Source of the DNA: Magnetococcales bacterium
GTDB taxonomy: Bacteria > Pseudomonadota > Magnetococcia > Magnetococcales > JADFZT01
Direction of reading: 5' to 3'
Assembly: GCA_015232395.1 (NCBI GenBank)
Contig: JADFZT010000009.1
Coordinates: 1 to 64,000, forward strand
DNA length: 64,000 nucleotides
Shown: in pieces, positions 1 to 64,000 of the stretch
How the letters are laid out: each line of letters begins with the position of its first letter
Position numbering within the stretch: position 1 is the first letter of the stretch
Position numbers and translations under genes: made by a program
The notes under the pieces: model-generated
Told to the model about the DNA's origin: nothing
Database searches by the model: none
What the model saw: only the letters and a program-made list of their open reading frames with translations

Positions 1-3000
1 CCATGGAAGGCAAACAGCGCCACCCGATCCACTTTGAGTCGCTCCAAAGATTGCTCCACCTGCCTGCGCATCTCACCTTCAACCACCTCCAGCGTACCAT
101 TGGTTGAGGAGTAGAAGCTCCAGCCATCAGAGGCACCCGGCAGGGTGGTAAAATCTTCAGTCGCCAGGGTGGTGGCTTCCGTTACAGCCGTGTTGTTCAC
201 CGTATCACAAGCATCCCCAAAGCCATCGCTGTCGGTATCGGCATTGCTCACACTGGAGGTATCCGGGCAGAGGTCGACATCATCCAGGAAGCCGTCCCCA
301 TCGGAATCGCCAGCGGTACCGCCATTGTCTTCTTCCCACTGGGTGTCGTCGTCATCAAAGTCATCTACAAAGTCGGGATAGCCATCGCCATCGGTATCAT
401 CCGGGAAGCCGTTGACGTCGTCGTCTTCCACCTGGGCTGCCGTTCCCAGAGTGATGTCGTCCCACTCCCGGCCATCCATGGTGTATTCAAAGTCGTCATA
501 CTGCTGGAACTTGATATAGAGCAGATCAGCGTCGGAAGTGTCGAAGCCGATGTTGTCGTAGCTACTGTCTTCCAAGTCAGCCGCATCGTTGATGGCGGTG
601 ATGACTTCGGTCAGGTTAACCGAAAAAGTACCGGTGGTGGACTCTTCCAACTCTGCGGCTGAGACCACTTCAAACCAGGTATAGCCATCGGCACTGATGG
701 AGACCCTATCCCCCAAGGCGTGTCCGTAGGTTACGGTGATGGTGTCTCCGACTGTTGTGACATCATCATTGGCATTGCCCGGGGTATTGTTAATGTCAAC
801 CAATGCTGTTCCATAGCCTTCGGACGTTGCATTGTCGTCAGCGGAGAGATCATGCTGCTCATCCCCGTAGGTACCCCCTTCGCTGTGGGAGAAGGTGAGA
901 TAGAGATCAGCTGAGACAGTTGAGATATCTGCCAGCAGTACAGCCTCATTCAATTCGTAAGTCCCATCGGTATCCACATCCATACGCATGGCACCATCAT
1001 CCGACAGTTCGATGCGTCCAGAGGTGGTGGTCGTGACCGGCGGCGTGCTGCTATCCGTAGTAGAGGTGGAGGATTCGTAGTAGCTCCAACCCAGAATTTC
1101 GCCAGGCAGAGAAGCGTCGGCAAAGTTTTGGAAGAGGCCAGGATCTTGTGCAGTCACACCACCGTTGGCAACGGAACGGTCGTCCACGGTATCGCAGGCA
1201 TCGCCGATACCATCATTATCCAGATCATCCTGGCTGGCGTTGGCAATGTAAGGGCAGTTGTCAGAGTCGTCGGCTTCGCCATCCTCATCGGTATCAGCCT
1301 CCGGGTCGGTGGTTTCGTCGCTGTCGATAAAGTCGCTGTCACGGTAGTCCGGGGTGCCATCTGCATCGCTGTCGATTCCCACCGAGATGTCATCCCACTC
1401 CCGACCATCCTTGCTGTAGGTATAGTCATCGTATTGCTGGAATTTGATGTAGAGCTGATCATCGGTGGTGGTGTCGATGCCGGTGTTGTCGTAGCTGGCA
1501 TCCTCAACATCCGCAGCCGCGTTGATCTTATCCATAACATCGGTCAGGTTGATTTCGAAGGAGCCCGTCTCGGAATCTTCCAACTCTTGGGCGGAGACGA
1601 TCTCAAACCAGGTGTAGCCGTCGGCACTGATGGAAACACCATCCCCCAGGGCATGTCCGTAGGTTACCGTGATGGTGCTGTCGACTTCATCGAAATCATC
1701 ATCGGGATTGCCTGGAGTACCATTGGCGTTGGTTGATGATCCATAACCTTCCGTGGCCGCATTGTCGTCAGCGGACAGATCATGTTGCTCATCCCCATAA
1801 GTGCTGTCTTCGGTATGGGTGAAGGCGAGGTAGAGATCCATGTTGTCAATATCGGAATCAGAAAGATCCACCAACATCACCGCTTCGTTGAGCTCATAGT
1901 TATTATCGGTATCCACATCCATGCGCAGCATTCCATCCTGCACTTCGATGCGGCCCGAAACGGTGGTGCCAGAATCTGTCGTGGAGCTGGAATAGAGAAC
2001 CCAGCCATCATCCCCATCGGGCAGAACCGTATCGGAAAAGTCGGTGAAATCCTGGGTGACATACAGGGTATCGTTGGTGTCATCACTGTCGTTACTGAAG
2101 AGGAGATCAATCCCGGACAGGCCCGTGTCGATCACGTCACAGGCATCGCCGATATCATCTCCATCGACATTGGCCTGGTTGGCGTTGGCCGTGTAGGGAC
2201 AGTTGTCGGATTCATTGGCGACCCCGTCCTCATCGTCATCGGCTTCTGGATCGGTGGTTTCGCCGCTGTCGTCGTCGATAAAGTCGCTGTCCCTGTAATC
2301 CGGAGTGCTATCGTTGTCGCTATCCACTCCGATGGAGATGTCATCCCAATCTCGACCATCTTTGAAGTAGGTGTAGTCGTCATATTGCTGGAATTTGATG
2401 TAGAGCTGATCATCGGTGGTGGTGTCGATGCCGGTGTTGTCGTAGCTGGCATCCTCAACATCCGCAGCCGCGTTGATCTTATCCATAACATCGGTCAGGT
2501 TGATTTCGAAGGAGCCCGTCTCGGAATCTTCCAACTCTTGGGCGGAGACGATCTCAAACCAGGTGTAGCCGTCGGCACTGATGGAAACACCATCCCCCAG
2601 GGCATGTCCGTAGGTTACCGTGATGGTGCTGTCGACTTCATCGAAATCATCATCGGGATTGCCTGGAGTACCATTGGCGTTGGTTGATGATCCATAACCT
2701 TCCGTGGCCGCATTGTCGTCAGCGGACAGATCATGTTGCTCATCCCCATAAGTGCTGTCTTCGGTATGGGTGAAGGCGAGGTAGAGATCCATGTTGTCAA
2801 TATCGGAATCAGAAAGATCCACCAACATCACCGCTTCGTTGAGCTCATAGTTATTATCGGTATCCACATCCATGCGCAGCATTCCATCCTGCACTTCGAT
2901 GCGGCCCGAAACGGTGGTGCCAGAATCTGTCGTGGAGCTGGAATAGAGAACCCAGCCATCATCCCCATCGGGCAGAACCGTATCGGAAAAGTCGGTGAAA

Positions 3001-4900
3001 TCCTGGGTGACATACAGGGTATCGTTGGTGTCATCACTGTCGTTACTGAAGAGGAGATCAATCCCGGACAGGCCCGTGTCGATCACGTCACAGGCATCGC
3101 CGATATCATCTCCATCGACATTAGCCTGGTTGGCGTTGGCCGTGTAGGGACAGTTGTCGGATTCATTGGCGACCCCGTCCTCGTCATCATCGGCCTCCGG
3201 ATCGGTGGTGGTGCCGTTGTCGGTAAAGTCGGGGTCGCTGTAATCCGGGGTGCCATCGTTATCACTGTCCAGCCCGATGGAAATGTCATCCCACTCCCGA
3301 CCATCCTTGTTATAGGTGTAGTCGTCATATTGCTGGAACTTGATATAGAGAGCGCCGGAGGTGGAGAAAATAGTGGAATTGGCATAGGTGTTGAGACCGT
3401 TGATGATATCGGTCAGGTTGATTTCAAAGGAGCCAGTCTCAGAATCTTCCAACTCTTGGGCAGAGACGACTTCATACCAGGTGTAGCCGTCAGGGCTGAT
3501 GGAAACCCCATCCCCCAGGGCATGGCCGTAGGTGACGGTGATGGTCGCATTGTTCACTGCGTTGACCGAGGAGTTCTTGGTCTGTTGGTTGAGCGAGTAG
3601 GAAGTCTCTGTGGCCGTATCGTCATCTGAAAGATTGTGTTGCTCATCCCCATAGGGAGCATTATCAGATTGGGTAAAGGCGAGGTAGAGATCCAGGTCGC
3701 CGATATCAGATTTAGAGAGATCCACCAGCAATACCGCTTCATTCAGCTCATAGTTGCTGTCGGTATCCACATCCATGCGCAGCATTCCATCCTGCACCTC
3801 GATGCGGCCTGTTGAAGTCACGACGGGGGGGGGCTGGTATCCGAAGTGGAGGTGGAATAGAGAACCCAGCCGTCATCCCCACCGGGCAGAACCGTATCGG
3901 AAAAGGCGGTAAAATCCTGGGTGAGGTAGAGGATATCGTCTTCACTATTGTTGTAGCGGAGGGTCACTCCGGTCAAACCAGTATCGTCCACATCGCAGGC
4001 GTCACCGAAATTTCCGATATCTGAATCTGTTTGGTCGGCATTGGCCGTGAGGGGGCAGTTGTCGGATTCGTCGGCTATGCCATCCTCATCGGTATCGGTC
4101 TCTTCGTCGGTGCCAGTGCCACTGCCGGTGCCGGTAAAGTCGGGATCGTTAAAATCAGGGGTGCCATCTCCATCTTCGTCGCCACCGACTGCAATGTTGT
4201 CCCAATCCCGACCATCCTTGGTGTTGGCATAGTCATCATATTGTTGGAACTTGATATAGAGATAGTCGCCAAAGCCGAAATCCGGATCCAACGCCATGAT
4301 GTCTGCAAGCTTGGTGCTCAGCTTGACGCTGATGGTGAGGCCATCTGAATCTGTCGCCAGCTCCGAGGCGCTGACTATTTGATACCAGTAGATGCCATCC
4401 TGGCTGACAGAGACACCATCTCCATCCTCATGATCAGACCAATAGCTTGAGAGATCGTGCTCTTCATCTCCAAAGGTGGATTCCGCCTGGAAAAAGGAGA
4501 TATACAGCTCGCTCAGTGCTGTATCAGCAGCATCCAGGTCGATCAGCAGCACGGCTTCGTTGAGGGCATAGGTTTGGTCGGTGACCGCATCCATGCGCAA
4601 CATTTCGTCGTATAGGGAAATACTCCCCTCAGCTGTGGGGGTGCCGGAGGAGTAGTAACTCCAGCCCTGTAGTGAGGTGTGATCATCCCCGGAAAAATCC
4701 TGGGTGTAGGGGAGAGTACTAATCGGGGTAACAGCAGCGTCGGTATTCGTATCCAGCCCCGTCTCCTTGAACGTGATGTGATCGGAGTCCGGAATGTAGA
4801 TTTTTCCTGGTTGGGCATGGGCTGGTGTGGCGAAAATAGTGGCAGTAAGGCCGAGAGCTGTCGCCAAGGTGAGGAGAATATTGGAAAATCTAATTTTCAT
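1..4900 (-). CDS. Giant secreted modular protein (beta-rich modules plus TSP3-like calcium-binding linkers), partial and frameshifted
   Basis: The start chosen is the ATG at 4900, which opens a clear Sec signal peptide (basic MKIRF, a hydrophobic stretch, then ATPAHAQ). An in-frame ATG further upstream at 4984 would put 28 residues in front of the signal. The mature protein is a string of about 300-residue modules. Each has a segment like YELNEAVLL, one like GDGVSISADGYTWFE, one like LYIKFQQYDDY followed by DGREWDD, and then an Asp-rich stretch ending in SDNCP and GDACD, the signature of thrombospondin type 3 calcium-binding repeats. About five modules are present and the gene leaves the window at position 1. 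The frame that starts at 4900 stops at 3818, just after a G9 run (3825-3833). Past it the module sequence resumes in another frame and stays open to the edge. The beta-rich part could be a jelly-roll domain, which is inferred from the pattern only. Role unknown; surface or extracellular adhesion is plausible. Confidence 0.75.
1434..3182. repeat. Near-identical tandem duplication with a 951 bp period inside the giant modular gene
   Basis: The stretch 1434-2231 matches 2385-3182 almost base for base. One difference noticed is at about 2171 against 3122. The offset is 951 bp, which is 317 codons, so the reading frame is kept. Other modules of the same gene are recognisably related but much more diverged, so this pair is a recent duplication or has been homogenised by gene conversion. 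Confidence 0.9.
3825..3833. other. G9 homopolymer (C9 on the coding strand) at the frame break of the giant gene
   Basis: Nine G on the plus strand encode a Pro run followed by a premature TGA. With ten C (or seven) on the coding strand the frame would continue into VVTSTGRIE, which aligns with the GRIEVQDG segment of the other modules. The break is therefore a one-base deficit in this tract. It may be a sequencing error or a slipped-strand switch. Confidence 0.8.
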
Positions 4901-5735
4901 CTTCTGTCCCCAGTCATATTCGGTAAGGCCGTTTAGCGCAGAAAATATATTGTCAAGACAAAGTGCGATCACGGAGCTTGTCATGATGTCCTATGGAAAG
5001 ATTTTGGATGGGTGCTGACAGGATTTGCTTGATTTGGTTGTTGCCAGTAACGGCAGGCATAATCGTCGGTTTTTGAGGATTGATTCATCCGAGTCAGGCC
5101 GTCTCTGTTTTCCAGATACATTTTGTTTATGGATAGCATTCATGTGAATTATTCTGACCGATAATTTCTCTATAACCATATTACCAAGGGCCGTTTATAG
5201 GAATCTCAGGAACTCTGCATAATTTTTTTTCAGAAACAAAAAAAAATGGATTGAATCGGCTCAATCCTTTTTCAGACACCATCCTTGAGCTCATGAGAAT
5301 ACGCGTGGCAGAGGCCTGAGCTTTGGGTGACGAAACTTGGTTTTTGAGCCAGCCACGGATGATCCGCTCTGTTTGGCATCTGGCGATGGGTTCACTCCCA
5401 AGACCGACACTTTCGAGTTGGAACCTCACCTTGAAACGTTTTCCAGCCCGGTTTTGGTGAGGTTTCTGCAAAGAGAGTGGACCACCGAAATTGTCCTGGC
5501 TTTGAGACCCAAGAGTTTTTTGATATCTATCAAAACAGAGCACATGCCCGGATGGGTGTTCGTCAACAGTCCGATCTTTCGAAAAAGTGGCTTGGACCTG
5601 GGGATGGGGCGGTGTCAGGAATCAGGCAATCAAAGCCATATAGAGGGGATATTGCGGGGGGAAATGGGGCTTGCAGGTGTGGTCGGATAACCTTTTTTGA
5701 TGAGTCCCTCACCCATGCCGGACTGAAGATTTTTA
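4901..5735. other. Intergenic region, no convincing gene
   Basis: It separates the start of the giant gene (minus) from the 3' end of the MshM-like gene (minus), so it should hold the promoter of the giant gene. Open frames on both strands around 5181-5690 overlap each other, lack recognisable domains and lack good ribosome sites, so they are not called. An AT-rich T8/A9 inverted block lies at about 5224-5250. A similar block occurs at about 24724-24755. Confidence 0.5.
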
Positions 5736-7703
5736 TCAGAGCTGGGAAAGGCCGTTTTGATCAGCCAACGTCCCAGTGGAGAGAGGGGCGTGGAAAGGAG
5801 GGGATGGCGGGACCATGGAGAGGTGCTGATTTTGGGGTGGAAGCTCCTTTTGCAGGTTGACTCCGGCTTTGCGCAACTTTTGTTGAACCTGGGCCATGGA
5901 GAGAACATAGGCATCGGAACGGCCCAGCTGTTTTTCGACAATCGGTAGATGTTCTGCAGCATTTTCTTCACTGGGGTACCAGCCGAGATAGACTAAAAAC
6001 TGGTCGTTCCTGTATGGCAACAAATGCGTCGAATTATGGCCAAATTCCTGATCTGCTTCGTGAATCACATTATTGATATGCTCTATATAATTATGATTAA
6101 CAACCATTAACTGTATGGAATACCCTTTATTTTTGGTCAGAGAGAGCCATTGTTGGGAAGTTTGCAGGCGTTGTTGCACGAGTGGATATTTGTCCAAGGA
6201 AGTGGCTTGTCCGCTCTTGGCGGGTTGCCTGGGCGAATTTACAGGGAAGGGAGAGGTAACCTTTTCAGCTGTGTTGAAAACGGCCTCTTCTTCCAGGGCA
6301 CTTTCTTGATCACCCGTTGCGGCTTGCGAGGGGGTGTTCTTGCCCGGTTTTTCTTTGGAAATGGGGAGCACTGAGGGGGAAATCGGCATCTGTTGGTTTG
6401 GTTTGGCAGGTGCCGGGGCCGCTATATTTTGAGCAGACGATTTGGAAGCCTTTTTTTTCCCGGTCGTTTTGGTATGGGTGGCGGCCTTGCTTGAGGCTGC
6501 TGGGGCCGACTTTGGCGTAGGCTTGTGTCGGGGCAGGTAGCGGCGTTGAGAAGGGGGGGGCACGACGGCCTGAACCACTCTGGCCGGATCCAGGAGCATG
6601 ACGGCAGATGGGCTTTCCTGGGGCGCTTCAGCCTCACTCTGAACGACGGTTTCTTCAACAGGTTGCGCTGGCGGTTCCGAGACTTTTCCCGGGCTTTTTT
6701 GGGTAAGAGCGGCCACCTCTTCCAGTTTCAGGCTCTGTTCGGGAATGGATTGAACCTGGGAGGAGGGGGGAATCACGGGTTTTCTGGAGAGATAGGATTG
6801 TCCCACCTGAGCTGCAACCAACAGCGTGAGGAGTGCTACGGTAGAGAGATAAGCCCAGCGGGGCGGGGGCCAAAAATAACGTTTGTTCCGGATGGGGTTG
6901 GTTATGTTTTTAATACCCTGACGCACTTGATCGGGTGTTACCTGGGGCTTGCCATTCCGATAACTCGCCAGGAGCGCCTCATGGGCCAGCAAGTTGACAC
7001 GGCGCAGGGAGCTTTCAGCCTGCTTGGCAATTTCCCGAGCGGCGGCAGAGGTAAACAGGGGCGTACCCCGATGATAGCCAGCCCGGGTGGCGCGGGTGGT
7101 GAGATAGCGTTCGATATCTTCGGCTTTAGGCTTGGCCAGATAGTAGTGACCGCCGATCCGATCCCAGAGCTGGCGCATGTCGTGGGCCCCCACTACCTCT
7201 TCCAGCTCCGGTTGGCCAAAGAGCACCACCTGCAGCAATTTTTGGCGGTGGGTTTCCAGGTTACATAAAAGACGCAGCTGCTCCAGGGTCTCCAGGGGCA
7301 TGGCCTGGGCCTCTTCCACCAGCACCAGAACGGTTTTACCCTTACCGTGAGCCACGACCAGATGATCCCGGATGCAGTTCATACACTGCCAGGGGTCCAG
7401 ATCTTCCGGCATCTTCAGCTTTAGATCTTCGGCAATGGAGCGGATCAGGTTTTCGGGGGTGAGGCGGGGTTGGAACAGGAAGACCAGGTCCACTGTTTTG
7501 GGTAGCTTGCTGGCAAGCATTCGGCAGAGCATGGTCTTGCCACTGCCCACCTCGCCAACCACCTTGAGGATGCCAACTCCCCGGAAAATACCGGAAATCA
7601 GCGATTCCAAAATAGCGGCACGTCCTCCGACATCGTCAAAGAGCCGAATATCGGGGGTGTTGTTGAAGGGATAATGTTCAAAGCCAAAATGGGACAGATA
7701 CAT
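5736..7703 (-). CDS. mshM: ExeA/MshM-family AAA ATPase with C-terminal SPOR-like domain
   Basis: The protein has 655 residues. The first 260 or so match the ExeA/MshM ATPase family: it opens with FGFEHYPFNNTPD, has Walker A GEVGSGKT at residues 50-57 and Walker B VLVLVEEAQ at 125-133. A membrane segment lies at about 284-302, followed by a long Pro/Ala/Ser/Lys linker. A C-terminal domain at about 525-610 (YSIQLMVV, then FLVYLGWYPSEENA) resembles a SPOR peptidoglycan-binding domain of the DamX type. ExeA-type proteins bind peptidoglycan and help secretins cross the wall, so this one probably helps seat the MshL secretin. It is the last gene of the pilus block, 127 bp after the ABC ATPase gene and separated from it by a 9 bp perfect dyad. 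The fusion makes it much longer than the usual MshM (about 280 residues). Confidence 0.85.
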   Translation of the reverse strand: MYLSHFGFEHYPFNNTPDIRLFDDVGGRAAILESLISGIFRGVGILKVVGEVGSGKTMLCRMLASKLPKTVDLVFLFQPRLTPENLIRSIAEDLKLKMPEDLDPWQCMNCIRDHLVVAHGKGKTVLVLVEEAQAMPLETLEQLRLLCNLETHRQKLLQVVLFGQPELEEVVGAHDMRQLWDRIGGHYYLAKPKAEDIERYLTTRATRAGYHRGTPLFTSAAAREIAKQAESSLRRVNLLAHEALLASYRNGKPQVTPDQVRQGIKNITNPIRNKRYFWPPPRWAYLSTVALLTLLVAAQVGQSYLSRKPVIPPSSQVQSIPEQSLKLEEVAALTQKSPGKVSEPPAQPVEETVVQSEAEAPQESPSAVMLLDPARVVQAVVPPPSQRRYLPRHKPTPKSAPAASSKAATHTKTTGKKKASKSSAQNIAAPAPAKPNQQMPISPSVLPISKEKPGKNTPSQAATGDQESALEEEAVFNTAEKVTSPFPVNSPRQPAKSGQATSLDKYPLVQQRLQTSQQWLSLTKNKGYSIQLMVVNHNYIEHINNVIHEADQEFGHNSTHLLPYRNDQFLVYLGWYPSEENAAEHLPIVEKQLGRSDAYVLSMAQVQQKLRKAGVNLQKELPPQNQHLSMVPPSPPFHAPLSTGTLADQNGLSQL

Positions 7704-7775
7704 GGTGTTCCCTGTATTTTTAAATCAACGGATACTTGGGAGCGGGAAAGCCTGGGCCTAAAGGTATCCCGGGTA

Positions 7776-7807
7776 GTGACCAGGATGCAATTACCGTACC
7801 TGGTCAC
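7776..7807. promoter_or_regulatory. Perfect 9 bp inverted repeat between ABC ATPase and mshM-like genes
   Basis: GTGACCAGG and CCTGGTCAC are separated by 14 bases. No T-run follows on either strand, so it is not a typical intrinsic terminator. It could be an operator or an mRNA-processing hairpin. It sits about 75 bp upstream of the mshM-like start. Confidence 0.45.
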
Positions 7808-7830
7808 AGGGGGGAAGGAAAGATGGGAAT

Positions 7831-8559
7831 TCAGGCTTTTTGGGTGGATTGGATACAGTGGATGAAGGATTGCTCCATGGTCTCCCCGGGATAAAGCTCC
7901 CGGCACTCCTGATGGGTACCCAAAAAACGCAGGTGGTTATCGTGGAGGATGGCCATACGATCACAGAGTTCTTCCACGTCGGCCAGCAGGTGGGTGGAAA
8001 AAAAGAGGGTATGTCCTTGGGCTTTCATGGCCATGAGGCGTCGTTTCAGAAGAACCCGGGCCTTGGGGTCGAGACCGCTCATGGGTTCATCCAGCAGCAG
8101 CAGCTCCTTGCCACTTAAAAAACAGGCTGCCAGCCCCAGCTTTTGGGTCATGCCCTTGGAAAAAGCCCGCACCGGTCGATCCAATGCCGCCAGGGGCAGA
8201 TCCAGGGATTCGAACAGTTCGACCGATTTATCTTCCTGGTAGGGCACTTCGTGGAGGCGACACATGAAGGTGAGAAAGTCCCGGCCCTTGAAAAAATAGG
8301 GAGGCACAAATCGTTCTGGCAGATAAGCCAGGCGCTTGCGGGCTTGGGGCAGCTTGTGGGAGAGGCCAAAAATATCGATTTCCCCCCCATCCATCTCCAT
8401 AAAATCCAGCAATCCCTTGATCAGAGTCGTTTTACCCACTCCGTTGGCACCCACCAGGGCAAAGGATTCGCCGGGTTTGATGCTGAACTCTACCCCAGAT
8501 AGAACCCGCTGTTTACCAAAGGATTTTTCCACTCCCTGAAAGGTCAAGGCGTCGGTCAC
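7831..8559 (-). CDS. ABC transporter ATP-binding protein of the pilus locus
   Basis: This is an ABC-type ATPase of about 242 residues that would energise an ABC-2 export permease. It has Walker A GANGVGKT, a signature-like FSKGMTQK, Walker B LLLLDEPMSGLDP and an H-loop FFSTHL. The GTG at 8559 is preferred because a GAGG lies about 10 bases upstream and the product then begins with the usual ABC fold. The ATG at 8610 overlaps the terminator of the preceding pilin gene. The matching permease is most likely the ABC-2 protein encoded at 10727-11497, since no other permease is in the locus. In Myxococcus xanthus the PilG/PilH/PilI ABC system is needed for type IV pilus assembly, so a similar accessory role is plausible here. 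This is an inference from context. Confidence 0.85.
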   Translation of the reverse strand: MTDALTFQGVEKSFGKQRVLSGVEFSIKPGESFALVGANGVGKTTLIKGLLDFMEMDGGEIDIFGLSHKLPQARKRLAYLPERFVPPYFFKGRDFLTFMCRLHEVPYQEDKSVELFESLDLPLAALDRPVRAFSKGMTQKLGLAACFLSGKELLLLDEPMSGLDPKARVLLKRRLMAMKAQGHTLFFSTHLLADVEELCDRMAILHDNHLRFLGTHQECRELYPGETMEQSFIHCIQSTQKA

Positions 8560-8604
8560 TTGGAAAACCTCAAAAAAAAGGGACCCGGAAATAAATAGGG
8601 ACCC

Positions 8605-8649
8605 GGACAAAACAAAGGGTGACTACGCTCAAAACGTAGCCACCCTTTG
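8605..8649 (-). terminator. Rho-independent terminator after the large prepilin gene
   Basis: On the minus strand a long stem (CAAAGGGTG/CACCCTTTG extended by CTACG/CGTAG, with one mismatch) closes a short TTTTGAG loop and is followed by TTTTG. It begins about 50 bp past the prepilin stop codon. Confidence 0.8.
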
Positions 8650-8698
8650 ATCGATTCAGCACCGAACGGATTCGGATTTTGCGTCCTCTTCCCAGAAA

Positions 8699-9634
8699 CT
8701 AGAAGAGATGCACAGCGCCGCAGTTGTCATACTGGCTCAACACATCGTAGTGGTCGACGTCGTTGGTAGAGTCTTTAGCTGGACCTCGGGGTGGGCCTGG
8801 AGGCCCGGCAGAACCAGCACTGACAGCACCGGATGCCACACACTCAGACCCGGTGTCGGCTTCGGAACCGAGAGTTTGGTTACCACCTTCCGTATCTGTC
8901 GCGTAGCGGTCACCGATGCGGAAAGAGCCGGTTGTGGGGGCGGCATCGTCCATTTTCCGATCCATTTCGGAGAGCACGCTCACGGGAACCAGGTTACCCG
9001 CGATCAGCTGGTGGGAGCGGGCGTCCATCGATCCATCACCGGTGAAGGTCGGGAGGGTTTCAGCAGCCGCTTCGTCATAGGGGGTGTAGGCTTCGTCGGT
9101 GTAGGCGAAGAAGAGGGGTCCACCGTAGACATTGGTCATGCAGGATTGAACCCCACACTCCCAGGTGTCTTCGTTGATGCTCAGGTTGTCGACGGAGTCG
9201 TCCGCAGCGGAGACATAGCTGCCGGTGACAAATCCGGAAGAGGCCAGATGCTTCCATACCAGAGCCAGTTCCGCTTCACGATCATCGGAAGTGGAGTCGC
9301 CAGCCAGCATGGGGTCACCACCTACGCGGCCATTGCCGTCACCGTCGTCACTGGAGGACGGGGTGGGGTTGTCGCCGGTATCAGCGACGGTGCCGTCAAT
9401 GTTGTCCGTTGCTTGACTGAAGTCACCAGGCAGCGCCATGAAGCGATCCTGGAAGCCCAGGATGGCGGCTTTTACAGCGCTGCCCTGGTCGATCAGGTTA
9501 TGGACTCGGGCGTTTTTGATCATCTCCTGCCCTTTGAGTACACCGCCAAGCAGAAGTCCGATGATCACCACTACGATGGCAATTTCGATAAGGGTAAACC
9601 CTGCTTCCTGTTTCGATCTATTCAAGTCTTTCAT
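8699..9634 (-). CDS. Large type IV prepilin, probably the main subunit of the locus
   Basis: A 311-residue prepilin. A 12-residue leader ends in Gly, followed by FTLIEIAIVVVIIGLLLGGVL, the classic class III signal cleaved and N-methylated by prepilin peptidase, with Glu at mature position 5. The globular part is large and rich in Asp, Gly and Ser, with several Cys including one near the C-terminus that could form the D-loop disulfide. A strong ribosome site (GGAGGAGG) lies about 10 bases before the ATG. The gene has a terminator behind it (8605-8649), and another terminator (9876-9904) insulates it from the upstream genes. It therefore looks like a separately and strongly transcribed pilin. 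Its size, nearly twice that of a usual MshA, is odd; a minor pilin role cannot be excluded. Confidence 0.85.
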   Translation of the reverse strand: MKDLNRSKQEAGFTLIEIAIVVVIIGLLLGGVLKGQEMIKNARVHNLIDQGSAVKAAILGFQDRFMALPGDFSQATDNIDGTVADTGDNPTPSSSDDGDGNGRVGGDPMLAGDSTSDDREAELALVWKHLASSGFVTGSYVSAADDSVDNLSINEDTWECGVQSCMTNVYGGPLFFAYTDEAYTPYDEAAAETLPTFTGDGSMDARSHQLIAGNLVPVSVLSEMDRKMDDAAPTTGSFRIGDRYATDTEGGNQTLGSEADTGSECVASGAVSAGSAGPPGPPRGPAKDSTNDVDHYDVLSQYDNCGAVHLF

Positions 9635-9952
9635 TGCTAAACTTCCTCCTCCGAGAGATGCTTCCGGGTCATTTTTATGCGGAATGCTGTGTATTTGTCA
9701 CTCAAATTTGTTAATGCATACAAGCTCCATGTGTCTCTATTTGCAACTGGGTGTGGCAGAGAGATAGACCGCGTATCCGAGCCTGATTTGAAGAGTAGGC
9801 GGGCGCTGTTTGTTATCCCCATCTTATTTCAACATATTTTACCAACTATTTCCAAAAAAAAATGATTAATGGCAGAAAAAAAACAGGCTGGTGAGAGCGA
9901 GCCTCTGCCGTACTTTTTAATGTGGAGGTCTGATACAATATTAGAGACAAAT
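9635..9952 (-). promoter_or_regulatory. Intergenic region carrying the pilin promoter
   Basis: No gene is seen here. It contains the terminator of the upstream TPR-like gene at 9876-9904 and must hold the promoter for the prepilin at 9634. An imperfect sigma-54-like TGCCAC...TTGCA lies on the minus strand at about 9748-9764, but the spacing is one base too long, so it is not called. Confidence 0.5.
9876..9904 (-). terminator. Rho-independent terminator after the TPR-like gene
   Basis: On the minus strand AGGCT pairs with AGCCT across a 10-base loop and is followed by a T8 run (A8 at 9876-9883 on plus). An outer GGCAG/CTGCC pair extends it. It lies about 50 bp after the stop at 9953. Confidence 0.75.
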
Positions 9953-10666
9953 TTACTCCCTTTGTTCCAGCCTTTTTTCCAGATCCAGGAGTCGCTGGTT
10001 TAAAAAATGGATCTCCTTGGGGCTGGTGATCCGACCGCTGGTGAGAAGTCCCCCTATGAGCATTTGGGCGCTTTCCAGCTCCCCCATTTTTTCCAGAATT
10101 ACCCAATCCAGTTGCCGAGCCCATTCCGGTACCTGGGAACCGGTGGCATGTTGACTGACGGCCCGGGCATAGCGCAGCGCCAGTGGCAGATCATTCAGCT
10201 GGTGGCGGGCAACAATAACAGCGTGGGCCAGCCATGGCCAGCGACGCTGGGGATCGTCCAAAAAACGATCATAAACATACTCCAACATGACCCTTTTCTT
10301 TTCAGGGATATTCACCTCCCCATAGAGTCTGCTGGCACTCATGAAAGGATACTGTCCTTTCGGATCCAGCGCAATAATTTGGTCCAGCCACAACATGGTA
10401 CGCTGGTAGTCGAGCTGGTGAAAGGAGATACTCACGCCGGACTGATAATCAAATGCCTGCAACCAGAGCATCAAGGCCTTGGCCAGGGTGATCGGCTCCC
10501 CCAGTGACGCCAATTGCAGGTAGGCGGAGGAGGGGGGGACTGGCAGATCTTCGGCCTTGGCTTCCGGGAGAGGTTGCAGGCTTTGCCAAAATATTTGTAC
10601 GGCAAGCCCCAGAACCAGCAGCAGAAAAACCGAACTTGGCACTCTATTCAGTGAGCGTACCTGCAT
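9953..10666 (-). CDS. Membrane-anchored TPR-like protein of the pilus locus
   Basis: The product has 237 residues. One N-terminal membrane segment (VFLLLVLGLAVQIFW) is followed by a helical domain whose pattern (YQRTMLWLDQIIALDP, ALRYARAVSQHA) resembles tetratricopeptide repeats. It ends in a charged, coiled-coil-like tail. It lies 60 bp downstream of the ABC permease gene and ends at a terminator, so it closes the main pilus operon. A role as a partner of the adjacent ABC permease or as a pilus assembly scaffold is possible. MshF of Vibrio occupies a similar small membrane-protein slot but has no clear sequence similarity here. The family was not recognised. Confidence 0.7.
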   Translation of the reverse strand: MQVRSLNRVPSSVFLLLVLGLAVQIFWQSLQPLPEAKAEDLPVPPSSAYLQLASLGEPITLAKALMLWLQAFDYQSGVSISFHQLDYQRTMLWLDQIIALDPKGQYPFMSASRLYGEVNIPEKKRVMLEYVYDRFLDDPQRRWPWLAHAVIVARHQLNDLPLALRYARAVSQHATGSQVPEWARQLDWVILEKMGELESAQMLIGGLLTSGRITSPKEIHFLNQRLLDLEKRLEQRE

Positions 10667-10726
10667 CGACTTTCAGCTCCCTTGATAAGGTTCCTCCCTT
10701 TATGTCGGTTTATCTGGTGCAATTCT

Positions 10727-11497
10727 TTAAATGTTTTTTCGATAAAGATCAAAAAGGGCCGCCCCACACAGCAGGGCCAGATAAATCACGGTTTGCCCAA
10801 AGATATGTTGTATTTCCAACCAGCTGCCAGTGCCATATACCAACCATTCGGTCTGAGTGAAACGATCCAATCCCGGTAAAACCAGGGCGATGGCGCCAAT
10901 CATTTCATTCATAAACTGCATCCAGAGGCTGTTCGAGCCCATGATGGGGCCTTGGCCGACCTGTTGCAGACTGGTGATGGATCTGCTGAGCAGATAAATC
11001 GCCAAAACAGCGCTGAAGGCTGGGGTGACCTGATTGAAAGTCAGCAGCGTCAACAGACACAAGGCGATGACGATCAATAGTTCGGCCAGCAGGGAAATCC
11101 CCCAAAAGAGCACCATCTCCCCAGCCGAATAGGGTAGCAAGGCTGCTGAAAAGAGAGTGACCATGGTCAGAACGGTAAAAGTATAGCCGATCAGCTTGCC
11201 AAAAAAATAGCTGCCTCGGGGGATGGGCAGGGAGAGGATCAACTCAAGCCCCTTGTCATTCAACTCCCGAACCAGACTGTTGAGCACTACCAGGGAGGTC
11301 AATATCACCGCACCCAGACGCAGGTAGGCTCCCAAAATGGCACTCTGAATCTCTTTTACCTCGGTGAGCGCCAGGGTGCCGGCAAATTCCGCCAGCATGA
11401 AGCCTCCAAGCACCACCACCGTCACGATCCATAAAAAGCGGTTTTTCCACCCCTCCAGAGCGGTATAACGAGCCAGGGTCCAGACCGATCCGATCAC
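10727..11497 (-). CDS. ABC-2 type permease of the pilus locus
   Basis: A 256-residue integral membrane protein with about six hydrophobic segments and the ABC-2 pattern (a cytoplasmic start, LVRELNDKGLELILSLPI, then YFFGKLIGY in the coupling region). The start is a GTG that overlaps the stop of the preceding pseudopilin gene (GTGA), so the two are translationally coupled. It probably pairs with the ATPase at 7831-8559. Its location between a pseudopilin gene and the TPR-like gene argues that it works in pilus biogenesis rather than in unrelated export. The substrate is unknown. Confidence 0.8.
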   Translation of the reverse strand: MIGSVWTLARYTALEGWKNRFLWIVTVVVLGGFMLAEFAGTLALTEVKEIQSAILGAYLRLGAVILTSLVVLNSLVRELNDKGLELILSLPIPRGSYFFGKLIGYTFTVLTMVTLFSAALLPYSAGEMVLFWGISLLAELLIVIALCLLTLLTFNQVTPAFSAVLAIYLLSRSITSLQQVGQGPIMGSNSLWMQFMNEMIGAIALVLPGLDRFTQTEWLVYGTGSWLEIQHIFGQTVIYLALLCGAALFDLYRKNI

Positions 11498-12393
11498 GGC
11501 AGCTTACCCACATCCACCAGCTGTTTTTTCAGGGCGCTGGCTGAGATCCACATCACCATGTCGTCAAACTCATGACCCTGGACATTGCTGAAAACCCGGT
11601 CGATGAAAACGTTGTCGTCATCATTCTCGATATCGTTTTCCACCTCATCGGATTTCCGACCACCAGGCAACGAACCCACTCTGACTGGTTGAGCCCCTTG
11701 GGAAATGACAATTACCGGAACGTTGGCGGCCAGGAGTCCTTCCACATCTTCAAAAATGTCGGAATCATCACAGGCTCCGGCATCGTTACAGGCCTCCTCG
11801 CTTTCCCAAATCTGGATGTCGCCATTGCAGAAGGGTCCATCCCCCCCTGTGATATCGACAGGTATGATACCAGTGGCCAAAGAGATGGTGGATTGTGAGG
11901 GAGGGGAGTCGCAGTTGACAGAGGTCATGGTCGGGGATTTTGCCGTGTCTTCCCCTATCTCATCTGCAAATTCACCGGTGACCTGATAAATAAAATTCCG
12001 ACCCCAGGCATCTACTCCTGTGACACCCAAGTCCAGATAAGGAAGATCGCCGTTGACTTCAAGAGAAAACACTCCGCTGATACCGTCATAGACGCCACAG
12101 CGGATTTTGTTGGGGGTCACGTTGGCTGTGTCATCCTGATCGCGGTTTTCATAGCCATCGGCATCGGTATCCGGACAGGGGAGGCGACCGTTGGCCAGGA
12201 AAAAGCCGAAAAGAGCATCCCGAATCTCTTCCATGGTGCGTTCGGTGCGGGAGCGGTAGACATTTTCCATCTGGGTGCCCATGGGCGTGAGGGCCATCCC
12301 CACCATCAGGCTGAGAATCACCAGCACCACCGCCACTTCAATGAGGGTGACCCCGCTCATGGATGTCATGCGTTGTTTGTCAAAAGTATCCAT
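11494..12393 (-). CDS. Large pseudopilin / minor prepilin (MshO/MshP-like position)
   Basis: A 299-residue prepilin. After a 14-residue leader ending in Gly comes VTLIEVAVVLVILSLMVG, the cleaved hydrophobic helix with Glu5. The body contains GRLPCPDTDADG, a Cys plus Asp-rich motif also found in the neighbouring pseudopilin, and several more Asp/Glu runs that could bind calcium. The ATG at 12393 follows GGAGG by about 6 bases. The open frame extends upstream only because of the 73 bp duplication at the gene junction. It is translationally coupled to the ABC permease downstream. It would be incorporated as a minor pilin or tip subunit. Confidence 0.8.
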   Translation of the reverse strand: MDTFDKQRMTSMSGVTLIEVAVVLVILSLMVGMALTPMGTQMENVYRSRTERTMEEIRDALFGFFLANGRLPCPDTDADGYENRDQDDTANVTPNKIRCGVYDGISGVFSLEVNGDLPYLDLGVTGVDAWGRNFIYQVTGEFADEIGEDTAKSPTMTSVNCDSPPSQSTISLATGIIPVDITGGDGPFCNGDIQIWESEEACNDAGACDDSDIFEDVEGLLAANVPVIVISQGAQPVRVGSLPGGRKSDEVENDIENDDDNVFIDRVFSNVQGHEFDDMVMWISASALKKQLVDVGKLP

Positions 12394-12536
12394 CAGGGTT
12401 CCTCCCGGTTTATCGGGTCTATTCTCCAGGGCAGAATTCAGCTTCGGTGGCATCATCGGTTCCCATCAGGGTTCCTCCCGGTTTATCGGGTCTATTCTCC
12501 AGGGCAGAATTCAGCTTCGGTGGCATCATCGGTTCC
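12391..12536. repeat. Perfect 73 bp tandem duplication at a gene junction
   Basis: Positions 12391-12463 and 12464-12536 are identical. The unit contains the last codons and stop of the upstream pseudopilin gene, its spacer, the GGAGG ribosome site and the start codon of the downstream one. As a result an extra ATG with its own ribosome site at 12466 opens a 15-codon frame, MGTDDATEAEFCPGE, before the real start at 12393. Confidence 0.9.
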
Positions 12537-13814
12537 ATCCAAACAGGCCACCCGGTCGTTGAAAGTGTCAGTGAAAATTTTGGTAAAATCAAAGTTTAAC
12601 GTCGTTGAAGCGGTCAGATTGTTATCCTCAAGATAGTTTTCGATTACTATCGTAGCCCCCAGCACTGAACGATCCTGTTCAGGGCTGGTATCGTCTAGTT
12701 CTTCCCCAGCCAATATCACTACAGCCTGGTAATCGGTTGAGCCGCTATTAATCTTCAGACAATTCATTCCACAACCGGTGACAGCAGTGCCGGGATCAAA
12801 TCCTGCTGTTAATTGAAAAAACAGGAGATCCTGCCAAGCATTATCGTGGATCCATCCCCCCGATAAGAGATCCGTGCACTCCGATCGTGTTGCCCAGCCA
12901 CTATCCATAGCCGGGGAGTCAGGTGTCGCCGCAGCACAGTCGGCAACGTCATCCACATTGAGGGTATCCAGAGGCAGACGGCCGAAATAGGTTCCACAAA
13001 CGCCATTATTATCCCCATTGGCAACCGGGGCTGCCCAGGGATATTTCCCACTATTATCCGCAGCAAATTGGGCCAGGCACACCTTGGCGGATTTTAAAAC
13101 CCGTTTTTCCACCGCTGTCAGGATTTCATCCCGGCTGATGGTGAGCCAGAGGTCGTTGAACTCCTCCTCGGCCTCCAACGGATAGGTAACAGCGCCCTCA
13201 ATCGTGTCACCGACTGAAATATATTCCAGATAGTTGGACCAATCCAATAGGTCGTCATCCGTCACCCGGAATTGATCAAGCTCTGCCACTCCAGCACCGG
13301 GAGAAAAGATGACCGCAACGATATCCTCCCCCATATCATCCGCTTCTGTACTGCTGTTAATCGTCGGTTCGCTCAAGGAAAATTCCATGGCGAGGGCGTA
13401 CCAGACAACCTCACCTTGGACATCTTTTACATCCCGCTCGTTGAGCCCCAGATCTTCCCAGGGTAGGCGCCCAACGTAGAGGGTAGGACCGGTATCAGTC
13501 GCACAAACACTGCCATTGTTGTCACCATATCCCGGGCCATCGGCATCCTGGTCAAAATCCAGATCCGGGCAGGGCAGCTCCCCTGGCCGGGTGTCGTTGG
13601 TGGCCGCATAGATAATCAGCGCCTCCTTGACCTTTTTCAAAACTTCCAGGGAGACCTTGTTGCGGTTCCAGCGAAGGGATTCGGTGGGGAGCGTGTGGAG
13701 GACGAGGGCAGTGCCCGCCATGGTCATGATGATCATCAGCATGAGGAGCGCTACCCCTTGCTGGGATCGAAAATCTTTCCCAGGGGGGAGGCTGGGGCCG
13801 GGTGCTGAGGCCAT
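12492..13814 (-). CDS. Very large pseudopilin / PilX-MshP-like minor pilin
   Basis: From the ATG at 13814, which follows GAAGGAG, the product has about 440 residues. An earlier ATG at 13916 is possible but has no better site. Near the N-terminus QQGVALLMLMIIMTMAGTA is a pilin-like helix of the PilX/MshP kind, with Gly before the hydrophobic part but no Glu at position 5. The body has two copies of a domain with Asp-rich loops and Cys: GELPCPDLDFDQDADG with GRLPWEDLGL, and later GTYFGRLPLDTLNVDD. It is far longer than usual pseudopilins (150-200 residues). It lies about 290 bp after the MshK-like gene and its 3' end is inside the 73 bp duplication. The two-domain body suggests a tip adhesin-like minor pilin; this is inference. 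Confidence 0.7.
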   Translation of the reverse strand: MASAPGPSLPPGKDFRSQQGVALLMLMIIMTMAGTALVLHTLPTESLRWNRNKVSLEVLKKVKEALIIYAATNDTRPGELPCPDLDFDQDADGPGYGDNNGSVCATDTGPTLYVGRLPWEDLGLNERDVKDVQGEVVWYALAMEFSLSEPTINSSTEADDMGEDIVAVIFSPGAGVAELDQFRVTDDDLLDWSNYLEYISVGDTIEGAVTYPLEAEEEFNDLWLTISRDEILTAVEKRVLKSAKVCLAQFAADNSGKYPWAAPVANGDNNGVCGTYFGRLPLDTLNVDDVADCAAATPDSPAMDSGWATRSECTDLLSGGWIHDNAWQDLLFFQLTAGFDPGTAVTGCGMNCLKINSGSTDYQAVVILAGEELDDTSPEQDRSVLGATIVIENYLEDNNLTASTTLNFDFTKIFTDTFNDRVACLDGTDDATEAEFCPGE

Positions 13815-14104
13815 GCTCACTCCTTCGTTGTCGACACGATCCGCCATACGGTTCAGTTTAACATACTCCTGCCAGGGCTCGTTGATAAAAAATGACCGGT
13901 TACTCCCCTCAAGCAAGCCCCTCCATCCACTTCCTGAATCTTGACCAAATCGGCAGCCGCTTGATAACGCTCACCTGAAAAACAGTTGGGTTTAACACCC
14001 CCAAGGCAGACCAAATGGATGACAAAAAAAAGATGCGTCCAGTGGTCCCTGATTCAGCTGTTAAAAAGGTGTATCAGCCCATTCCATCAAGCCTACCCTG
14101 CAGT

Positions 14105-14779
14105 TCAGGGCGTTTTTTGCATTCCTTGCAGCAGTTTATTGATCTGTTCGATCCCCTTGTGATCAGCAACAATCCCCTGCAAGAGCTTTTCATCGGGATT
14201 CATGGGAGATTTGAGGCGATTATTAGACTCTTGCTGGGCAGTCAATTCAGCCTGGAGGCGTCGCTGCTGCAAGAGATTTTCCTTGTAGACCTGATAGGTC
14301 TCCAGCACCGAGCCACTGATACGATCCATCGCCTGCCCCGGCTTCAGACGCACCTTGGCGACGGCATCCGGCAGGTCCAGCCAAACCCGTGAATCCCATT
14401 GATTCTTTTTGGAAAGGCTCAACCAGTCGGAAGCCTTTTTATCGGCCAGCTTGTATTCCTCGCCATTGATCCAAACCGTGGGTTGGGAACCCTCCATCCA
14501 GAAAAGTCCGTCAAAGGAGACCAGCCCCCGGCTGTCACTCTCCTCGTTGCTGGTCACGGACTGCCCGGATTGCACCATACGCCGGGTAAAGTCAAGACGG
14601 GAGCGCTCCCCCGGAGTGGTGAAAAAGCGCCTGAGTTCCAGGGTTTCAGCTTGCGCCTGGAGGGGGAAGAGGGATGCCAGGAAAAATCCTGCCAGGAACA
14701 ATCCCATCCGTCCCGCCATGGAGAGTCCGGTCGAGGGAGGCAGAGTAGACCCGTTATTCCAGAATGAAGGCGCACTCAT
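14105..14779 (-). CDS. mshK: MshK-like periplasmic pilus biogenesis protein
   Basis: The start at 14779 overlaps the mshJ stop (ATGA) and gives 224 residues. The N-terminus has a hydrophobic stretch ending in LFPLQAQA that fits a signal peptide. The next part contains VSFDGLFWMEGSQPTVWINGEEYKL in two overlapping pieces, the pattern of the small PilP/GspC-like or MshK domain that reads 'the product is, its use is'. A coiled-coil-like, Gln/Glu-rich helix follows at the C-terminus. The assignment rests mainly on position after MshI and MshJ. MshK of Vibrio is about 100 residues, so this version is extended by a helical tail. Confidence 0.6.
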   Translation of the reverse strand: MSAPSFWNNGSTLPPSTGLSMAGRMGLFLAGFFLASLFPLQAQAETLELRRFFTTPGERSRLDFTRRMVQSGQSVTSNEESDSRGLVSFDGLFWMEGSQPTVWINGEEYKLADKKASDWLSLSKKNQWDSRVWLDLPDAVAKVRLKPGQAMDRISGSVLETYQVYKENLLQQRRLQAELTAQQESNNRLKSPMNPDEKLLQGIVADHKGIEQINKLLQGMQKTP

Positions 14780-15390
14780 GAGATTTGACCTTCTTTGGAA
14801 AGCTTGATGAAAAACCAGCGCAAACGGCACTGTCCCGAAATGTTGGATTCGGTGGAGTCAGGTTGAATCTGTGACCTTAAGCGCGTCAAACTGCAAAGCT
14901 CCCCGGTAAAAAGCCCCTTGGCCCGTTTTTCCAAAATACCCAGCAGCCCGAAAAGATCCGCCTCGTGAAGCAGGTCCATGGAGAGTTCCATGGTGTTGGA
15001 TGTCAACTCAACCGTATCCAGCTCTGCGTCGAAAGTGGGCTGATAGGGGCTGGTGTCAGAAATCGAATAGGTAATATGTTCGACTCCCAGGCGTTCTGCT
15101 TCGTTCCGTAATATTTTAACCAGCTCGGAACGCTTGTCCGCCCCCAAAAGCCCCTGTTTTTCATAAGCCGTGTAACGGGGTTGATAGAGATGAAGACTTT
15201 TGGTGTCTTCCTTGGCGCGAGCCAGTCTGTTTTTGATGTCGCCAGACCTTTTCTTGGCCACGCGAGCCATTTTTTTTTGGTCTTTTTCGAATGACTGAGC
15301 ATACCAGACAAAACCGCCTGAGGCGGCCAGGGAGAGAATCAAAACCACGATTCCACCCGTCAACATTTTAAAATCAAGGATTCTGGCCAT
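14776..15390 (-). CDS. mshJ: MshJ, PilO-like inner-membrane pilus protein
   Basis: A 204-residue bitopic protein. One N-terminal membrane segment (GGIVVLILSLAASGGFVWY) is followed by a coiled coil (about residues 35-70) and a ferredoxin-like periplasmic domain, the layout of PilO, GspM and MshJ. These proteins form the inner-membrane alignment complex between the platform and the secretin. It overlaps the end of mshI by 17 bp and its own stop overlaps the next start, so it is tightly coupled within the operon. Confidence 0.75.
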   Translation of the reverse strand: MARILDFKMLTGGIVVLILSLAASGGFVWYAQSFEKDQKKMARVAKKRSGDIKNRLARAKEDTKSLHLYQPRYTAYEKQGLLGADKRSELVKILRNEAERLGVEHITYSISDTSPYQPTFDAELDTVELTSNTMELSMDLLHEADLFGLLGILEKRAKGLFTGELCSLTRLRSQIQPDSTESNISGQCRLRWFFIKLSKEGQIS

Positions 15391-16975
15391 CCCTCTTCCT
15401 CTTAAAGCCCAGTTTCAAGGAAAAATTCATATCCACTGGCTCTTCCTTGGGGGTTTCCAGAAGGTCGCCGGCCCATTTTTTGGACTGTACCGCCTTGCTT
15501 GGATTTTTGACCACAGTAGCTTGGGCCACGGTTTTGGATTCCAAAAGAGCGTTGACAAAGCGGTTGACTCGCTCTTCAGCCAATCGGTAGTCGTTACCGA
15601 CCCCAAACACGCGACCTGAGAGATTTGCCATCTCCAACAGTTCCGGCATTTTTTGAGCTGATTTTTTGGATCGACCACGACTTCGCTTGCGCTTGCGGGA
15701 ATTGGAGCTGCTTTTTTTGGTGCTTGCTCCCTCTCCAACCCCCGTCCAATCAAATTTATTGATTTGCAGCTCCGGGAACCGGGAAAGATGGGTGCTGATG
15801 GCCGACATCATCTGCAGGGGAGAGCTGTGTTGTTGCTGCAGCTCCTCCACCAATAATGCTACCTGTCGGATGTGGGCTGGATCCACCTTTTGTTCAACAA
15901 ATTTGTCGATCAATCTTTTGTAGGTGGCCTGATCATCACTCGTCTTGTTTGTATACATCCGAGATTGCTCTTGGTAAGCCAAGCCCCTGGAGGAAATCTG
16001 GAATCCCCAGGTGGTGGCACTCAGAACCACAAGCAGACTGGCGGCAAAAAGAGCCTGGCGCACGCGACGTGTCAGAAAATAGCGACGCATCCGGGGGTTG
16101 GCATAGTGGTTTTGACCCGCCCCCTTGCCCAACAATTGAATAAACAGAGAGTCACTGAAGGGGGTCTTGATGTCCCGGTCGATACCCAGTCGCCTGGCCA
16201 CTTCACCCACCGGCAACAGACGAAAATCCTCTCCCTCCCGTTCATCGCAATAGGGCTGAAAGGCTTCCAGAAAGGGGGTGCTGGATAGAATGACCGTCAC
16301 CAGAGGCTGTCCGTGGGTCATCAAACCCATGCGGGAGAGATAGGTTCGGGTTCTCTCCAGCTCCTGGGTGAGCAGGGCGGCGTAAGCGCCAGGTTCGTTA
16401 TCCGGAACCCGGGCCATCCGGCTCATCATCAGCCGCTTGCCCTTGAAATAGGAAAAACGTAGCCCCGTACCACTCTGCTGACTCACCAGAAGAGTTCCCT
16501 CCGGGACACGGCCCAAAAGGGAGGAGAGGAAGGCCCGACTCAGCATGGGCAGGGAGTGAATGCCTGCCAGGGAGGCTTTTTTGCTTTGAATGATCCCAAG
16601 CCACTCGTTGAGCACTTCCGGAGCGGTGACCGCAGCCAGCAATACCTTGGAATCCTTGCGACCTTCCTTATCCCGTCCGACGACACTACCGCTTCTGAAA
16701 GGGGTCTCCGGATAGGCGCGGCGCAACCGGCGCTGGAGAATGTTGCCCCGCTCCGGACCCAGCACAAAGGGGATGTTTTCTACCCGGAACTCTTCCTCGA
16801 TCAGATCCGTGAGAATGTGGATATGGTGTGCCGGGTTTTTTTCCAGATAGGTGGCAAATGCTTCCCGCCCTTCTTCGTTGGCATCAAAACGGGAGACACC
16901 AGCGACTTTCCCCCCCTTCCAATCGAAGGCGGTTAGGCGCTCTTTTGTCATGAAAAACAGTCGCTTGCGGGCCAT
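15374..16975 (-). CDS. mshI: MshI, PilM/PilN-like pilus assembly protein
   Basis: The product has 533 residues. A cytoplasmic N-terminal part of about 300 residues has the actin-like PilM/GspL pattern (FDWKGGKV near the start, GTLLVSQQSGTGLRFSYFKG). A membrane segment follows (ALFAASLLVVLSATTWGF), then a periplasmic PilN-like part with a coiled coil and a very basic Ser/Lys/Arg insert. This fused PilM-PilN layout is typical of MshI. The start overlaps the mshG stop (TGATG). It would anchor the alignment complex and link it to MshE. Confidence 0.8.
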   Translation of the reverse strand: MARKRLFFMTKERLTAFDWKGGKVAGVSRFDANEEGREAFATYLEKNPAHHIHILTDLIEEEFRVENIPFVLGPERGNILQRRLRRAYPETPFRSGSVVGRDKEGRKDSKVLLAAVTAPEVLNEWLGIIQSKKASLAGIHSLPMLSRAFLSSLLGRVPEGTLLVSQQSGTGLRFSYFKGKRLMMSRMARVPDNEPGAYAALLTQELERTRTYLSRMGLMTHGQPLVTVILSSTPFLEAFQPYCDEREGEDFRLLPVGEVARRLGIDRDIKTPFSDSLFIQLLGKGAGQNHYANPRMRRYFLTRRVRQALFAASLLVVLSATTWGFQISSRGLAYQEQSRMYTNKTSDDQATYKRLIDKFVEQKVDPAHIRQVALLVEELQQQHSSPLQMMSAISTHLSRFPELQINKFDWTGVGEGASTKKSSSNSRKRKRSRGRSKKSAQKMPELLEMANLSGRVFGVGNDYRLAEERVNRFVNALLESKTVAQATVVKNPSKAVQSKKWAGDLLETPKEEPVDMNFSLKLGFKRKRDGQNP

Positions 16976-18177
16976 CAGTACCTCATGTTCTGCATGATGT
17001 CGTAAATGGGGCCCAGAACCGAAACCACCACCCAGATCATCAAGATGCCTACAAAGGCGGTGAGTCCCGGTTCAATCATACCCTGCAACCGATCCACAGC
17101 CTCCCGCACATCCCGGTCATAGAAATAACGAACGTTTTTCAGACTGGTATCCAGTGCCCCGGTTCGTTCGCCCACGGAAATCATTCGTACCACGAGCCTG
17201 GGAAAGATCAACGCCTTTTCAAAACTGCCAGCGATATCTTCACCGCCCCGAACACGTTCACCGATCTCTTCGAGTACCCGTTCCATGCGCTGATTTCCAG
17301 CGACCCGACGGCCAATGGCCAGACAGTCCAGAACGCTGATGCCCGAGGCGTAAAGTAGACCGAAAATATTGGCAAAACGTGCCAGAATCAACTTGTTGAG
17401 AATGGGTCCGAAGATCCACACCCGAAGCTTGAAGCCATCGTAGGACTCCAAAAACCGGGAGCTGATACGCTTAAGCACCTGAATCAGCATCACGATGCCA
17501 ATGGGTATCCCCAGAAGATAGGCCCAGTAGGCCACCACAAAATCCGAGGTTTTCATCAGCGCGATGGAGTAGATGGGCAGCTCAAAATCCATGATTTTCA
17601 TGAAGGAGACCAGTTGGGGCACCAAAAAGGTCATCATGAAAAAGAACACCCCCACCATCACTGTACCCATGATGGATGGATAGAGCATCAGCTTTTTGGT
17701 GCGGGCGGCCATCTCGTCCTGCCACTTCAGATCTTCGGTCAGATTGGCAAAAATTTCGCCCAGGTTGCCCGAGCTTTCTCCCGCTCGTACCAGGGAGATA
17801 AACACCTCATCGAACACTTTCGGGTAGGACTCCATCGCCTGGGTGAGGGTTTTGCCGCCGCCAATCTCATCCAGCATGCCGTTCAACAAAACCTGTAGCT
17901 GGCGACTACCCGCATCCCGCAGATCCGAAAGACCCTCAATGATGGGGACACCGGCGATCACCATCTGCTCCATGTGAAAGCAAAAGGTGATCATCTCCCG
18001 CCGATCCAGCTTTTTGGCGCCCCACTTGGCTGTAGAGGATTTGATCTCTTTCAGCTGGATCACATCCATCTGCATCCGGGCCAAACGACCTTCGGCATCG
18101 GCTTCGTTATCCGCTTCCATCTGGTCGCGGATAAGTTTTCCGTCGAGATCCATCGCTTTGAAGCGAAAGGTGGGCAT
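16975..18177 (-). CDS. mshG: MshG, type II secretion F / PilC platform protein
   Basis: A 400-residue inner-membrane platform protein with two T2SSF domains. It begins PTFRFKAMDLDGK, has the first T2SSF repeat with FCFHMEQMVIAGVPI and three membrane segments overall (VMVGVFFFMMTFLVPQLV, AYLLGIPIGIVMLIQVL and one at the C-terminal end). The second repeat has RFANIFGLLYASGISVLD and VGERTGALDTSL. It works with MshE to polymerise and depolymerise the pilus. It sits 73 bp after mshE, the normal gene order. Confidence 0.9.
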   Translation of the reverse strand: MPTFRFKAMDLDGKLIRDQMEADNEADAEGRLARMQMDVIQLKEIKSSTAKWGAKKLDRREMITFCFHMEQMVIAGVPIIEGLSDLRDAGSRQLQVLLNGMLDEIGGGKTLTQAMESYPKVFDEVFISLVRAGESSGNLGEIFANLTEDLKWQDEMAARTKKLMLYPSIMGTVMVGVFFFMMTFLVPQLVSFMKIMDFELPIYSIALMKTSDFVVAYWAYLLGIPIGIVMLIQVLKRISSRFLESYDGFKLRVWIFGPILNKLILARFANIFGLLYASGISVLDCLAIGRRVAGNQRMERVLEEIGERVRGGEDIAGSFEKALIFPRLVVRMISVGERTGALDTSLKNVRYFYDRDVREAVDRLQGMIEPGLTAFVGILMIWVVVSVLGPIYDIMQNMRY

Positions 18178-18250
18178 TCAAACCTCTGATACGTGGTCTT
18201 GATAATAATCGAAGCGCTTGGACCCCATCGGTCTTCAAGCAGGCTTCGGG

Positions 18251-19984
18251 TTAAAATCCTTCAGTCAAATCCGCTACCCGGCTGATTTCCGCCAGGGTGG
18301 TGATCCCTTCGAGAACTCGGTGAATTCCCCGCACTGCCAAGGGTTTGAAACCTATTTTTTTGGCGTGGGCACGTAATTCATGGTAAGGGGCATTGGTGGC
18401 GATCAGGGCGTCCATTTCAGGATCAATCTTGATGGTTTCAATCAAGGCCATGCGCCCTTTGTACCCCGTGCCTTCACACGCTTTACACCCCACATGACGA
18501 TAGATGGGGCCTTTGGCGACCACGCCCAGGGAGCGCAAGAGACGAACCTCTACCCCTCCTGGATTATACGCCTTGCGGCAGCTTTTGCAGAGCAGACGGA
18601 TCAGCCGTTGTCCTACCACACCGATAATGTTGCCCGCCAAAATATCTGACGGCACCCCAATATCTCGAAGACGGGTAATGGCCTGCATGGCGGAGTTGGT
18701 GTGTACCGTTGAGTAGACCTGATGACCGGTCATGGCTGCCCGAAGGGCCATTTCTGCGGTTTCCTGGTCACGAATTTCACCCACCAGCATAATATCCGGA
18801 TCCTGGCGCAGCATGGCCCGAATACCATCGGCAAAGCCCATTTTACTGGAGGGATTGACCGAGGATTGGCGAATCTGGGGCATGGGATATTCGACCGGAT
18901 CCTCCAGGGTCATGATGTTGACCGATACGTCGTTGATAAAATCAAGCATCGAGTAAAGAGTGGTGGTCTTACCCGAGCCGGTGGGGCCGGTAACCAGGAT
19001 GATCCCTTCGGGTCGGGCCATCATCAGCTTCAAGGCCGACACCTGTTCATCACTGAAACCCAGAGAGGTCAAGGGCACGATCCCCTTGGTTCGATCCAGG
19101 ATCCGGAGTACCAGGTTTTCCCCATGGTGGGTAGCCATGCTGGAGACGCGAAAGTCGATGTTACGGCCAAAGAGCTGCCGGGAGATGTGACCGTCCTGAG
19201 GGACGCGGTTTTCGGCGATATTGAGCCCAGCCAGCACCTTGACGCGCACAATGATCGGTGATTGATACTGTTTGTGCAGGGAAAGAACCTGACGCAACAC
19301 CCCGTCAACCCGCAGCCGGACACTCAAAAAGGTCTCTTCCGGCTCGATATGGATATCCGAAGCCCCTTTTTTGACAGCGTCTGCCATCAGGGCATCCACC
19401 AGTCGCACCAGGGGTTGGCTGTACTCTTCGGCATCTGTGGTGGCTTCAGGGTCCACCTCCCCGGACTCGATCTCCCGGAGAATACCGTCGATGGAAAATT
19501 CAAAGCCAAAATATTGGCTGATGGCGTTGTCGATTTCTGCAGCACCACCCAGCTTGACCTGGATATCGACATCTTCCCCGAGCAACGACCGCAGCTTGTC
19601 CAGAGCCACCACATCGTAGGTGTTGGACATGGCCACGGTCAGGCGTTTGGTCTCGGATTCGTAGGAGACCGGGAACATGTTGGCGCGCTTGGCAAAATCC
19701 TTGGGGATCAGCTTGATCGCTTCCCCATCGACCATGATGGTGGTCAGATCCACCGACTCCTGGCCGATGGATTCTCCCAGGAGATCCCGCATGGAACCTT
19801 CAGTGAGAAATCCAAGCTTGACCAGAATCTGCCCCAGGGGAGCGTTCTGTTTTTTCTGTTCTGTGAGGGCAATGCGCAGCTGGTCCTGGGTGAGAACACC
19901 CTTTTGGACCAGGAGTTCCCCCAACATCACCTTGGGTTTTTCTTTGCCTTTGGTCGCCGCTTGACCTTTTGATGGGCCTGCCAT
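18251..19984 (-). CDS. mshE: MshE, pilus extension ATPase of the GspE/PilB family
   Basis: The start at 19984 is one base after the stop of the preceding gene and follows GGGAG; it gives 577 residues. The N-terminus has two copies of an MshEN-type motif (MLGELLVQKGVLTQDQL and PLGQILVKLGFLTEGSM). The ATPase core has Walker A GPTGSGKT, an Asp box LEDPVEYP, Walker B LVGEIRDQETAEMA, a His box STVHTNS, and a four-Cys zinc site (CKSC then CKAC). MshEN domains in Vibrio and Pseudomonas ATPases bind cyclic di-GMP through two such motifs, each starting with Arg-Leu-Gly. Here the Arg is replaced by Met and Pro, so regulation by cyclic di-GMP is uncertain. Confidence 0.92.
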   Translation of the reverse strand: MAGPSKGQAATKGKEKPKVMLGELLVQKGVLTQDQLRIALTEQKKQNAPLGQILVKLGFLTEGSMRDLLGESIGQESVDLTTIMVDGEAIKLIPKDFAKRANMFPVSYESETKRLTVAMSNTYDVVALDKLRSLLGEDVDIQVKLGGAAEIDNAISQYFGFEFSIDGILREIESGEVDPEATTDAEEYSQPLVRLVDALMADAVKKGASDIHIEPEETFLSVRLRVDGVLRQVLSLHKQYQSPIIVRVKVLAGLNIAENRVPQDGHISRQLFGRNIDFRVSSMATHHGENLVLRILDRTKGIVPLTSLGFSDEQVSALKLMMARPEGIILVTGPTGSGKTTTLYSMLDFINDVSVNIMTLEDPVEYPMPQIRQSSVNPSSKMGFADGIRAMLRQDPDIMLVGEIRDQETAEMALRAAMTGHQVYSTVHTNSAMQAITRLRDIGVPSDILAGNIIGVVGQRLIRLLCKSCRKAYNPGGVEVRLLRSLGVVAKGPIYRHVGCKACEGTGYKGRMALIETIKIDPEMDALIATNAPYHELRAHAKKIGFKPLAVRGIHRVLEGITTLAEISRVADLTEGF

Positions 19985-19985
19985 G

Positions 19986-22283
19986 TCAGCTCCCGTCCCC
20001 GGAATGTGTCGAAGGGTCCGAACCGGACGGCCTCGCCAGAATGGAAAGATGGGTCCGAAGCGCCTGGGTATCAAAGCCACTGCCAAGCAGTTCGGCTTTT
20101 TCCAAGGCGATTTCGTAATAGTGTTGTGCTGCTGTTATCTGGTCCATCTGCTCCAGGCTGACCGCCAGATTAAAGGCATAATCCGCCTGGTCGGGATGGC
20201 CGGAATAGGCCTTGAAAAAGTGCTGTTGCGCTTCATGCCACTGGGAACGGGAGGCCAACATCGATCCCAGGATAAAATTAAGATGGGGTGAGTCGGGATT
20301 TCCCCGCAGGCGGTGGCGGATTTGTACTTCTCTGTTGGTGGATTCGCCGGGCAGGCTGGCAAGTCCCGCCAGGGCAATGTGATCACCGGGAATCAAGTCC
20401 AAAATGCCGACATAATAGGCCCGGGCGATATCATACTTGCCAAAATGGACGGCGAGAGCCGCCTTTCCAAGCAGGGCATCCCGATTGTTGGGCTTCTGGG
20501 CCAAAACCTGATCATAAAGGGTGTTGGCTCGGGTCAACTCTCCCCGGGTCCAGGCAGAGTGGGCCTCGGTCAATATTTTAAAGTAGTCCGCCTTGGGAGC
20601 GTGCCGGACAATACGTGAGTAGCCGTCATAGATCGCAACACTGCCGATTTCATCCGGTGGCGGCACTTCTTCGCCAGCGACTACCATTCTGGCTCCATCT
20701 GCCAGTGTGGGCGCAGCAGTGGATATTTCGGCGCTTGGTATGCTGGCAGCCAAGGTGTTATCCGCCATACCTTCCTGTGAGTCGGATGCTTGAGCCGTAA
20801 CAGGCGTGGAGGCGCTGCCGGTGGGGTCGATATAGAAGGTTTCCACTGTCTGGGTTTTGGGTTCCAACTGCTTGACCGCTTGAGTCTTTTCCCGATTCTT
20901 TCTGGGCTTTCTCTTGCGAGGTGGCGGCTTGAGAAAATCAAACTGCAACTCCTTGGGCAGGAGTGCCAGCGTTTCCGGAGCAAGCCCGTTAAAGCTGAAA
21001 AAGCCTGACAGATCCGGCATCTGTATGGAGGCAATGCTTTGGACCTGTTGGTTGGCAGCGTGGCGCTGTTTGGCCCCTTGGGGGGTTTCCATCAGGTAAT
21101 ATCCTCCGCCACCAAGACCGGCAAGCACGACACTGGCGGTCAGCCAGCGACCCCAGCGTGTCGGCGCTTTGGCCTGAAATCCCCCGGAATAGTCCCTGAG
21201 AGTCTTTTGGGGCGTGGGATCCGGCAGATCGGTCAGGAGATCGGAGGCGGTGGTTTGGAGGTCGGGTGAGACGACATCGTCCGAATCAATTTGCTCCGTT
21301 GTGTTCCCCTGTTGATCATCCGGGATGGTCTCATCGGTTTGATGGGAGGAGGTGTCCCGGGTGTCACTGTTCGGTTCCGACAGGGTGCTGGAGGAGGGGG
21401 CCTCACGATCACCCATTTCGGAGTCGGGTTGTGTTGTATCGGATGTGACCGAAAAATCGGGTTCAGCTGCCTCTGTAGATGGACCCGGATCTGGTGAAAA
21501 CGGTTCGAATTGGGGTGTGTCCACTTGAAACGCAGTGGAACTTTCCTCGTCCGGCGAGGTGATCTCTGCATCCAGTGTCGGAAACGGAGATTCGGTTTCC
21601 TCATCGGAGGTTGCTGGTTCGAAGCTGGGAAAGGCCTCTACAGGGGCTTCGGAATCGGGGGAATCAAGGGTGCCGGTTTCCGAATCGGAAAAGGTGTCCC
21701 AGCTCGGAGCTGTAAGGTGGGGATCGGCCTCTGGTTCGGTGATCTCCAGATCAGGCTCCAAGGCGCTCTCTGATTCGGCTGGGCTTGGGCTTTCAGAGAG
21801 TTCGGACGGGGGTTCGGAATAGGGCTCAGTGGAACTTTCTTCTGTCAGCAGGCTGTCGGCAGGGGCCAGGGAGAGTGCTGGATTTTCTTCAAAAATCAAG
21901 GCTGGACTCACAGCTTCCGACTCTCTTCCTGTGAGATCCCTGTCAGAATCAGAAAGCAGGCCACCCGCATCACTGGGAGTCAGGGCCAGATCAAGTCCTT
22001 GAAAAATATCCGACGTCGTCCCGTCGCTCGCCGCAGTGAGAGTCGAAGTGTCAGAGCTATCCTCCAGTGCTCCAAAATCCGTCCCCGGTACCTCATCAGA
22101 GGGAGGAGGGGCGTCATGGGCTTCGGAAAAAAGAAGATCGCCAATCGATCCAGTGGCTTCGGGACCGGATTGAGCGTTGTCGTCAAAGGGGGACGGGGCT
22201 TCAGTGACATCTACCTGATCGGCAGATTCCCGTTTGCTCCTCTCCTCTTCCGATTTTTCCAGGGCTTCCAGCAAAATACTCAT
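19986..22283 (-). CDS. mshN: MshN-like membrane-anchored TPR protein with long acidic cytoplasmic domain
   Basis: The product has 765 residues. It opens MSILLEALEKSEEERSKRE, close to the start of MshN and GspB-like proteins. About 350 residues follow that are extremely rich in Asp, Glu, Ser and Pro, with little hydrophobic content. A single membrane segment (LTASVVLAGLGGGGYYLM) lies near residue 390. The periplasmic part ends in tetratricopeptide repeats (TRANTLYDQVLAQKPNNRDALLGKAAL in two pieces, then WHEAQQHFFKAYSGHPDQAD). MshN is a periplasmic TPR protein involved in pilus assembly. The acidic N-terminal half is far longer than in Vibrio MshN and looks intrinsically disordered. Confidence 0.75.
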   Translation of the reverse strand: MSILLEALEKSEEERSKRESADQVDVTEAPSPFDDNAQSGPEATGSIGDLLFSEAHDAPPPSDEVPGTDFGALEDSSDTSTLTAASDGTTSDIFQGLDLALTPSDAGGLLSDSDRDLTGRESEAVSPALIFEENPALSLAPADSLLTEESSTEPYSEPPSELSESPSPAESESALEPDLEITEPEADPHLTAPSWDTFSDSETGTLDSPDSEAPVEAFPSFEPATSDEETESPFPTLDAEITSPDEESSTAFQVDTPQFEPFSPDPGPSTEAAEPDFSVTSDTTQPDSEMGDREAPSSSTLSEPNSDTRDTSSHQTDETIPDDQQGNTTEQIDSDDVVSPDLQTTASDLLTDLPDPTPQKTLRDYSGGFQAKAPTRWGRWLTASVVLAGLGGGGYYLMETPQGAKQRHAANQQVQSIASIQMPDLSGFFSFNGLAPETLALLPKELQFDFLKPPPRKRKPRKNREKTQAVKQLEPKTQTVETFYIDPTGSASTPVTAQASDSQEGMADNTLAASIPSAEISTAAPTLADGARMVVAGEEVPPPDEIGSVAIYDGYSRIVRHAPKADYFKILTEAHSAWTRGELTRANTLYDQVLAQKPNNRDALLGKAALAVHFGKYDIARAYYVGILDLIPGDHIALAGLASLPGESTNREVQIRHRLRGNPDSPHLNFILGSMLASRSQWHEAQQHFFKAYSGHPDQADYAFNLAVSLEQMDQITAAQHYYEIALEKAELLGSGFDTQALRTHLSILARPSGSDPSTHSGDGS

Positions 22284-22402
22284 GGATCAAATTCTCCGCC
22301 CCCCTTGACCCACCAATCGGGAATCCCCAACGGTTGGATCAAGGTTAAATATGGGCCTGCCGGTCACGGAACAGGGGCTGCGAGGGATCATGCTCATCCC
22401 TC

Positions 22403-24217
22403 TTACGGATTGCCGGTTTGGGTCGCTGGGCTCTCCATGCTTTTCCAGTCGCCAATGTTGATTGAAGGAAAAGTCACGGGATGTTCCCGGGTTTCAGTGA
22501 ATTTGTCGAGCAGCCCGTCAAAAACCTTGACCTGTCTCTTTCCACCAGAGGGGGTAGTCACGGTCGGCCTTAAAAAGATGGCCATTTCGGTTTTTTGCAC
22601 GGAGCGTTTATCGTAGCTGAACAGTTCACCCAGAACCGGAAGGTCTCCCAAAATGGGTACATTGCTGTTGTCTTCACTGACTTCGTCGTTCATCAGACCA
22701 CCCATGATGATCATTTGATTGTCAGCTACTCGCAGGATGGTCTCCATCTCCCGAACCTGAATTTCCGGAACCTGGTAGTCCACATCCACGCCATCCACGG
22801 TTGGCGCATCTGCATAACCAAGCAGGCGGGTGAGGGAGGGACGGATGTCCAGGGTGATGATATCGTTGGCGCTGATCTGAGGCATGACGATCATCACCAG
22901 CCCTACGGGAACGGTATTGCTTTCGATGGTGGTGGTCTTGGTGGTTACGTTGGTCTCATCATTTGTTTCTTCTTCAATTTCAACATTGAAGTAGACTCTT
23001 TGGTCGACAATTTTGAGGACCGCTGCCTGGTTGTTCAGCGCCATGATCTTGGGACTTGAGAGAACCCGAACATCGCCGAATTGTTCCAAAGCCTTCAGTT
23101 CGGCCTCAATAAAGTGGCCACCAGCAGTGGATGCGGTGTAGACCAGGGAAAAGACCGGGTCACTGGTCAAGTTGCCCCCCATCATGCCTGAGCTGACAGT
23201 GGTGCCGGTATTGCCGTCCATCACCCGTTGCCAATCCACACCCGTCTCAAAATCCCGGGAAAGGGTGACTTCAACCACCGTGGCTTCGATCAACACCTGT
23301 TTTTGGGCGCTGCCCACGACCTGATGGACAAAGGCTTCGACTTTTTCGTGTTGTTTTTCAGAACAATAAACGGATATGACGCCACTGGCCTCATGGGCGA
23401 TGACCGGGGAAAATTGGGAGATCACCTCCACCCGTGTTTGTTCTTCTTTGGTTTCGGTGGAGGCTTTTTTCGTGGAATCTGTCTCGCCAGTTTTATAGGT
23501 CATGGCGCCTGCTGTTGTTTCAGGCAGCACGACCGGTTCGATCAATTTGGCAAGGGACTGGGAGCGGGTTTCCAGCCACTCCCGCATGTTTTCCTCTACT
23601 TCAATGATATTTTCAATACCCTCAATCAGCGGCTCCCAAAAATCATTGCTCATGGTGTTGGTGATGGTGCCCCTGGAGTTGCCCCCCGTATCACCGCTGT
23701 CCCCGATATCCCCTTCGACACTGATGGTAGAAGTAGCCGTACGGGTCAGATTGAGATAGTCGATCTGATAGGTGCGCCAAAAGGGCAGGTCGGGCAGGAT
23801 CATCAGGTTGTTGCCAGACAGCTCGTAGCGTAGGTCCACTTGATTGGAGATGCGTTCGAGAATTTGTGGCAGGGTCTGTTCCAGGGCGTTCAGGGTGACA
23901 TCGCCATCAATGGCCGGGTGGATATCCACATTGATGTGGGCATCCCGGGCCAGAGTGAAGAGCAGCTCCCGAACCGGTACATTATGCACCACCACCGTGT
24001 AGCGCTCCGGCCCACTTTCCAGTTGAGGCGGCGGCAGGATGGGGGTCACGGCCACATGGGCAGGGGGTTGGGTGCCAGCTTCCTTGACGGTAGTGCTGGA
24101 CTTGAGATGATGCTCCGACGGTGTGGTATGCGGGGCGGAAGGGATTTGCTGACAGGCAGCGACAGTCAATCCCAGAACAAGAAACAAGACGAAACGGCTC
24201 ATTTTTTTTCGCCCCAT
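22403..24217 (-). CDS. mshL: MshL, outer-membrane secretin of the MSHA-type pilus
   Basis: A secretin of about 604 residues. A lipoprotein signal ends in LTVAAC, so it should be lipidated and outer-membrane located. An N-terminal secretin/STN domain follows (YTVVVHNVPVRELLFTLARD). The C-terminal secretin domain has the VEATVVEVTLSRDFETGVDW pattern, then VRVLSSPKIMALNNQAAVLK and VPILGDLPVLGELF. The ATG at 24217 was chosen because a purine-rich GGAAGGG lies upstream; the ATG at 24202 is also good. It is the first gene of the cluster. Confidence 0.9.
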   Translation of the reverse strand: MGRKKMSRFVLFLVLGLTVAACQQIPSAPHTTPSEHHLKSSTTVKEAGTQPPAHVAVTPILPPPQLESGPERYTVVVHNVPVRELLFTLARDAHINVDIHPAIDGDVTLNALEQTLPQILERISNQVDLRYELSGNNLMILPDLPFWRTYQIDYLNLTRTATSTISVEGDIGDSGDTGGNSRGTITNTMSNDFWEPLIEGIENIIEVEENMREWLETRSQSLAKLIEPVVLPETTAGAMTYKTGETDSTKKASTETKEEQTRVEVISQFSPVIAHEASGVISVYCSEKQHEKVEAFVHQVVGSAQKQVLIEATVVEVTLSRDFETGVDWQRVMDGNTGTTVSSGMMGGNLTSDPVFSLVYTASTAGGHFIEAELKALEQFGDVRVLSSPKIMALNNQAAVLKIVDQRVYFNVEIEEETNDETNVTTKTTTIESNTVPVGLVMIVMPQISANDIITLDIRPSLTRLLGYADAPTVDGVDVDYQVPEIQVREMETILRVADNQMIIMGGLMNDEVSEDNSNVPILGDLPVLGELFSYDKRSVQKTEMAIFLRPTVTTPSGGKRQVKVFDGLLDKFTETREHPVTFPSINIGDWKSMESPATQTGNP

Positions 24218-25207
24218 TTGGAGGAGCGCCCTTCCCAAATCGCTATATATTGCATCTGCTTAAAATAAGAAGAGGTGCTCTGGATCCCCATGTTGGGATC
24301 GGTCACATCTCCTTCAGGAAGCCAGAAGCCCCCTAACCGGCATTTGTTGCCGCAACAGTGTTCATATGTGGCAGGCAACCCCACTTTTTTAACCGATATG
24401 CGTTCGGCTGAAGGGAGTTCTATGCAACATTTGGTCCAAACATTCACACGCCTGACAGTTAAACAATGGGGCGGCCATCAGGTGACCTGATGGATCTGTA
24501 TGGCTCCCCGCCTCCAAATTGTGAAAGAGGCTTCTCCCAATAGGATGTCAGCTGGGGTGATCCGGTTCTGGCTGTGGTGACGGAAGTGGGTCAGGTTTCA
24601 GTAGCTGGAACAAGCCAGAATAACAAAAAAAAATAGCACCCATTTTTGCGCTCTATCTTCTTGATTCTATATTTATCTTTGGATAAATGAAATTAGTGCT
24701 GCATATTCACCACGCATTCTAGGCTTTTTTTTTCAGAAAAGGCAAAAAAAAATTGATTTTTCTTCGTGTCGCCTGTGGTCTCCCATTTTTGATCAAGACA
24801 CAAAAATAGTAGGGAAAAAGTTTGTTTTTCCGGTAATTTTCTGATCCCCCCTGCTCTGAAACAAACTTTTTTTGCCACGGCTCTCATCATTTGGCCAATG
24901 GCTTGGGCTGGATTAACCTGAAACTGAACGATCAATTTGATGGTTTGACAGTAAAAAATGCTCCTTATAGTGTTCATTTGCTGAATCTTGTTTTACAGTA
25001 TGGCACAGTCAGAAAATATCTGTTTTTTGTTGGTGTGCTTTGGGGATCTGGGAGCTTGGGACTCTGTTTTTGTGGTCCTGATGGCGTGTTTGGTTTGCAA
25101 AGTGTGTACTGCTTCCCGACCCCACTCCTGACTTTATGGCGCAATAAAATAACACGATATCAACAGTATGAACCAAATCGATCAAACCATCCCGTTGGCT
25201 TGATCTC
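24218..25207. other. Intergenic region upstream of the pilus operon
   Basis: About 990 bp without a convincing gene. It must contain the promoter of the mshL operon (minus). The MCP gene on the other side is also on the minus strand and ends at 25208. An AT-rich T9/A9 block is at about 24724-24755. An open frame at 24891-25238 on the plus strand has no ribosome site or domain and overlaps the MCP end, so it is not called. Confidence 0.5.
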
Positions 25208-27196
25208 TCACTCCTTCAATCGAAATTTGCTCACCTGATCTTTCAATTGGTTGGAAAGATCCTGGAGGCTTTGGCAGTTGGTCCGGGTTTGCTGGATGGA
25301 ATCGGAAATCTGGGTGGAGCCGGTTTCAATTTCATGGAGGGCGTGGACGATTTGATCCGAGGCGGTCTTTTGCTGTTCCGTGGAGAGGGATATTTGGGAC
25401 ATCGCCTGGGTGGTGGATCGACTCCCCTGGACGATATCTGAAAAAACATTGGCCGTACGGCCTGTCAATTTTTTGCCCTCTTCGATGGTGTCGGCGCTAT
25501 TCTTGGCATCGTCCACCAGATTGTTGACCACCTCCTGAATGTCCTGAATGGTGGTCCGGGTTTCGTCGATGGACTCGGTGACGTTGTCGGCCAGTCGACG
25601 GATCTCTTCAGCCACCACTGAAAAGCTGCTGCCCGCTTTTCCAGCCCGGGAAGATTCGATGGCGGCGTTGAAGGCGATCAATTTGGTCTGGTCGGCAATA
25701 TTGTTGATGATCTCCATCACCTTGGTGATCTCCTGGGATTTGCGGCCCAGTTGAATGATGACATGAATGGAGTGTTTATTGTTTTGTTGGATTTCATCCA
25801 TCTTGCGGATGAGGGTTTGCACCTCCCCCTGGCCATCTTCGGTCAATTGCAGGGTATTGGTGGCAATGGTCAACACCGAAGCGGCATGATTGGCAATCAG
25901 GGTGGAGGTTTTTGACAGCTGTTCCATAGAGGAGGTGATGGCCACCACTGAGGCGGATTGATCGGTGGCGGTCACCACCTCCCGGTCTACCGAAGCGGTG
26001 ATGTCGTCACTGGTGTTGGTGATCCGCTCGGAGGTTTTGGCCACCATGCCGATAATTTCCTTGAACTGATCCACCATCTTGCCCATGGCGCTTTTGAGCT
26101 GGCCAATTTCATCCCGGCCACCGGGCTTGATTTCGATGGTGAGATCCCGGTCAGCCAGCCGCACCGCCATCTGGACCGTATTCTGGATGGAGCGTTTGAT
26201 CAGGCTGGTCAACAGCAGACTGAGAAAAAAGGCCACCACCACCGAGAGCGCCGAAGTCCACAGGGTGACACTTTTGGCCAGCGCTTCCCGCTCATCCAAC
26301 AGGGTGAGGTTGCGTTTGATTTCCTGGTCGATGACATTTTGCAGATTTTCCAGATTGGACCTGATTTTGGCACCTGTTTTGGCCAACGTCTCAAGGCCCG
26401 CGCGTTCCTCTCCCTGAGCTTCCTCGAAAACAGGCACGATATGGTTCTGCATTTGATCCAGGAGTCGTTCCGCCAGGACAAACTGTTCTTGCCGTAGGGT
26501 ATGGTATATGGCGCGTCGATCATCGGGAGCGCTTTTGGCAAACGCCTGGGCCATCCGGTGCAGAGTGGCGTTGACGGCTGCATACTCCTGTAGCAGCCGG
26601 GCCAGGGTTTTATCGTCGGTTTTGAATCCGGGATACCAGAGACCAAAATCACTGGCCGAGGCCTCCCAATCCCCTTCGAAAGGGGCCTTTTCGTGGAGGG
26701 TCAACAAAAACACCTGCTGCCACTGGTGCAGTTGTTGGCGCAGATGATCCAGAAAAGAGGGGATATGATAAGCTCTGCCGCGTAAGGAGAAGGAGAGTGC
26801 CGCCTGGCGGTCGTGGGCGGCCAGAAGAGACTCCACAGCGGCATTGAAAGTGGCGATGAGGAGGTTGTTTTCTTCCAGTAGCCGGGAGGTGTTGCCGATC
26901 CCGATGATTGATTTGATCTGGATGAAACGATCAAACAGATCGCGCTGTTGATCGATTTTTTTTCGGATATCGTCCAGGTTGTTGGTTTTGGCCAGATAGT
27001 TTTGGCTCTCTATGGTGAGGGTGGTGAGTGCCAGCAGGGCGTTGTTGGCGCGCTCTTTGATGGGGAGTAGCCGGTCAATGACCCGGTGAGCGAGGTCGGA
27101 GGTATCCCCGACCATTTTCATCCCCGGCACCCCCGCGACAAAGACCAGCAGGGTCACAGCGGCGAAGCTCATCATCAATTTCGCCTGTAGAGTCAC
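25208..27196 (-). CDS. Methyl-accepting chemotaxis protein
   Basis: The GTG at 27196, preceded by GGGAGGA, gives 662 residues. A membrane segment at the N-terminus (MSFAAVTLLVFVAGVPGM) and a second near residue 310 (WTSALSVVVAFFLSLLL) flank a helical periplasmic sensor of about 290 residues. A HAMP domain follows (MAVRLADRDLTIEIKPGGRD), then the signalling coiled coil with the conserved tip LIAFNAAIESSRAG and FSVVAEEIRRLADNV. It senses an unknown ligand and controls a CheA kinase, probably the one at 30308-32629. There is no obvious CheR-tethering pentapeptide at the C-terminus. It is the last gene of the minus-strand signalling block, 104 bp after the cyclase gene. Confidence 0.9.
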   Translation of the reverse strand: MTLQAKLMMSFAAVTLLVFVAGVPGMKMVGDTSDLAHRVIDRLLPIKERANNALLALTTLTIESQNYLAKTNNLDDIRKKIDQQRDLFDRFIQIKSIIGIGNTSRLLEENNLLIATFNAAVESLLAAHDRQAALSFSLRGRAYHIPSFLDHLRQQLHQWQQVFLLTLHEKAPFEGDWEASASDFGLWYPGFKTDDKTLARLLQEYAAVNATLHRMAQAFAKSAPDDRRAIYHTLRQEQFVLAERLLDQMQNHIVPVFEEAQGEERAGLETLAKTGAKIRSNLENLQNVIDQEIKRNLTLLDEREALAKSVTLWTSALSVVVAFFLSLLLTSLIKRSIQNTVQMAVRLADRDLTIEIKPGGRDEIGQLKSAMGKMVDQFKEIIGMVAKTSERITNTSDDITASVDREVVTATDQSASVVAITSSMEQLSKTSTLIANHAASVLTIATNTLQLTEDGQGEVQTLIRKMDEIQQNNKHSIHVIIQLGRKSQEITKVMEIINNIADQTKLIAFNAAIESSRAGKAGSSFSVVAEEIRRLADNVTESIDETRTTIQDIQEVVNNLVDDAKNSADTIEEGKKLTGRTANVFSDIVQGSRSTTQAMSQISLSTEQQKTASDQIVHALHEIETGSTQISDSIQQTRTNCQSLQDLSNQLKDQVSKFRLKE

Positions 27197-27300
27197 TTGT
27201 CCATCCTCCCTGCTGTTCGGTTGCGTGCAACCTTTGCCCCTGGTACCCCGGGCCTCTTGACCAACCCGGTGAATCCCGATCAATCCGGTGAGTTCGCCCA

Positions 27301-28947
27301 CTATTTTTTGCGATTCAACACGATGATACCTTCCCAAGGTTCCGGGGGGGGGCGCTGCTGAAATTTTTCACAGCGTTCCACGAGAATGGCCAGCGCCCGG
27401 TCTTCTTGAACCTTTTCCTGGACCTCCCGGAACAGGCGAATGGCATCCGTCCAATGGCCTTGCCGGTACGCCTCCCAGCCGTCCCGATAGCGCCCCATGG
27501 TGGCCAGTTTGGCCTCCCGTCGGGGTTGAGCCTGATGGTTGAAGATTTCACAGATGGTGACTGGATTTTTCCGCCCCACCACCCGGACCGTATCGACAAT
27601 GCGTACATCAAAGTCGTGGGGGTTTTTCAGTTTCAGGAGGTCGGATTCCGGTATGGCGATATCCAGGCCATATTTTTTGGTGAGCCCTTCCATCCGCGAG
27701 GCCAGGTTGACCGTATCCCCCACCACCGTTGTATCCATGCGATCTTCGAAGCCCACAGTGCCCAGTGAGACGGAGCCGGTATGGATGCCGATACCGGTGG
27801 AGATCGCCCGATAGCTGCATTTTTTCCGATAGCCGTTATAGGTGTGCAGGATGGATTGCATGTCGATGGCGGCCCCGATGGCGTTGCGGACCACATTGCT
27901 CTTGCGGCTGGCGAAAAGCGCCATGATGGAGTCACCGATATATTTATCGATGAAGCCGTGGTGTTCAGTGACGATGGGGCCGATAAACTTGAGATAACCG
28001 TTTAAAAAACGGAAATTTTCCTCATAGGTCATGTCTTCCATGAGGCTGGTAAAATCCCGGATGTCGGCAAAAAAGACCGCGACGTTTTCGTTGGAAGAGT
28101 CCCCCAGGATCACCTCTTCGACCCCATCCCGCCCTAAGCGATCCAAAAATTCTGCCGGGATAAATTTTTTAAAGGCGACGTTCTTTTTTTCGATGAGTTC
28201 ACAGGCCTGCTTGTGCTGCTGCATCTCCACCGCCAAACTTTGATTGGCCTTTTGCAGAGAGATCATGTCGTTGTAGGAGCGCAGGGCGGTGAGGACCGAG
28301 GTGTAGAGTTTTTCGTAGGTGAGTTCAGCTTTGGATTTGTAGTCGTTGATATGGTATTTCACCACCACTTCCGGTTCCGGAGCCATGCCTGGCTGTCCCG
28401 TGCGCAGGATGATGCGGACCAGATAGTTGTCCAGCTCCTCCCGGATATATTCCACCACGGACAAACCGGCATGATCCTCTTCCATGACCACATCCAGCAG
28501 GACCAGGCAGATATCGGGATTTTCCCCCATGATCTGTTTGGCCTGGGCTCCGGAATAGGCTTTTTGGAAGGCGATGGGGCGATTGTCGAAAACCAGATCT
28601 TCCAGGGCGAGTTTGGTGATGGTGTGGATCTCTTCCTCGTCATCCACCACCAACACCTTCCAGTGGTTATCGGGCACCGTGTTGAGGGTATCCTCTTCCT
28701 CCTCTTCGGCAAAAAAATCTTCTTCCACCTGAACAAAGAGGGGGGCTGTTCCGTTGTTGGCAATGCCTGTTGATTTTTCTGGAATCAGAGCAGCCATGGT
28801 GCTGGAAGTCAGATCGGATATGCCGTCCAAAAGAGGCTTCACTTCCTGATTGGTAGAAAGAGAGGCTCTTTTATCGATAGCCGTCAGATGATCCCGGGGC
28901 TGCTCTTGGGGGATAGCTGAATTTTGATTTGGATGGATAGGAGCCAT
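27301..28947 (-). CDS. Response regulator-class III adenylate/guanylate cyclase
   Basis: The product has 548 residues. A CheY-like receiver at about residues 95-215 (VLVVDDEEEIH, phosphoacceptor in VLLDVVM) is followed by a coiled-coil linker and a class III cyclase domain at about 295-470. The cyclase shows the metal-binding AVFFADIRDFTSL, DKYIGDSIMALF, and VGDTVNLASRMEGL with the expected Asn and Arg. It makes cyclic AMP (or GMP) under control of phosphorylation, probably by the CheA or histidine kinase next to it. A short C-terminal region follows the cyclase. A G9 tract at 27344-27352 lies near its 3' end and is in frame here. Confidence 0.88.
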   Translation of the reverse strand: MAPIHPNQNSAIPQEQPRDHLTAIDKRASLSTNQEVKPLLDGISDLTSSTMAALIPEKSTGIANNGTAPLFVQVEEDFFAEEEEEDTLNTVPDNHWKVLVVDDEEEIHTITKLALEDLVFDNRPIAFQKAYSGAQAKQIMGENPDICLVLLDVVMEEDHAGLSVVEYIREELDNYLVRIILRTGQPGMAPEPEVVVKYHINDYKSKAELTYEKLYTSVLTALRSYNDMISLQKANQSLAVEMQQHKQACELIEKKNVAFKKFIPAEFLDRLGRDGVEEVILGDSSNENVAVFFADIRDFTSLMEDMTYEENFRFLNGYLKFIGPIVTEHHGFIDKYIGDSIMALFASRKSNVVRNAIGAAIDMQSILHTYNGYRKKCSYRAISTGIGIHTGSVSLGTVGFEDRMDTTVVGDTVNLASRMEGLTKKYGLDIAIPESDLLKLKNPHDFDVRIVDTVRVVGRKNPVTICEIFNHQAQPRREAKLATMGRYRDGWEAYRQGHWTDAIRLFREVQEKVQEDRALAILVERCEKFQQRPPPEPWEGIIVLNRKK

Positions 28948-28978
28948 CAGCCATTTCTTTCAAGAGGTCGATATCCCA

Positions 28979-30250
28979 TCATAGGCTTTGCCTGGGAAGG
29001 GTTATCTCGAAGGTGGAGCCTTTTCCCGGTTCGCTCTCGCAGGTGATTTGACCACCCAATGTTTGCTGAACCAGGTTATATACCACATGCAGCCCCAGAC
29101 CAGTCCCTCCGGCGTTGCGGCGAGTGGTGAAAAAAGGATCAAAAATACGGCCCAGCTGTTTGGGGGGAATCCCTTTGCCGTTATCCCGGAAAGAGAGGAC
29201 TAATTGTTCTTCCCGGGAGTAGATTTCAATCTCGATCTGGCCGGCCATGCCTTCGTCAAAGGCGTGGATCAAGGCGTTCATGATCAAGTTGGTCACAATC
29301 TGGGCAAACACGCCGGGATAGTTGTCCAGGGTGAGGCTTTCCGGACAGCTGATCTTGATCTGATGAGGGGTTTTTTCCAGATGGGGTCTGAGACTGAAAA
29401 GGAGCTCCTCCAGATAGCTTTTGACTACAAATACCCTGCGCTCCCGACTGCTTCGGTCAGCAGCGACCATCTTAAAGCTTTGGACCAGTTCAGCGGTGCG
29501 GGTCAGATTGCTTTGGAGCAGATGGGCATTTTCAGCGGTTTTGAGTAGATATTTTTCCAGGTCCGATTTTTTCATGGTGCGGCCCTGGAGTGCCTGGGAG
29601 ATCTCCCGGGTTTTGGCCGCCAGCAACGTAGCCGCCGTCAGGCCGATGCCGATGGGGGTGTTGACTTCGTGGGCGACCCCGGCCACCAGGCGTCCCAGGG
29701 AGGCCATTTTTTCTGCCTGGATGAGCTGATCCTGACTCGCTTTGAGTGCTTCGTGGGTGGTTTGTACCTGATGGAGAGCCTTTTCCAGGTCGCTGTTTCG
29801 AGTGGACAGCTTTTTCAGGAGTTCCCGGTTTTCAACCCCCATCCGAAACATTTTCTGCATCTTTTGTACTGAGAGCAGAACCAGATCCCCCATGTTTTCA
29901 TCTTTGAGCAGATAGTCGCTGGCCCCGTGGTTGATGGCTTCGATGGCCACCGACATTTCGTTGCTGGAGGTGAGCACAATCAAGGGAATGTGTGGATCGA
30001 TGGCGCGAATTTTTTCGATCAACTCCAGACCACCCATGCGGGGCATGTTGATGTCGGAAATGATCAGCGCAAACTTGCCCTCTCGGGATTGAAACAGCTC
30101 CCAGGCCTCGACACCATCCTCGGCTGTTGCCACCGGGAAACCCGCATCTGAAAGAATATCCCCCACCATATCCCGAACGATCCATTGATCATCGACGATC
30201 AGAATGGGGTTTATTTCAGCTGGTGGATGGGTCTGTGGCGTTGGGTTCAT
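28979..30250 (-). CDS. Receiver-histidine kinase hybrid
   Basis: The product has 423 residues. An N-terminal CheY-like receiver at about 15-135 (ILIVDDQWIVRDMV, IISDINMPRMGG) is joined by a coiled coil to a HisKA region (EKMASLGRLVAGVAHEVNTP) and an ATPase domain (IVTNLIMNALIHAFDEG, DNGKGIPP, GGTGLGLHVVY). There is no membrane segment, so it is cytoplasmic. It lies 57 bp after the CheA gene and 31 bp before the cyclase gene, which suggests one operon in which phosphate may flow from CheA to the receiver or from this kinase to the cyclase receiver. Confidence 0.9.
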   Translation of the reverse strand: MNPTPQTHPPAEINPILIVDDQWIVRDMVGDILSDAGFPVATAEDGVEAWELFQSREGKFALIISDINMPRMGGLELIEKIRAIDPHIPLIVLTSSNEMSVAIEAINHGASDYLLKDENMGDLVLLSVQKMQKMFRMGVENRELLKKLSTRNSDLEKALHQVQTTHEALKASQDQLIQAEKMASLGRLVAGVAHEVNTPIGIGLTAATLLAAKTREISQALQGRTMKKSDLEKYLLKTAENAHLLQSNLTRTAELVQSFKMVAADRSSRERRVFVVKSYLEELLFSLRPHLEKTPHQIKISCPESLTLDNYPGVFAQIVTNLIMNALIHAFDEGMAGQIEIEIYSREEQLVLSFRDNGKGIPPKQLGRIFDPFFTTRRNAGGTGLGLHVVYNLVQQTLGGQITCESEPGKGSTFEITLPRQSL

Positions 30251-30307
30251 GGCCTCTAATCGGCTGTAAGGGGGGAGTGGATGAGTCGTTTTCCCTTAAA
30301 AGTCCGC

Positions 30308-32629
30308 TCAATTGACCAGATGGCGTACGGTAGCCAGCAGGTTGGATTGGTCGAAGGTGCCTTTGACGATATAGGCGTTGGCCCCAGCGGCGATACCCCG
30401 GCGTCTGTCCGATTCCTGGGCGCGTGAGGAGACGATGACCACGGGTAGCTCTTGGGGAGTGTGGTGGCAACGCAGATGCTCGGTCAGGGAAAATCCATCC
30501 ATGACAGGCATCTCCACATCGGTGACTACCAGATCGTAGGGGGCTTGGGCGATCTTTTCCAAGGCCACTCGACCATCTTCAGCCAGATCCACCTGAAAGC
30601 CGTCAGCGAGCAGAATGCCCCGTTCGATCTCCCGGGTGCTGGGGGAGTCATCTACCACCAAAATGCGTTTGCCCTGACCGGTTTTTTCCCGGGTTTGGAG
30701 GCTTTTTGAGCGGTCTGCCTCTATCGCGCCCAGGATGGTTCGCAAGCGCAGCACGTTGATGAGCCGTTGGGGCAGCAAGTCGGTTTCAATCACCCCGGAA
30801 ACCCATTGATTGTCCTTGAGCAGGGGAGGGAGGGGTTTGATAACATGATCTCCTTCATCCAGGAGTTCATCGACAATCAAGCCGAAGCGTCGACCATCGT
30901 AGTCCACAATCACCACCAGCAGCTGGTCTGATTCCTTAGAGAGGGCAGGGGCCTCAAGCCCCATGAGTTGGGCCAGAGAGACCAGGGTGATCAACTGCTC
31001 CCGCACCCGAATGCCCTGGCCATCCAGCACATCCATCACCTGGGAGCGGGGCAGGCGGACCGCTTCGGAGAGGGAAAACATCGGCAGCCCAAAAACAAGA
31101 TCGGCAATGCGGACCAACATGACCCGCATGGCAGCCAGGGTGGCCGGGAGGGTCATGACAAACCGGGTGCCTTTGCCGACTTGACTGGTAACCTGGATGT
31201 GGCCCTGCATCTGTATGACGATGTTTTTCCAGACCACATCCATCCCCACCCCCCGGCCAGAGAGGTCGGTGAGAATGGCGCTGGTGGAAAATCCCGGTTG
31301 AAAAATGAGGTTGAGGATCTGCTCTTCGGACCAGGTTTCCAGCTCCTCCCGGGTGACCAGATTTTTTTCCAGGGCCTTGGCTTTGACCTTTTCCAGAGGG
31401 ATGCCCCGGCCATCGTCGGAAAGCTCGATCTTGACGCCCCCTTCCTCAAAAAAAGCGGCCAGATCAATGGAGCCTTTTTCCGGCTTGCCCGACTGGACTC
31501 TTTCAGCAGGAGGTTCCAGACCATGATCGATGGCGTTGCGGATCATGTGGGTCAGGGGATCGCCGATTTTTTCGATAATCTTTTTATCCATTTCGGTTTC
31601 GCCCCCCTCCACCCGCAATCGGACCGATTTGCCACACCCCTGGGCGATATCCCGAACGGTGCGGCGCAGGGGGTCGAAAAGGGTGGAGAGAGGCTGCATG
31701 CGCATCTCCAGAGCCTGGGCCTGGAGCTTGTGGGTCATGCTTTCCAGCAGGGCGGTTTTTTCCCGGAAGGTTTGAGTGAATTGTTGGATCTGCCGATGCA
31801 AATCGGTGGCGGATTCGGCCAAACTTTCCAGTGCCGTGGTGTTGTCGGCTGCCGGGTTGAGGGCGATAAAGCTGGCCTGCTCCTGATGTTGGCGGCTTTG
31901 GCGGCGGAGCTGCTTCAGTCGGGTGAGAGCATTCTTGTATCCCGTCTGATGAAATCCGATTCCCCCAGCGAGAAGGATCATATCATCAAGGCGCTGGGGG
32001 TCGATGCGGATGGAGAGGTTGGGCTGTGTGGCAGGTGTGGTGGGGGGGCTCTCTTCGGAAAGAGGTGTAGCTGCTGGTGCGATGATGGGCAAGGGTTTTG
32101 GCTCTGGGACAGGGAAGGGAGATGCCGATGGCTTGCTCCCTGCTGGGGCAGATGGTGAGGAGGAGGGGGGAGAGGAGGCCGGTGGGGATTGAGAGGCTGA
32201 GGGTAGGTTGGATGGTAAGGGGGGCGGTTCAGAGATGACCACTCCCTGGGCCGTCTGCTCCAGAAGAAGGCAGATGGGCGCTACTTCCCTGGGATGAATT
32301 TTTTCGCCCTTGGCAATCCGGTCGATCAGGGTGGTGAGGGTATCGGCTCCCTGAAAAAGTCGGTTAAAGAGGTGGTCGCTTTTATTCAGGTGGCCCTGGC
32401 GCAGGGCATCCAGAAGATCTTCCAGCTTGTGGGCCACTTGGCTGACAGCGGTAAATTTCAGGATTTTTGCCAACCCTTTGATGGAGTGGGCCGCCCGGAA
32501 CACCCCATCCAGAGAGTCGTCGTTGCCACCATTTCCCTCGAGATCGAGTATTCCTTGATTGATCGCCTCCAGGTGCTCTCGGGACTCTTCGATGAAACGT
32601 ACTCTGTATTTGTCCGGATTGAGTGCCAT
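30308..32629 (-). CDS. cheA: CheA-type kinase with C-terminal receiver
   Basis: From the ATG at 32629, which has AGGA at a better distance than the ATG at 32638, the product has 773 residues. Domains in order are: an HPt with RAAHSIKGLAKIL near residue 50; a Pro/Ser-rich linker at about 140-210, without a recognisable CheY/CheB-binding P2 domain; the dimerisation helices; the ATPase (THMIRNAIDHGLEPP, DDGRGIPLE); a CheW-like domain; and a receiver (RILVVDDSPSTREIE, VVTDVEMPVMDG). This hybrid form is typical of non-flagellar Che systems such as those controlling pili or cyclic nucleotides. Divergent cheW (33097) and the MCP downstream would complete the core array. No cheB, cheR or stand-alone cheY is in the window. 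Confidence 0.92.
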   Translation of the reverse strand: MALNPDKYRVRFIEESREHLEAINQGILDLEGNGGNDDSLDGVFRAAHSIKGLAKILKFTAVSQVAHKLEDLLDALRQGHLNKSDHLFNRLFQGADTLTTLIDRIAKGEKIHPREVAPICLLLEQTAQGVVISEPPPLPSNLPSASQSPPASSPPSSSPSAPAGSKPSASPFPVPEPKPLPIIAPAATPLSEESPPTTPATQPNLSIRIDPQRLDDMILLAGGIGFHQTGYKNALTRLKQLRRQSRQHQEQASFIALNPAADNTTALESLAESATDLHRQIQQFTQTFREKTALLESMTHKLQAQALEMRMQPLSTLFDPLRRTVRDIAQGCGKSVRLRVEGGETEMDKKIIEKIGDPLTHMIRNAIDHGLEPPAERVQSGKPEKGSIDLAAFFEEGGVKIELSDDGRGIPLEKVKAKALEKNLVTREELETWSEEQILNLIFQPGFSTSAILTDLSGRGVGMDVVWKNIVIQMQGHIQVTSQVGKGTRFVMTLPATLAAMRVMLVRIADLVFGLPMFSLSEAVRLPRSQVMDVLDGQGIRVREQLITLVSLAQLMGLEAPALSKESDQLLVVIVDYDGRRFGLIVDELLDEGDHVIKPLPPLLKDNQWVSGVIETDLLPQRLINVLRLRTILGAIEADRSKSLQTREKTGQGKRILVVDDSPSTREIERGILLADGFQVDLAEDGRVALEKIAQAPYDLVVTDVEMPVMDGFSLTEHLRCHHTPQELPVVIVSSRAQESDRRRGIAAGANAYIVKGTFDQSNLLATVRHLVN

Positions 32630-32677
32630 AATGGGCATCCTGCGTTGGAGGCGTGAGGGGTGGAGTGGGGCGGCTCT

Positions 32678-32837
32678 GTTCGATTCAAGAGTATGAAATA
32701 TGTCGCATCTAGTACGTTGCAGGTAATACGAATGAGATGATACGAATCAGGGGATTCATGCCAAGCTATACGAGCCATAAATCACGAATTAAACCAAACG
32801 GTTCAAGCTATGCGATTCAAGAAATACGACATGGAAA
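32678..32837. repeat. Degenerate 14 bp tandem repeat array between cheA and cheW
   Basis: Units begin at 32698, 32712, 32726, 32740, 32754, 32768, 32782, 32796, 32810 and 32824, exactly 14 bases apart. The approximate consensus is ATACGAWTCAAGCT. Clear units are ATACGAATGAGATG, ATACGAATCAGGGG, AAACGGTTCAAGCT and ATGCGATTCAAGAA. A further copy, GTTCGATTCAAGAG, lies out of phase at 32678. The array sits about 50 bp upstream of the cheA start. Confidence 0.7.
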
Positions 32838-33096
32838 ACGCGGTGTTGGGATGGTTGAAATCAGGTCGGTCATTTTTTGGTATCTATTCTATGGGGGGAA
32901 ATAAAATAATTTGGAAATGGTGTTCATTTTTATCCCATGAATCTTGGCCTCATGGGAGGCGCTTGGATAAGCTTTCAAAAAGATTGATTTATAGCATATC
33001 CTTGCTGATGATGACACTTCAAAAGTCGTAGGTGATCCATCGATGAAGAACCGTTTGGATCAGGTTGAGTTGGATTTTGGCTGAGGGGAGGGGGGT
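32838..33096. other. Remaining intergenic DNA upstream of cheW
   Basis: No gene. It must contain the promoter for the plus-strand cheW, and GGGGAGGGGGG just before 33097 is its ribosome site. An open frame from 32810 has no ribosome site and is not called. Confidence 0.4.
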
Positions 33097-33642
33097 ATGT
33101 CGTGGCAGGTCGAGGGGGGTAACAGTGACCGGATCCCGAAGGAGATAAACCGACGCCGCCAACGGGCCGAGATTATCGATGTGGCGGAAAAACAGCTGGG
33201 CCTGGTGGTGATGCAGCTCTCTTCAGCCCACTTTGCTTTTCCCATCGAACAGGTCGTGCAGGTTTTGCCTGTCCAACCCATCAGCCATCTCCCAGGTACG
33301 CCCAAGCATGTGGTGGGGATGATTCAGGTTCGGGGAGTGGTCGAGTCAGTGGTGGATCTGCGCCATTTTTTGGGGATGACGCCGCTAAAAAAGGTAGAGC
33401 GGGGGCAGGTGCTGCTGCTTTCAGCTCACGGGCTACGCACCGGGGTGTTGATTGATGGGATGCGGGATATCATTCATCTCCCTGTGAGCGCCATTCATCC
33501 CCCGGGGGCTGACCTGTCTGAGGCTCTTCAGGAAATTGTCGTCGGAGAGTTGTCCGGCCAGGAGGGGCCTGTACATCTGTTGAACGTGGAAATGATCCTG
33601 CAAAAAATTTCTGATTTTCAGGTCACACCAAACTTCGGATAG
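33097..33642 (+). CDS. cheW: CheW-like coupling protein
   Basis: A 181-residue CheW-domain protein. The fold pattern is clear: LVVMQLSSAHFAFPIEQV, then VVQVLPVQPISHLPGTPKHV split over the loop, VVGMIQVRGVVESVVDLR, and a C-terminal half with LLLSAHGLRTGVLIDGM. A strong ribosome site (GAGGGGAGGGGG) precedes the ATG. It has about 35 extra residues at the N-terminus. It is divergent from the cheA-hybrid operon and would link CheA to receptors. Confidence 0.88.
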   Translation: MSWQVEGGNSDRIPKEINRRRQRAEIIDVAEKQLGLVVMQLSSAHFAFPIEQVVQVLPVQPISHLPGTPKHVVGMIQVRGVVESVVDLRHFLGMTPLKKVERGQVLLLSAHGLRTGVLIDGMRDIIHLPVSAIHPPGADLSEALQEIVVGELSGQEGPVHLLNVEMILQKISDFQVTPNFG

Positions 33643-33679
33643 CACCGGTTTTTGGCTAACATTGATTTTCAGTCGGGAT

Positions 33680-33711
33680 AAAAAAAGCGGGAGGCCATGA
33701 TACCCACCCGC
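33680..33711 (-). terminator. Hairpin with T-tract downstream of cheW
   Basis: On the minus strand GCGGG(T)GG pairs with CC(T)CCCGC and is followed by T7. It lies 38 bp past the cheW stop. With the T-run on the minus side it would best stop transcripts entering from the right, but the stem could also act on the cheW transcript. Confidence 0.5.
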
Positions 33712-34389
33712 CTTGGTTTGCCAGTTGAAAAAAAGTGCGGCCTGGGTTGTGATTCATGATGTCCTGACTTGGCCAGTCACATCTCTTTTGCCTTTTTTCG
33801 TGATTTCCACCAAATTCTGTCGTTGCCAGCTGAAACAGTCAGGCCATCGGACATGTCGGACAGGTATTGTTTTGCATCCATATTGATAGGACTCTTCAGT
33901 ATAGGACATGCCATTCCCTGAGTGGGGTGGAACAGGCTTGGGAAAGCGTTGATGCGTCGTGTGTTCAGGATGGAGTGTCAGCGGTGTAAAATGTCTGAGT
34001 TTCCTTGTTTTATAAGAGGAATAAATGTTAAGTCGGTCTTGGTCTTCCATTAAAAAACAGTGGCTGATCCAAGAGTCTGGAGATTGGATGAATCTTTGGG
34101 AAAATGAGCTGCTTTGGGGCAGAATGTCCGATACGTTTTGTTCCATGGGACACTCTGTCTTGTTGTTGATGTCAGTGGTGGGGCCTGGAAAAGGAGTCGC
34201 GTTTTGAAGGTCAAAAAGGTATCTTTGAGCTGGCGGCTGTTTCAGGGGGGCTGGGGTGTCAATGGAGTTGGAGGCTCCCTTTAAGTGGATGGCTGTTTCA
34301 TCTCTTTCCCGGGGTTATGGGGTGTCTCTTCCCGGGAGGCGTTCGGGTATCGTTTTCGATAATGATTTTGGCAGAGGAGCCTTTTTTTG
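33712..34389. other. Intergenic region with one weak small-protein candidate
   Basis: About 680 bp. The only frame with a fair ribosome site (AGAGGAATAA) is 34025-34207 on the plus strand, giving a 60-residue product (starts MLSRSWSSIKKQW) with no recognised family. It is listed separately at low confidence. A 130-codon frame on the minus strand at 33754-34146 has no supporting signal. The cytochrome promoter must lie here. Confidence 0.4.
34025..34207 (+). CDS. Possible small protein, 60 residues
   Basis: An ATG at 34025 follows AGAGGA by five bases. The predicted product begins MLSRSWSSIKKQWLIQESG, is Trp-rich in its first half and has a hydrophobic run (HSVLLLMSVVG) near the end. No family was recognised, and the ribosome site is the only support. 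It may be chance. Confidence 0.25.
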   Translation: MLSRSWSSIKKQWLIQESGDWMNLWENELLWGRMSDTFCSMGHSVLLLMSVVGPGKGVAF

Positions 34390-35184
34390 ATGAACAGGAT
34401 CGGACGATTTTCATTGGCTTTTTTTCTGCTGATGGTGCTTGTGGGAAAGCCTGGGCTCTCCCTGGGGGAAACCGCTTCGGCCCCTGAAGCCAGTTACACT
34501 TTCAAGAACAACATGCACCGGATTTTTCACGCTTACAATCACACCCGGATCAGTCTGGGGATGGAGCGCTACGATATTTCCTTGATCCAGCTGGACGACG
34601 CCTTGGCCGCCATTGAAGAACTGCCCGAGCTGATGCCTGCGCGCAATTCCGATGGGGGGCCTTTTTTTTGGAAGGAATTTTTAAAGCGCCTCCCGGTTCT
34701 TCACAGCAAGATGACCGCCTTGAAGGAGGCGATCCAGGCTAAAAACAAAGAGCAGATGGAACGCCTCCCCGGGGAGATCTTCAACCTCTGTATCCAGTGT
34801 CACTCCAACGCACGCCTGGACTATCTGTTTCGCCTGCCCCCGGGTCGGCAAATCCTCTTCCAGGATTATATGCACCGCCTTTCGGAAACTTTTATGGCTA
34901 TTCAGGTCTATGAAGGGAGTGCGGAAGGGGTGGAAAAGGAACGGCAGCAGCTGGCCCTGGCTGGTTATTATCTCGACCTGCTGCAAACCACGCTACCTGG
35001 AGCCGGTCCTTCCGGTATCATTCTGGATCCCCTGAAGAGCCAGAAGCAGTTGGCAGGGCTGCGGAGTCTCACCGTATCCATGGAGGCGGAGTTGGATCAG
35101 GGGAAGAGGCTTGATGCGGAGCGTTTAAGGCAGGGAATCAATGGTTTTTGTGTGGCCTGTCACGGTCCTGAACGTTTGCCTTGA
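34390..35184 (+). CDS. Periplasmic two-haem cytochrome c-type protein
   Basis: The product has 264 residues from the ATG at 34390 (AGAGGAG about 12 bases upstream). A signal peptide (FFLLMVLVGKPGLSLG) directs it to the periplasm. There are two haem c attachment motifs: CIQCH near residue 137 and CVACH near the C-terminus. The first half is helical with FHAYNHTRISLGMERYD, and its motif lies at the end of a helical segment as in four-helix cytochromes of the c' type. The second half repeats this layout, so this may be a duplicated helical-bundle cytochrome. It would carry electrons or bind a small ligand such as NO. The partner is unknown. It is followed by a small lipoprotein gene. Confidence 0.75.
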   Translation: MNRIGRFSLAFFLLMVLVGKPGLSLGETASAPEASYTFKNNMHRIFHAYNHTRISLGMERYDISLIQLDDALAAIEELPELMPARNSDGGPFFWKEFLKRLPVLHSKMTALKEAIQAKNKEQMERLPGEIFNLCIQCHSNARLDYLFRLPPGRQILFQDYMHRLSETFMAIQVYEGSAEGVEKERQQLALAGYYLDLLQTTLPGAGPSGIILDPLKSQKQLAGLRSLTVSMEAELDQGKRLDAERLRQGINGFCVACHGPERLP

Positions 35185-35261
35185 TATCTGATCTGTCTGC
35201 TGGTTACTGTCCCTCATTAGTGCTTGTTTAATCTTTCGTTTCAAGTTTTGAAGAGGAAAAG

Positions 35262-35435
35262 ATGCGTAAAAGTTTTTCCCCACTCTTTCTGGTCATTCTC
35301 GCTCTCGCCACACTCACCCTGGGTGCCTGCTCCGATCCCATCGGCAGTCCCGGTTGGTGCGAAAATATGAAAGGCAAAAGCCAGGGAGAGATGTCTGCCA
35401 ATGATATCAAGCATTTTGATCAGCACTGCTACTAA
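35262..35435 (+). CDS. Small DUF3012-type lipoprotein
   Basis: A 57-residue protein that is easily missed because of its length. The ATG at 35262 follows GAGGAAAAG. A short hydrophobic signal ends in TLGAC, a lipobox. The mature part reads SDPIGSPGWCENMKGKSQ then ANDIKHFDQHCY, which matches the DUF3012 pattern (GS..WC..MK.K..G...AN....HC). Two Cys after the lipobox could form a disulfide. The function of the family is unknown. It lies 77 bp after the cytochrome gene and a terminator follows at 35669. Confidence 0.8.
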   Translation: MRKSFSPLFLVILALATLTLGACSDPIGSPGWCENMKGKSQGEMSANDIKHFDQHCY

Positions 35436-35668
35436 CGCAAACAGATTTATCCAATCCCCGCTTTTTTCAGTGACCGTCCCTCGCTGCCTGTTTGAACTCG
35501 GCAGTGAGTGAGTGGCCTGTGACCTGCTGCCCAGCCCCGGATCTTCGTGCTTTGCGGGAGGGTAGAGAATAGCCGTACACTTTCCTGGACACACCCTTTT
35601 CGGGAAAGTGGTTTTCTGCGCTGAAAAATCCATATATTCAAGATAAATCAATATCTTCAGGCAAACAT

Positions 35669-35697
35669 AACCCTCATTTCAGATGAGGGTTTTCTGT
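35669..35697 (+). terminator. Rho-independent terminator
   Basis: AACCCTCAT pairs with ATGAGGGTT across a five-base loop (TTCAG), followed by TTCTGTTGTTTTTC. It is 234 bp past the DUF3012 gene and the most likely end of that transcript. Confidence 0.75.
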
Positions 35698-36123
35698 TGT
35701 TTTTCTTTCGTCTCCTTGTTCCTTTCCCCTGTTTCCAGTGTTTTTCGTGGCGAACCGACGTTTTGACGCTCAAATGGTTCTCTTCGGCCCTGAACAAATC
35801 AAAATGTGTCATTCTCAATGGCAGCGCCAATAATAGCCTTTTAAAAGGGTGATGCCACTATATTTGAATTCACATTTTTGTTTGGATGGGGCATTCTGTT
35901 CAAGAAAAGGGCAGCCTCCCAGGGACCGTTTTTTGGATAACTCGCTTTGCCGGGGAATAAAGGGCCTATAGGTTTTTTCAGGTATGTGATGGCATCAATA
36001 GTGCTTCTTTCCTAAGGAGTGAACTTACACCGAAGAGTGATCCCACGTTTGCGTCAAACATTCGATCCTACCGGGGGTGGATTGGATGGTGTTGTTTCGT
36101 CCTATTTCCAATGGAGACGAGCT
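35698..36123 (+). promoter_or_regulatory. Upstream region of MshA-like pilin with candidate sigma-54 promoter
   Basis: No gene is seen. TGGCATCAATAGTGCTT at 35990-36006 has the GG-N10-GC spacing of a sigma-54 promoter (GG at 35991-35992, GC at 36003-36004). The -12 box GTGCTT departs from the TTGCA consensus. The predicted start would be near 36015, leaving about 108 bases before the ATG at 36124. Pilin genes are often sigma-54 dependent, and an NtrC-type activator is encoded at 62541. This remains a candidate only. Confidence 0.3.
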
Positions 36124-36588
36124 ATGGCCATGTGGTTGAAAGAAAGCCTCGGTTTTTTCCTGTGGGGCAGGATTTTTCCAGGAACGGATCTCACCAGGGG
36201 AAAAAAGCTTCAGCCTGAGAACAGGCATCGCGGTGCCGGTTTTACCCTGGTTGAGCTGACCATGGTGATCGTTTTGCTGGGCATCCTGAGCACCCATGCC
36301 GTCCCCAAATTTGTGGATCTTCGGGATGAAGCCGAACGGGCGGCACTGTTGGGAGTGGCTGGGGGGCTGGGTTCCGGCAGCTATATCAACCTGGTGGCCT
36401 GTATTGTTGGCAATCAGGCCTGTGTTCGGGTGAGTGACTGTGTGGATGCCGAGCAGCTCCTGGAGTTGGAGATGCCAAAAAATTATAGCGTAAGCCCCCA
36501 ACCGGTGGGGTTTCGAGAGGTGGTGAAGTGCACTTTGAACTACACCCCCAGTGGCAAAACGGAGGTGTTTTATGTGAGTGGTACCTGA
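36124..36588 (+). CDS. Orphan MshA-like pilin
   Basis: From the ATG at 36124, with GGAG at the right distance, the product has 154 residues. A GTG at 36019 would extend it by 35 residues but lacks a spaced ribosome site. The leader is long (about 38 residues) and ends in HRGAG, followed by FTLVELTMVIVLLGILST, the pilin helix with Glu5. The next residues, HAVPKFVDLRDEAERAALLG, match the MshA pattern (AAPKFLNLQ.DAR...L.G). Four Cys lie in the C-terminal half. It is far from the MSHA cluster at 5.7-24 kb and on the other strand. It may be the true main pilin or a spare subunit. Confidence 0.82.
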   Translation: MAMWLKESLGFFLWGRIFPGTDLTRGKKLQPENRHRGAGFTLVELTMVIVLLGILSTHAVPKFVDLRDEAERAALLGVAGGLGSGSYINLVACIVGNQACVRVSDCVDAEQLLELEMPKNYSVSPQPVGFREVVKCTLNYTPSGKTEVFYVSGT

Positions 36589-36996
36589 AGTGCTTCAGCC
36601 GGGAGGGATGTTTTCCTGAAGGGACAGATTTTTCCGGCATCGTTGTTCGGCCTCTTCCCAGCGACTCTTTGGCTGGAACCATTCAAGCCAATCATGACCG
36701 ATAGCTGTTGTATGCATTTGAGTATTGTTGTAGCTGTTCTCTTTTTCCAGTCATGAACAGGCCTCCTTGCTTTGCCGGTCATGCCACCCGTTTAACCTCG
36801 TAACTTGAAGTGCCAGCCAACCTCTTTTGCATCAGACATGGGCAGATCGCCCTCTATTCCTGACCTGTCTGCTCCCTGTAGCTGTATTGTATATAGTTGG
36901 GGGCGAGTTATCGTAAAGAGAAGACATCGGCCTAATGACGAGGATATATTGTCAGGCGAAGATCTTATGATATCCGCAACATGCCGGAGCTCCACC
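36589..36996. other. Intergenic region between pilin and PAS kinase
   Basis: About 400 bp without a convincing gene. It would hold the kinase promoter. No strong terminator hairpin was found after the pilin. The kinase frame is open upstream to 36805, but the ribosome site favours the ATG at 36997. Confidence 0.4.
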
Positions 36997-39900
36997 ATGT
37001 CGGCTGATTCCACCCTCCACGAAATAGCCAAAGAGGCCTTTCCCTACCGATGGGTCGTTCGTTCCGTGGTGTCATTCATCGTTGTTCTGGCGCTGTTTTG
37101 TCTCATTTTGGCCGCTCTTTCCTGGCGTATTTCCATCCGTTATGCCCCCCTGGTAGAAGCAAACACCGAGCTGAAACAGGAGTTGACTCTCTTTCATCTG
37201 TGGTTTGAGGAAATTTTGCTCAACGATCCCTCCCTGGCCAGGGAGGTGATCTGGATACATCTGGAGAACGCCAAATCCCATGCCCGGACCATGTTGGATG
37301 GGGGTGTCATCAGGGAACGAACCGTTCTTTCCCTGAAAAAACCGCGCCTCCGTCAATCCATCCGACATCTTCTCTCCCGTGTGGAGGTATTGGAAGCCCG
37401 AGCCCGGGATCGTTTTGACAGCGGTTTTGAAAACTGGGCCGGTTCCGATGCAGGCCAGGCTTTTGATGGGATTTTTAACGCTGTTTTGAAGGATGTTGAT
37501 CAGCTTGGGAGCGTTCTCCAAGGTGACTTGAATCAACATCTGGGGCAGGTGCGTTATCTGAGCTTGGGTATGGGTGGATTGATCCTGCTTTTTGGCGGCC
37601 TGGCTCTGCTGCTTTTCCATCGCTACCAAAAACGCCTGACCCGGGAGATGGCCCGGCTCAATGCCATCATGATGTCCACGGGTGAGGGTGTTTTTGGGCT
37701 GGACCTGGAAGGGCGCTGCATCTTCGTCAATCCCGTTTGTCTCAAGATGATGGGCTATTCCAATCCCAAAGAGCTTTTGGGGCGAGAGATTCATGCTGTG
37801 ATTCACACCCCTGGCAGGGAGTCCCAGAGGGCCTCTTCAGGGTTAAACCAAAGCGGGAAAGATGCGAACTGCCCCTTGTGTGCTTCGTTTCTCAAGGGGG
37901 AGGTGGTGCATGTGGCGGATGATCTCTTCCAGAGAGCTGACGGCACCCTTTTTTCCGCTGAATATCGCTCCCATCCCATCCTGCAGGAGGGGGAAATCAG
38001 CGGGGCGGTGGTGACGTTTGCTGATATTTCCAAACGCAAACAGGCCGAAGCGGAAATGCGCCTTCAGGATGCCGCCCTCAAGGCTGCTGCCAATACGGTG
38101 GTCATCACCGATCCAGAGGGACAAATCCAATGGGTCAACCCGGCCTTTACGGTCAATTCCGGTTTTTCCCCGGAAGAGGCTTTGGGTCAAAACCCCAAAG
38201 TATTGAAATCTGGAAAGCACGATGCTGATTTTTATGCACGGCTCTGGAACACCATCAAGGGAGGAGAGGTCTGGCAGGGTGTTTTTGCCAACAGACACAA
38301 GGATGGTCATCTCTATCATGAAGACGCCACCATCACCCCGGTTCGCAATGAAGAGGGTCAAATCAGTGCCTTCATTGCGGTCAAACAGAATATTTCCGAG
38401 CGTGTGGCAGACCAGGCCGCCCGACACAAGAGTGAAGCGCTGCTGCGAGCGACCATCGATTCCACCAAGGATGGCATCCTGGTTGTGGATGATCAGGGGC
38501 AGGTGATGACCACCAATCCCCGGTTTAAGGAGATGTGGCAGATACCCGATACCCTCTTCGAAACCCGGGATGATAAACAGCTGCTGGCCTATGTCCTTGG
38601 TCAGCTTCAAGAACCGGAGGTTTTTCTCAACAAGGTCCAGCAGCTTTACCGATCCCGGGAGAGTGATTCTGGTATTCTCCATTTTAAAGATGGTCGGGTG
38701 TTCGAACGCTATTCCCAGCCGCTGATTGTAGAAGATCATCTGTCGGGTCGGATCTGGAGTTTTTCTGATATTACCAGCCGTACCCGGGCGGAGAAGGGGA
38801 TTCGCCAGGCCCATGAGCGCCTTCAGCACAGTGAAAGCCAGATGCGGGATATCCTCAACAACGCCCCCATGGTGGTCTTTTTGAAGGATCTTGATGGGCG
38901 GTTTCTGTTCGTCAATCCCCGCCACGAAAAACTATTTGGCGTATCCAGCGCCCGGTTGCAGGGGAAAAGTGATTTTGATGTGTTCCCAAAGGAAGTGGCG
39001 GAAAAATTCAGAAAAAACGATCAGGCCGTGCTGGCGGCGGATCAGCCGATGGAGATGGAGGAGCGGGTTTCGATGGGGGATGGGGAGCAGGTTTATGTTT
39101 CCTTGAAATTTCCTCTCAAGGATAGTGCCGGTACGCCCTATGGGGTGTGCGGCATGGCCATTGATATCACCGAGCGCAAAAAAGCCCAGCAGGATTTGGC
39201 CGAAAAAACCGCCTTTATCGATAACATTTTGCACTCTTCCCCGGATCTGGCCATTGCCGCCACCGATATGGATTTTCGAATTCGTTACTATAACCCCGTG
39301 GCAGAAAAAATATTCGGCTACACGGCTCATGAGGCCATCGGTCAGACGGTCCAGGAGATCCACACCCGGGAAAAGGTCGACCATGCCCGCTTCGACCGCG
39401 CCGTGGAAATCGTTCGCCAGGAGGGTCACTATCGCTATTCGGTGACCGACGAAAAGGCAGGCCGGCAGCGGGTGGTGGAATCCCAGGTGACCGGCATTAA
39501 AGACCGCTCGGGTAACCTGACCGGCTTTGTGCTCATGTCCCGGGATGTGACCCAACAGCGGAAACTACAGGAAGATCTCATTCGCTCCAAAGAGGAAGCC
39601 GAGACCGCCAACCGGGCCAAAACCCTCTTTTTGGCTCATATGAGTCATGAAATTCGCACCCCCCTCAACGCCATTCTCGGTATGGGGGATCTCCTGGAGG
39701 AGACCGAAACCACTCAGGAACAGCGCCAATTTTTGGAGACATCCAGGCGGGCAAGCGGCACCTTGTTGGCCTTGGTCAACGATATTTTGGACCTCTCCAA
39801 AATCGAGGCTCAGCAACTGGACCTGGTGTTGACCGAATTTGAGCTGGAAAGGCTCGTGCAGGGCACTCTGGATATCCAAAAAGGGCCTGCCCGGGATAAG

Positions 39901-40761
39901 GAAATCGATCTGGTTTTGGAGATGGACCCGAAAACTCCCCAAGCCGTCCGTGGCGACCGGGATCGTCTGCGTCAGGTGTTTTTGAATCTATTGAACAATG
40001 CCATCAAATTTACCTCCATAGGCCAGGTGATCTTTCGGGTCGAGGCAGGGGAGGCGGATTGGATCCATTTTTCGGTGCGGGATTCCGGTATCGGTATTCC
40101 CCCGGACCGCCTGGAATCCATCTTTAACCCTTTTGTCCAGGCCGATGCCAGCACTACCCGACAGTTTGGAGGGACGGGGTTGGGGCTTACCATCTGCCAA
40201 CGACTTCTCCAGGCCATGGGAGGGGATATCCGGGTGGAGAGCACTGTGGGGGTGGGAAGCACCTTTTTTGTCTCCGTCCCCCTGCCCAAGGTAGATCTCA
40301 GGGTCGAGGAATCGCCGGAGGTTTCCGAAGTAAAGGGGAGGGGAGGGAATCCCAGCCTGACGGTCAAAGAAGGTTTGAAGATTTTGTTGGTGGATGATTC
40401 CGAGGACAATCTATTTCTGATCCAGGCCTTCCTCAAAAAAACCCCCCACAAAATTGTGACCGCCATGGATGGGCTTCAGGCTCTGAAAAAATTCAAGAGC
40501 CATGATTTTGATCTGGTCTTGATGGATATGCTCATGCCGGTGCTGGATGGCTATGAGGCGACCCGCCGGATTCGGGGTTGGGAAAAGCAGGAGGGGCGGC
40601 TCCCGGTGACCATCATGGCCCTGACCGCCCAGGCCTTAAAGGAAGATCTTGATCGAACCCTCACCTCCGGCTGTGATGGTCATCTGACCAAACCCATTAA
40701 AAAACTTCGCCTGATCCAGGAACTGGAGCGAATTGCCGAAGAGATCGAGCGTTCCTCTTAG
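36997..40761 (+). CDS. Membrane hybrid histidine kinase with five PAS domains
   Basis: The ATG at 36997, preceded by CCGGAG, gives 1254 residues. Two membrane segments (SFIVVLALFCLILAALSW near the start; LGMGGLILLFGGLALLLF near 190) enclose a periplasmic sensor of about 150 residues. Five PAS domains follow, recognisable by GEGVFGLDLEGRCIFVNP, TVVITDPEGQIQWVNPAF, DGILVVDDQGQVMTTNP, MVVFLKDLDGRFLFVNP and LAIAATDMDFRIRYYNP. Next come HisKA (LAHMSHEIRTPLNAI), the ATPase (LNLLNNAIKFT, DSGIGIPPD, GGTGLGLTIC) and a receiver (ILLVDDSEDN, VLMDMLMPVLDG). It senses an external and probably several internal signals. There is no HPt domain, so a separate phosphotransferase is needed; none is adjacent. 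Confidence 0.92.
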   Translation: MSADSTLHEIAKEAFPYRWVVRSVVSFIVVLALFCLILAALSWRISIRYAPLVEANTELKQELTLFHLWFEEILLNDPSLAREVIWIHLENAKSHARTMLDGGVIRERTVLSLKKPRLRQSIRHLLSRVEVLEARARDRFDSGFENWAGSDAGQAFDGIFNAVLKDVDQLGSVLQGDLNQHLGQVRYLSLGMGGLILLFGGLALLLFHRYQKRLTREMARLNAIMMSTGEGVFGLDLEGRCIFVNPVCLKMMGYSNPKELLGREIHAVIHTPGRESQRASSGLNQSGKDANCPLCASFLKGEVVHVADDLFQRADGTLFSAEYRSHPILQEGEISGAVVTFADISKRKQAEAEMRLQDAALKAAANTVVITDPEGQIQWVNPAFTVNSGFSPEEALGQNPKVLKSGKHDADFYARLWNTIKGGEVWQGVFANRHKDGHLYHEDATITPVRNEEGQISAFIAVKQNISERVADQAARHKSEALLRATIDSTKDGILVVDDQGQVMTTNPRFKEMWQIPDTLFETRDDKQLLAYVLGQLQEPEVFLNKVQQLYRSRESDSGILHFKDGRVFERYSQPLIVEDHLSGRIWSFSDITSRTRAEKGIRQAHERLQHSESQMRDILNNAPMVVFLKDLDGRFLFVNPRHEKLFGVSSARLQGKSDFDVFPKEVAEKFRKNDQAVLAADQPMEMEERVSMGDGEQVYVSLKFPLKDSAGTPYGVCGMAIDITERKKAQQDLAEKTAFIDNILHSSPDLAIAATDMDFRIRYYNPVAEKIFGYTAHEAIGQTVQEIHTREKVDHARFDRAVEIVRQEGHYRYSVTDEKAGRQRVVESQVTGIKDRSGNLTGFVLMSRDVTQQRKLQEDLIRSKEEAETANRAKTLFLAHMSHEIRTPLNAILGMGDLLEETETTQEQRQFLETSRRASGTLLALVNDILDLSKIEAQQLDLVLTEFELERLVQGTLDIQKGPARDKEIDLVLEMDPKTPQAVRGDRDRLRQVFLNLLNNAIKFTSIGQVIFRVEAGEADWIHFSVRDSGIGIPPDRLESIFNPFVQADASTTRQFGGTGLGLTICQRLLQAMGGDIRVESTVGVGSTFFVSVPLPKVDLRVEESPEVSEVKGRGGNPSLTVKEGLKILLVDDSEDNLFLIQAFLKKTPHKIVTAMDGLQALKKFKSHDFDLVLMDMLMPVLDGYEATRRIRGWEKQEGRLPVTIMALTAQALKEDLDRTLTSGCDGHLTKPIKKLRLIQELERIAEEIERSS

Positions 40762-40826
40762 CTTGATTGTACAGACTGTGTGGATGCCTCTCCTGGATCT
40801 CCTGGAACCTCTGTTTTCTGTGGACA

Positions 40827-42170
40827 TTATGGTGTGGGCGTGTGGCTGTCCTGAAGGATTATTTGCATCAACTCATCCCAGGGTGGGGCCAATAACCAGG
40901 CATTTACCCCCAGGGAGATAAAAAAGAGCACCAGGAGCAGGATCCCGAAAAACCGTACGGTTCCCCCCATACGCCAAGCTTTCTGGGAGAGAAGCTCGGA
41001 AAAGTCCATCATCTCCTGTCTGAGTGAAACATTTTCCAACGCCAGTTGCAGGTGCAGGGCAACCCGCTCCACCAGTAGTCGATCCTCTTCGGTAAAATAT
41101 TGGTCGTTGTTTTTGTTGAGTACCTGAATGACGCCGGTGACACTGTTATCCAACACGCTTTTGATCGGCACGATGAGGGCGTTGTGGATGGTTTTTCCCG
41201 GTTTGTCTCCCTCTCCTGGAGCGGTCTGGAGATCTTGGTTTTCCATCACCAGATATTCCCCATTGATGATGACATCCAGGACTTTTTCCCTGAGACCTGT
41301 GGTGTGCAGCTCTTCTTCGGTAAAATCAGTGGAAGCCAGCAGCCAGACATCCTCTTGCTCCCGATCAGTGATGCAGATATTGCAAAACTCTACCCCCATG
41401 GCATCGGGGAGCATCTTTAAAAAGAGTTGCATCAAATCGGTGTTGCCCCGAAAGCTCCAAGCCCGGGTGAGAATTCGCTGACGCAGCTTGAGCTGGTCGT
41501 GAACCTGGTAAAGTTCTTTTTCGAGGTTGCCCCGAGCCCGCATCATGCCCACGGAATCCAGAGCACCGGATTCGTCGCGGATGCGTTTGGGGGGGCCTTC
41601 CCCCTCATCCCGGACATAGACGTTCATGCCGCTCTGATGGAAAAAGAGCGCGAGGGTACAGAAAAAATTGTACTCCTCCACCACATCCTCAAGTTTCAGT
41701 TCCTTGTCCACATGGTGAGTCCCCTTTTTTGCCCGCTCCTGGCGGCGTTCAAAGAGGACTTCAGGTGGGGGCAAAACAAATTCGAAGACCAGCTTGCGGC
41801 GGAAGTTGCCAGATATCAGGTTGCCCTTGGGCGGCGGCAGGGGAATGCGGAAGAGGTCCAGCTCCAGATAGTTGGTGTCATCCAGGGTTTTGGCTTCGTA
41901 GACCGGTACAGCCTTGTCAAATCCTACGAAAGGCAGCCCCAGATGGAGTTCCCTGGGGCGATGGGCCATGGCTGGGGAGCGCCACCAGTCGTGGCTGGAA
42001 ACATCCAGATAGCCCTCTTCAGGCCATCCCCCCAATTTATTCAGGATGGTGGTTTTTCCCGATCCAGGCGGACCTGTGATGATCAGGTTGCTGATATCCA
42101 CATCCAATGGCAGCTGTACACCGCGCTCGGTTTTGAGATTGGGAAATGGATCCAGTAGCAGTTTTTCCAT
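40827..42170 (-). CDS. P-loop NTPase-GAF-membrane protein of unknown function
   Basis: From the ATG at 42170 (AGAAGAG upstream) the product has 447 residues; a GTG at 42308 would add 46. A P-loop domain begins with LIITGPPGSGKTTILNKLGG and includes a conserved-looking Trp/His segment (SSHDWWRSPAMAH). A middle linker leads to a GAF domain (about 260-400: WLLASTDFTEEEL, ALIVPIKSVLDNSVTGVIQV, FTEEDRLLVERVALHLQLAL). A single C-terminal membrane segment (FFGILLLVLFFISLGVNAW) would tail-anchor it. The kinase-like P-loop placed before a GAF sensor and a tail anchor is not an architecture I recognise. It converges with the PAS kinase, 65 bp away. Confidence 0.75.
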   Translation of the reverse strand: MEKLLLDPFPNLKTERGVQLPLDVDISNLIITGPPGSGKTTILNKLGGWPEEGYLDVSSHDWWRSPAMAHRPRELHLGLPFVGFDKAVPVYEAKTLDDTNYLELDLFRIPLPPPKGNLISGNFRRKLVFEFVLPPPEVLFERRQERAKKGTHHVDKELKLEDVVEEYNFFCTLALFFHQSGMNVYVRDEGEGPPKRIRDESGALDSVGMMRARGNLEKELYQVHDQLKLRQRILTRAWSFRGNTDLMQLFLKMLPDAMGVEFCNICITDREQEDVWLLASTDFTEEELHTTGLREKVLDVIINGEYLVMENQDLQTAPGEGDKPGKTIHNALIVPIKSVLDNSVTGVIQVLNKNNDQYFTEEDRLLVERVALHLQLALENVSLRQEMMDFSELLSQKAWRMGGTVRFFGILLLVLFFISLGVNAWLLAPPWDELMQIILQDSHTPTP

Positions 42171-43080
42171 GATCCGCTCTTCTATATAAGTGGCTAAGCC
42201 GTTGATTAAATAGGGTGACGGGTCGCCTCCACTACCAGCAGTGTCGGTTGGAGGGTGAAATCGGATCCGTCCAATAACATTAGAATATTCTAAAGTATAC
42301 CTATCCACCTGGGTGTTTTGAAGGCATGAAGATCAATTGGTTCCCTGGAAAGGGCTGAAATTTGTAACGTTTTTCAACAAATGAAAGGTTGGCTCCCTCT
42401 GCGCATGGCATACAAAATGCATATTAATTTTCCGTATGCTGCGGTCAATTTTCTCAATGGAGGATTGATTTTCAGGGGTGAAAAAAATATGCGGTATTTT
42501 CATAAAGTTTCCTTGTTTTTCAATGTGTTTTTCTTTCAAAAACAGCGCAATTTTCCAGGCAGGGAGGCCGATTGCGCCAGCCATTTTTTGCCTGCCCATC
42601 AGCCCCAGCGATCTGTCGGTTTTTCACCCCAGAAGCGTTATTTTTCTTTTATCTCTGCAAGGGATTTTGCGGATGAGAGTACGTCAAATTTTTTTCCCAT
42701 CATGAGAGAGTCGGGGGATTTGGTGGAGGAAAAGGGTGATTTTTTCCAGGTCGTTCCTCGTCAGGAGAACTGCGTCTCTTTCCGGGGGGCGCTGGCGACC
42801 ATTTTGATTTTGGTCAGCCTGCGTTTGGCAGAGCTGGCCGGTATTTTTTAACCGGTGAATTTCCCAATCCTTCCTGATAGGTTCCAGGTTTGGCATAACC
42901 GATCCATTGATCGATAAAAATGGGTGGCAATTCAGGGGGAGACGCCCGCGACCATAACTGTGAACCCGCTGTCGAGAGGTTTGTCTTGTTGGAATAAGCC
43001 CCCTTTGGCTGTGTTGATGATGCCAAAGGTCGGATAAGTTCCGGCTCAACCTTCCCAGCAAATGGAACGGAGTAGGATGG
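42171..43080. other. Long intergenic region and leader of the DASS transporter gene
   Basis: About 900 bp. It should contain divergent promoters for the P-loop protein (minus) and the transporter (plus). The segment at about 42860-43060 has several short GC-rich complementary stretches and could be a structured leader, but no known riboswitch was recognised. A 156-codon plus-strand frame (42381-42851) has low-complexity Phe runs and no ribosome site, and is not called. Confidence 0.4.
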
Positions 43081-44478
43081 GTGGTCCCCTATCTAAGTGA
43101 AAAAAAGTGGTTTTTCCTGGCGATGATCGGCGGGGCGGTGCTCCTGTATCTGCCCCTGCCCGAGGGGTTGACCATGGATGGTCGTACGGTCCTCACCATG
43201 ACCCTCGTCGCCACGGTGCTGTTTATCACCGAACCGGTTCCCCTGCCCACCGTCGCGCTACTCATTGTGGTGGGGCAGGTTTTGTTGCTGGGGGTCAACT
43301 CTTCCGAGGTGGCCCGGAGCCTGATGAACGATTCCGTTCTTTTCATCATGGGCTCCCTCATGTTGGCCGTCGCAGTGGTCAAGCAAAAGCTCGATAAACG
43401 CTTGGCCCTTTTGATTATTGCCCTCACTGGAACCCGAACTTCACGCATCGCCTTTGGGGTGACCGCCGTGTCGGGTCTTTTGGCCTCCTTCATCGGTGAG
43501 CACACCGTGGCCGCCATGATGCTGCCGGTGGGAATCACCCTGATTCGTTTGACCTCCGACGATCCCAAAAAGGTCCGAAATCTGGCGGCAGTATTGCTTT
43601 TTTCCATCGCCTATGGCTGTTCTGTAGCGGGCCTTGGAACTCCTTCCGGGGGAGCCAGAAACGCCATCATGATTGGCTATTGGAAGCAGTTTAATGGCAT
43701 CGAGATGACCTATACCGGCTGGATGACTTTTGCCTATCCGATGTTTTTGATGTTGTTGCCTTTTGTGACCATGGTGCTGTTTTTTACCTTCAAGCCGGAA
43801 TTTGCCGATCTCACGCCAGCGGTCACCAAGCTCCGCAAGCAGGTGGCGGGGCAAGGGCCTCTGAAGGCTCGGGACTGGGTCTCGATTGGGCTGTTTGTGT
43901 TGATCCTGATTGGTTGGGTCACCCTTTCCAGCACGGTAGGCATGGGGGTGGTTGCGCTCCTGGGGGCAGCGGCTTTTTTGGTGGCGGGCCTGGTGGTGTG
44001 GGACGACCTGAACGGTGGCGTGAACTGGGGAGTGGTGCTTCTCTATGCCGCAGCCATCTCTCTGGGGCTGCGCATGCAGGAGACGGGGGCGGCCCAGTGG
44101 GTGGCGGAAAACTTTATGGCACTCCTCGTTCCCCTGGGAGCCAATGAGGGGATGGGGCTCTGGCTGTCGGTTTCGGTGCTGACAGGGACTGTGACCAACG
44201 TCATGTCCAACGGTGCCGCTGTGGCGGTTTTGGGGCCGATTGTGTTGCCTATGGCCGAAATCGCCAATGAAAGCCCCCTGGTGATCGGCTTTATCACCTC
44301 CATCTCTTCAGCATTCGCCTATCTGACGGTCGTGGGCACCCCAGCTTCCACCATCGTCTATGCTTCCGGTTATCTCAAGACCACCGACTTTTTGAAAGTT
44401 GGCTGGAAGATGGCCGTCATCTCCATCACCATCATGATGCTCCTGTCCGCTTTTTATTGGCCCCTTCTCAGTGTGTGA
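43081..44478 (+). CDS. SLC13/DASS-family anion:sodium symporter
   Basis: The product has 465 residues from a GTG with GGAG/AGGA just upstream. It has about 11-12 membrane segments. DASS hallmarks include FITEPVPLPTVALL near the start, two half-repeats each with a hairpin loop (FIGEHTVAAMM and NVMSNGAAVAVLGP, the latter close to the SNT-type Na+/substrate motif) and AYLTVVGTPASTIVY near the end. It would import a dicarboxylate, sulphate or related anion with sodium. The first hairpin has GEHT in place of SNTA, so substrate specificity may differ. It is followed 8 bases later by a universal stress protein gene. Confidence 0.85.
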   Translation: MVPYLSEKKWFFLAMIGGAVLLYLPLPEGLTMDGRTVLTMTLVATVLFITEPVPLPTVALLIVVGQVLLLGVNSSEVARSLMNDSVLFIMGSLMLAVAVVKQKLDKRLALLIIALTGTRTSRIAFGVTAVSGLLASFIGEHTVAAMMLPVGITLIRLTSDDPKKVRNLAAVLLFSIAYGCSVAGLGTPSGGARNAIMIGYWKQFNGIEMTYTGWMTFAYPMFLMLLPFVTMVLFFTFKPEFADLTPAVTKLRKQVAGQGPLKARDWVSIGLFVLILIGWVTLSSTVGMGVVALLGAAAFLVAGLVVWDDLNGGVNWGVVLLYAAAISLGLRMQETGAAQWVAENFMALLVPLGANEGMGLWLSVSVLTGTVTNVMSNGAAVAVLGPIVLPMAEIANESPLVIGFITSISSAFAYLTVVGTPASTIVYASGYLKTTDFLKVGWKMAVISITIMMLLSAFYWPLLSV

Positions 44479-44486
44479 GTGGCAAA

Positions 44487-45449
44487 ATGACGATTGATTC
44501 CAAGGATACCCATGACCGTTTTCGGATTTTAGTCTGTATCGATGGCTCCGAAGAGTCCTATCGAGGGTTGCGCTATGCGGCGAAGCTCGGTCAAGGCATG
44601 GATTCGGACATCTCCCTGCTTTACGTTCGCATGGAAGATCAGGGAATGAAATCCGAGGGGTTGCAAGTGCGTGTGGCCCGGGAAAACATGCTCGAATGGG
44701 GGCTCGACCTGCCGGAAGTGGGCTATCTGGAAAAGGGCCGGGAGATGCTCTTGGAAATGGGGAATATGACCCCGGATTGGGAGATGAGCTATCCCCAGCG
44801 GGATGTTCGGGGGGATCCTTCAGGGGATCACATGGTGGAATATAGCGGTGAGACCGGTAAGCGGATTCGCCTGCGCCTCAAGGTTTCCGCCTCCATCGAA
44901 ACCGGCATTCTCGACCAGCAGGAGGAGGGAAATCACGATCTGATTATTTTGGGTGCCTCGGGACGGCGTCGTAAAATGAAGCAAAAAATGGATCGGATCC
45001 TGGGGGTGGCGCCAGTTGCCCTCAAGGTGGCCGCCCACGCCCCCTGTTCGGTGATCATCGCCCGACAGCTGGAGGTGGGATATGGTCATCTGATCTGTGT
45101 GGATCGTTCGAAACGTTCATTGGAAATGGCCAGAAAGGATGCTGAACTGGCCTATCGTTGTGGCTGTCCGGTCTCCCTGCTATCAGTAGCGACCTCCGAG
45201 GAAGAGCTTAAAGATGCTGAAGAGGCCCTGGCCGACTGCAACGAAGCCCTTTCCGAAATGAAAATTCCGGTAGAGGATAGTTTTGTCCGCGTGGGGGATC
45301 CGGTTCACGAAATCATCGAAGCGGGCAAAGACTATTCCCTGGTGGTGATGTCTGATACCGACAAGTCGGGGATGCGCCGCTTTTTTATCGGTGGGGTCTC
45401 CTTCAACGTCCTGGAGCATGCCGAAACCTCGGTATTGATCGTTCGTTGA
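44487..45449 (+). CDS. Tandem universal stress protein
   Basis: The ATG at 44487 follows the transporter stop by 8 bases, giving 320 residues. Two UspA-like halves are visible: RILVCIDGSEESYRGLRYAA with LIILGASGRRRKMKQKM and APCSVIIARQ; then GHLICVDRSKRSLEMARK with VVMSDTDKSGMRRFFIGG and AETSVLIVR. The first half carries an insert of about 50 residues before its ATP-binding loop. Usp proteins bound to transporters are thought to regulate them, and the operon layout suggests that here. Confidence 0.85.
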   Translation: MTIDSKDTHDRFRILVCIDGSEESYRGLRYAAKLGQGMDSDISLLYVRMEDQGMKSEGLQVRVARENMLEWGLDLPEVGYLEKGREMLLEMGNMTPDWEMSYPQRDVRGDPSGDHMVEYSGETGKRIRLRLKVSASIETGILDQQEEGNHDLIILGASGRRRKMKQKMDRILGVAPVALKVAAHAPCSVIIARQLEVGYGHLICVDRSKRSLEMARKDAELAYRCGCPVSLLSVATSEEELKDAEEALADCNEALSEMKIPVEDSFVRVGDPVHEIIEAGKDYSLVVMSDTDKSGMRRFFIGGVSFNVLEHAETSVLIVR

Positions 45450-45470
45450 AGATGGCTTGGTTGTATATTC

Positions 45471-45704
45471 ATGGTTGAACTCCTGCGGACCAATAACCCT
45501 GTGGAGTTGGGGTGGGCGCAGATGATATTGGAAAGTGCTGGAATTGCGGCTCAGGTTTTTGATCTCAATATTAATTTTTTGGAGGGCAATATCGGTGCCT
45601 TCCCCCGGCGCCTGATGGTGTCGGAGGGGGAGCGGTTCCGGGCTGAGGCGGTTTTGCGGGAGGCCAGGGAGAGCTTGGATGGGATCGAAGGGGAGGGGGT
45701 CTGA
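45471..45704 (+). CDS. DUF2007-type small protein
   Basis: A 77-residue protein. MVELLRTNNPVELGWAQMIL followed by ESAGIAAQVFD and GAFPRRLMVSEGE matches DUF2007, a small domain often called putative signal-transducing protein. The gene is 21 bp after the Usp gene and is probably co-transcribed. No function is known for the family. Confidence 0.8.
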   Translation: MVELLRTNNPVELGWAQMILESAGIAAQVFDLNINFLEGNIGAFPRRLMVSEGERFRAEAVLREARESLDGIEGEGV

Positions 45705-45765
45705 TTTTCAGTGTTGTTGATAACCGGTCGGCCTGGGGGCGCTTTTCGGACGAGGGGACAATTCA

Positions 45766-46632
45766 ATGGATGTGGGTATGGCTGGCTTTTTTGGTCTCTC
45801 GCTTTCCATGCTGATGGGCAGAGGTAGAGAGGTGCGGGTAAGTCTGCTTGGAGCAGTGGCTGCAATCCTGTTTACGGCTTCTGTGGGATGGGCTGAACCA
45901 ACGCTTGATTCGCGGTTGGCGACTGTTCTTCATCAGGCGGGAGTTGAAGGATGCATTGTGGTGGTTCAACCTCGCCAGGAGCGCACTCTGGTTTCCAATC
46001 TGTCCGATTGCCAGGAGCGGTTGATACCGGCCTCCACATTCAAAATGGCCAATGCTTTGATCGCACTGGAAACCGGGGTAGTTGAGGAAGAGGAGGTTTT
46101 TCCTTGGGATGGTGCCTCCTACTCTTTCAGTGTGTGGGAGCAGGATATGACTCTTCGTCAGGCCATGGCTGTTTCTGCGGTCCCTGTTTTCCAGCAGATT
46201 GCCCGCAGGATTGGCCTGAAGCGTATGGCGGAGTGGGTCACCAGGCTCGGTTATGGCAACAGAGACATAGGCGACGTCGTGGATCGATTCTGGTTGGATG
46301 GCCCTTTGGCCATTTCTCCGTTGGAACAGGCTACATTTATGGCGTTACTGGCCAATGGGCAGCTTCCAGTGGCGAAATCTTCCATGACTGCACTCAGGCG
46401 CATTATCCCCCGGGAGAGGATGGAGGAGGGATGGAGTCTCTTTGGTAAAACCGGCTGGGCAGTGGCTGAATCACTCCATATCGGCTGGTATGTTGGCTGG
46501 GTAGAACGCCAGGATGAAATCGTCCCCTTCGCGGTCAAAATCCCCATGCCTTCGCTGGATTGGGCTCCCTTACGCATATCCCTGGCCAAGGCTGCGTTAC
46601 ACTCCCTTGGTGTGGTTCCCCCTAAACAATAA
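45766..46632 (+). CDS. Class D (OXA-type) beta-lactamase homologue
   Basis: The product has 288 residues from the ATG at 45766 (GAGGGG upstream). A signal peptide core (SLLGAVAAILFTASVGWA) lies at about residues 26-43. The four class D motifs are all present: active-site Ser-Thr-Phe-Lys in PASTFKMANALIALETG, the SXV motif as SAV in AVSAVPVFQQIARRIG, the YGN motif in RLGYGNRDIG, and KTG in FGKTGWAVAE. A Trp after YGN (RFWLDGPLAISPLEQ) corresponds to the Trp that stabilises the carboxylated Lys in OXA enzymes. It could hydrolyse beta-lactams or be a related penicillin-binding esterase. Nothing nearby suggests a mobile element, so it looks chromosomal and native. Confidence 0.85.
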   Translation: MDVGMAGFFGLSLSMLMGRGREVRVSLLGAVAAILFTASVGWAEPTLDSRLATVLHQAGVEGCIVVVQPRQERTLVSNLSDCQERLIPASTFKMANALIALETGVVEEEEVFPWDGASYSFSVWEQDMTLRQAMAVSAVPVFQQIARRIGLKRMAEWVTRLGYGNRDIGDVVDRFWLDGPLAISPLEQATFMALLANGQLPVAKSSMTALRRIIPRERMEEGWSLFGKTGWAVAESLHIGWYVGWVERQDEIVPFAVKIPMPSLDWAPLRISLAKAALHSLGVVPPKQ

Positions 46633-46845
46633 CTTGGCTGGAACAGTGTGAGAGGTTCGTATAGTCTGGATTTTATTGTCTTTTTTTTTCATTTCCCCCC
46701 TCAATTCAGGCCAAGCCAAAGATAACTCATGGATGTTGCTGAGTTAGTGTTTATAAACCTGGATCCAGCGTCAGAGGCAATCAATGGGCCACTCCCCAGT
46801 ATCCATTAACCATTAGGGTTATAGGGGCTTCAGGTTTGAAAAGTC

Positions 46846-46866
46846 CGCCTCGAAGAGGCGTTTTCA
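46846..46866 (+). terminator. Short rho-independent terminator
   Basis: CGCCTC pairs with GAGGCG across a GAA loop, followed by TTTTC. It lies about 210 bp after the beta-lactamase gene and 42 bp before the next gene. Confidence 0.6.
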
Positions 46867-46907
46867 TAAGGTAGAATATCCCTGAGAAAAAGAGGTGGGG
46901 TAGATCG

Positions 46908-47579
46908 ATGGTTGGAGCTGAAATTTTTGGGCTCTCCCTTGGCCTGCTGATTTTTTTCGCTGTTTTTTATGCCCTGGGTCGCCTGGGGTATGGGCTCCTG
47001 CGCTTAATCTATTTTCGCTTGTTCAAAGGGGGTCGGCCCCCACCGGGAAAACCCCGCCCTCGCCTCCGGCTGTTTTTTAGATGGACCGGGGCCATTGTGC
47101 TTCTGCTTTTTGTGGTGGGCATGGTCCTCATCATTCGGGGCCGGGAGACCTCTACCCGGTTTGTCCGGGAAACAGCTCCCCTCATCCAGGCAGAGTGCCA
47201 ATCCAAGGCCCTCTGTCCTGAAATTCCCACTGGTTTCACCGCTGCTGGCCGGGGTTGTCAAGAGGGTGGGGGGTGTACAGCCCGGGCTGAATCTGATTTG
47301 ACCCCTCACCACCGGGTGTTCTATCACAGCGCCCCGGATCGCTCCGCCTTTGTTCTCTATATCCGTTATGATATTGATTGTGGGGTCAAAATCAGCGGTG
47401 GAGTGGAGATGGCGCTTGAGGAGCAGGCCATCTGCGACCAACCGGTGATTCCCCCTGAGTGGCGAAAATTTGAGCCACATCCCTTACCTGCCACACCTTT
47501 GCCCGACCTGCCCACTCCTCCCAACCTCAACCTACCGGTAACCACCGGTTTGGTGGCGGGACTGCACCTGCCGCACTGA
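46908..47579 (+). CDS. Membrane protein of unknown function with Cys-rich periplasmic domain
   Basis: The product has 223 residues. Two membrane segments (LSLGLLIFFAVFYALGRLGY and GAIVLLLFVVGMVLII) are separated by a short basic, Pro/Arg-rich loop. The outer domain has six or more Cys (CQSKALC, GRGCQEGGGCTA, IDCG, ICDQ) and ends in a Pro/Leu-rich tail. The ribosome site is only modest (AAAGAGGTGGGG). No family was recognised. Confidence 0.6.
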   Translation: MVGAEIFGLSLGLLIFFAVFYALGRLGYGLLRLIYFRLFKGGRPPPGKPRPRLRLFFRWTGAIVLLLFVVGMVLIIRGRETSTRFVRETAPLIQAECQSKALCPEIPTGFTAAGRGCQEGGGCTARAESDLTPHHRVFYHSAPDRSAFVLYIRYDIDCGVKISGGVEMALEEQAICDQPVIPPEWRKFEPHPLPATPLPDLPTPPNLNLPVTTGLVAGLHLPH

Positions 47580-47993
47580 CCAAAACCTGCCTTCATTCAC
47601 CACCACCACTACCAGCCTGGGGCAGGAAGATTCCCCTGGAACGCTGCTGGGAAAGCTTTGGCCTGACTTTGGTCGATGTTTTTGTCTCTCAACCCGACAA
47701 GTTTTCGAAAAGGTTTCCATGTTTAGTGGATTTTGACTCCTGTATTAATAAAACATGCGGTTTTTCAGTATAGAATGGCTTTGGATGAACGAAACCAAGC
47801 TCTTGAAGAAGGTTGTATAAAATAAAACAAAGGATAAGATATCGCCAGTTTTTTTTGACTTCATTGCAAACCCATCCTGAGTTTGGAGTGGTTATTGGAA
47901 GAGAATCGAAAAACGCTTTTCAAGTTTCGGTTAAAGTGTTAGCTTTATTGATAAATTAACTTTGATTCACGAGACCGCTTCTTTGGAGAACCC
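47580..47993 (+). promoter_or_regulatory. AT-rich upstream region of the mucR-like gene
   Basis: About 410 bp without a gene. The last 250 bp are clearly AT-rich, with many T-A steps. MucR/Ros proteins bind AT-rich targets and often repress themselves, so autoregulation is plausible. TTTGGAG is the ribosome site before the ATG at 47994. Confidence 0.45.
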
Positions 47994-48479
47994 ATGTCAA
48001 TCATCAAAATGACGGCCCAGATCATGGAAGCTTATGTCAGCAATAATGATCTGGCTCCCAGCGAAATCCCGGAATTGATGAAAAATATCCATCGGAGTTT
48101 ATCCACCCTTGGTCATGGATCTGCTCTGGATGATTTGCAGCCTGCTTCCACCCCCTCTGTCAGTGATGCCGATCCGCTTCCCGTAACGCCGAAATCCCGG
48201 CGGAACAAACCACTGAAAGAGGCCCCGGCCGTCTCCCTCGACCAAGCGGTCGGCGATGAATTTGTCATCTGCCTGATTTGCGGAAAATCTCTTTCCACTC
48301 TGAAAGGACATCTAACCCGAACCCACAAAATGGATGTAAAGGCCTACCAGGAAAAATTTGATCTTCCCAAAGGTTTTCCTTTGGTTTCCAAAAATTATTC
48401 CGCAAAACGCAGAGAGTTGGCCATTCAATCCGGTCTGGGTGAAAAATTACGTGCTGGACGTCGCAAAAAGCAGAACTAG
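47994..48479 (+). CDS. Ros/MucR-family zinc-finger transcription regulator
   Basis: The product has 161 residues. The ROS/MUCR domain is clear: an N-terminal helix (TAQIMEAYVSNNDLAPSEIP), then the single zinc finger CLICGKSLSTLKGHLTRTH with the two Cys and two His, followed by the typical YQEKFDLPKGFPLVSKNYS. A basic tail (RAGRRKKQN) would help bind DNA. The N-terminal linker is longer than usual. Such regulators are characteristic of Alphaproteobacteria and relatives and act as H-NS-like global repressors of surface and exopolysaccharide genes. Confidence 0.9.
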   Translation: MSIIKMTAQIMEAYVSNNDLAPSEIPELMKNIHRSLSTLGHGSALDDLQPASTPSVSDADPLPVTPKSRRNKPLKEAPAVSLDQAVGDEFVICLICGKSLSTLKGHLTRTHKMDVKAYQEKFDLPKGFPLVSKNYSAKRRELAIQSGLGEKLRAGRRKKQN

Positions 48480-48675
48480 AACAACCCTTAAAACCATTTT
48501 TTTTTCGGGCTGGCAGCCATCATCGGCCATTGCATCCGTAGCTGGTGAGACTGAGCCCCCAAATTATTTTCTCATCATCCATCCAATTAGGGATTGAAAG
48601 GGTTCTTGCCGGACGCTCATTGGTTTGCCAAGCGTCACGATTTGTCGGTGGGACCGTGTTAGAAGGAGTACCCCC

Positions 48676-49161
48676 ATGAAAACCACTTTTGCCCAACGAA
48701 TTCGTATGGCCAGAAAACATGGTGGTTTCAAACAGGCTGGTTTGGCCAATCAGGTCGGTGTGAGCCAGACGGCCATTCACAAGCTGGAAAATGGTTTTTC
48801 CCGTTCATCACGCTTTACGGTACCCATCGCGCTCTCTTGTGGCGTGGATCCGGTCTGGCTGGAAACTGGCGATGGAATGATGGTTCCAGGCCGGTCGGGT
48901 AGTACATCTGTCAGGAGAAAGCCAGCCTCTCCATCACCCTGCTCCGATCTGGAGCGTATTTCCATCTCCCCTCCCAAACCCATCAACCCGCCCCCTTCTG
49001 AACTGGAAGAGGCTATGGCCAGAGCCATGTTTGAGGCGACCCCATTTGGCTCTTCGGCCTCTTGGGAGCAGTTTTCCATCGATTCCAAAAACAACCGTAT
49101 CCTGGAAGTGCGTGCAGCTATTCGGATCTTTCGACAAGCCGGTTGGAGACCGCCGGAATAG
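48676..49161 (+). CDS. XRE-type helix-turn-helix regulator
   Basis: From the ATG at 48676 (AGAAGGAG upstream) the product has 161 residues. The N-terminal HTH_3/XRE domain covers about 3-60: FAQRIRMARKHGGFKQAGLA, then NQVGVSQTAIHKLENG and IALSCGVDPVWLETGDG, as in Cro/CI and phage repressor-like proteins. The middle is Pro/Ser-rich and the C-terminal 50 residues are helical. The C-terminus has no LexA-type protease residues. There are no other phage genes around, so it is probably a chromosomal regulator. Confidence 0.8.
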   Translation: MKTTFAQRIRMARKHGGFKQAGLANQVGVSQTAIHKLENGFSRSSRFTVPIALSCGVDPVWLETGDGMMVPGRSGSTSVRRKPASPSPCSDLERISISPPKPINPPPSELEEAMARAMFEATPFGSSASWEQFSIDSKNNRILEVRAAIRIFRQAGWRPPE

Positions 49162-50132
49162 GCTGGATTGCCTGGGGCTTGGACCGGCAAAGCGGGATTT
49201 TCGTGTTCGGTAAGCTCTGGGAATATTTCGTGGCAGAGCCTGCCAGGTTCCTGCCAAGGGGTGCCCCAGACCTCATTGCAAATCAAACATCGGATCCCGA
49301 AATGGTGCCAGCTTTTGTCGTGTGCGGGGCTGGTGCGATTGTTGGTTCTGGGTGTTGGGTGGATTTTTTCAGATAGAGCCTCCCAGGCTATTCCTTAAAA
49401 CGCATCTTTTTTCTGGAACTCGGTGATGCGGGCAGCTGTTTTGTTTGATGTTACATCAGCAAAACCTACCCAAATCACCGAGCAACCGGTCCCTTTTAGC
49501 CTCGCCTTGTCTATAAATGAAATATTACAATTGTAAACTGAAAGTTACGGCCAGCAGGAATGGATTGTTTTACTCACCGTCTTCTGGTATGAGAGAATAT
49601 GAGTGTGGCATTTTTGGGGGAGCTGGAGGCACGATTAGATTGATTGTACCATCCATTTGTCTGGTTGATTCTATCACCCTTTTGTTCTCTGGATAGGTTC
49701 ACCATGTTCAATGGAGTCATGCTCTCACCCATCCGTAAGCGTTTGATGTATGGCTTTATTTGTCTTCCTCTGTTGGTATTGTGTGTCACTTTTTTGCGCA
49801 GTTTATGAAACTGGCAACACCTTGAAGCCTGCTGCAATATGTCGATTTTGGCCTTTAGGATGCGGCTGGTGTTTTTTTATAATCGCTGCATATTCAGATA
49901 GATGTGAGGCTTGCAGAAAACTTGTGTAACGCTGTATCAAGACCAAAATGGTATGGCAACAGGCTCCTTGGGTCTGGATTGCATTGGTATCCTTGATGGA
50001 ATTTTTGAAATGATGGGGAAGTGTGGCGACGGGAATTTTTTTTTAAGCTTGTCCATCCATTGAGCGCAGGTGGCACTCTTTCCAATGAAGGCATTGTGGA
50101 TGATTATGGGCCGCTCCCATAAAGGAATTTAA
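49162..50132. other. Long intergenic region upstream of the haemagglutinin-type gene
   Basis: About 970 bp with no convincing gene. It contains a nested inverted repeat at 49419-49482 and, at about 49886-49970, an element with a partial copy at about 54438-54515. The promoter of the gene at 50133 should lie in its last part. Confidence 0.5.
49419..49482. other. Nested 64 base hairpin
   Basis: Outer stem CTCGGTGAT (49419-49427) with ATCACCGAG (49474-49482); middle stem GTTTTG (49438-49443) with CAAAAC (49460-49465); inner stem TGATG with CATCA around a TTA loop. All three pairs are perfect. No T-run follows on the plus strand, so it is not a simple terminator. Confidence 0.6.
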
Positions 50133-52409
50133 ATGATGGTGTTTTTTGCGCCCAGAATGTTTTTTAACCGAAACGGTGCCCTGTTTGCAGCGATTTGTCT
50201 GGGCGGTCTGCTCGTCACTTCCACTGTTTGGGCAGGAACGGGGGATGGCATCGCCCTGGATGGTTCCATAGGTGCTGAGGCTGGCGGCTCTCTTACCCCG
50301 GTGGCAGGAAATTATGCCATCACCTCGGATATGGGGGAGCAGGCTGGGGGAAATCTTTTTCACAGCTTCAGTGATTTCAACTTGGAAACCAATGAGTCCG
50401 CCACTTTCAGTGGCCCGGATTCAGTCACCAACATTATCAGCCGGGTGACCGGTGGCAACGACTCCTGGATCGATGGGGAAATTGTTTCCGAAATCGATGG
50501 GGCCGGATTTTATCTCCTCAATCCGAATGGTATCGTTTTTGGTGAAAATGCTTCCTTGAACCTGGGAGGGGCGTTTTATGCCAGCAGTGCCGACACGCTG
50601 CATTTGGGTGAGAGTGACCGGCTTTATGTGGATTTGGGAGAGGCGAGTCGGCTCTCCAGTGCTGCGCCCGTTGCCTTCGGTTTTTTGGATAACCCGGGAA
50701 ATATTACCATTCAAGGAAGCTCTCTTTCAGCCGTCGAGGGGGAAACCCTGGCCTTTGTGGGAGGGGATTTTACCATGACCGACGGCAGGTTATCCGCTTC
50801 CGGCAGTGGCCGTGTCGAGATTATAACGGTCGCCTCTGAAGCGGAAGTGACCATTGGAGCCGGGACACTGGATGTCGGCGGGGAGGTGAGTGGTGGAAAT
50901 ATTCAACTGGAAGATGGGGCTGATATCATTTCCACCAACGGGGCGGGGGTGACGCTGATGGCCCAGGGCGAAATCCAGATTGTCGATTCCCTGATTAACA
51001 GCTATACCACCTCGGCTGACAATGGGGGGAGTGTGCTGTTGAGTGCCGGGGGATCCATCGACATCAGCAAGGTGGATCGTTCTGTTAGCGGCATCAACAC
51101 CACCACCTACAATACCGGGAGTGCTGGTTCAGTTACGCTGACCACCGTTTCTGGCGCCATCACCCTGGAGGGTGGGAGTTTGGAGAGCGCTTCGAGGTAT
51201 GCCATGGCTACCGATGTGGCGTTGGGGGATGCCGGGAGCATCCTCCTCACCTCTGCCCAGTCCATTGTTCTTTCCTCCACCGCCTCTATCACCAGTTCCA
51301 TTCTCGATAGCTCTGGCAAGGGGGGCGAAATTTCCCTCACCGCTGGTGATGACCTGATCTTGACGGGGTTTTCTTTTCTTCGCAGCGATACCCACGATTC
51401 TGGTGATGCCGGTCGGATTCAGTTGCAGGTGGGGGGGGACTTCAGTCTGATCGATTCCTACCTCACCAGCGATACCACCGGCTCCGGCCAGGGGGGAGAG
51501 ATTGGGGTGACTGCAGCCGGGGAGATGCGGCTGGATGCGACCGGCTCCATCACCTCCTCCACTTCGGGGAGTGGACCCGGTGGGAGCATTGATCTGGTGG
51601 CGGCCACTTTCATTCTGACAGGGGGGGGAGATATCCACGCTGAAAGCTCCGGAACCCAGAGTGACAGTGGTGATGCCGGAGAGATTCGGATTGAGGCTGA
51701 CCGTATTCAGATTTTTGCCTCAGCCACGATCATTGCTGAAGCCAAAATAGCTGATGGGGGCAACATTACCCTGATCGCCGAGGAGCTGGTACAGCTGGCT
51801 GACAGCCAGATCACCACTTCGGTTGAGAGCGGTGTGGGTAACGGGGGCAATATCACCATCGATCCCACCTTCGTCATCCTTGATAACAGCAGCATCAATG
51901 CCAATGCCCACGGCGGGGATGGGGGAGCCATCGATATCACCACCCAACACCTCATCACCGATCCCAACTCCTCCATCACCGCCTCATCAGAGTTCGGCTT
52001 GCAGGGAACAGTCACCATCAATACCCCCCGGGACGATGCCGACAGCCAGGCCCTCTCCTTGTCCTCCTCCTTTCAGAAGGTGGCTAAAATGCTCAAGGAG
52101 CGTTGTTCCGTCAGTCGGCAGCAAAAAGGCAGCTCTCTGGTGCGGGTGGGGAAGGGGGGGATGGCGTCGGGAATGAGTGGCTTTCAAACCGCCCAGCTAT
52201 TGGATTTGAATCCAGTCGTGAAGCGAGTGAGTTCATTCCAGGCAGGGGAGTCGTGGGATGGCAGCAGCCAAAAGCAGCGTGTTTGGATGGATCAAACCAG
52301 GGGTGGTGGGGCTTTGTCGGAGCTGGATTGGCAGCAGCTCAGTTCGGCACAAAAAATGGGGCAAGAAGATTTTTTGAGAGGAGGGTGTCGTAACAGCCTG
52401 CGCCATTGA
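50133..52409 (+). CDS. Filamentous haemagglutinin N-terminal domain (TpsA-like) adhesin
   Basis: The product has 758 residues. A signal peptide (LFAAICLGGLLVTSTVWA) is followed by the two-partner-secretion (TPS) domain: GNLFHSFSDFNLETNESATF, VTNIISRVTGG, FYLLNPNGIVFGENASL, the NPNGI motif that is diagnostic of TpsA proteins, and FLDNPGNITIQG. The remainder is beta-helix-like repeats with many GGxI/GGNI turns (GGNITLIAEELVQLADSQIT in part). It ends in a short Cys-containing tail. TpsA proteins are exported by a TpsB outer-membrane pore, but no TpsB gene is adjacent. At 758 residues it is short for an FHA-type adhesin. Two G8 tracts (51431-51438, 51621-51628) lie inside it. Confidence 0.85.
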   Translation: MMVFFAPRMFFNRNGALFAAICLGGLLVTSTVWAGTGDGIALDGSIGAEAGGSLTPVAGNYAITSDMGEQAGGNLFHSFSDFNLETNESATFSGPDSVTNIISRVTGGNDSWIDGEIVSEIDGAGFYLLNPNGIVFGENASLNLGGAFYASSADTLHLGESDRLYVDLGEASRLSSAAPVAFGFLDNPGNITIQGSSLSAVEGETLAFVGGDFTMTDGRLSASGSGRVEIITVASEAEVTIGAGTLDVGGEVSGGNIQLEDGADIISTNGAGVTLMAQGEIQIVDSLINSYTTSADNGGSVLLSAGGSIDISKVDRSVSGINTTTYNTGSAGSVTLTTVSGAITLEGGSLESASRYAMATDVALGDAGSILLTSAQSIVLSSTASITSSILDSSGKGGEISLTAGDDLILTGFSFLRSDTHDSGDAGRIQLQVGGDFSLIDSYLTSDTTGSGQGGEIGVTAAGEMRLDATGSITSSTSGSGPGGSIDLVAATFILTGGGDIHAESSGTQSDSGDAGEIRIEADRIQIFASATIIAEAKIADGGNITLIAEELVQLADSQITTSVESGVGNGGNITIDPTFVILDNSSINANAHGGDGGAIDITTQHLITDPNSSITASSEFGLQGTVTINTPRDDADSQALSLSSSFQKVAKMLKERCSVSRQQKGSSLVRVGKGGMASGMSGFQTAQLLDLNPVVKRVSSFQAGESWDGSSQKQRVWMDQTRGGGALSELDWQQLSSAQKMGQEDFLRGGCRNSLRH

Positions 52410-52524
52410 TCTGATTCAGGGGAGGATTTGATCTGATTCGGCGGATGGGTTTTATCCCTGTGGCGGGGATTGGCATTGGGTTGCTTTTCCGGGCGCCGGA
52501 GGGGAAATGTGGGTTGCCGGGGGG

Positions 52525-52992
52525 TCAGGACTCCTTGGGAGCGGAGGGGGGCAGTTCGTCCATGAGCCGGTTCATTTTGATGGTGAGGGTCATGAGTTCT
52601 TCGTCCTTCTCCCGGATGCGTTCGGACATTTTGCGGAAGATGAGCAACATCAGGAACGGATCCTCCCGGATTCGTTGCAAAAGGGTTTTTTTAGTCAGGC
52701 AGAGTACCCGGGTTTCTTTGCTTGATGCCCGAATGGAGGCGGAACGGGGAGCGCTGTCGAACAGGGACATCTCGCCAAAGACATCCCCTTTCTCCAAGGT
52801 GGTAAAAATCATCTCCTGGCCCTTGTGGTCCAACCGAAACACTTCCACAGCGCCCGACTGGATGACATACATGCTGTTATCGACATCCCCTTCCCGGATG
52901 ATCATCTCTCCACGCTTGAAAACCCGACCAAGGGCTTGCTGCTGCTTGGAAAGAAGCACTTTGATGGGGTCGCTCTCTTTTTTAAAAAACAT
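52525..52992 (-). CDS. Cyclic nucleotide-binding domain protein
   Basis: A 155-residue protein that is almost entirely a cNMP-binding fold. It opens with LLSKQQQALGRVFKRGEMII, then SMYVIQSGAVEVFR, and the phosphate-binding cassette is FGEMSLFDSAPRSASIRA with the expected Glu and Arg. The C-terminus is a coiled-coil-like helix. There is no DNA-binding domain, so it is not a CRP-type factor. The start follows a perfect AAGGAGG. Two class III cyclases in the window (27301, 55202) could supply its ligand. Confidence 0.88.
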   Translation of the reverse strand: MFFKKESDPIKVLLSKQQQALGRVFKRGEMIIREGDVDNSMYVIQSGAVEVFRLDHKGQEMIFTTLEKGDVFGEMSLFDSAPRSASIRASSKETRVLCLTKKTLLQRIREDPFLMLLIFRKMSERIREKDEELMTLTIKMNRLMDELPPSAPKES

Positions 52993-53302
52993 CAGATGCC
53001 CTCCTTAAAGCGGATTTTTTTCCGGCTATTGCGCCGTTGACAGAGCTCATTTCCAACGGGCGGAGAGGAGGTTGGTGCCAAACAGGTCGTCAGTCAGGAG
53101 TCGAATAAAGGGCAGGGTCATGGGAATGCTCGGGTGGTCGCGTGGATGGGGTCTCTTGATGGTAGGTTGAATCGGTTGATCTGATGGTTCCCTGAAAGTG
53201 AATCAAATGGTTTCAGGCCAACCAATCATAATATATCTCAATCAATTAAAAAATTAAATCGCTTTATGATTTTTCGATAGGGTTTTGTTCCCTATGGCCA
53301 GC
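52993..53302. other. Intergenic region between two minus-strand genes
   Basis: About 310 bp, AT-rich at 53200-53280. It would hold the promoter of the cyclic-nucleotide-binding protein gene. No gene is seen. Confidence 0.4.
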
Positions 53303-54076
53303 TTAACCAAAGGTTTGCCCTTTGGTGACAAATCCCTGGAAACCATCTGCCACGGCATCATAGGGAGGTGTGGGCGCATAATGGTAGAGCCACATTTTTT
53401 TTCGAATCGCTTTTGGCAGGGTGCGGAGTTCGTCATAGTGGGCGTGGACCGGGGTTTTGAAGGCGGAGGTGTCGCAATCCTGGAAAAGCAGATCCATCCT
53501 CCCGGCCATCTCTTCCAGCAGGGGCCGCAAGGGGGGGTGGTAGAGGGCGTCGGTGGAGAGAAAAAAGGACCAATCTTCCTCAACCGTGAGGCCATAGCTG
53601 GGAATCAGGCGTTCATGAATCTGGATATGGGCCAGATCATAGGGTGTTAAGCGGATCTCTTCCCAATAGAAGGGTTTGCCCACAGTGAGGGGGTGGCATT
53701 CAAAATAGTCCTCCAACTCCATCACCTGATCGTGGACAAATTCAAGGCCACCTTTCAGAGAGTGATGCCAGAGATCGTAGAGTAGATCCTTTTCGGCATA
53801 GAGTTTGGGCTTCTGGCAGCGGGGGTTGAAATAGGTGTTGAAGGCGAGCCATTCCAGGCCGCCGACGTGATCGGCATGGAGGTGGGAGATGTAGACGCCA
53901 TTGATGCGGTTGGCGACCTCCTGGTTGCCAATGCCCTGGTCGGCCAGGGAGAGCCGGGCGTCGGCACCGCAATCAATGAGCAGGCCTTTGCCGTTTTTGG
54001 CGGTCAGGAGCATGTTCGATTGGCCATATTCAAGGGTGGTGAAAGCCCCTCCAACCCCGAGAAATGTCATTTTCAT
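53303..54076 (-). CDS. Metallo-beta-lactamase-fold hydrolase
   Basis: The product has 257 residues. The metal site is HLHADHVGGL near residue 65 (HxHxDH), with further ligands probably in FQDCDTS and the late His (LYHYAP). The first strand is MTFLGVGGAFTT. The fold is that of RNase Z, lactonases and class II cyclic-nucleotide phosphodiesterases. Its nearest neighbours are a cyclic-nucleotide-binding protein and, divergently, a CHASE2 adenylate cyclase, so a phosphodiesterase role is an attractive guess. Sequence alone does not distinguish it from other MBL hydrolases. Confidence 0.75.
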   Translation of the reverse strand: MKMTFLGVGGAFTTLEYGQSNMLLTAKNGKGLLIDCGADARLSLADQGIGNQEVANRINGVYISHLHADHVGGLEWLAFNTYFNPRCQKPKLYAEKDLLYDLWHHSLKGGLEFVHDQVMELEDYFECHPLTVGKPFYWEEIRLTPYDLAHIQIHERLIPSYGLTVEEDWSFFLSTDALYHPPLRPLLEEMAGRMDLLFQDCDTSAFKTPVHAHYDELRTLPKAIRKKMWLYHYAPTPPYDAVADGFQGFVTKGQTFG

Positions 54077-55201
54077 CGAATGTCCAATCGAATAGGTGTG
54101 TCATGGTGCAGTGGGAGGCTGGTGCGGCCCACAGGAGGGCTGTTCCCTTGGATCTGGAAAGCAGTCGGCCAGCTCTTTCTGGCACACTCCGACCCTCTTG
54201 AGTGGAGACAATATGGTGTTCAGCCATACGCCTCGACCCGGGAGAGATAAAGCAAGATTTTATGACATCTGACAGATTAGGTGAAAATGGTGGGAAATGC
54301 CAGTTACATCATCAATTCATTCCAGCTGGGGCATTTTTATCGGAGGTGGTGAGATCAAGCCCTCCTTGAGGAGTTTGGTGCAATACGCCGTTTTTGGTCT
54401 TGATGTCGTGTGATGCAGCTTTCTGTAAGGATTTTAACTATCTGAATATGCTGATTTTTCAAAAAATAGCAAGCCTTGCCTGAAGACCAAAAACGGTATG
54501 TTGCCACAGGCTCTCAGGGGGGAATAGAAGTGGCCTTCCTGCCGGGTGCGGGCTTGATCGGATGGTTTTCCTTCGTTATTTCCTGCGGGTATGAGTCCAT
54601 TCTGGAAATTTTGACGCTGTTTTTTGTCTATTTGCCCAGATGGTCAAGGAGTGCTTTTTTTGGCGGGGATGGCTATGAAAATAAAACAAATTCAGGATGT
54701 TGGAAAATCAATGCGGGTATCGTTTTTGTAGATTTGATCTGCTTGGTTGAGATTCGGTTGGCCTGATCGGGCCATTGTGGTTCAAATCTGTTGTGGAAGG
54801 GCGTATACTGTCCAGTTCGGGGAGGGGGTTTTTTGAGTTTCGGTTCGCGCTTTTTTCAGTCAGGCGATTTGGCCGGCCTTAAAATCCCACAATCAAGCGT
54901 ATCCACAATCCAGAGGCTTTCATCTCCTGTTTGGATTGTGACCATAGCCAACGGTTGGCAGTCGGGTGCCCTCTTGTTCCGATTTTAAAATCAGGAATGG
55001 CAGGCGTATCCAAAAAGCCCCGTCTTTATTGTTTTTTAACTTGGAATGGCTCAGCTTTAGTGGGCGGCCAATCAGGTGACACGGTTTGATGAAGCCGTTA
55101 TCCGAGAGAGGCTTTTTGCTCCGACAGGGGCCTGTTTTTTGTCAAGTTTGGTGCCTTTGACAAGCTTGGTATCACCGGTAGTTGCCGGAGATGGATTGAG
55201 A
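54077..55201. other. Long intergenic region upstream of the CHASE2 cyclase
   Basis: About 1.1 kb. It contains the element at about 54438-54515 that resembles the one at 49886-49970. It must hold divergent promoters for the MBL hydrolase and the cyclase. A 96-codon frame at 54476-54766 has no ribosome site and overlaps the repeated element, and is not called. Confidence 0.45.
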
Positions 55202-57403
55202 ATGTACATACTATCCAACCCACGCATTACAGCGATCTTAAAACCCGTCATCAACAGCTCGCCGGTCTGGCTCTCCTTGATCGTGTTGATGCTGGGGGTG
55301 TTCGTTCAATATCATCCTCCCGCTTTTTTGAAGGTTTTGAGCGACCTGACTTTCGATGGTTATCAAAATATTCGTCCCAGGCCCTTCATGCAGCCCTCCG
55401 TGCGTGTTGTGACTATCGACAATAAAAGCCTCAACGAAATCGGTCCCTGGCCCTGGCCCAAGGATAAGATGGCGATGCTGGTGGAAAAACTCACCGGCAT
55501 GGGGGCCAAGGTCATCGCCTTCAATATGGTTTTTGATAAAGCGGACCCATCCGCTTCCGAAAAGCTTTTGCAATTACGGGAGTTGGCCTCGGCAGCTGAT
55601 CTGATGAAGCTGGCGACAGGGCTTGAAAATCAGGATGAAATATTTGCTGAGGCGGTCTCTGAAGGTCCTGTTGTTACCGGTTTTCAGGTAGAAAACAAAA
55701 AATCCAGCGCCTTTCTGGGTAAACGGCCAGCCTCCTTTCTCTTCGACGGCCAGCCCCAAATGCCGGATGTTTCCCTGCCTCTGGATACTTTCGGAGCGAC
55801 AGGTACCCTGCAACTCATCAGTCGGGAAGCCAAAGGCAATGGCGGTATTCTCGCCCTGGAGGAGCAGGAAGTGATCGCCCGTAGCTTTCCCCTGCTGTTC
55901 AAGATTGGCCGGACCATCCATCCGTCCCTGGTTTTGGAAACCCTTCGGGTGGCCCAAGGGGCCGATACCATCGATGTGAAGATTCGGCAGCCGGGCATGA
56001 TCGAATCGTGGATCACCTCCCCGGGGATTGCCGGTATTAAGGTTGGAAATCTCGATATACCGACCGATACACGGGGTAATATCCTTTTTTATTATGACAG
56101 CAAGGAGCCTAAACGGTTTATCTCCGCTGCGGACATATTGCACGACAAAGTCCCCGCCCCCTATATCGAGGGGCATACGGTAATCATCGGCATGTCGGCC
56201 AGCGGTCTTTTGACCAGCCGCTTCAGCCCCTTCGGCAATGCCATCCCCGAGGTGGAAATCCAAGCCCAGCTGGCAGAGCAGATTATCAACAGCAACTATC
56301 TTTTGCGCCCCCACTGGGAGCCTACAGCCACAGCCAGCATGTTGATCGTCTCCTGGTTGATCATGGTGTTTTTCCCAAAGCGTTTGCGCTCCATTTTGAT
56401 GGGATGGTTCGTCATTGGGGTGGCCTTTTGGTTCTATCTGGCCTCCTTCTGGCTGTTCATGGAGCAGAGTATCCTCGTTGATCCCATCCTGCCTTTGATT
56501 GGTCTTTTGAGTATATTTCTGGCTATTTCCATCCCGAGAAATTTGGCCAAGGAGATGGAAAACCGTTGGATTCGGGATGCCTTTTCCCGCTATGTCTCTC
56601 CCAACCGGGTCAAGCACCTGCTGGAAAATCCCGACAAGTTGCGCCTGGAAGCGGAATTTCAGGAGTGTACCTTTGTCTTGACCGATCTGGCGGGGTTTAC
56701 CTCCCTGATGGAAAACTATGAACCCAACGTCGTGGTTTCCATTCTCAACGAATATCTCGACCATATGGTCAAGATCGCCTTCAAGCATGACGGCACCCTG
56801 GACCGGATCGTAGGTGATGCGGTGGCGGTGATGTTTTCCGCCCCCATCGAGCAGGCCGATCATGCTGAAAGAGGGCTGGCCTGTGCCATGGAGATGGATG
56901 AGTTTGCACAAAAATTTGCCAAAACCAAACAGGATGAAGGCTTTCCCTTCGGCAAGACCCGGGTGGGGGTCAATACCGGCAAAGTGCTGGTGGGCAACTT
57001 TGGTGGCACCACCATGTTTGACTATCGGGCGTTGGGGGATCCCATCAACACCTGTGCCCGGCTGGAGAGCGTCAACAAGCAGTTGGGCGGCCATATCTGT
57101 GTGAGTTGGGAGACGGTCCAGCAGTGCCCCGATTTTGTCGGTCGGGAAGTCGGCACTCTGGTGCTCAAGGGCAAAGCCCAAGGTATCAAGGCCTTTGAAC
57201 CGTTAAGCCGGGAAGAGGAACAGTCCGAGCGGGTGGTGGCTTATAAGGCGGCCTTTGAATTGATGAAGAGTGAAGATCCCAAGGCGGTGCAAATGTTTGC
57301 CGAGCTGGCTAAAACCTATCCTGAAGATCCCCTGATCAAATTCCATAACAAGCGCCTTGGGGATGGTCAGAGTGGTGAGCGGGTGGTATTTACGCAAAAA
57401 TAG
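55202..57403 (+). CDS. CHASE2-domain adenylate cyclase
   Basis: The ATG at 55202 (GGAGATGG upstream) gives 733 residues; frames open to 55076 lack a better site. One N-terminal membrane helix (LSLIVLMLGVFVQY) is followed by a periplasmic CHASE2 sensor of about 320 residues (SVRVVTIDNKSLNEIGPWPW, then GHTVIIGMSASGL). Three membrane helices follow at about 405-475. The class III cyclase domain ends the protein: TFVLTDLAGFTSLMENY, DRIVGDAVAVMFSAP, and FDYRALGDPINTCARLESV with the metal Asp pair and the transition-state Asn/Arg. It converts ATP to cyclic AMP in response to an extracellular signal. Confidence 0.92.
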   Translation: MYILSNPRITAILKPVINSSPVWLSLIVLMLGVFVQYHPPAFLKVLSDLTFDGYQNIRPRPFMQPSVRVVTIDNKSLNEIGPWPWPKDKMAMLVEKLTGMGAKVIAFNMVFDKADPSASEKLLQLRELASAADLMKLATGLENQDEIFAEAVSEGPVVTGFQVENKKSSAFLGKRPASFLFDGQPQMPDVSLPLDTFGATGTLQLISREAKGNGGILALEEQEVIARSFPLLFKIGRTIHPSLVLETLRVAQGADTIDVKIRQPGMIESWITSPGIAGIKVGNLDIPTDTRGNILFYYDSKEPKRFISAADILHDKVPAPYIEGHTVIIGMSASGLLTSRFSPFGNAIPEVEIQAQLAEQIINSNYLLRPHWEPTATASMLIVSWLIMVFFPKRLRSILMGWFVIGVAFWFYLASFWLFMEQSILVDPILPLIGLLSIFLAISIPRNLAKEMENRWIRDAFSRYVSPNRVKHLLENPDKLRLEAEFQECTFVLTDLAGFTSLMENYEPNVVVSILNEYLDHMVKIAFKHDGTLDRIVGDAVAVMFSAPIEQADHAERGLACAMEMDEFAQKFAKTKQDEGFPFGKTRVGVNTGKVLVGNFGGTTMFDYRALGDPINTCARLESVNKQLGGHICVSWETVQQCPDFVGREVGTLVLKGKAQGIKAFEPLSREEEQSERVVAYKAAFELMKSEDPKAVQMFAELAKTYPEDPLIKFHNKRLGDGQSGERVVFTQK

Positions 57404-57584
57404 AGACGGCTGCGGGCAATCATTGAACCCGCATTGGCAAAAGTACGGCGCTCACTCTTCTCGACTCATTCCGGCCATCAGTTGTCAGCCGCCCGGTGGG
57501 TTGCCAGGAGACCAACGATACTTTTGATTGAACGCAGAAGATTGAAAAGTCGTTGCGAATTGCGACAGGCTCAATACGATAGGC

Positions 57585-57950
57585 ATGTCCCAAAAAAAGA
57601 GCGAAATACACTGCGCCATCCACCTGTTCGACCCACCGTCAGACTATGATGAGCGGATCATCCAGGCCCGCAAGCAGCATCGGTGTGTGGAGTGTCCAGA
57701 CCCCATCAAGCCTGGGGAGTGGTACGTACTTTATCGACGAATTCGCAAAAGCCGAAAGGTGGGAAGTTTCAAGCGTTGTGGTTTTTGTGCCAGTGCGGCC
57801 AAAAAGGCCGGGTTTCCGACCCATTTTGGTCAACTGGCCAAAATGGTGCGGGAGAGTTTGGGGGCCAATCGGGAGGGGGCTCTTCAAATCTTTGGTGAGC
57901 AGGGTTGGCAGGTCGTCCAAAAGAAATATTTCCAGGTTTTCCCGGATTGA
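57585..57950 (+). CDS. Small Cys-rich (CXXC) protein of unknown function
   Basis: A 121-residue protein. RKQHRCVECPDPIKPGEWYV and FKRCGFCASAAKKAG give two CXXC pairs about 30 residues apart, a likely zinc site like those of small phage and chromosomal proteins. The rest is basic and helical. The ribosome site is weak. No function is assigned. Confidence 0.55.
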   Translation: MSQKKSEIHCAIHLFDPPSDYDERIIQARKQHRCVECPDPIKPGEWYVLYRRIRKSRKVGSFKRCGFCASAAKKAGFPTHFGQLAKMVRESLGANREGALQIFGEQGWQVVQKKYFQVFPD

Positions 57951-58352
57951 TGGGGGGCTTGTTTTTTTGTTTGCAGGAGCTTCTCTGCAGGCACCCATGG
58001 CCTGGATGAAGCGCCAGGCCATGGGATGGTTGTGGTGAGGGAGAGGATTTCAAAGGAAATCAGCTCCGGTTGAAGTGGATGAAAGTGGAACTGCTGGTCC
58101 TGTCCCCTTTTTTGTCTTCCTGTCTCTTTTTTTTGTCTCCTTGCCTTTTTTTGTCTTGTTGTATTTTCTTTGCGTTTTTTGTCTGTTGTCCTTTCTGTTT
58201 TTTCCCCCTTTCCAGTCGTTGCCGTCCCTTGGCGTTTAGTGTGTTCCCTGCCTTCTGTCTTCCCTGCCATTCCCTGCCTTCTCACAATCTGTTGCTTTAC
58301 TCTGAAGCCGGTTTTTTCCAGGACTCGTGATCCCAGGGATTAGATTTAAGAC
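57951..58352. repeat. Intergenic region with long polypyrimidine tract
   Basis: No gene. From about 58106 to 58215 the plus strand is almost all C and T, with four or so imperfect copies of a unit around CTTTTTTGTCTCCTTG. It is followed by several TTCCCTGCC copies at 58240-58275. The tract lies downstream of the poly-Asp tail gene (minus). Confidence 0.6.
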
Positions 58353-59750
<1,398 letters not shown>

Positions 59751-60174
59751 CTTTTTTGCTCCTTACAATAAGAGTGGTTGCATTCTGTCAAACAAACCCC
59801 GCCTGCCGTCGTGGTTTGATCTGTTTATTTGGCGTGAACCCCATGACCCGGAAGACGAAAATGGATTTGGGACCGTTCGTTTTCTGCAGGTTCACGCCTG
59901 TTTTTGGTCCGCTTGAGGGGGGATCATGAGGGGCCAACCTGAAGGCAACCTGACAGCAGATGATAAAAAATCGTCTGAGTGCATTTTTTTTGGGATGGGT
60001 CGAAAATGGACGGGTATGGGGTGGGTTGAGAGAGGGGTCGTGGATTGCGGGGGGGGGATGGGGGATTGTATGCTGGAAACCTGATCCGGTAGTGGGTCTG
60101 GAGGAATATAGGCAAGAGTCCCAGCGTATTTATTTTGGATATTTTATTGGGGAATCGACTGGAAGGAGTGGGTA
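59751..60174. other. Divergent intergenic region
   Basis: About 420 bp between the SLH gene (minus) and the two-component operon (plus). It must hold both promoters. A G9 run lies at 60049-60057. GGAAGGAG ending at 60167 is the ribosome site of the regulator. No gene is seen. Confidence 0.5.
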
Positions 60175-60858
60175 GTGCGTCTCTTATTTGTGGAAGACAA
60201 CGAAAAATTGCTGGATCTGGTGCCGGAGGGGCTCAAAGCGGCCGGTTTTACCGTGGATAGCGTCTCCAGTGTTGAGGATTCCCTGGCAGCGGTGGATGGC
60301 GTTGATTATGACGCGGTCATTCTGGATTTGGGGCTTCCAGATGGGGATGGCATCGAAGTGCTCAACCATCTGCGCAAGCGTCAGGGAAAGCTGGTACCGA
60401 TCCTGATTTTGACCGCCCGCACCGCCCTGGGCGACAAGGTGGATGGCCTGAACAAGGGAGCAGACGACTATCTGGTCAAGCCTTTTGCCATGGCTGAGCT
60501 GGAGGCGCGGGTCAAGGCGCTATTGCGGCGTCCGGGGGGGGCGTTGGGTATCACCCTCTCGGTGGGTAATCTGACCTTTGATACCGTGGCCCGGGAGGCC
60601 CGTGTCGGGGAGGTGGGCTTGCCTCTTTCCCGCCGGGAGCTGGATGTGTTGGAGCAGCTCATGCGCCGGGCGGGCAAGGTGGTGCCCAAGGGGGTGATGG
60701 AGGAGCGTATTTATGGCTTTGATGAAGAGGTGGAGTCCAATGCGGTGGAGGTGCATGTCTCTCGCTTGCGCAAAAGCCTGAAAAAATCCACCGCCACCGC
60801 CGCCATCCACACCATACGGGGAGTCGGTTATCTCATTATGGCGGAGGCAGGAGCATGA
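60175..60858 (+). CDS. OmpR/PhoB-family response regulator
   Basis: The product has 227 residues from a GTG with GGAAGGAG upstream. The receiver has LLFVEDNEKLLD, the phosphoacceptor in AVILDLGLPDGDG, and the Thr and Lys in ILTARTA and LVKPFAM. The C-terminal winged helix is of the OmpR type (SRRELDVLEQLMRRAGKVV, NAVEVHVSRLRKSL, IHTIRGVGYLI). It is closest to the QseB/PmrA subgroup by layout. Its stop overlaps the kinase start by 4 bp (ATGA). Confidence 0.93.
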   Translation: MRLLFVEDNEKLLDLVPEGLKAAGFTVDSVSSVEDSLAAVDGVDYDAVILDLGLPDGDGIEVLNHLRKRQGKLVPILILTARTALGDKVDGLNKGADDYLVKPFAMAELEARVKALLRRPGGALGITLSVGNLTFDTVAREARVGEVGLPLSRRELDVLEQLMRRAGKVVPKGVMEERIYGFDEEVESNAVEVHVSRLRKSLKKSTATAAIHTIRGVGYLIMAEAGA

Positions 60859-62393
60859 GCGATTCCAATGCAGAGGTGGCTGATGCCAGCAGTGTTGTGG
60901 CTGTGACCAATTCCAGCAGTGGTGTGGCGATGAGGGATCCTGGCCACACTCATCTGGCCGTGACACCTGCCAAGGATCAAGGAAGCAAGGGCGCTGACAA
61001 GGGGGGGGCAGGGGAGTGGTCCCTTTTGCAGCGCACCTTGAAGCAGGTCGCCATCGTTTCAGTCTTGAGTGTCTTGATTCTGCTGGTCACCCTGGGGCTG
61101 CGGATTGGTGAGGGTTCCCGACATCTGTTTGATTTTCGTCTCCATCAACACGCCACTGAAATCATCCGTCATGTCCTGGTGGATAAAGAGGGCAGGGTGA
61201 CGGTGGATCATTCCGAGCGCCTGCTGGAAAAGTATGCCTATGAGGAGGGGGGTGAGGGCAAGTTTCGCTATGCCATCCTCAACCGATCCGGGCAGGTGGT
61301 GGTGGGCTCCGAGCCCCACACCGATCCCCTGGTGGAGTTTGAGCCCTTTCCTGTTGGCGGTTCCCACTATTTCCAGACCCTTTCTGAAAGCACCGATGCG
61401 ATTTTGGTGGGAATTGTCCTTGGTTTTGAGGTGGGTGGGCGTGCCTACTGGGTGCAGGCCGCACAAAATACCAGCCACATGGATGCCTTTATCGATCTGA
61501 TGATTGAGGAGTTTTTTGAAGATTTCGGCTGGGCGGTGATTGTCGCTTTCATGTTGGTGATGGGGGCGATCCACTTGACCATTCGTCGGGGGTTGAAACC
61601 TTTGACTGCGATATCCGGCAAAGCCCGGGCTTTGGGGCCTGATCGACTTGATGTGCGACTGGATGAAGAAGACCTGCCCCGGGAAATTTTGCCCCTGGTG
61701 CAGGCGGTCAATGGCGCGTTGGATCGGTTGGAGGAGGGGTTTCAACGACAGAAGGAGTTTACTGCTGACGTTGCTCACGAGCTGCGCACCCCCTTGACAG
61801 TCCTCATGTCCCGTCTTGATCTCACCCTGCCCCGGGAGCAGTCCGGCCCGCTGTTTGACGATCTGGATGATTTGATCCGTCTGATCAATCAGCTGCTGAA
61901 AGAGGCAGAGCTGGATACCTTCATCTTGCCAGTGGATGCCAGGGCGGATCTGTTGCAGCTTTCCCGGGATGTGGTGGCACGTCTGGCCCCCCTGGCGATT
62001 CGGGAGGGAAAATTTTTGGAGGTGATCGGGGTGGAGTCACCTGTGGTGGTGCATGGCGCGGCGGCTCCCTTGAGCCAGGCGGTGCGCAACTTGGTGGAAA
62101 ATGCCCTGCGTTACACACCCAGTGGTGAGACGGTGAGCGTTGAGGTGGTGGCCGAGCCTGTTCCGGAAATTCGGGTCATTGATCGAGGGCCAGGCATTGC
62201 TGAGAAGGCGGTTTCTTCGATTTTTGAACGCTTTTCAAAGCCCATCGGTGGCAGGCGACACGGCGCAGGATTGGGGCTGGCCATCGTTCACAAGATCATG
62301 ACCCGCCACCAGGCTCAGGTTTCCGTCGCCAAGGCGCCAGAGAAAGGATCGGTCTTCACTTTGCGTTTTGCGAAGAATCAAGCCACGGAGTGA
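60855..62393 (+). CDS. Sensor histidine kinase, partner of the OmpR-type regulator
   Basis: The product has 512 residues. A Ser/Val-rich N-terminal extension of about 50 residues precedes the first membrane segment (VAIVSVLSVLILLVTLGLR). A periplasmic domain of about 140 residues and a second segment (AVIVAFMLVMGAIHLTI) follow, then HAMP, HisKA (FTADVAHELRTPLTVLMSR) and the ATPase (NLVENALRYTPSGE, DRGPGIAEK, GAGLGLAIVHK). Start and stop overlap the regulator by 4 bp, so the two form one operon. The extension contains a G8 run at 61001-61008. Confidence 0.92.
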   Translation: MSDSNAEVADASSVVAVTNSSSGVAMRDPGHTHLAVTPAKDQGSKGADKGGAGEWSLLQRTLKQVAIVSVLSVLILLVTLGLRIGEGSRHLFDFRLHQHATEIIRHVLVDKEGRVTVDHSERLLEKYAYEEGGEGKFRYAILNRSGQVVVGSEPHTDPLVEFEPFPVGGSHYFQTLSESTDAILVGIVLGFEVGGRAYWVQAAQNTSHMDAFIDLMIEEFFEDFGWAVIVAFMLVMGAIHLTIRRGLKPLTAISGKARALGPDRLDVRLDEEDLPREILPLVQAVNGALDRLEEGFQRQKEFTADVAHELRTPLTVLMSRLDLTLPREQSGPLFDDLDDLIRLINQLLKEAELDTFILPVDARADLLQLSRDVVARLAPLAIREGKFLEVIGVESPVVVHGAAAPLSQAVRNLVENALRYTPSGETVSVEVVAEPVPEIRVIDRGPGIAEKAVSSIFERFSKPIGGRRHGAGLGLAIVHKIMTRHQAQVSVAKAPEKGSVFTLRFAKNQATE

Positions 62394-62540
62394 GTCTGAA
62401 AGGGGGGGAGTCTGAAAATAGCGTTCGTTAGGAGAGAGTCCAGCCAGGTATACTGGGTGCGTGATTTTTTTTGATCGCCATGGCGTGGATACCATCCCGG
62501 TAGATAGGAGCTACCAGTCGGAGCGGGCTGAAACAAGCGC

Positions 62541-63983
62541 ATGAAAAAAAACCAACCTTCCCAAGCTCTGCCCATTGTCCTGGTGGATGATGAGGAGGAG
62601 GCTCTTATCGGCTCCTCCCAGCTGCTCCAGGAGGCGGGTTTGGGGCTGGTGGTCACTTTGACGGAGAGCCGCGAATTGTTGGCTTTTTTGTCAAAAAATG
62701 GCGCAGCAGTGGTGGTGCTCGATATGGTGAAGCCCTTTGTTCAGGGGCAGACGCTGCTCCAGGAGGTTCGGGCTCGCTTTCCGGAGATGCCTGTGATCGT
62801 GACAACCGCCATGCAGGAGCTGCAAACAGCCGTGACCTGCATGAAGATGGGCGCCTTTGATTGTTTGGGCAAACCGATAGAAAAGAACCGTTTTATCACC
62901 ACCATCAAACGGGCTGTCGAGTTACAGCAACTGCGTCTTCAGACCCAGACTCTCAAGGAATATCTGCTCTCCGGCCAACTTCAGAATGGAGATAGCTTTG
63001 CCACGATGGTCACCCGTAGCGAGCGGATGCGGGCGATCTTTCAATATGTCGAAGCGGTGGCCCCCTCCATGGAGTCGGTTTTGGTGAGTGGTGAAACGGG
63101 GGTTGGCAAAGAGCTTTTGGTGGGGGCCCTCCATCAGGTGAGTGGCCGGGCTGGTTCTTTGGTCGCTCTCAATGTGGCCGGTATTGACGACCATTTTTTT
63201 TCCGACACCCTCTTTGGTCATCGCAAGGGGGCTTTTTCCGGGGCAGATCGGGTTCGCCAGGGCTTGATTGCCGAAGCGGCTGGTGGAACCCTTTTTTTGG
63301 ATGAAATTGGTGAGCTGGCGGAAACCTCCCAGGTCAAACTCCTGCGTCTACTCCAGGATCAGGCCTATTATCCTTTGGGTTCTGATGTGCCCCACAAGTC
63401 CGATGCCCGGGTGGTTTGTGCGACCCATCGTGATCTCAAAGCGGCCGTCAAGGCGGGGCATTTTCGCTCTGATCTCTATTATCGTTTAGCTACCCATCAG
63501 ATTCACATCCCGCCATTGCGGGAGCGTCAGGAGGATATTTCCCTGCTGGTAGATCATTTTTTAAAGGAGGCCGCCCACACCCTCCATAAGCAGGTTCCCA
63601 CTCCGCCTCCGGAGCTGTTTCAGCTGTTGAACGTCCACCCTTTCCCCGGTAACATTCGGGAGCTGATGGCCATGGTCCATGACGCCGTGGCCCGTCATCG
63701 CTCGGGTATACTCTCCATGAAAAGCTTTGTGGATAAACTGGTGGAAAATCCCTCTCCCGTTTTGGTGAGTGAACGCCAGGAGAGCCAGGAAGAGAATCTA
63801 TTCCAACATCTGCCCAACCCCCTGCCCACCTTCCGTGAAGCGGAAGAACAACTCCTGGAAGAAGCCATGAGGCGGGCGGGCAACAATCAGGGCATCGCCG
63901 CCAACATGCTGGGCCTCTCCCGCCCCGCCTTGAATCGTCGAGTGCGTTTGGCGTCTGATAAAGAGAGGGGCGGTAAGAGTTGA
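62541..63983 (+). CDS. NtrC-type sigma-54-dependent activator with receiver
   Basis: The product has 480 residues. The N-terminal receiver at about 12-125 has IVLVDDEEEALIG and the phosphoacceptor in VVVLDMVKPFV. The AAA+ domain has Walker A GETGVGKE, the sigma-54 loop as GAFSGADR (GAFTGA in most members), Walker B GGTLFLDEIGE, and RSDLYYRLATHQIHIPPLRE. The C-terminus has a Fis-type helix-turn-helix (AGNNQGIAANMLGLSRPALN). It would activate sigma-54 promoters after phosphorylation, perhaps by the kinase just upstream (147 bp away). Confidence 0.92.
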   Translation: MKKNQPSQALPIVLVDDEEEALIGSSQLLQEAGLGLVVTLTESRELLAFLSKNGAAVVVLDMVKPFVQGQTLLQEVRARFPEMPVIVTTAMQELQTAVTCMKMGAFDCLGKPIEKNRFITTIKRAVELQQLRLQTQTLKEYLLSGQLQNGDSFATMVTRSERMRAIFQYVEAVAPSMESVLVSGETGVGKELLVGALHQVSGRAGSLVALNVAGIDDHFFSDTLFGHRKGAFSGADRVRQGLIAEAAGGTLFLDEIGELAETSQVKLLRLLQDQAYYPLGSDVPHKSDARVVCATHRDLKAAVKAGHFRSDLYYRLATHQIHIPPLRERQEDISLLVDHFLKEAAHTLHKQVPTPPPELFQLLNVHPFPGNIRELMAMVHDAVARHRSGILSMKSFVDKLVENPSPVLVSERQESQEENLFQHLPNPLPTFREAEEQLLEEAMRRAGNNQGIAANMLGLSRPALNRRVRLASDKERGGKS

Positions 63984-64000
63984 ACAGAGCTGGTATCTAT

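Follow-up and report, generated by a model that had tools for sequence, protein, structure and literature searches.

The window, a 64,000-nucleotide stretch of a 4.94-Mb genome, harbors a pilus locus on its minus strand at positions 5736-24238. In the direction of transcription, genes for a secretin, a TPR protein, MshE with its MshEN domain, MshG, and the proteins in the MshI, MshJ and MshK positions come first, followed by genes for two prepilin-like proteins, an ABC-2 permease, a 237-aa protein, a large prepilin, an ABC ATPase, and an MshM-like AAA protein. The features are listed below with the matches on which the assignments are based.

22403-24238, minus strand: MshL-like secretin (PF00263, 1.9e-40; Aeromonas MshL, 5.5e-71)
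19986-22283, minus strand: MshN-like TPR protein (TPR matches; Aeromonas MshN, 3.4e-07)
18251-20086, minus strand: MshE assembly ATPase with MshEN domain (PF00437, 1.1e-124; PF05157, 6.3e-12; Aeromonas MshE, 4.3e-155)
16975-18177, minus strand: MshG platform protein (PF00482, 4.4e-47; Aeromonas MshG, 3.3e-81)
15374-16975, minus strand: 533-aa protein in the MshI (PilM/PilN) position (synteny)
14776-15390, minus strand: 204-aa protein in the MshJ/PilO position (synteny)
14105-14830, minus strand: 241-aa protein in the MshK position (synteny)
12492-13916, minus strand: prepilin-like protein, 474 aa (homologues at the same place in relatives; no Pfam match)
11494-12456, minus strand: prepilin-like protein upstream of the permease (GspG/N-methyl matches)
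10727-11497, minus strand: ABC-2 permease, PilI-like (GTG start; ABC-2 Pfam matches weak but coherent)
9953-10666, minus strand: PilG-like subunit, 237 aa (one N-terminal membrane helix at 11-30 followed by an all-helical TPR-like solenoid)
8699-9634, minus strand: large prepilin, 311 aa, signal GFTLIE (PF07963, 4.6e-06)
8613-8649, minus strand: terminator-like hairpin of 17 pairs between the large prepilin and ATPase genes
7831-8559, minus strand: ABC ATPase, putatively PilH-like (PF00005, 3.8e-21; Walker A motif GANGVGKTT and Walker B motif LLLLDEP)
5736-7703, minus strand: MshM-like AAA ATPase of the ExeA type (PF13401, 8.1e-24; Aeromonas protein at the MshM position, 1.5e-81)

The MSHA locus of Aeromonas caviae was used as a yardstick and compared with the family profiles of this analysis. 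The core set of the MSHA (MSH) pilus is present in the window and common to both loci, namely MshE with the MshEN domain, MshG, the MshL secretin, the MshM AAA ATPase, and the MshN TPR protein. In contrast, nothing matching the permease, the 237-aa protein, the ATPase, or PilG, PilH and PilI was found in the Aeromonas caviae locus by profile search, in agreement with an earlier note on this DNA, which had stated that standard MSHA loci carry no ABC system. The window locus has its own large prepilin set and an ABC module, whereas the Aeromonas locus (mshI-mshQ) is devoid of the latter. Moreover, the gammaproteobacterial mshI-mshQ order is not kept, since the MshM-like gene is placed at the far end, after the prepilins and the ATPase; the locus is therefore termed 'MSHA-type' and not 'the MSHA locus'. 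In gene content it resembles MSHA loci, the ABC genes being an addition relative to the Aeromonas caviae locus.

The earlier note had described an ABC transporter pair at 7831-11497. Permease and ATPase both stood up to analysis, but the third gene between the permease and the large prepilin (9953-10666) had been overlooked. The coupling described for the permease was likewise found, its GTG start at 11497 and the stop of the prepilin gene upstream sharing 4 nt (...ccGTGAtcgg...). This overlap is not conserved: among 39 distinct permease loci, 14 have a prepilin as the upstream neighbor. The most conserved neighbor of the permease is the gene directly downstream, which belongs to the 237-aa (PilG-like) family in 31 of the 39 loci, and the next gene after the PilG-like one encodes a prepilin of the large-prepilin family in 22 of 39.

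The best Pfam match of the permease is PF12679 (5.8e-06, just under the cut-off of that family). Profile-profile comparison with PilI, the permease of the PilGHI module known from Myxococcus, run after removing the sequences common to both sets, yielded a probability of 99.5% (E 2.3e-22, 251 columns). As a control, membrane ORFs in the vicinity of the other ABC ATPases encoded in that genome were scored and reached at most 33, while all 40 PilI sequences scored above 37. According to these profile comparisons, the permease is homologous to PilI. The permease family has one copy in its own genome, in which 13 matches to secretion-type ATPases, ten of them strong, were detected; the module therefore goes with the window pilus and not with every such machine.

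Further details were noted around these genes. No sigma-54 site was found upstream of the prepilin within the window at up to one mismatch. Between 12395 and 12500, a leader of approximately 36 nt (gagaatagacccgataaaccgggaggaaccctgatgg), including a ribosome-binding site and an ATG, occurs twice, ahead of the prepilin gene 11494-12456 or at its start, and the second ATG may be where this gene truly begins. A stretch similar to the leader precedes the PilG-like gene, near 10715-10690.

The 237-aa protein matched no family in Pfam or NCBIfam. Its AlphaFold2 model (pLDDT 92.7) features one membrane helix (residues 11-30) and an all-helical solenoid, which is presumably periplasmic. The best Foldseek matches of this model in the PDB were TPR proteins, none of them below E 0.001, and comparison with PDB sequences gave weak TPR matches. 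To follow up the Myxococcus lead, PilA of M. xanthus (checked against PDB 8tj2) was used to retrieve loci from Myxococcota and Desulfobacterota, many of which contain pilA-pilG-pilH-pilI. Profile-profile comparison of the 237-aa family with PilG (31 vs. 41 sequences) resulted in a probability of 98.2% and an E value of 3.8e-14 over 207 columns, i.e., almost end to end. Smaller PilG sets gave E values of 3.9e-09 (10 sequences) and 3.8e-10 (19 sequences), with alignments of 200-213 columns; identity in the first alignment was very low (16%). For the 19-sequence PilG profile, the real score of 75.5 compares with at most 20.8 for 60 column-shuffled profiles and 15.3 for the reversed profile. Fifteen other families compared with the 237-aa profile reached E 0.01 at best, and a profile of other TPR proteins reached E 0.1. 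Furthermore, the 237-aa family profile directly matches several PilG proteins of other Pseudomonadota (best 1.9e-11), and the PilG profile matches one member of the 237-aa family at 5.4e-08 in a search of 4711 ORFs.

The predicted folds of the 237-aa protein and PilG are alike as well, both having a single membrane helix and then some ten helices of similar order and length. The PilG model has an additional C-terminal part after the helices, which is absent from the 237-aa protein. Since this segment is also short in two PilG proteins of Desulfobacteraceae (L117 and L119), it is probably not a defining feature of PilG. On the basis of profiles and predicted fold, the 237-aa protein is a distant homologue of Myxococcus PilG. 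The lead given by the earlier note, which had pointed to Myxococcus PilGHI, thus proved productive, with PilI homology for the permease and PilG homology for the gene between permease and pilin. As a separate observation, the C-terminal part following the solenoid in PilG itself (10636-11610 in L112, and other PilG proteins) contains a conserved DPxGGxYxI-like motif and resembles the C-termini of GspG-type pilins; a Pfam search with this part gave no match.

The ATPase is encoded by the next gene after the large prepilin, as previously stated. Its reading frame opens at TTG 8610, but GTG 8559 is the more likely start, because the TTG sits in the tail of the hairpin (8649-8613). Owing to the position of this hairpin between the two genes, expression of the ATPase is probably lower than that of the large prepilin. 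In L073 and L100, an ATPase near the permease was at first taken as its partner and then rejected as belonging to a MacB-type exporter; the orthologue lies in the MshE operon.

In Myxococcus, pilA, pilG, pilH and pilI form a single operon (PMC3546991), and deletion of pilGHI leads to the loss of S motility (PMC5544727). According to a passage in PMC3724824, which cites Wu 1998, pilin cannot be translocated across the inner membrane without PilGHI. The module of M. xanthus (pilAGHI operon, MXAN_5783-5780) and that of the window share an ABC-2 permease, an ABC ATPase and a membrane-anchored TPR-like subunit, encoded by genes grouped around the major pilin gene; homology is detectable for PilG and PilI, with tree support for PilH. 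However, the two differ in gene order (permease-PilG-pilin-ATPase in the window, pilA-pilG-pilH-pilI in Myxococcus), and the window PilG-like protein lacks the C-terminal segment and has very low sequence identity to its counterpart. The Myxococcus module serves a type IVa pilus, whereas that of the window sits with an MSH-type pilus, whose core genes are of the MshE/G/L/M/N type and not the type IVa set (PilB/C/MNOPQ). It is therefore a variant of PilGHI, not the Myxococcus system itself.

PilGHI had long been considered specific for Myxococcus until a survey in 2018 reported pilGHI homologues beyond this genus (PMC6060248). Homologues outside Myxococcus are thus already known, and what is new here is a divergent set tied to an MSH-type pilus. 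A literature search covering mostly open-access papers found none placing a PilGHI-like module in an MSH-type locus, and an NCBIfam search gave no match for either PilG or PilI. A search with the PilG profile recovered canonical PilG from about 60 of the 398 Pseudomonadota genomes covered, the majority being members of one family with genomes of 1.2-3 Mb, plus a few of 4 Mb, and from 45 of the 148 genomes in the phylum to which a Desulfobacteraceae genome belongs. In the Pseudomonadota, canonical PilG adjoins PilH, PilI, and prepilins or PilB/PilC-like genes. Canonical PilGHI sets are neighbors of pilin genes in Myxococcota and Desulfobacterota as well as in further Pseudomonadota. A 4-Mb Pseudomonadota family (L278-L280) and a Geobacteraceae MAG (L202, PilI-PilG-PilH) have the internal order permease-PilG-ATPase found in the window. 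Unlike the window, they encode the canonical PilG type, with no gene between PilG and the ATPase; the module of L278-L280 is accompanied by a short T4aP-like pilin and neighboring PilB/PilC-like genes.

To evaluate co-occurrence among relatives, 50 genomes were examined, comprising 48 genomes of the order (that of the window included) and two other Pseudomonadota, which were included because they matched. Orthologues were called at E ≤1e-65 for the ATPase and E ≤1e-190 for MshE. The PilG-like gene was present in 32 genomes, the permease in 30, the ATPase in 27, and the MshE orthologue in 32. The PilG-like gene and the permease were both present in 30 genomes and both missing from 18 (Fisher p 1e-11); for the PilG-like gene and MshE, the corresponding numbers were 30 and 16 (p 4.2e-9), these tests ignoring relatedness. 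All four genes were found in 23 genomes and none of the four in 14, and several of the exceptions are incomplete genomes. Absence of the ABC genes from the syntenic MSHA loci of relatives had been named in the earlier note as speaking against a shared part of pilus machines. The opposite was observed: permease and PilG-like genes occur in 29-30 of the 32 MshE-positive genomes and are missing from nearly all without MshE. Together with the PilI and PilG homology, this co-occurrence supports the proposal that the transporter is shared among pilus machines.

In both genomes from outside the order, the pilus locus is split, and each part still adjoins pilus genes. MshE-MshG-MshI/J/K-like genes run straight into the ATPase in one of them, and MshG-MshI/J-like genes lead to it in the other; secretin, permease and PilG stay together at a separate place in both. 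Several permease and PilG copies are sited away from MshE. Six permease copies (L049, L050, L052, L056, L057 and L061) had no MshE in the stretch examined; a PilG-like gene was present in four of the six, and the copies in L057 and L061 adjoin two prepilin genes.

The region 7831-11497 is, with good probability, a divergent accessory ABC module of the PilGHI type that is dedicated to the MSH-type pilus. This reading is based on gene content, PilG and PilI homology, linkage to prepilins, and co-occurrence with MshE. The PilI-like permease and the PilH-like ATPase would form an inner-membrane transporter of the ABC-2 type, beside which the PilG-like protein would be anchored by its single helix, and the three may act as one complex. 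Less certainly, ATP turnover could help to bring the large prepilin into the inner membrane, or to hand it over within the membrane, whereupon it would be assembled by MshE and MshG while the TPR domain might hold the periplasmic part of the pilin. Given the homology to Myxococcus PilGHI, a step in pilin delivery or assembly is the most likely role in the window pilus. Prepilins are generally inserted by SRP/Sec, which makes a pilin-exporting ABC transporter doubtful.

Alternatively, the module may be dedicated to the pilus and yet move a substrate other than pilin, for instance a lipid-linked sugar, a lipid or a small peptide that modifies the pilus or is packed with it, the TPR subunit serving as periplasmic acceptor. 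Export of glycans, lipids or small peptides is the usual task of ABC-2 transporters, which makes this a serious rival, although it appears less likely than not. The weak match of the permease family among PDB sequences to the peptide exporter permease PmtD (E 0.03) is consistent with it, and so is the greater variability of the adjoining prepilins between genomes as compared with the transporter. The conserved neighbors of the module, scored as homologues of window genes, are nevertheless prepilins and pilus core genes, no glycosyltransferase or oligosaccharyltransferase gene having been noticed among them, and the passage in the Myxococcus literature mentioned above assigns pilin translocation to PilGHI (PMC3724824).

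It is improbable that the permease and the PilG-like protein cooperate while the ATPase behind the pilin gene serves another permease. The pilin gene and the terminator-like hairpin do separate the ATPase from the other two genes, and seven PilG-positive genomes, several of them incomplete, have no strong ATPase match. The PilH profile was of little help, as several other ATPases encoded in that genome scored higher (214 and 196 bits at best) than the window ATPase (175 bits); the profile score was dropped as a membership test for being unspecific. However, the ATPase orthologue occurs in 25 of the 32 PilG-positive genomes vs. 2 of the 18 others, and no second permease gene lies beside the ATPase within the window. 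Moreover, in a quick tree with a narrow background of ABC ATPases from one genome, a branch (SH-aLRT 97) sets the window ATPase and all PilH apart from 30 ABC ATPases of its own genome. That a general exporter came to lie in the pilus operon by chance, with no role in the pilus, is very improbable: ABC genes are common and some copies lie away from MshE, but the module co-occurs strongly with MshE across families of the order, stayed beside pilus genes in two other genomes whose locus is split, and the same module adjoins pilin genes in distant phyla.

If the PilGHI-type reading of the window is followed, a PilGHI-like helper seems to act in more than one pilus type. A broader generalization, in which PilGHI is a modular helper of type IV filament machines at large, providing an ABC-driven step in pilin delivery or processing, exchanged between T4aP and MSH systems and obligatory where present, is offered tentatively and appears doubtful rather than probable. 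With a divergent but complete set at an MSH-type pilus and canonical sets beside pilins elsewhere, PilGHI becomes open to comparative study, including the questions of which pilins need it and what replaces it in pilus systems devoid of the module.

Directly upstream of the pilus locus, the window contains chemotaxis-like and signaling genes (25208-32638), encoding an MCP, a cyclase with a receiver, a histidine kinase with a receiver, and a CheA-like protein that combines CheW, Hpt and receiver domains. Farther away, a protein with a two-partner secretion (TPS) domain (50133-52409; PF05860, 1.9e-34) and an S-layer homology domain fused with a cbb3-type cytochrome c domain (58353-59750) are encoded.
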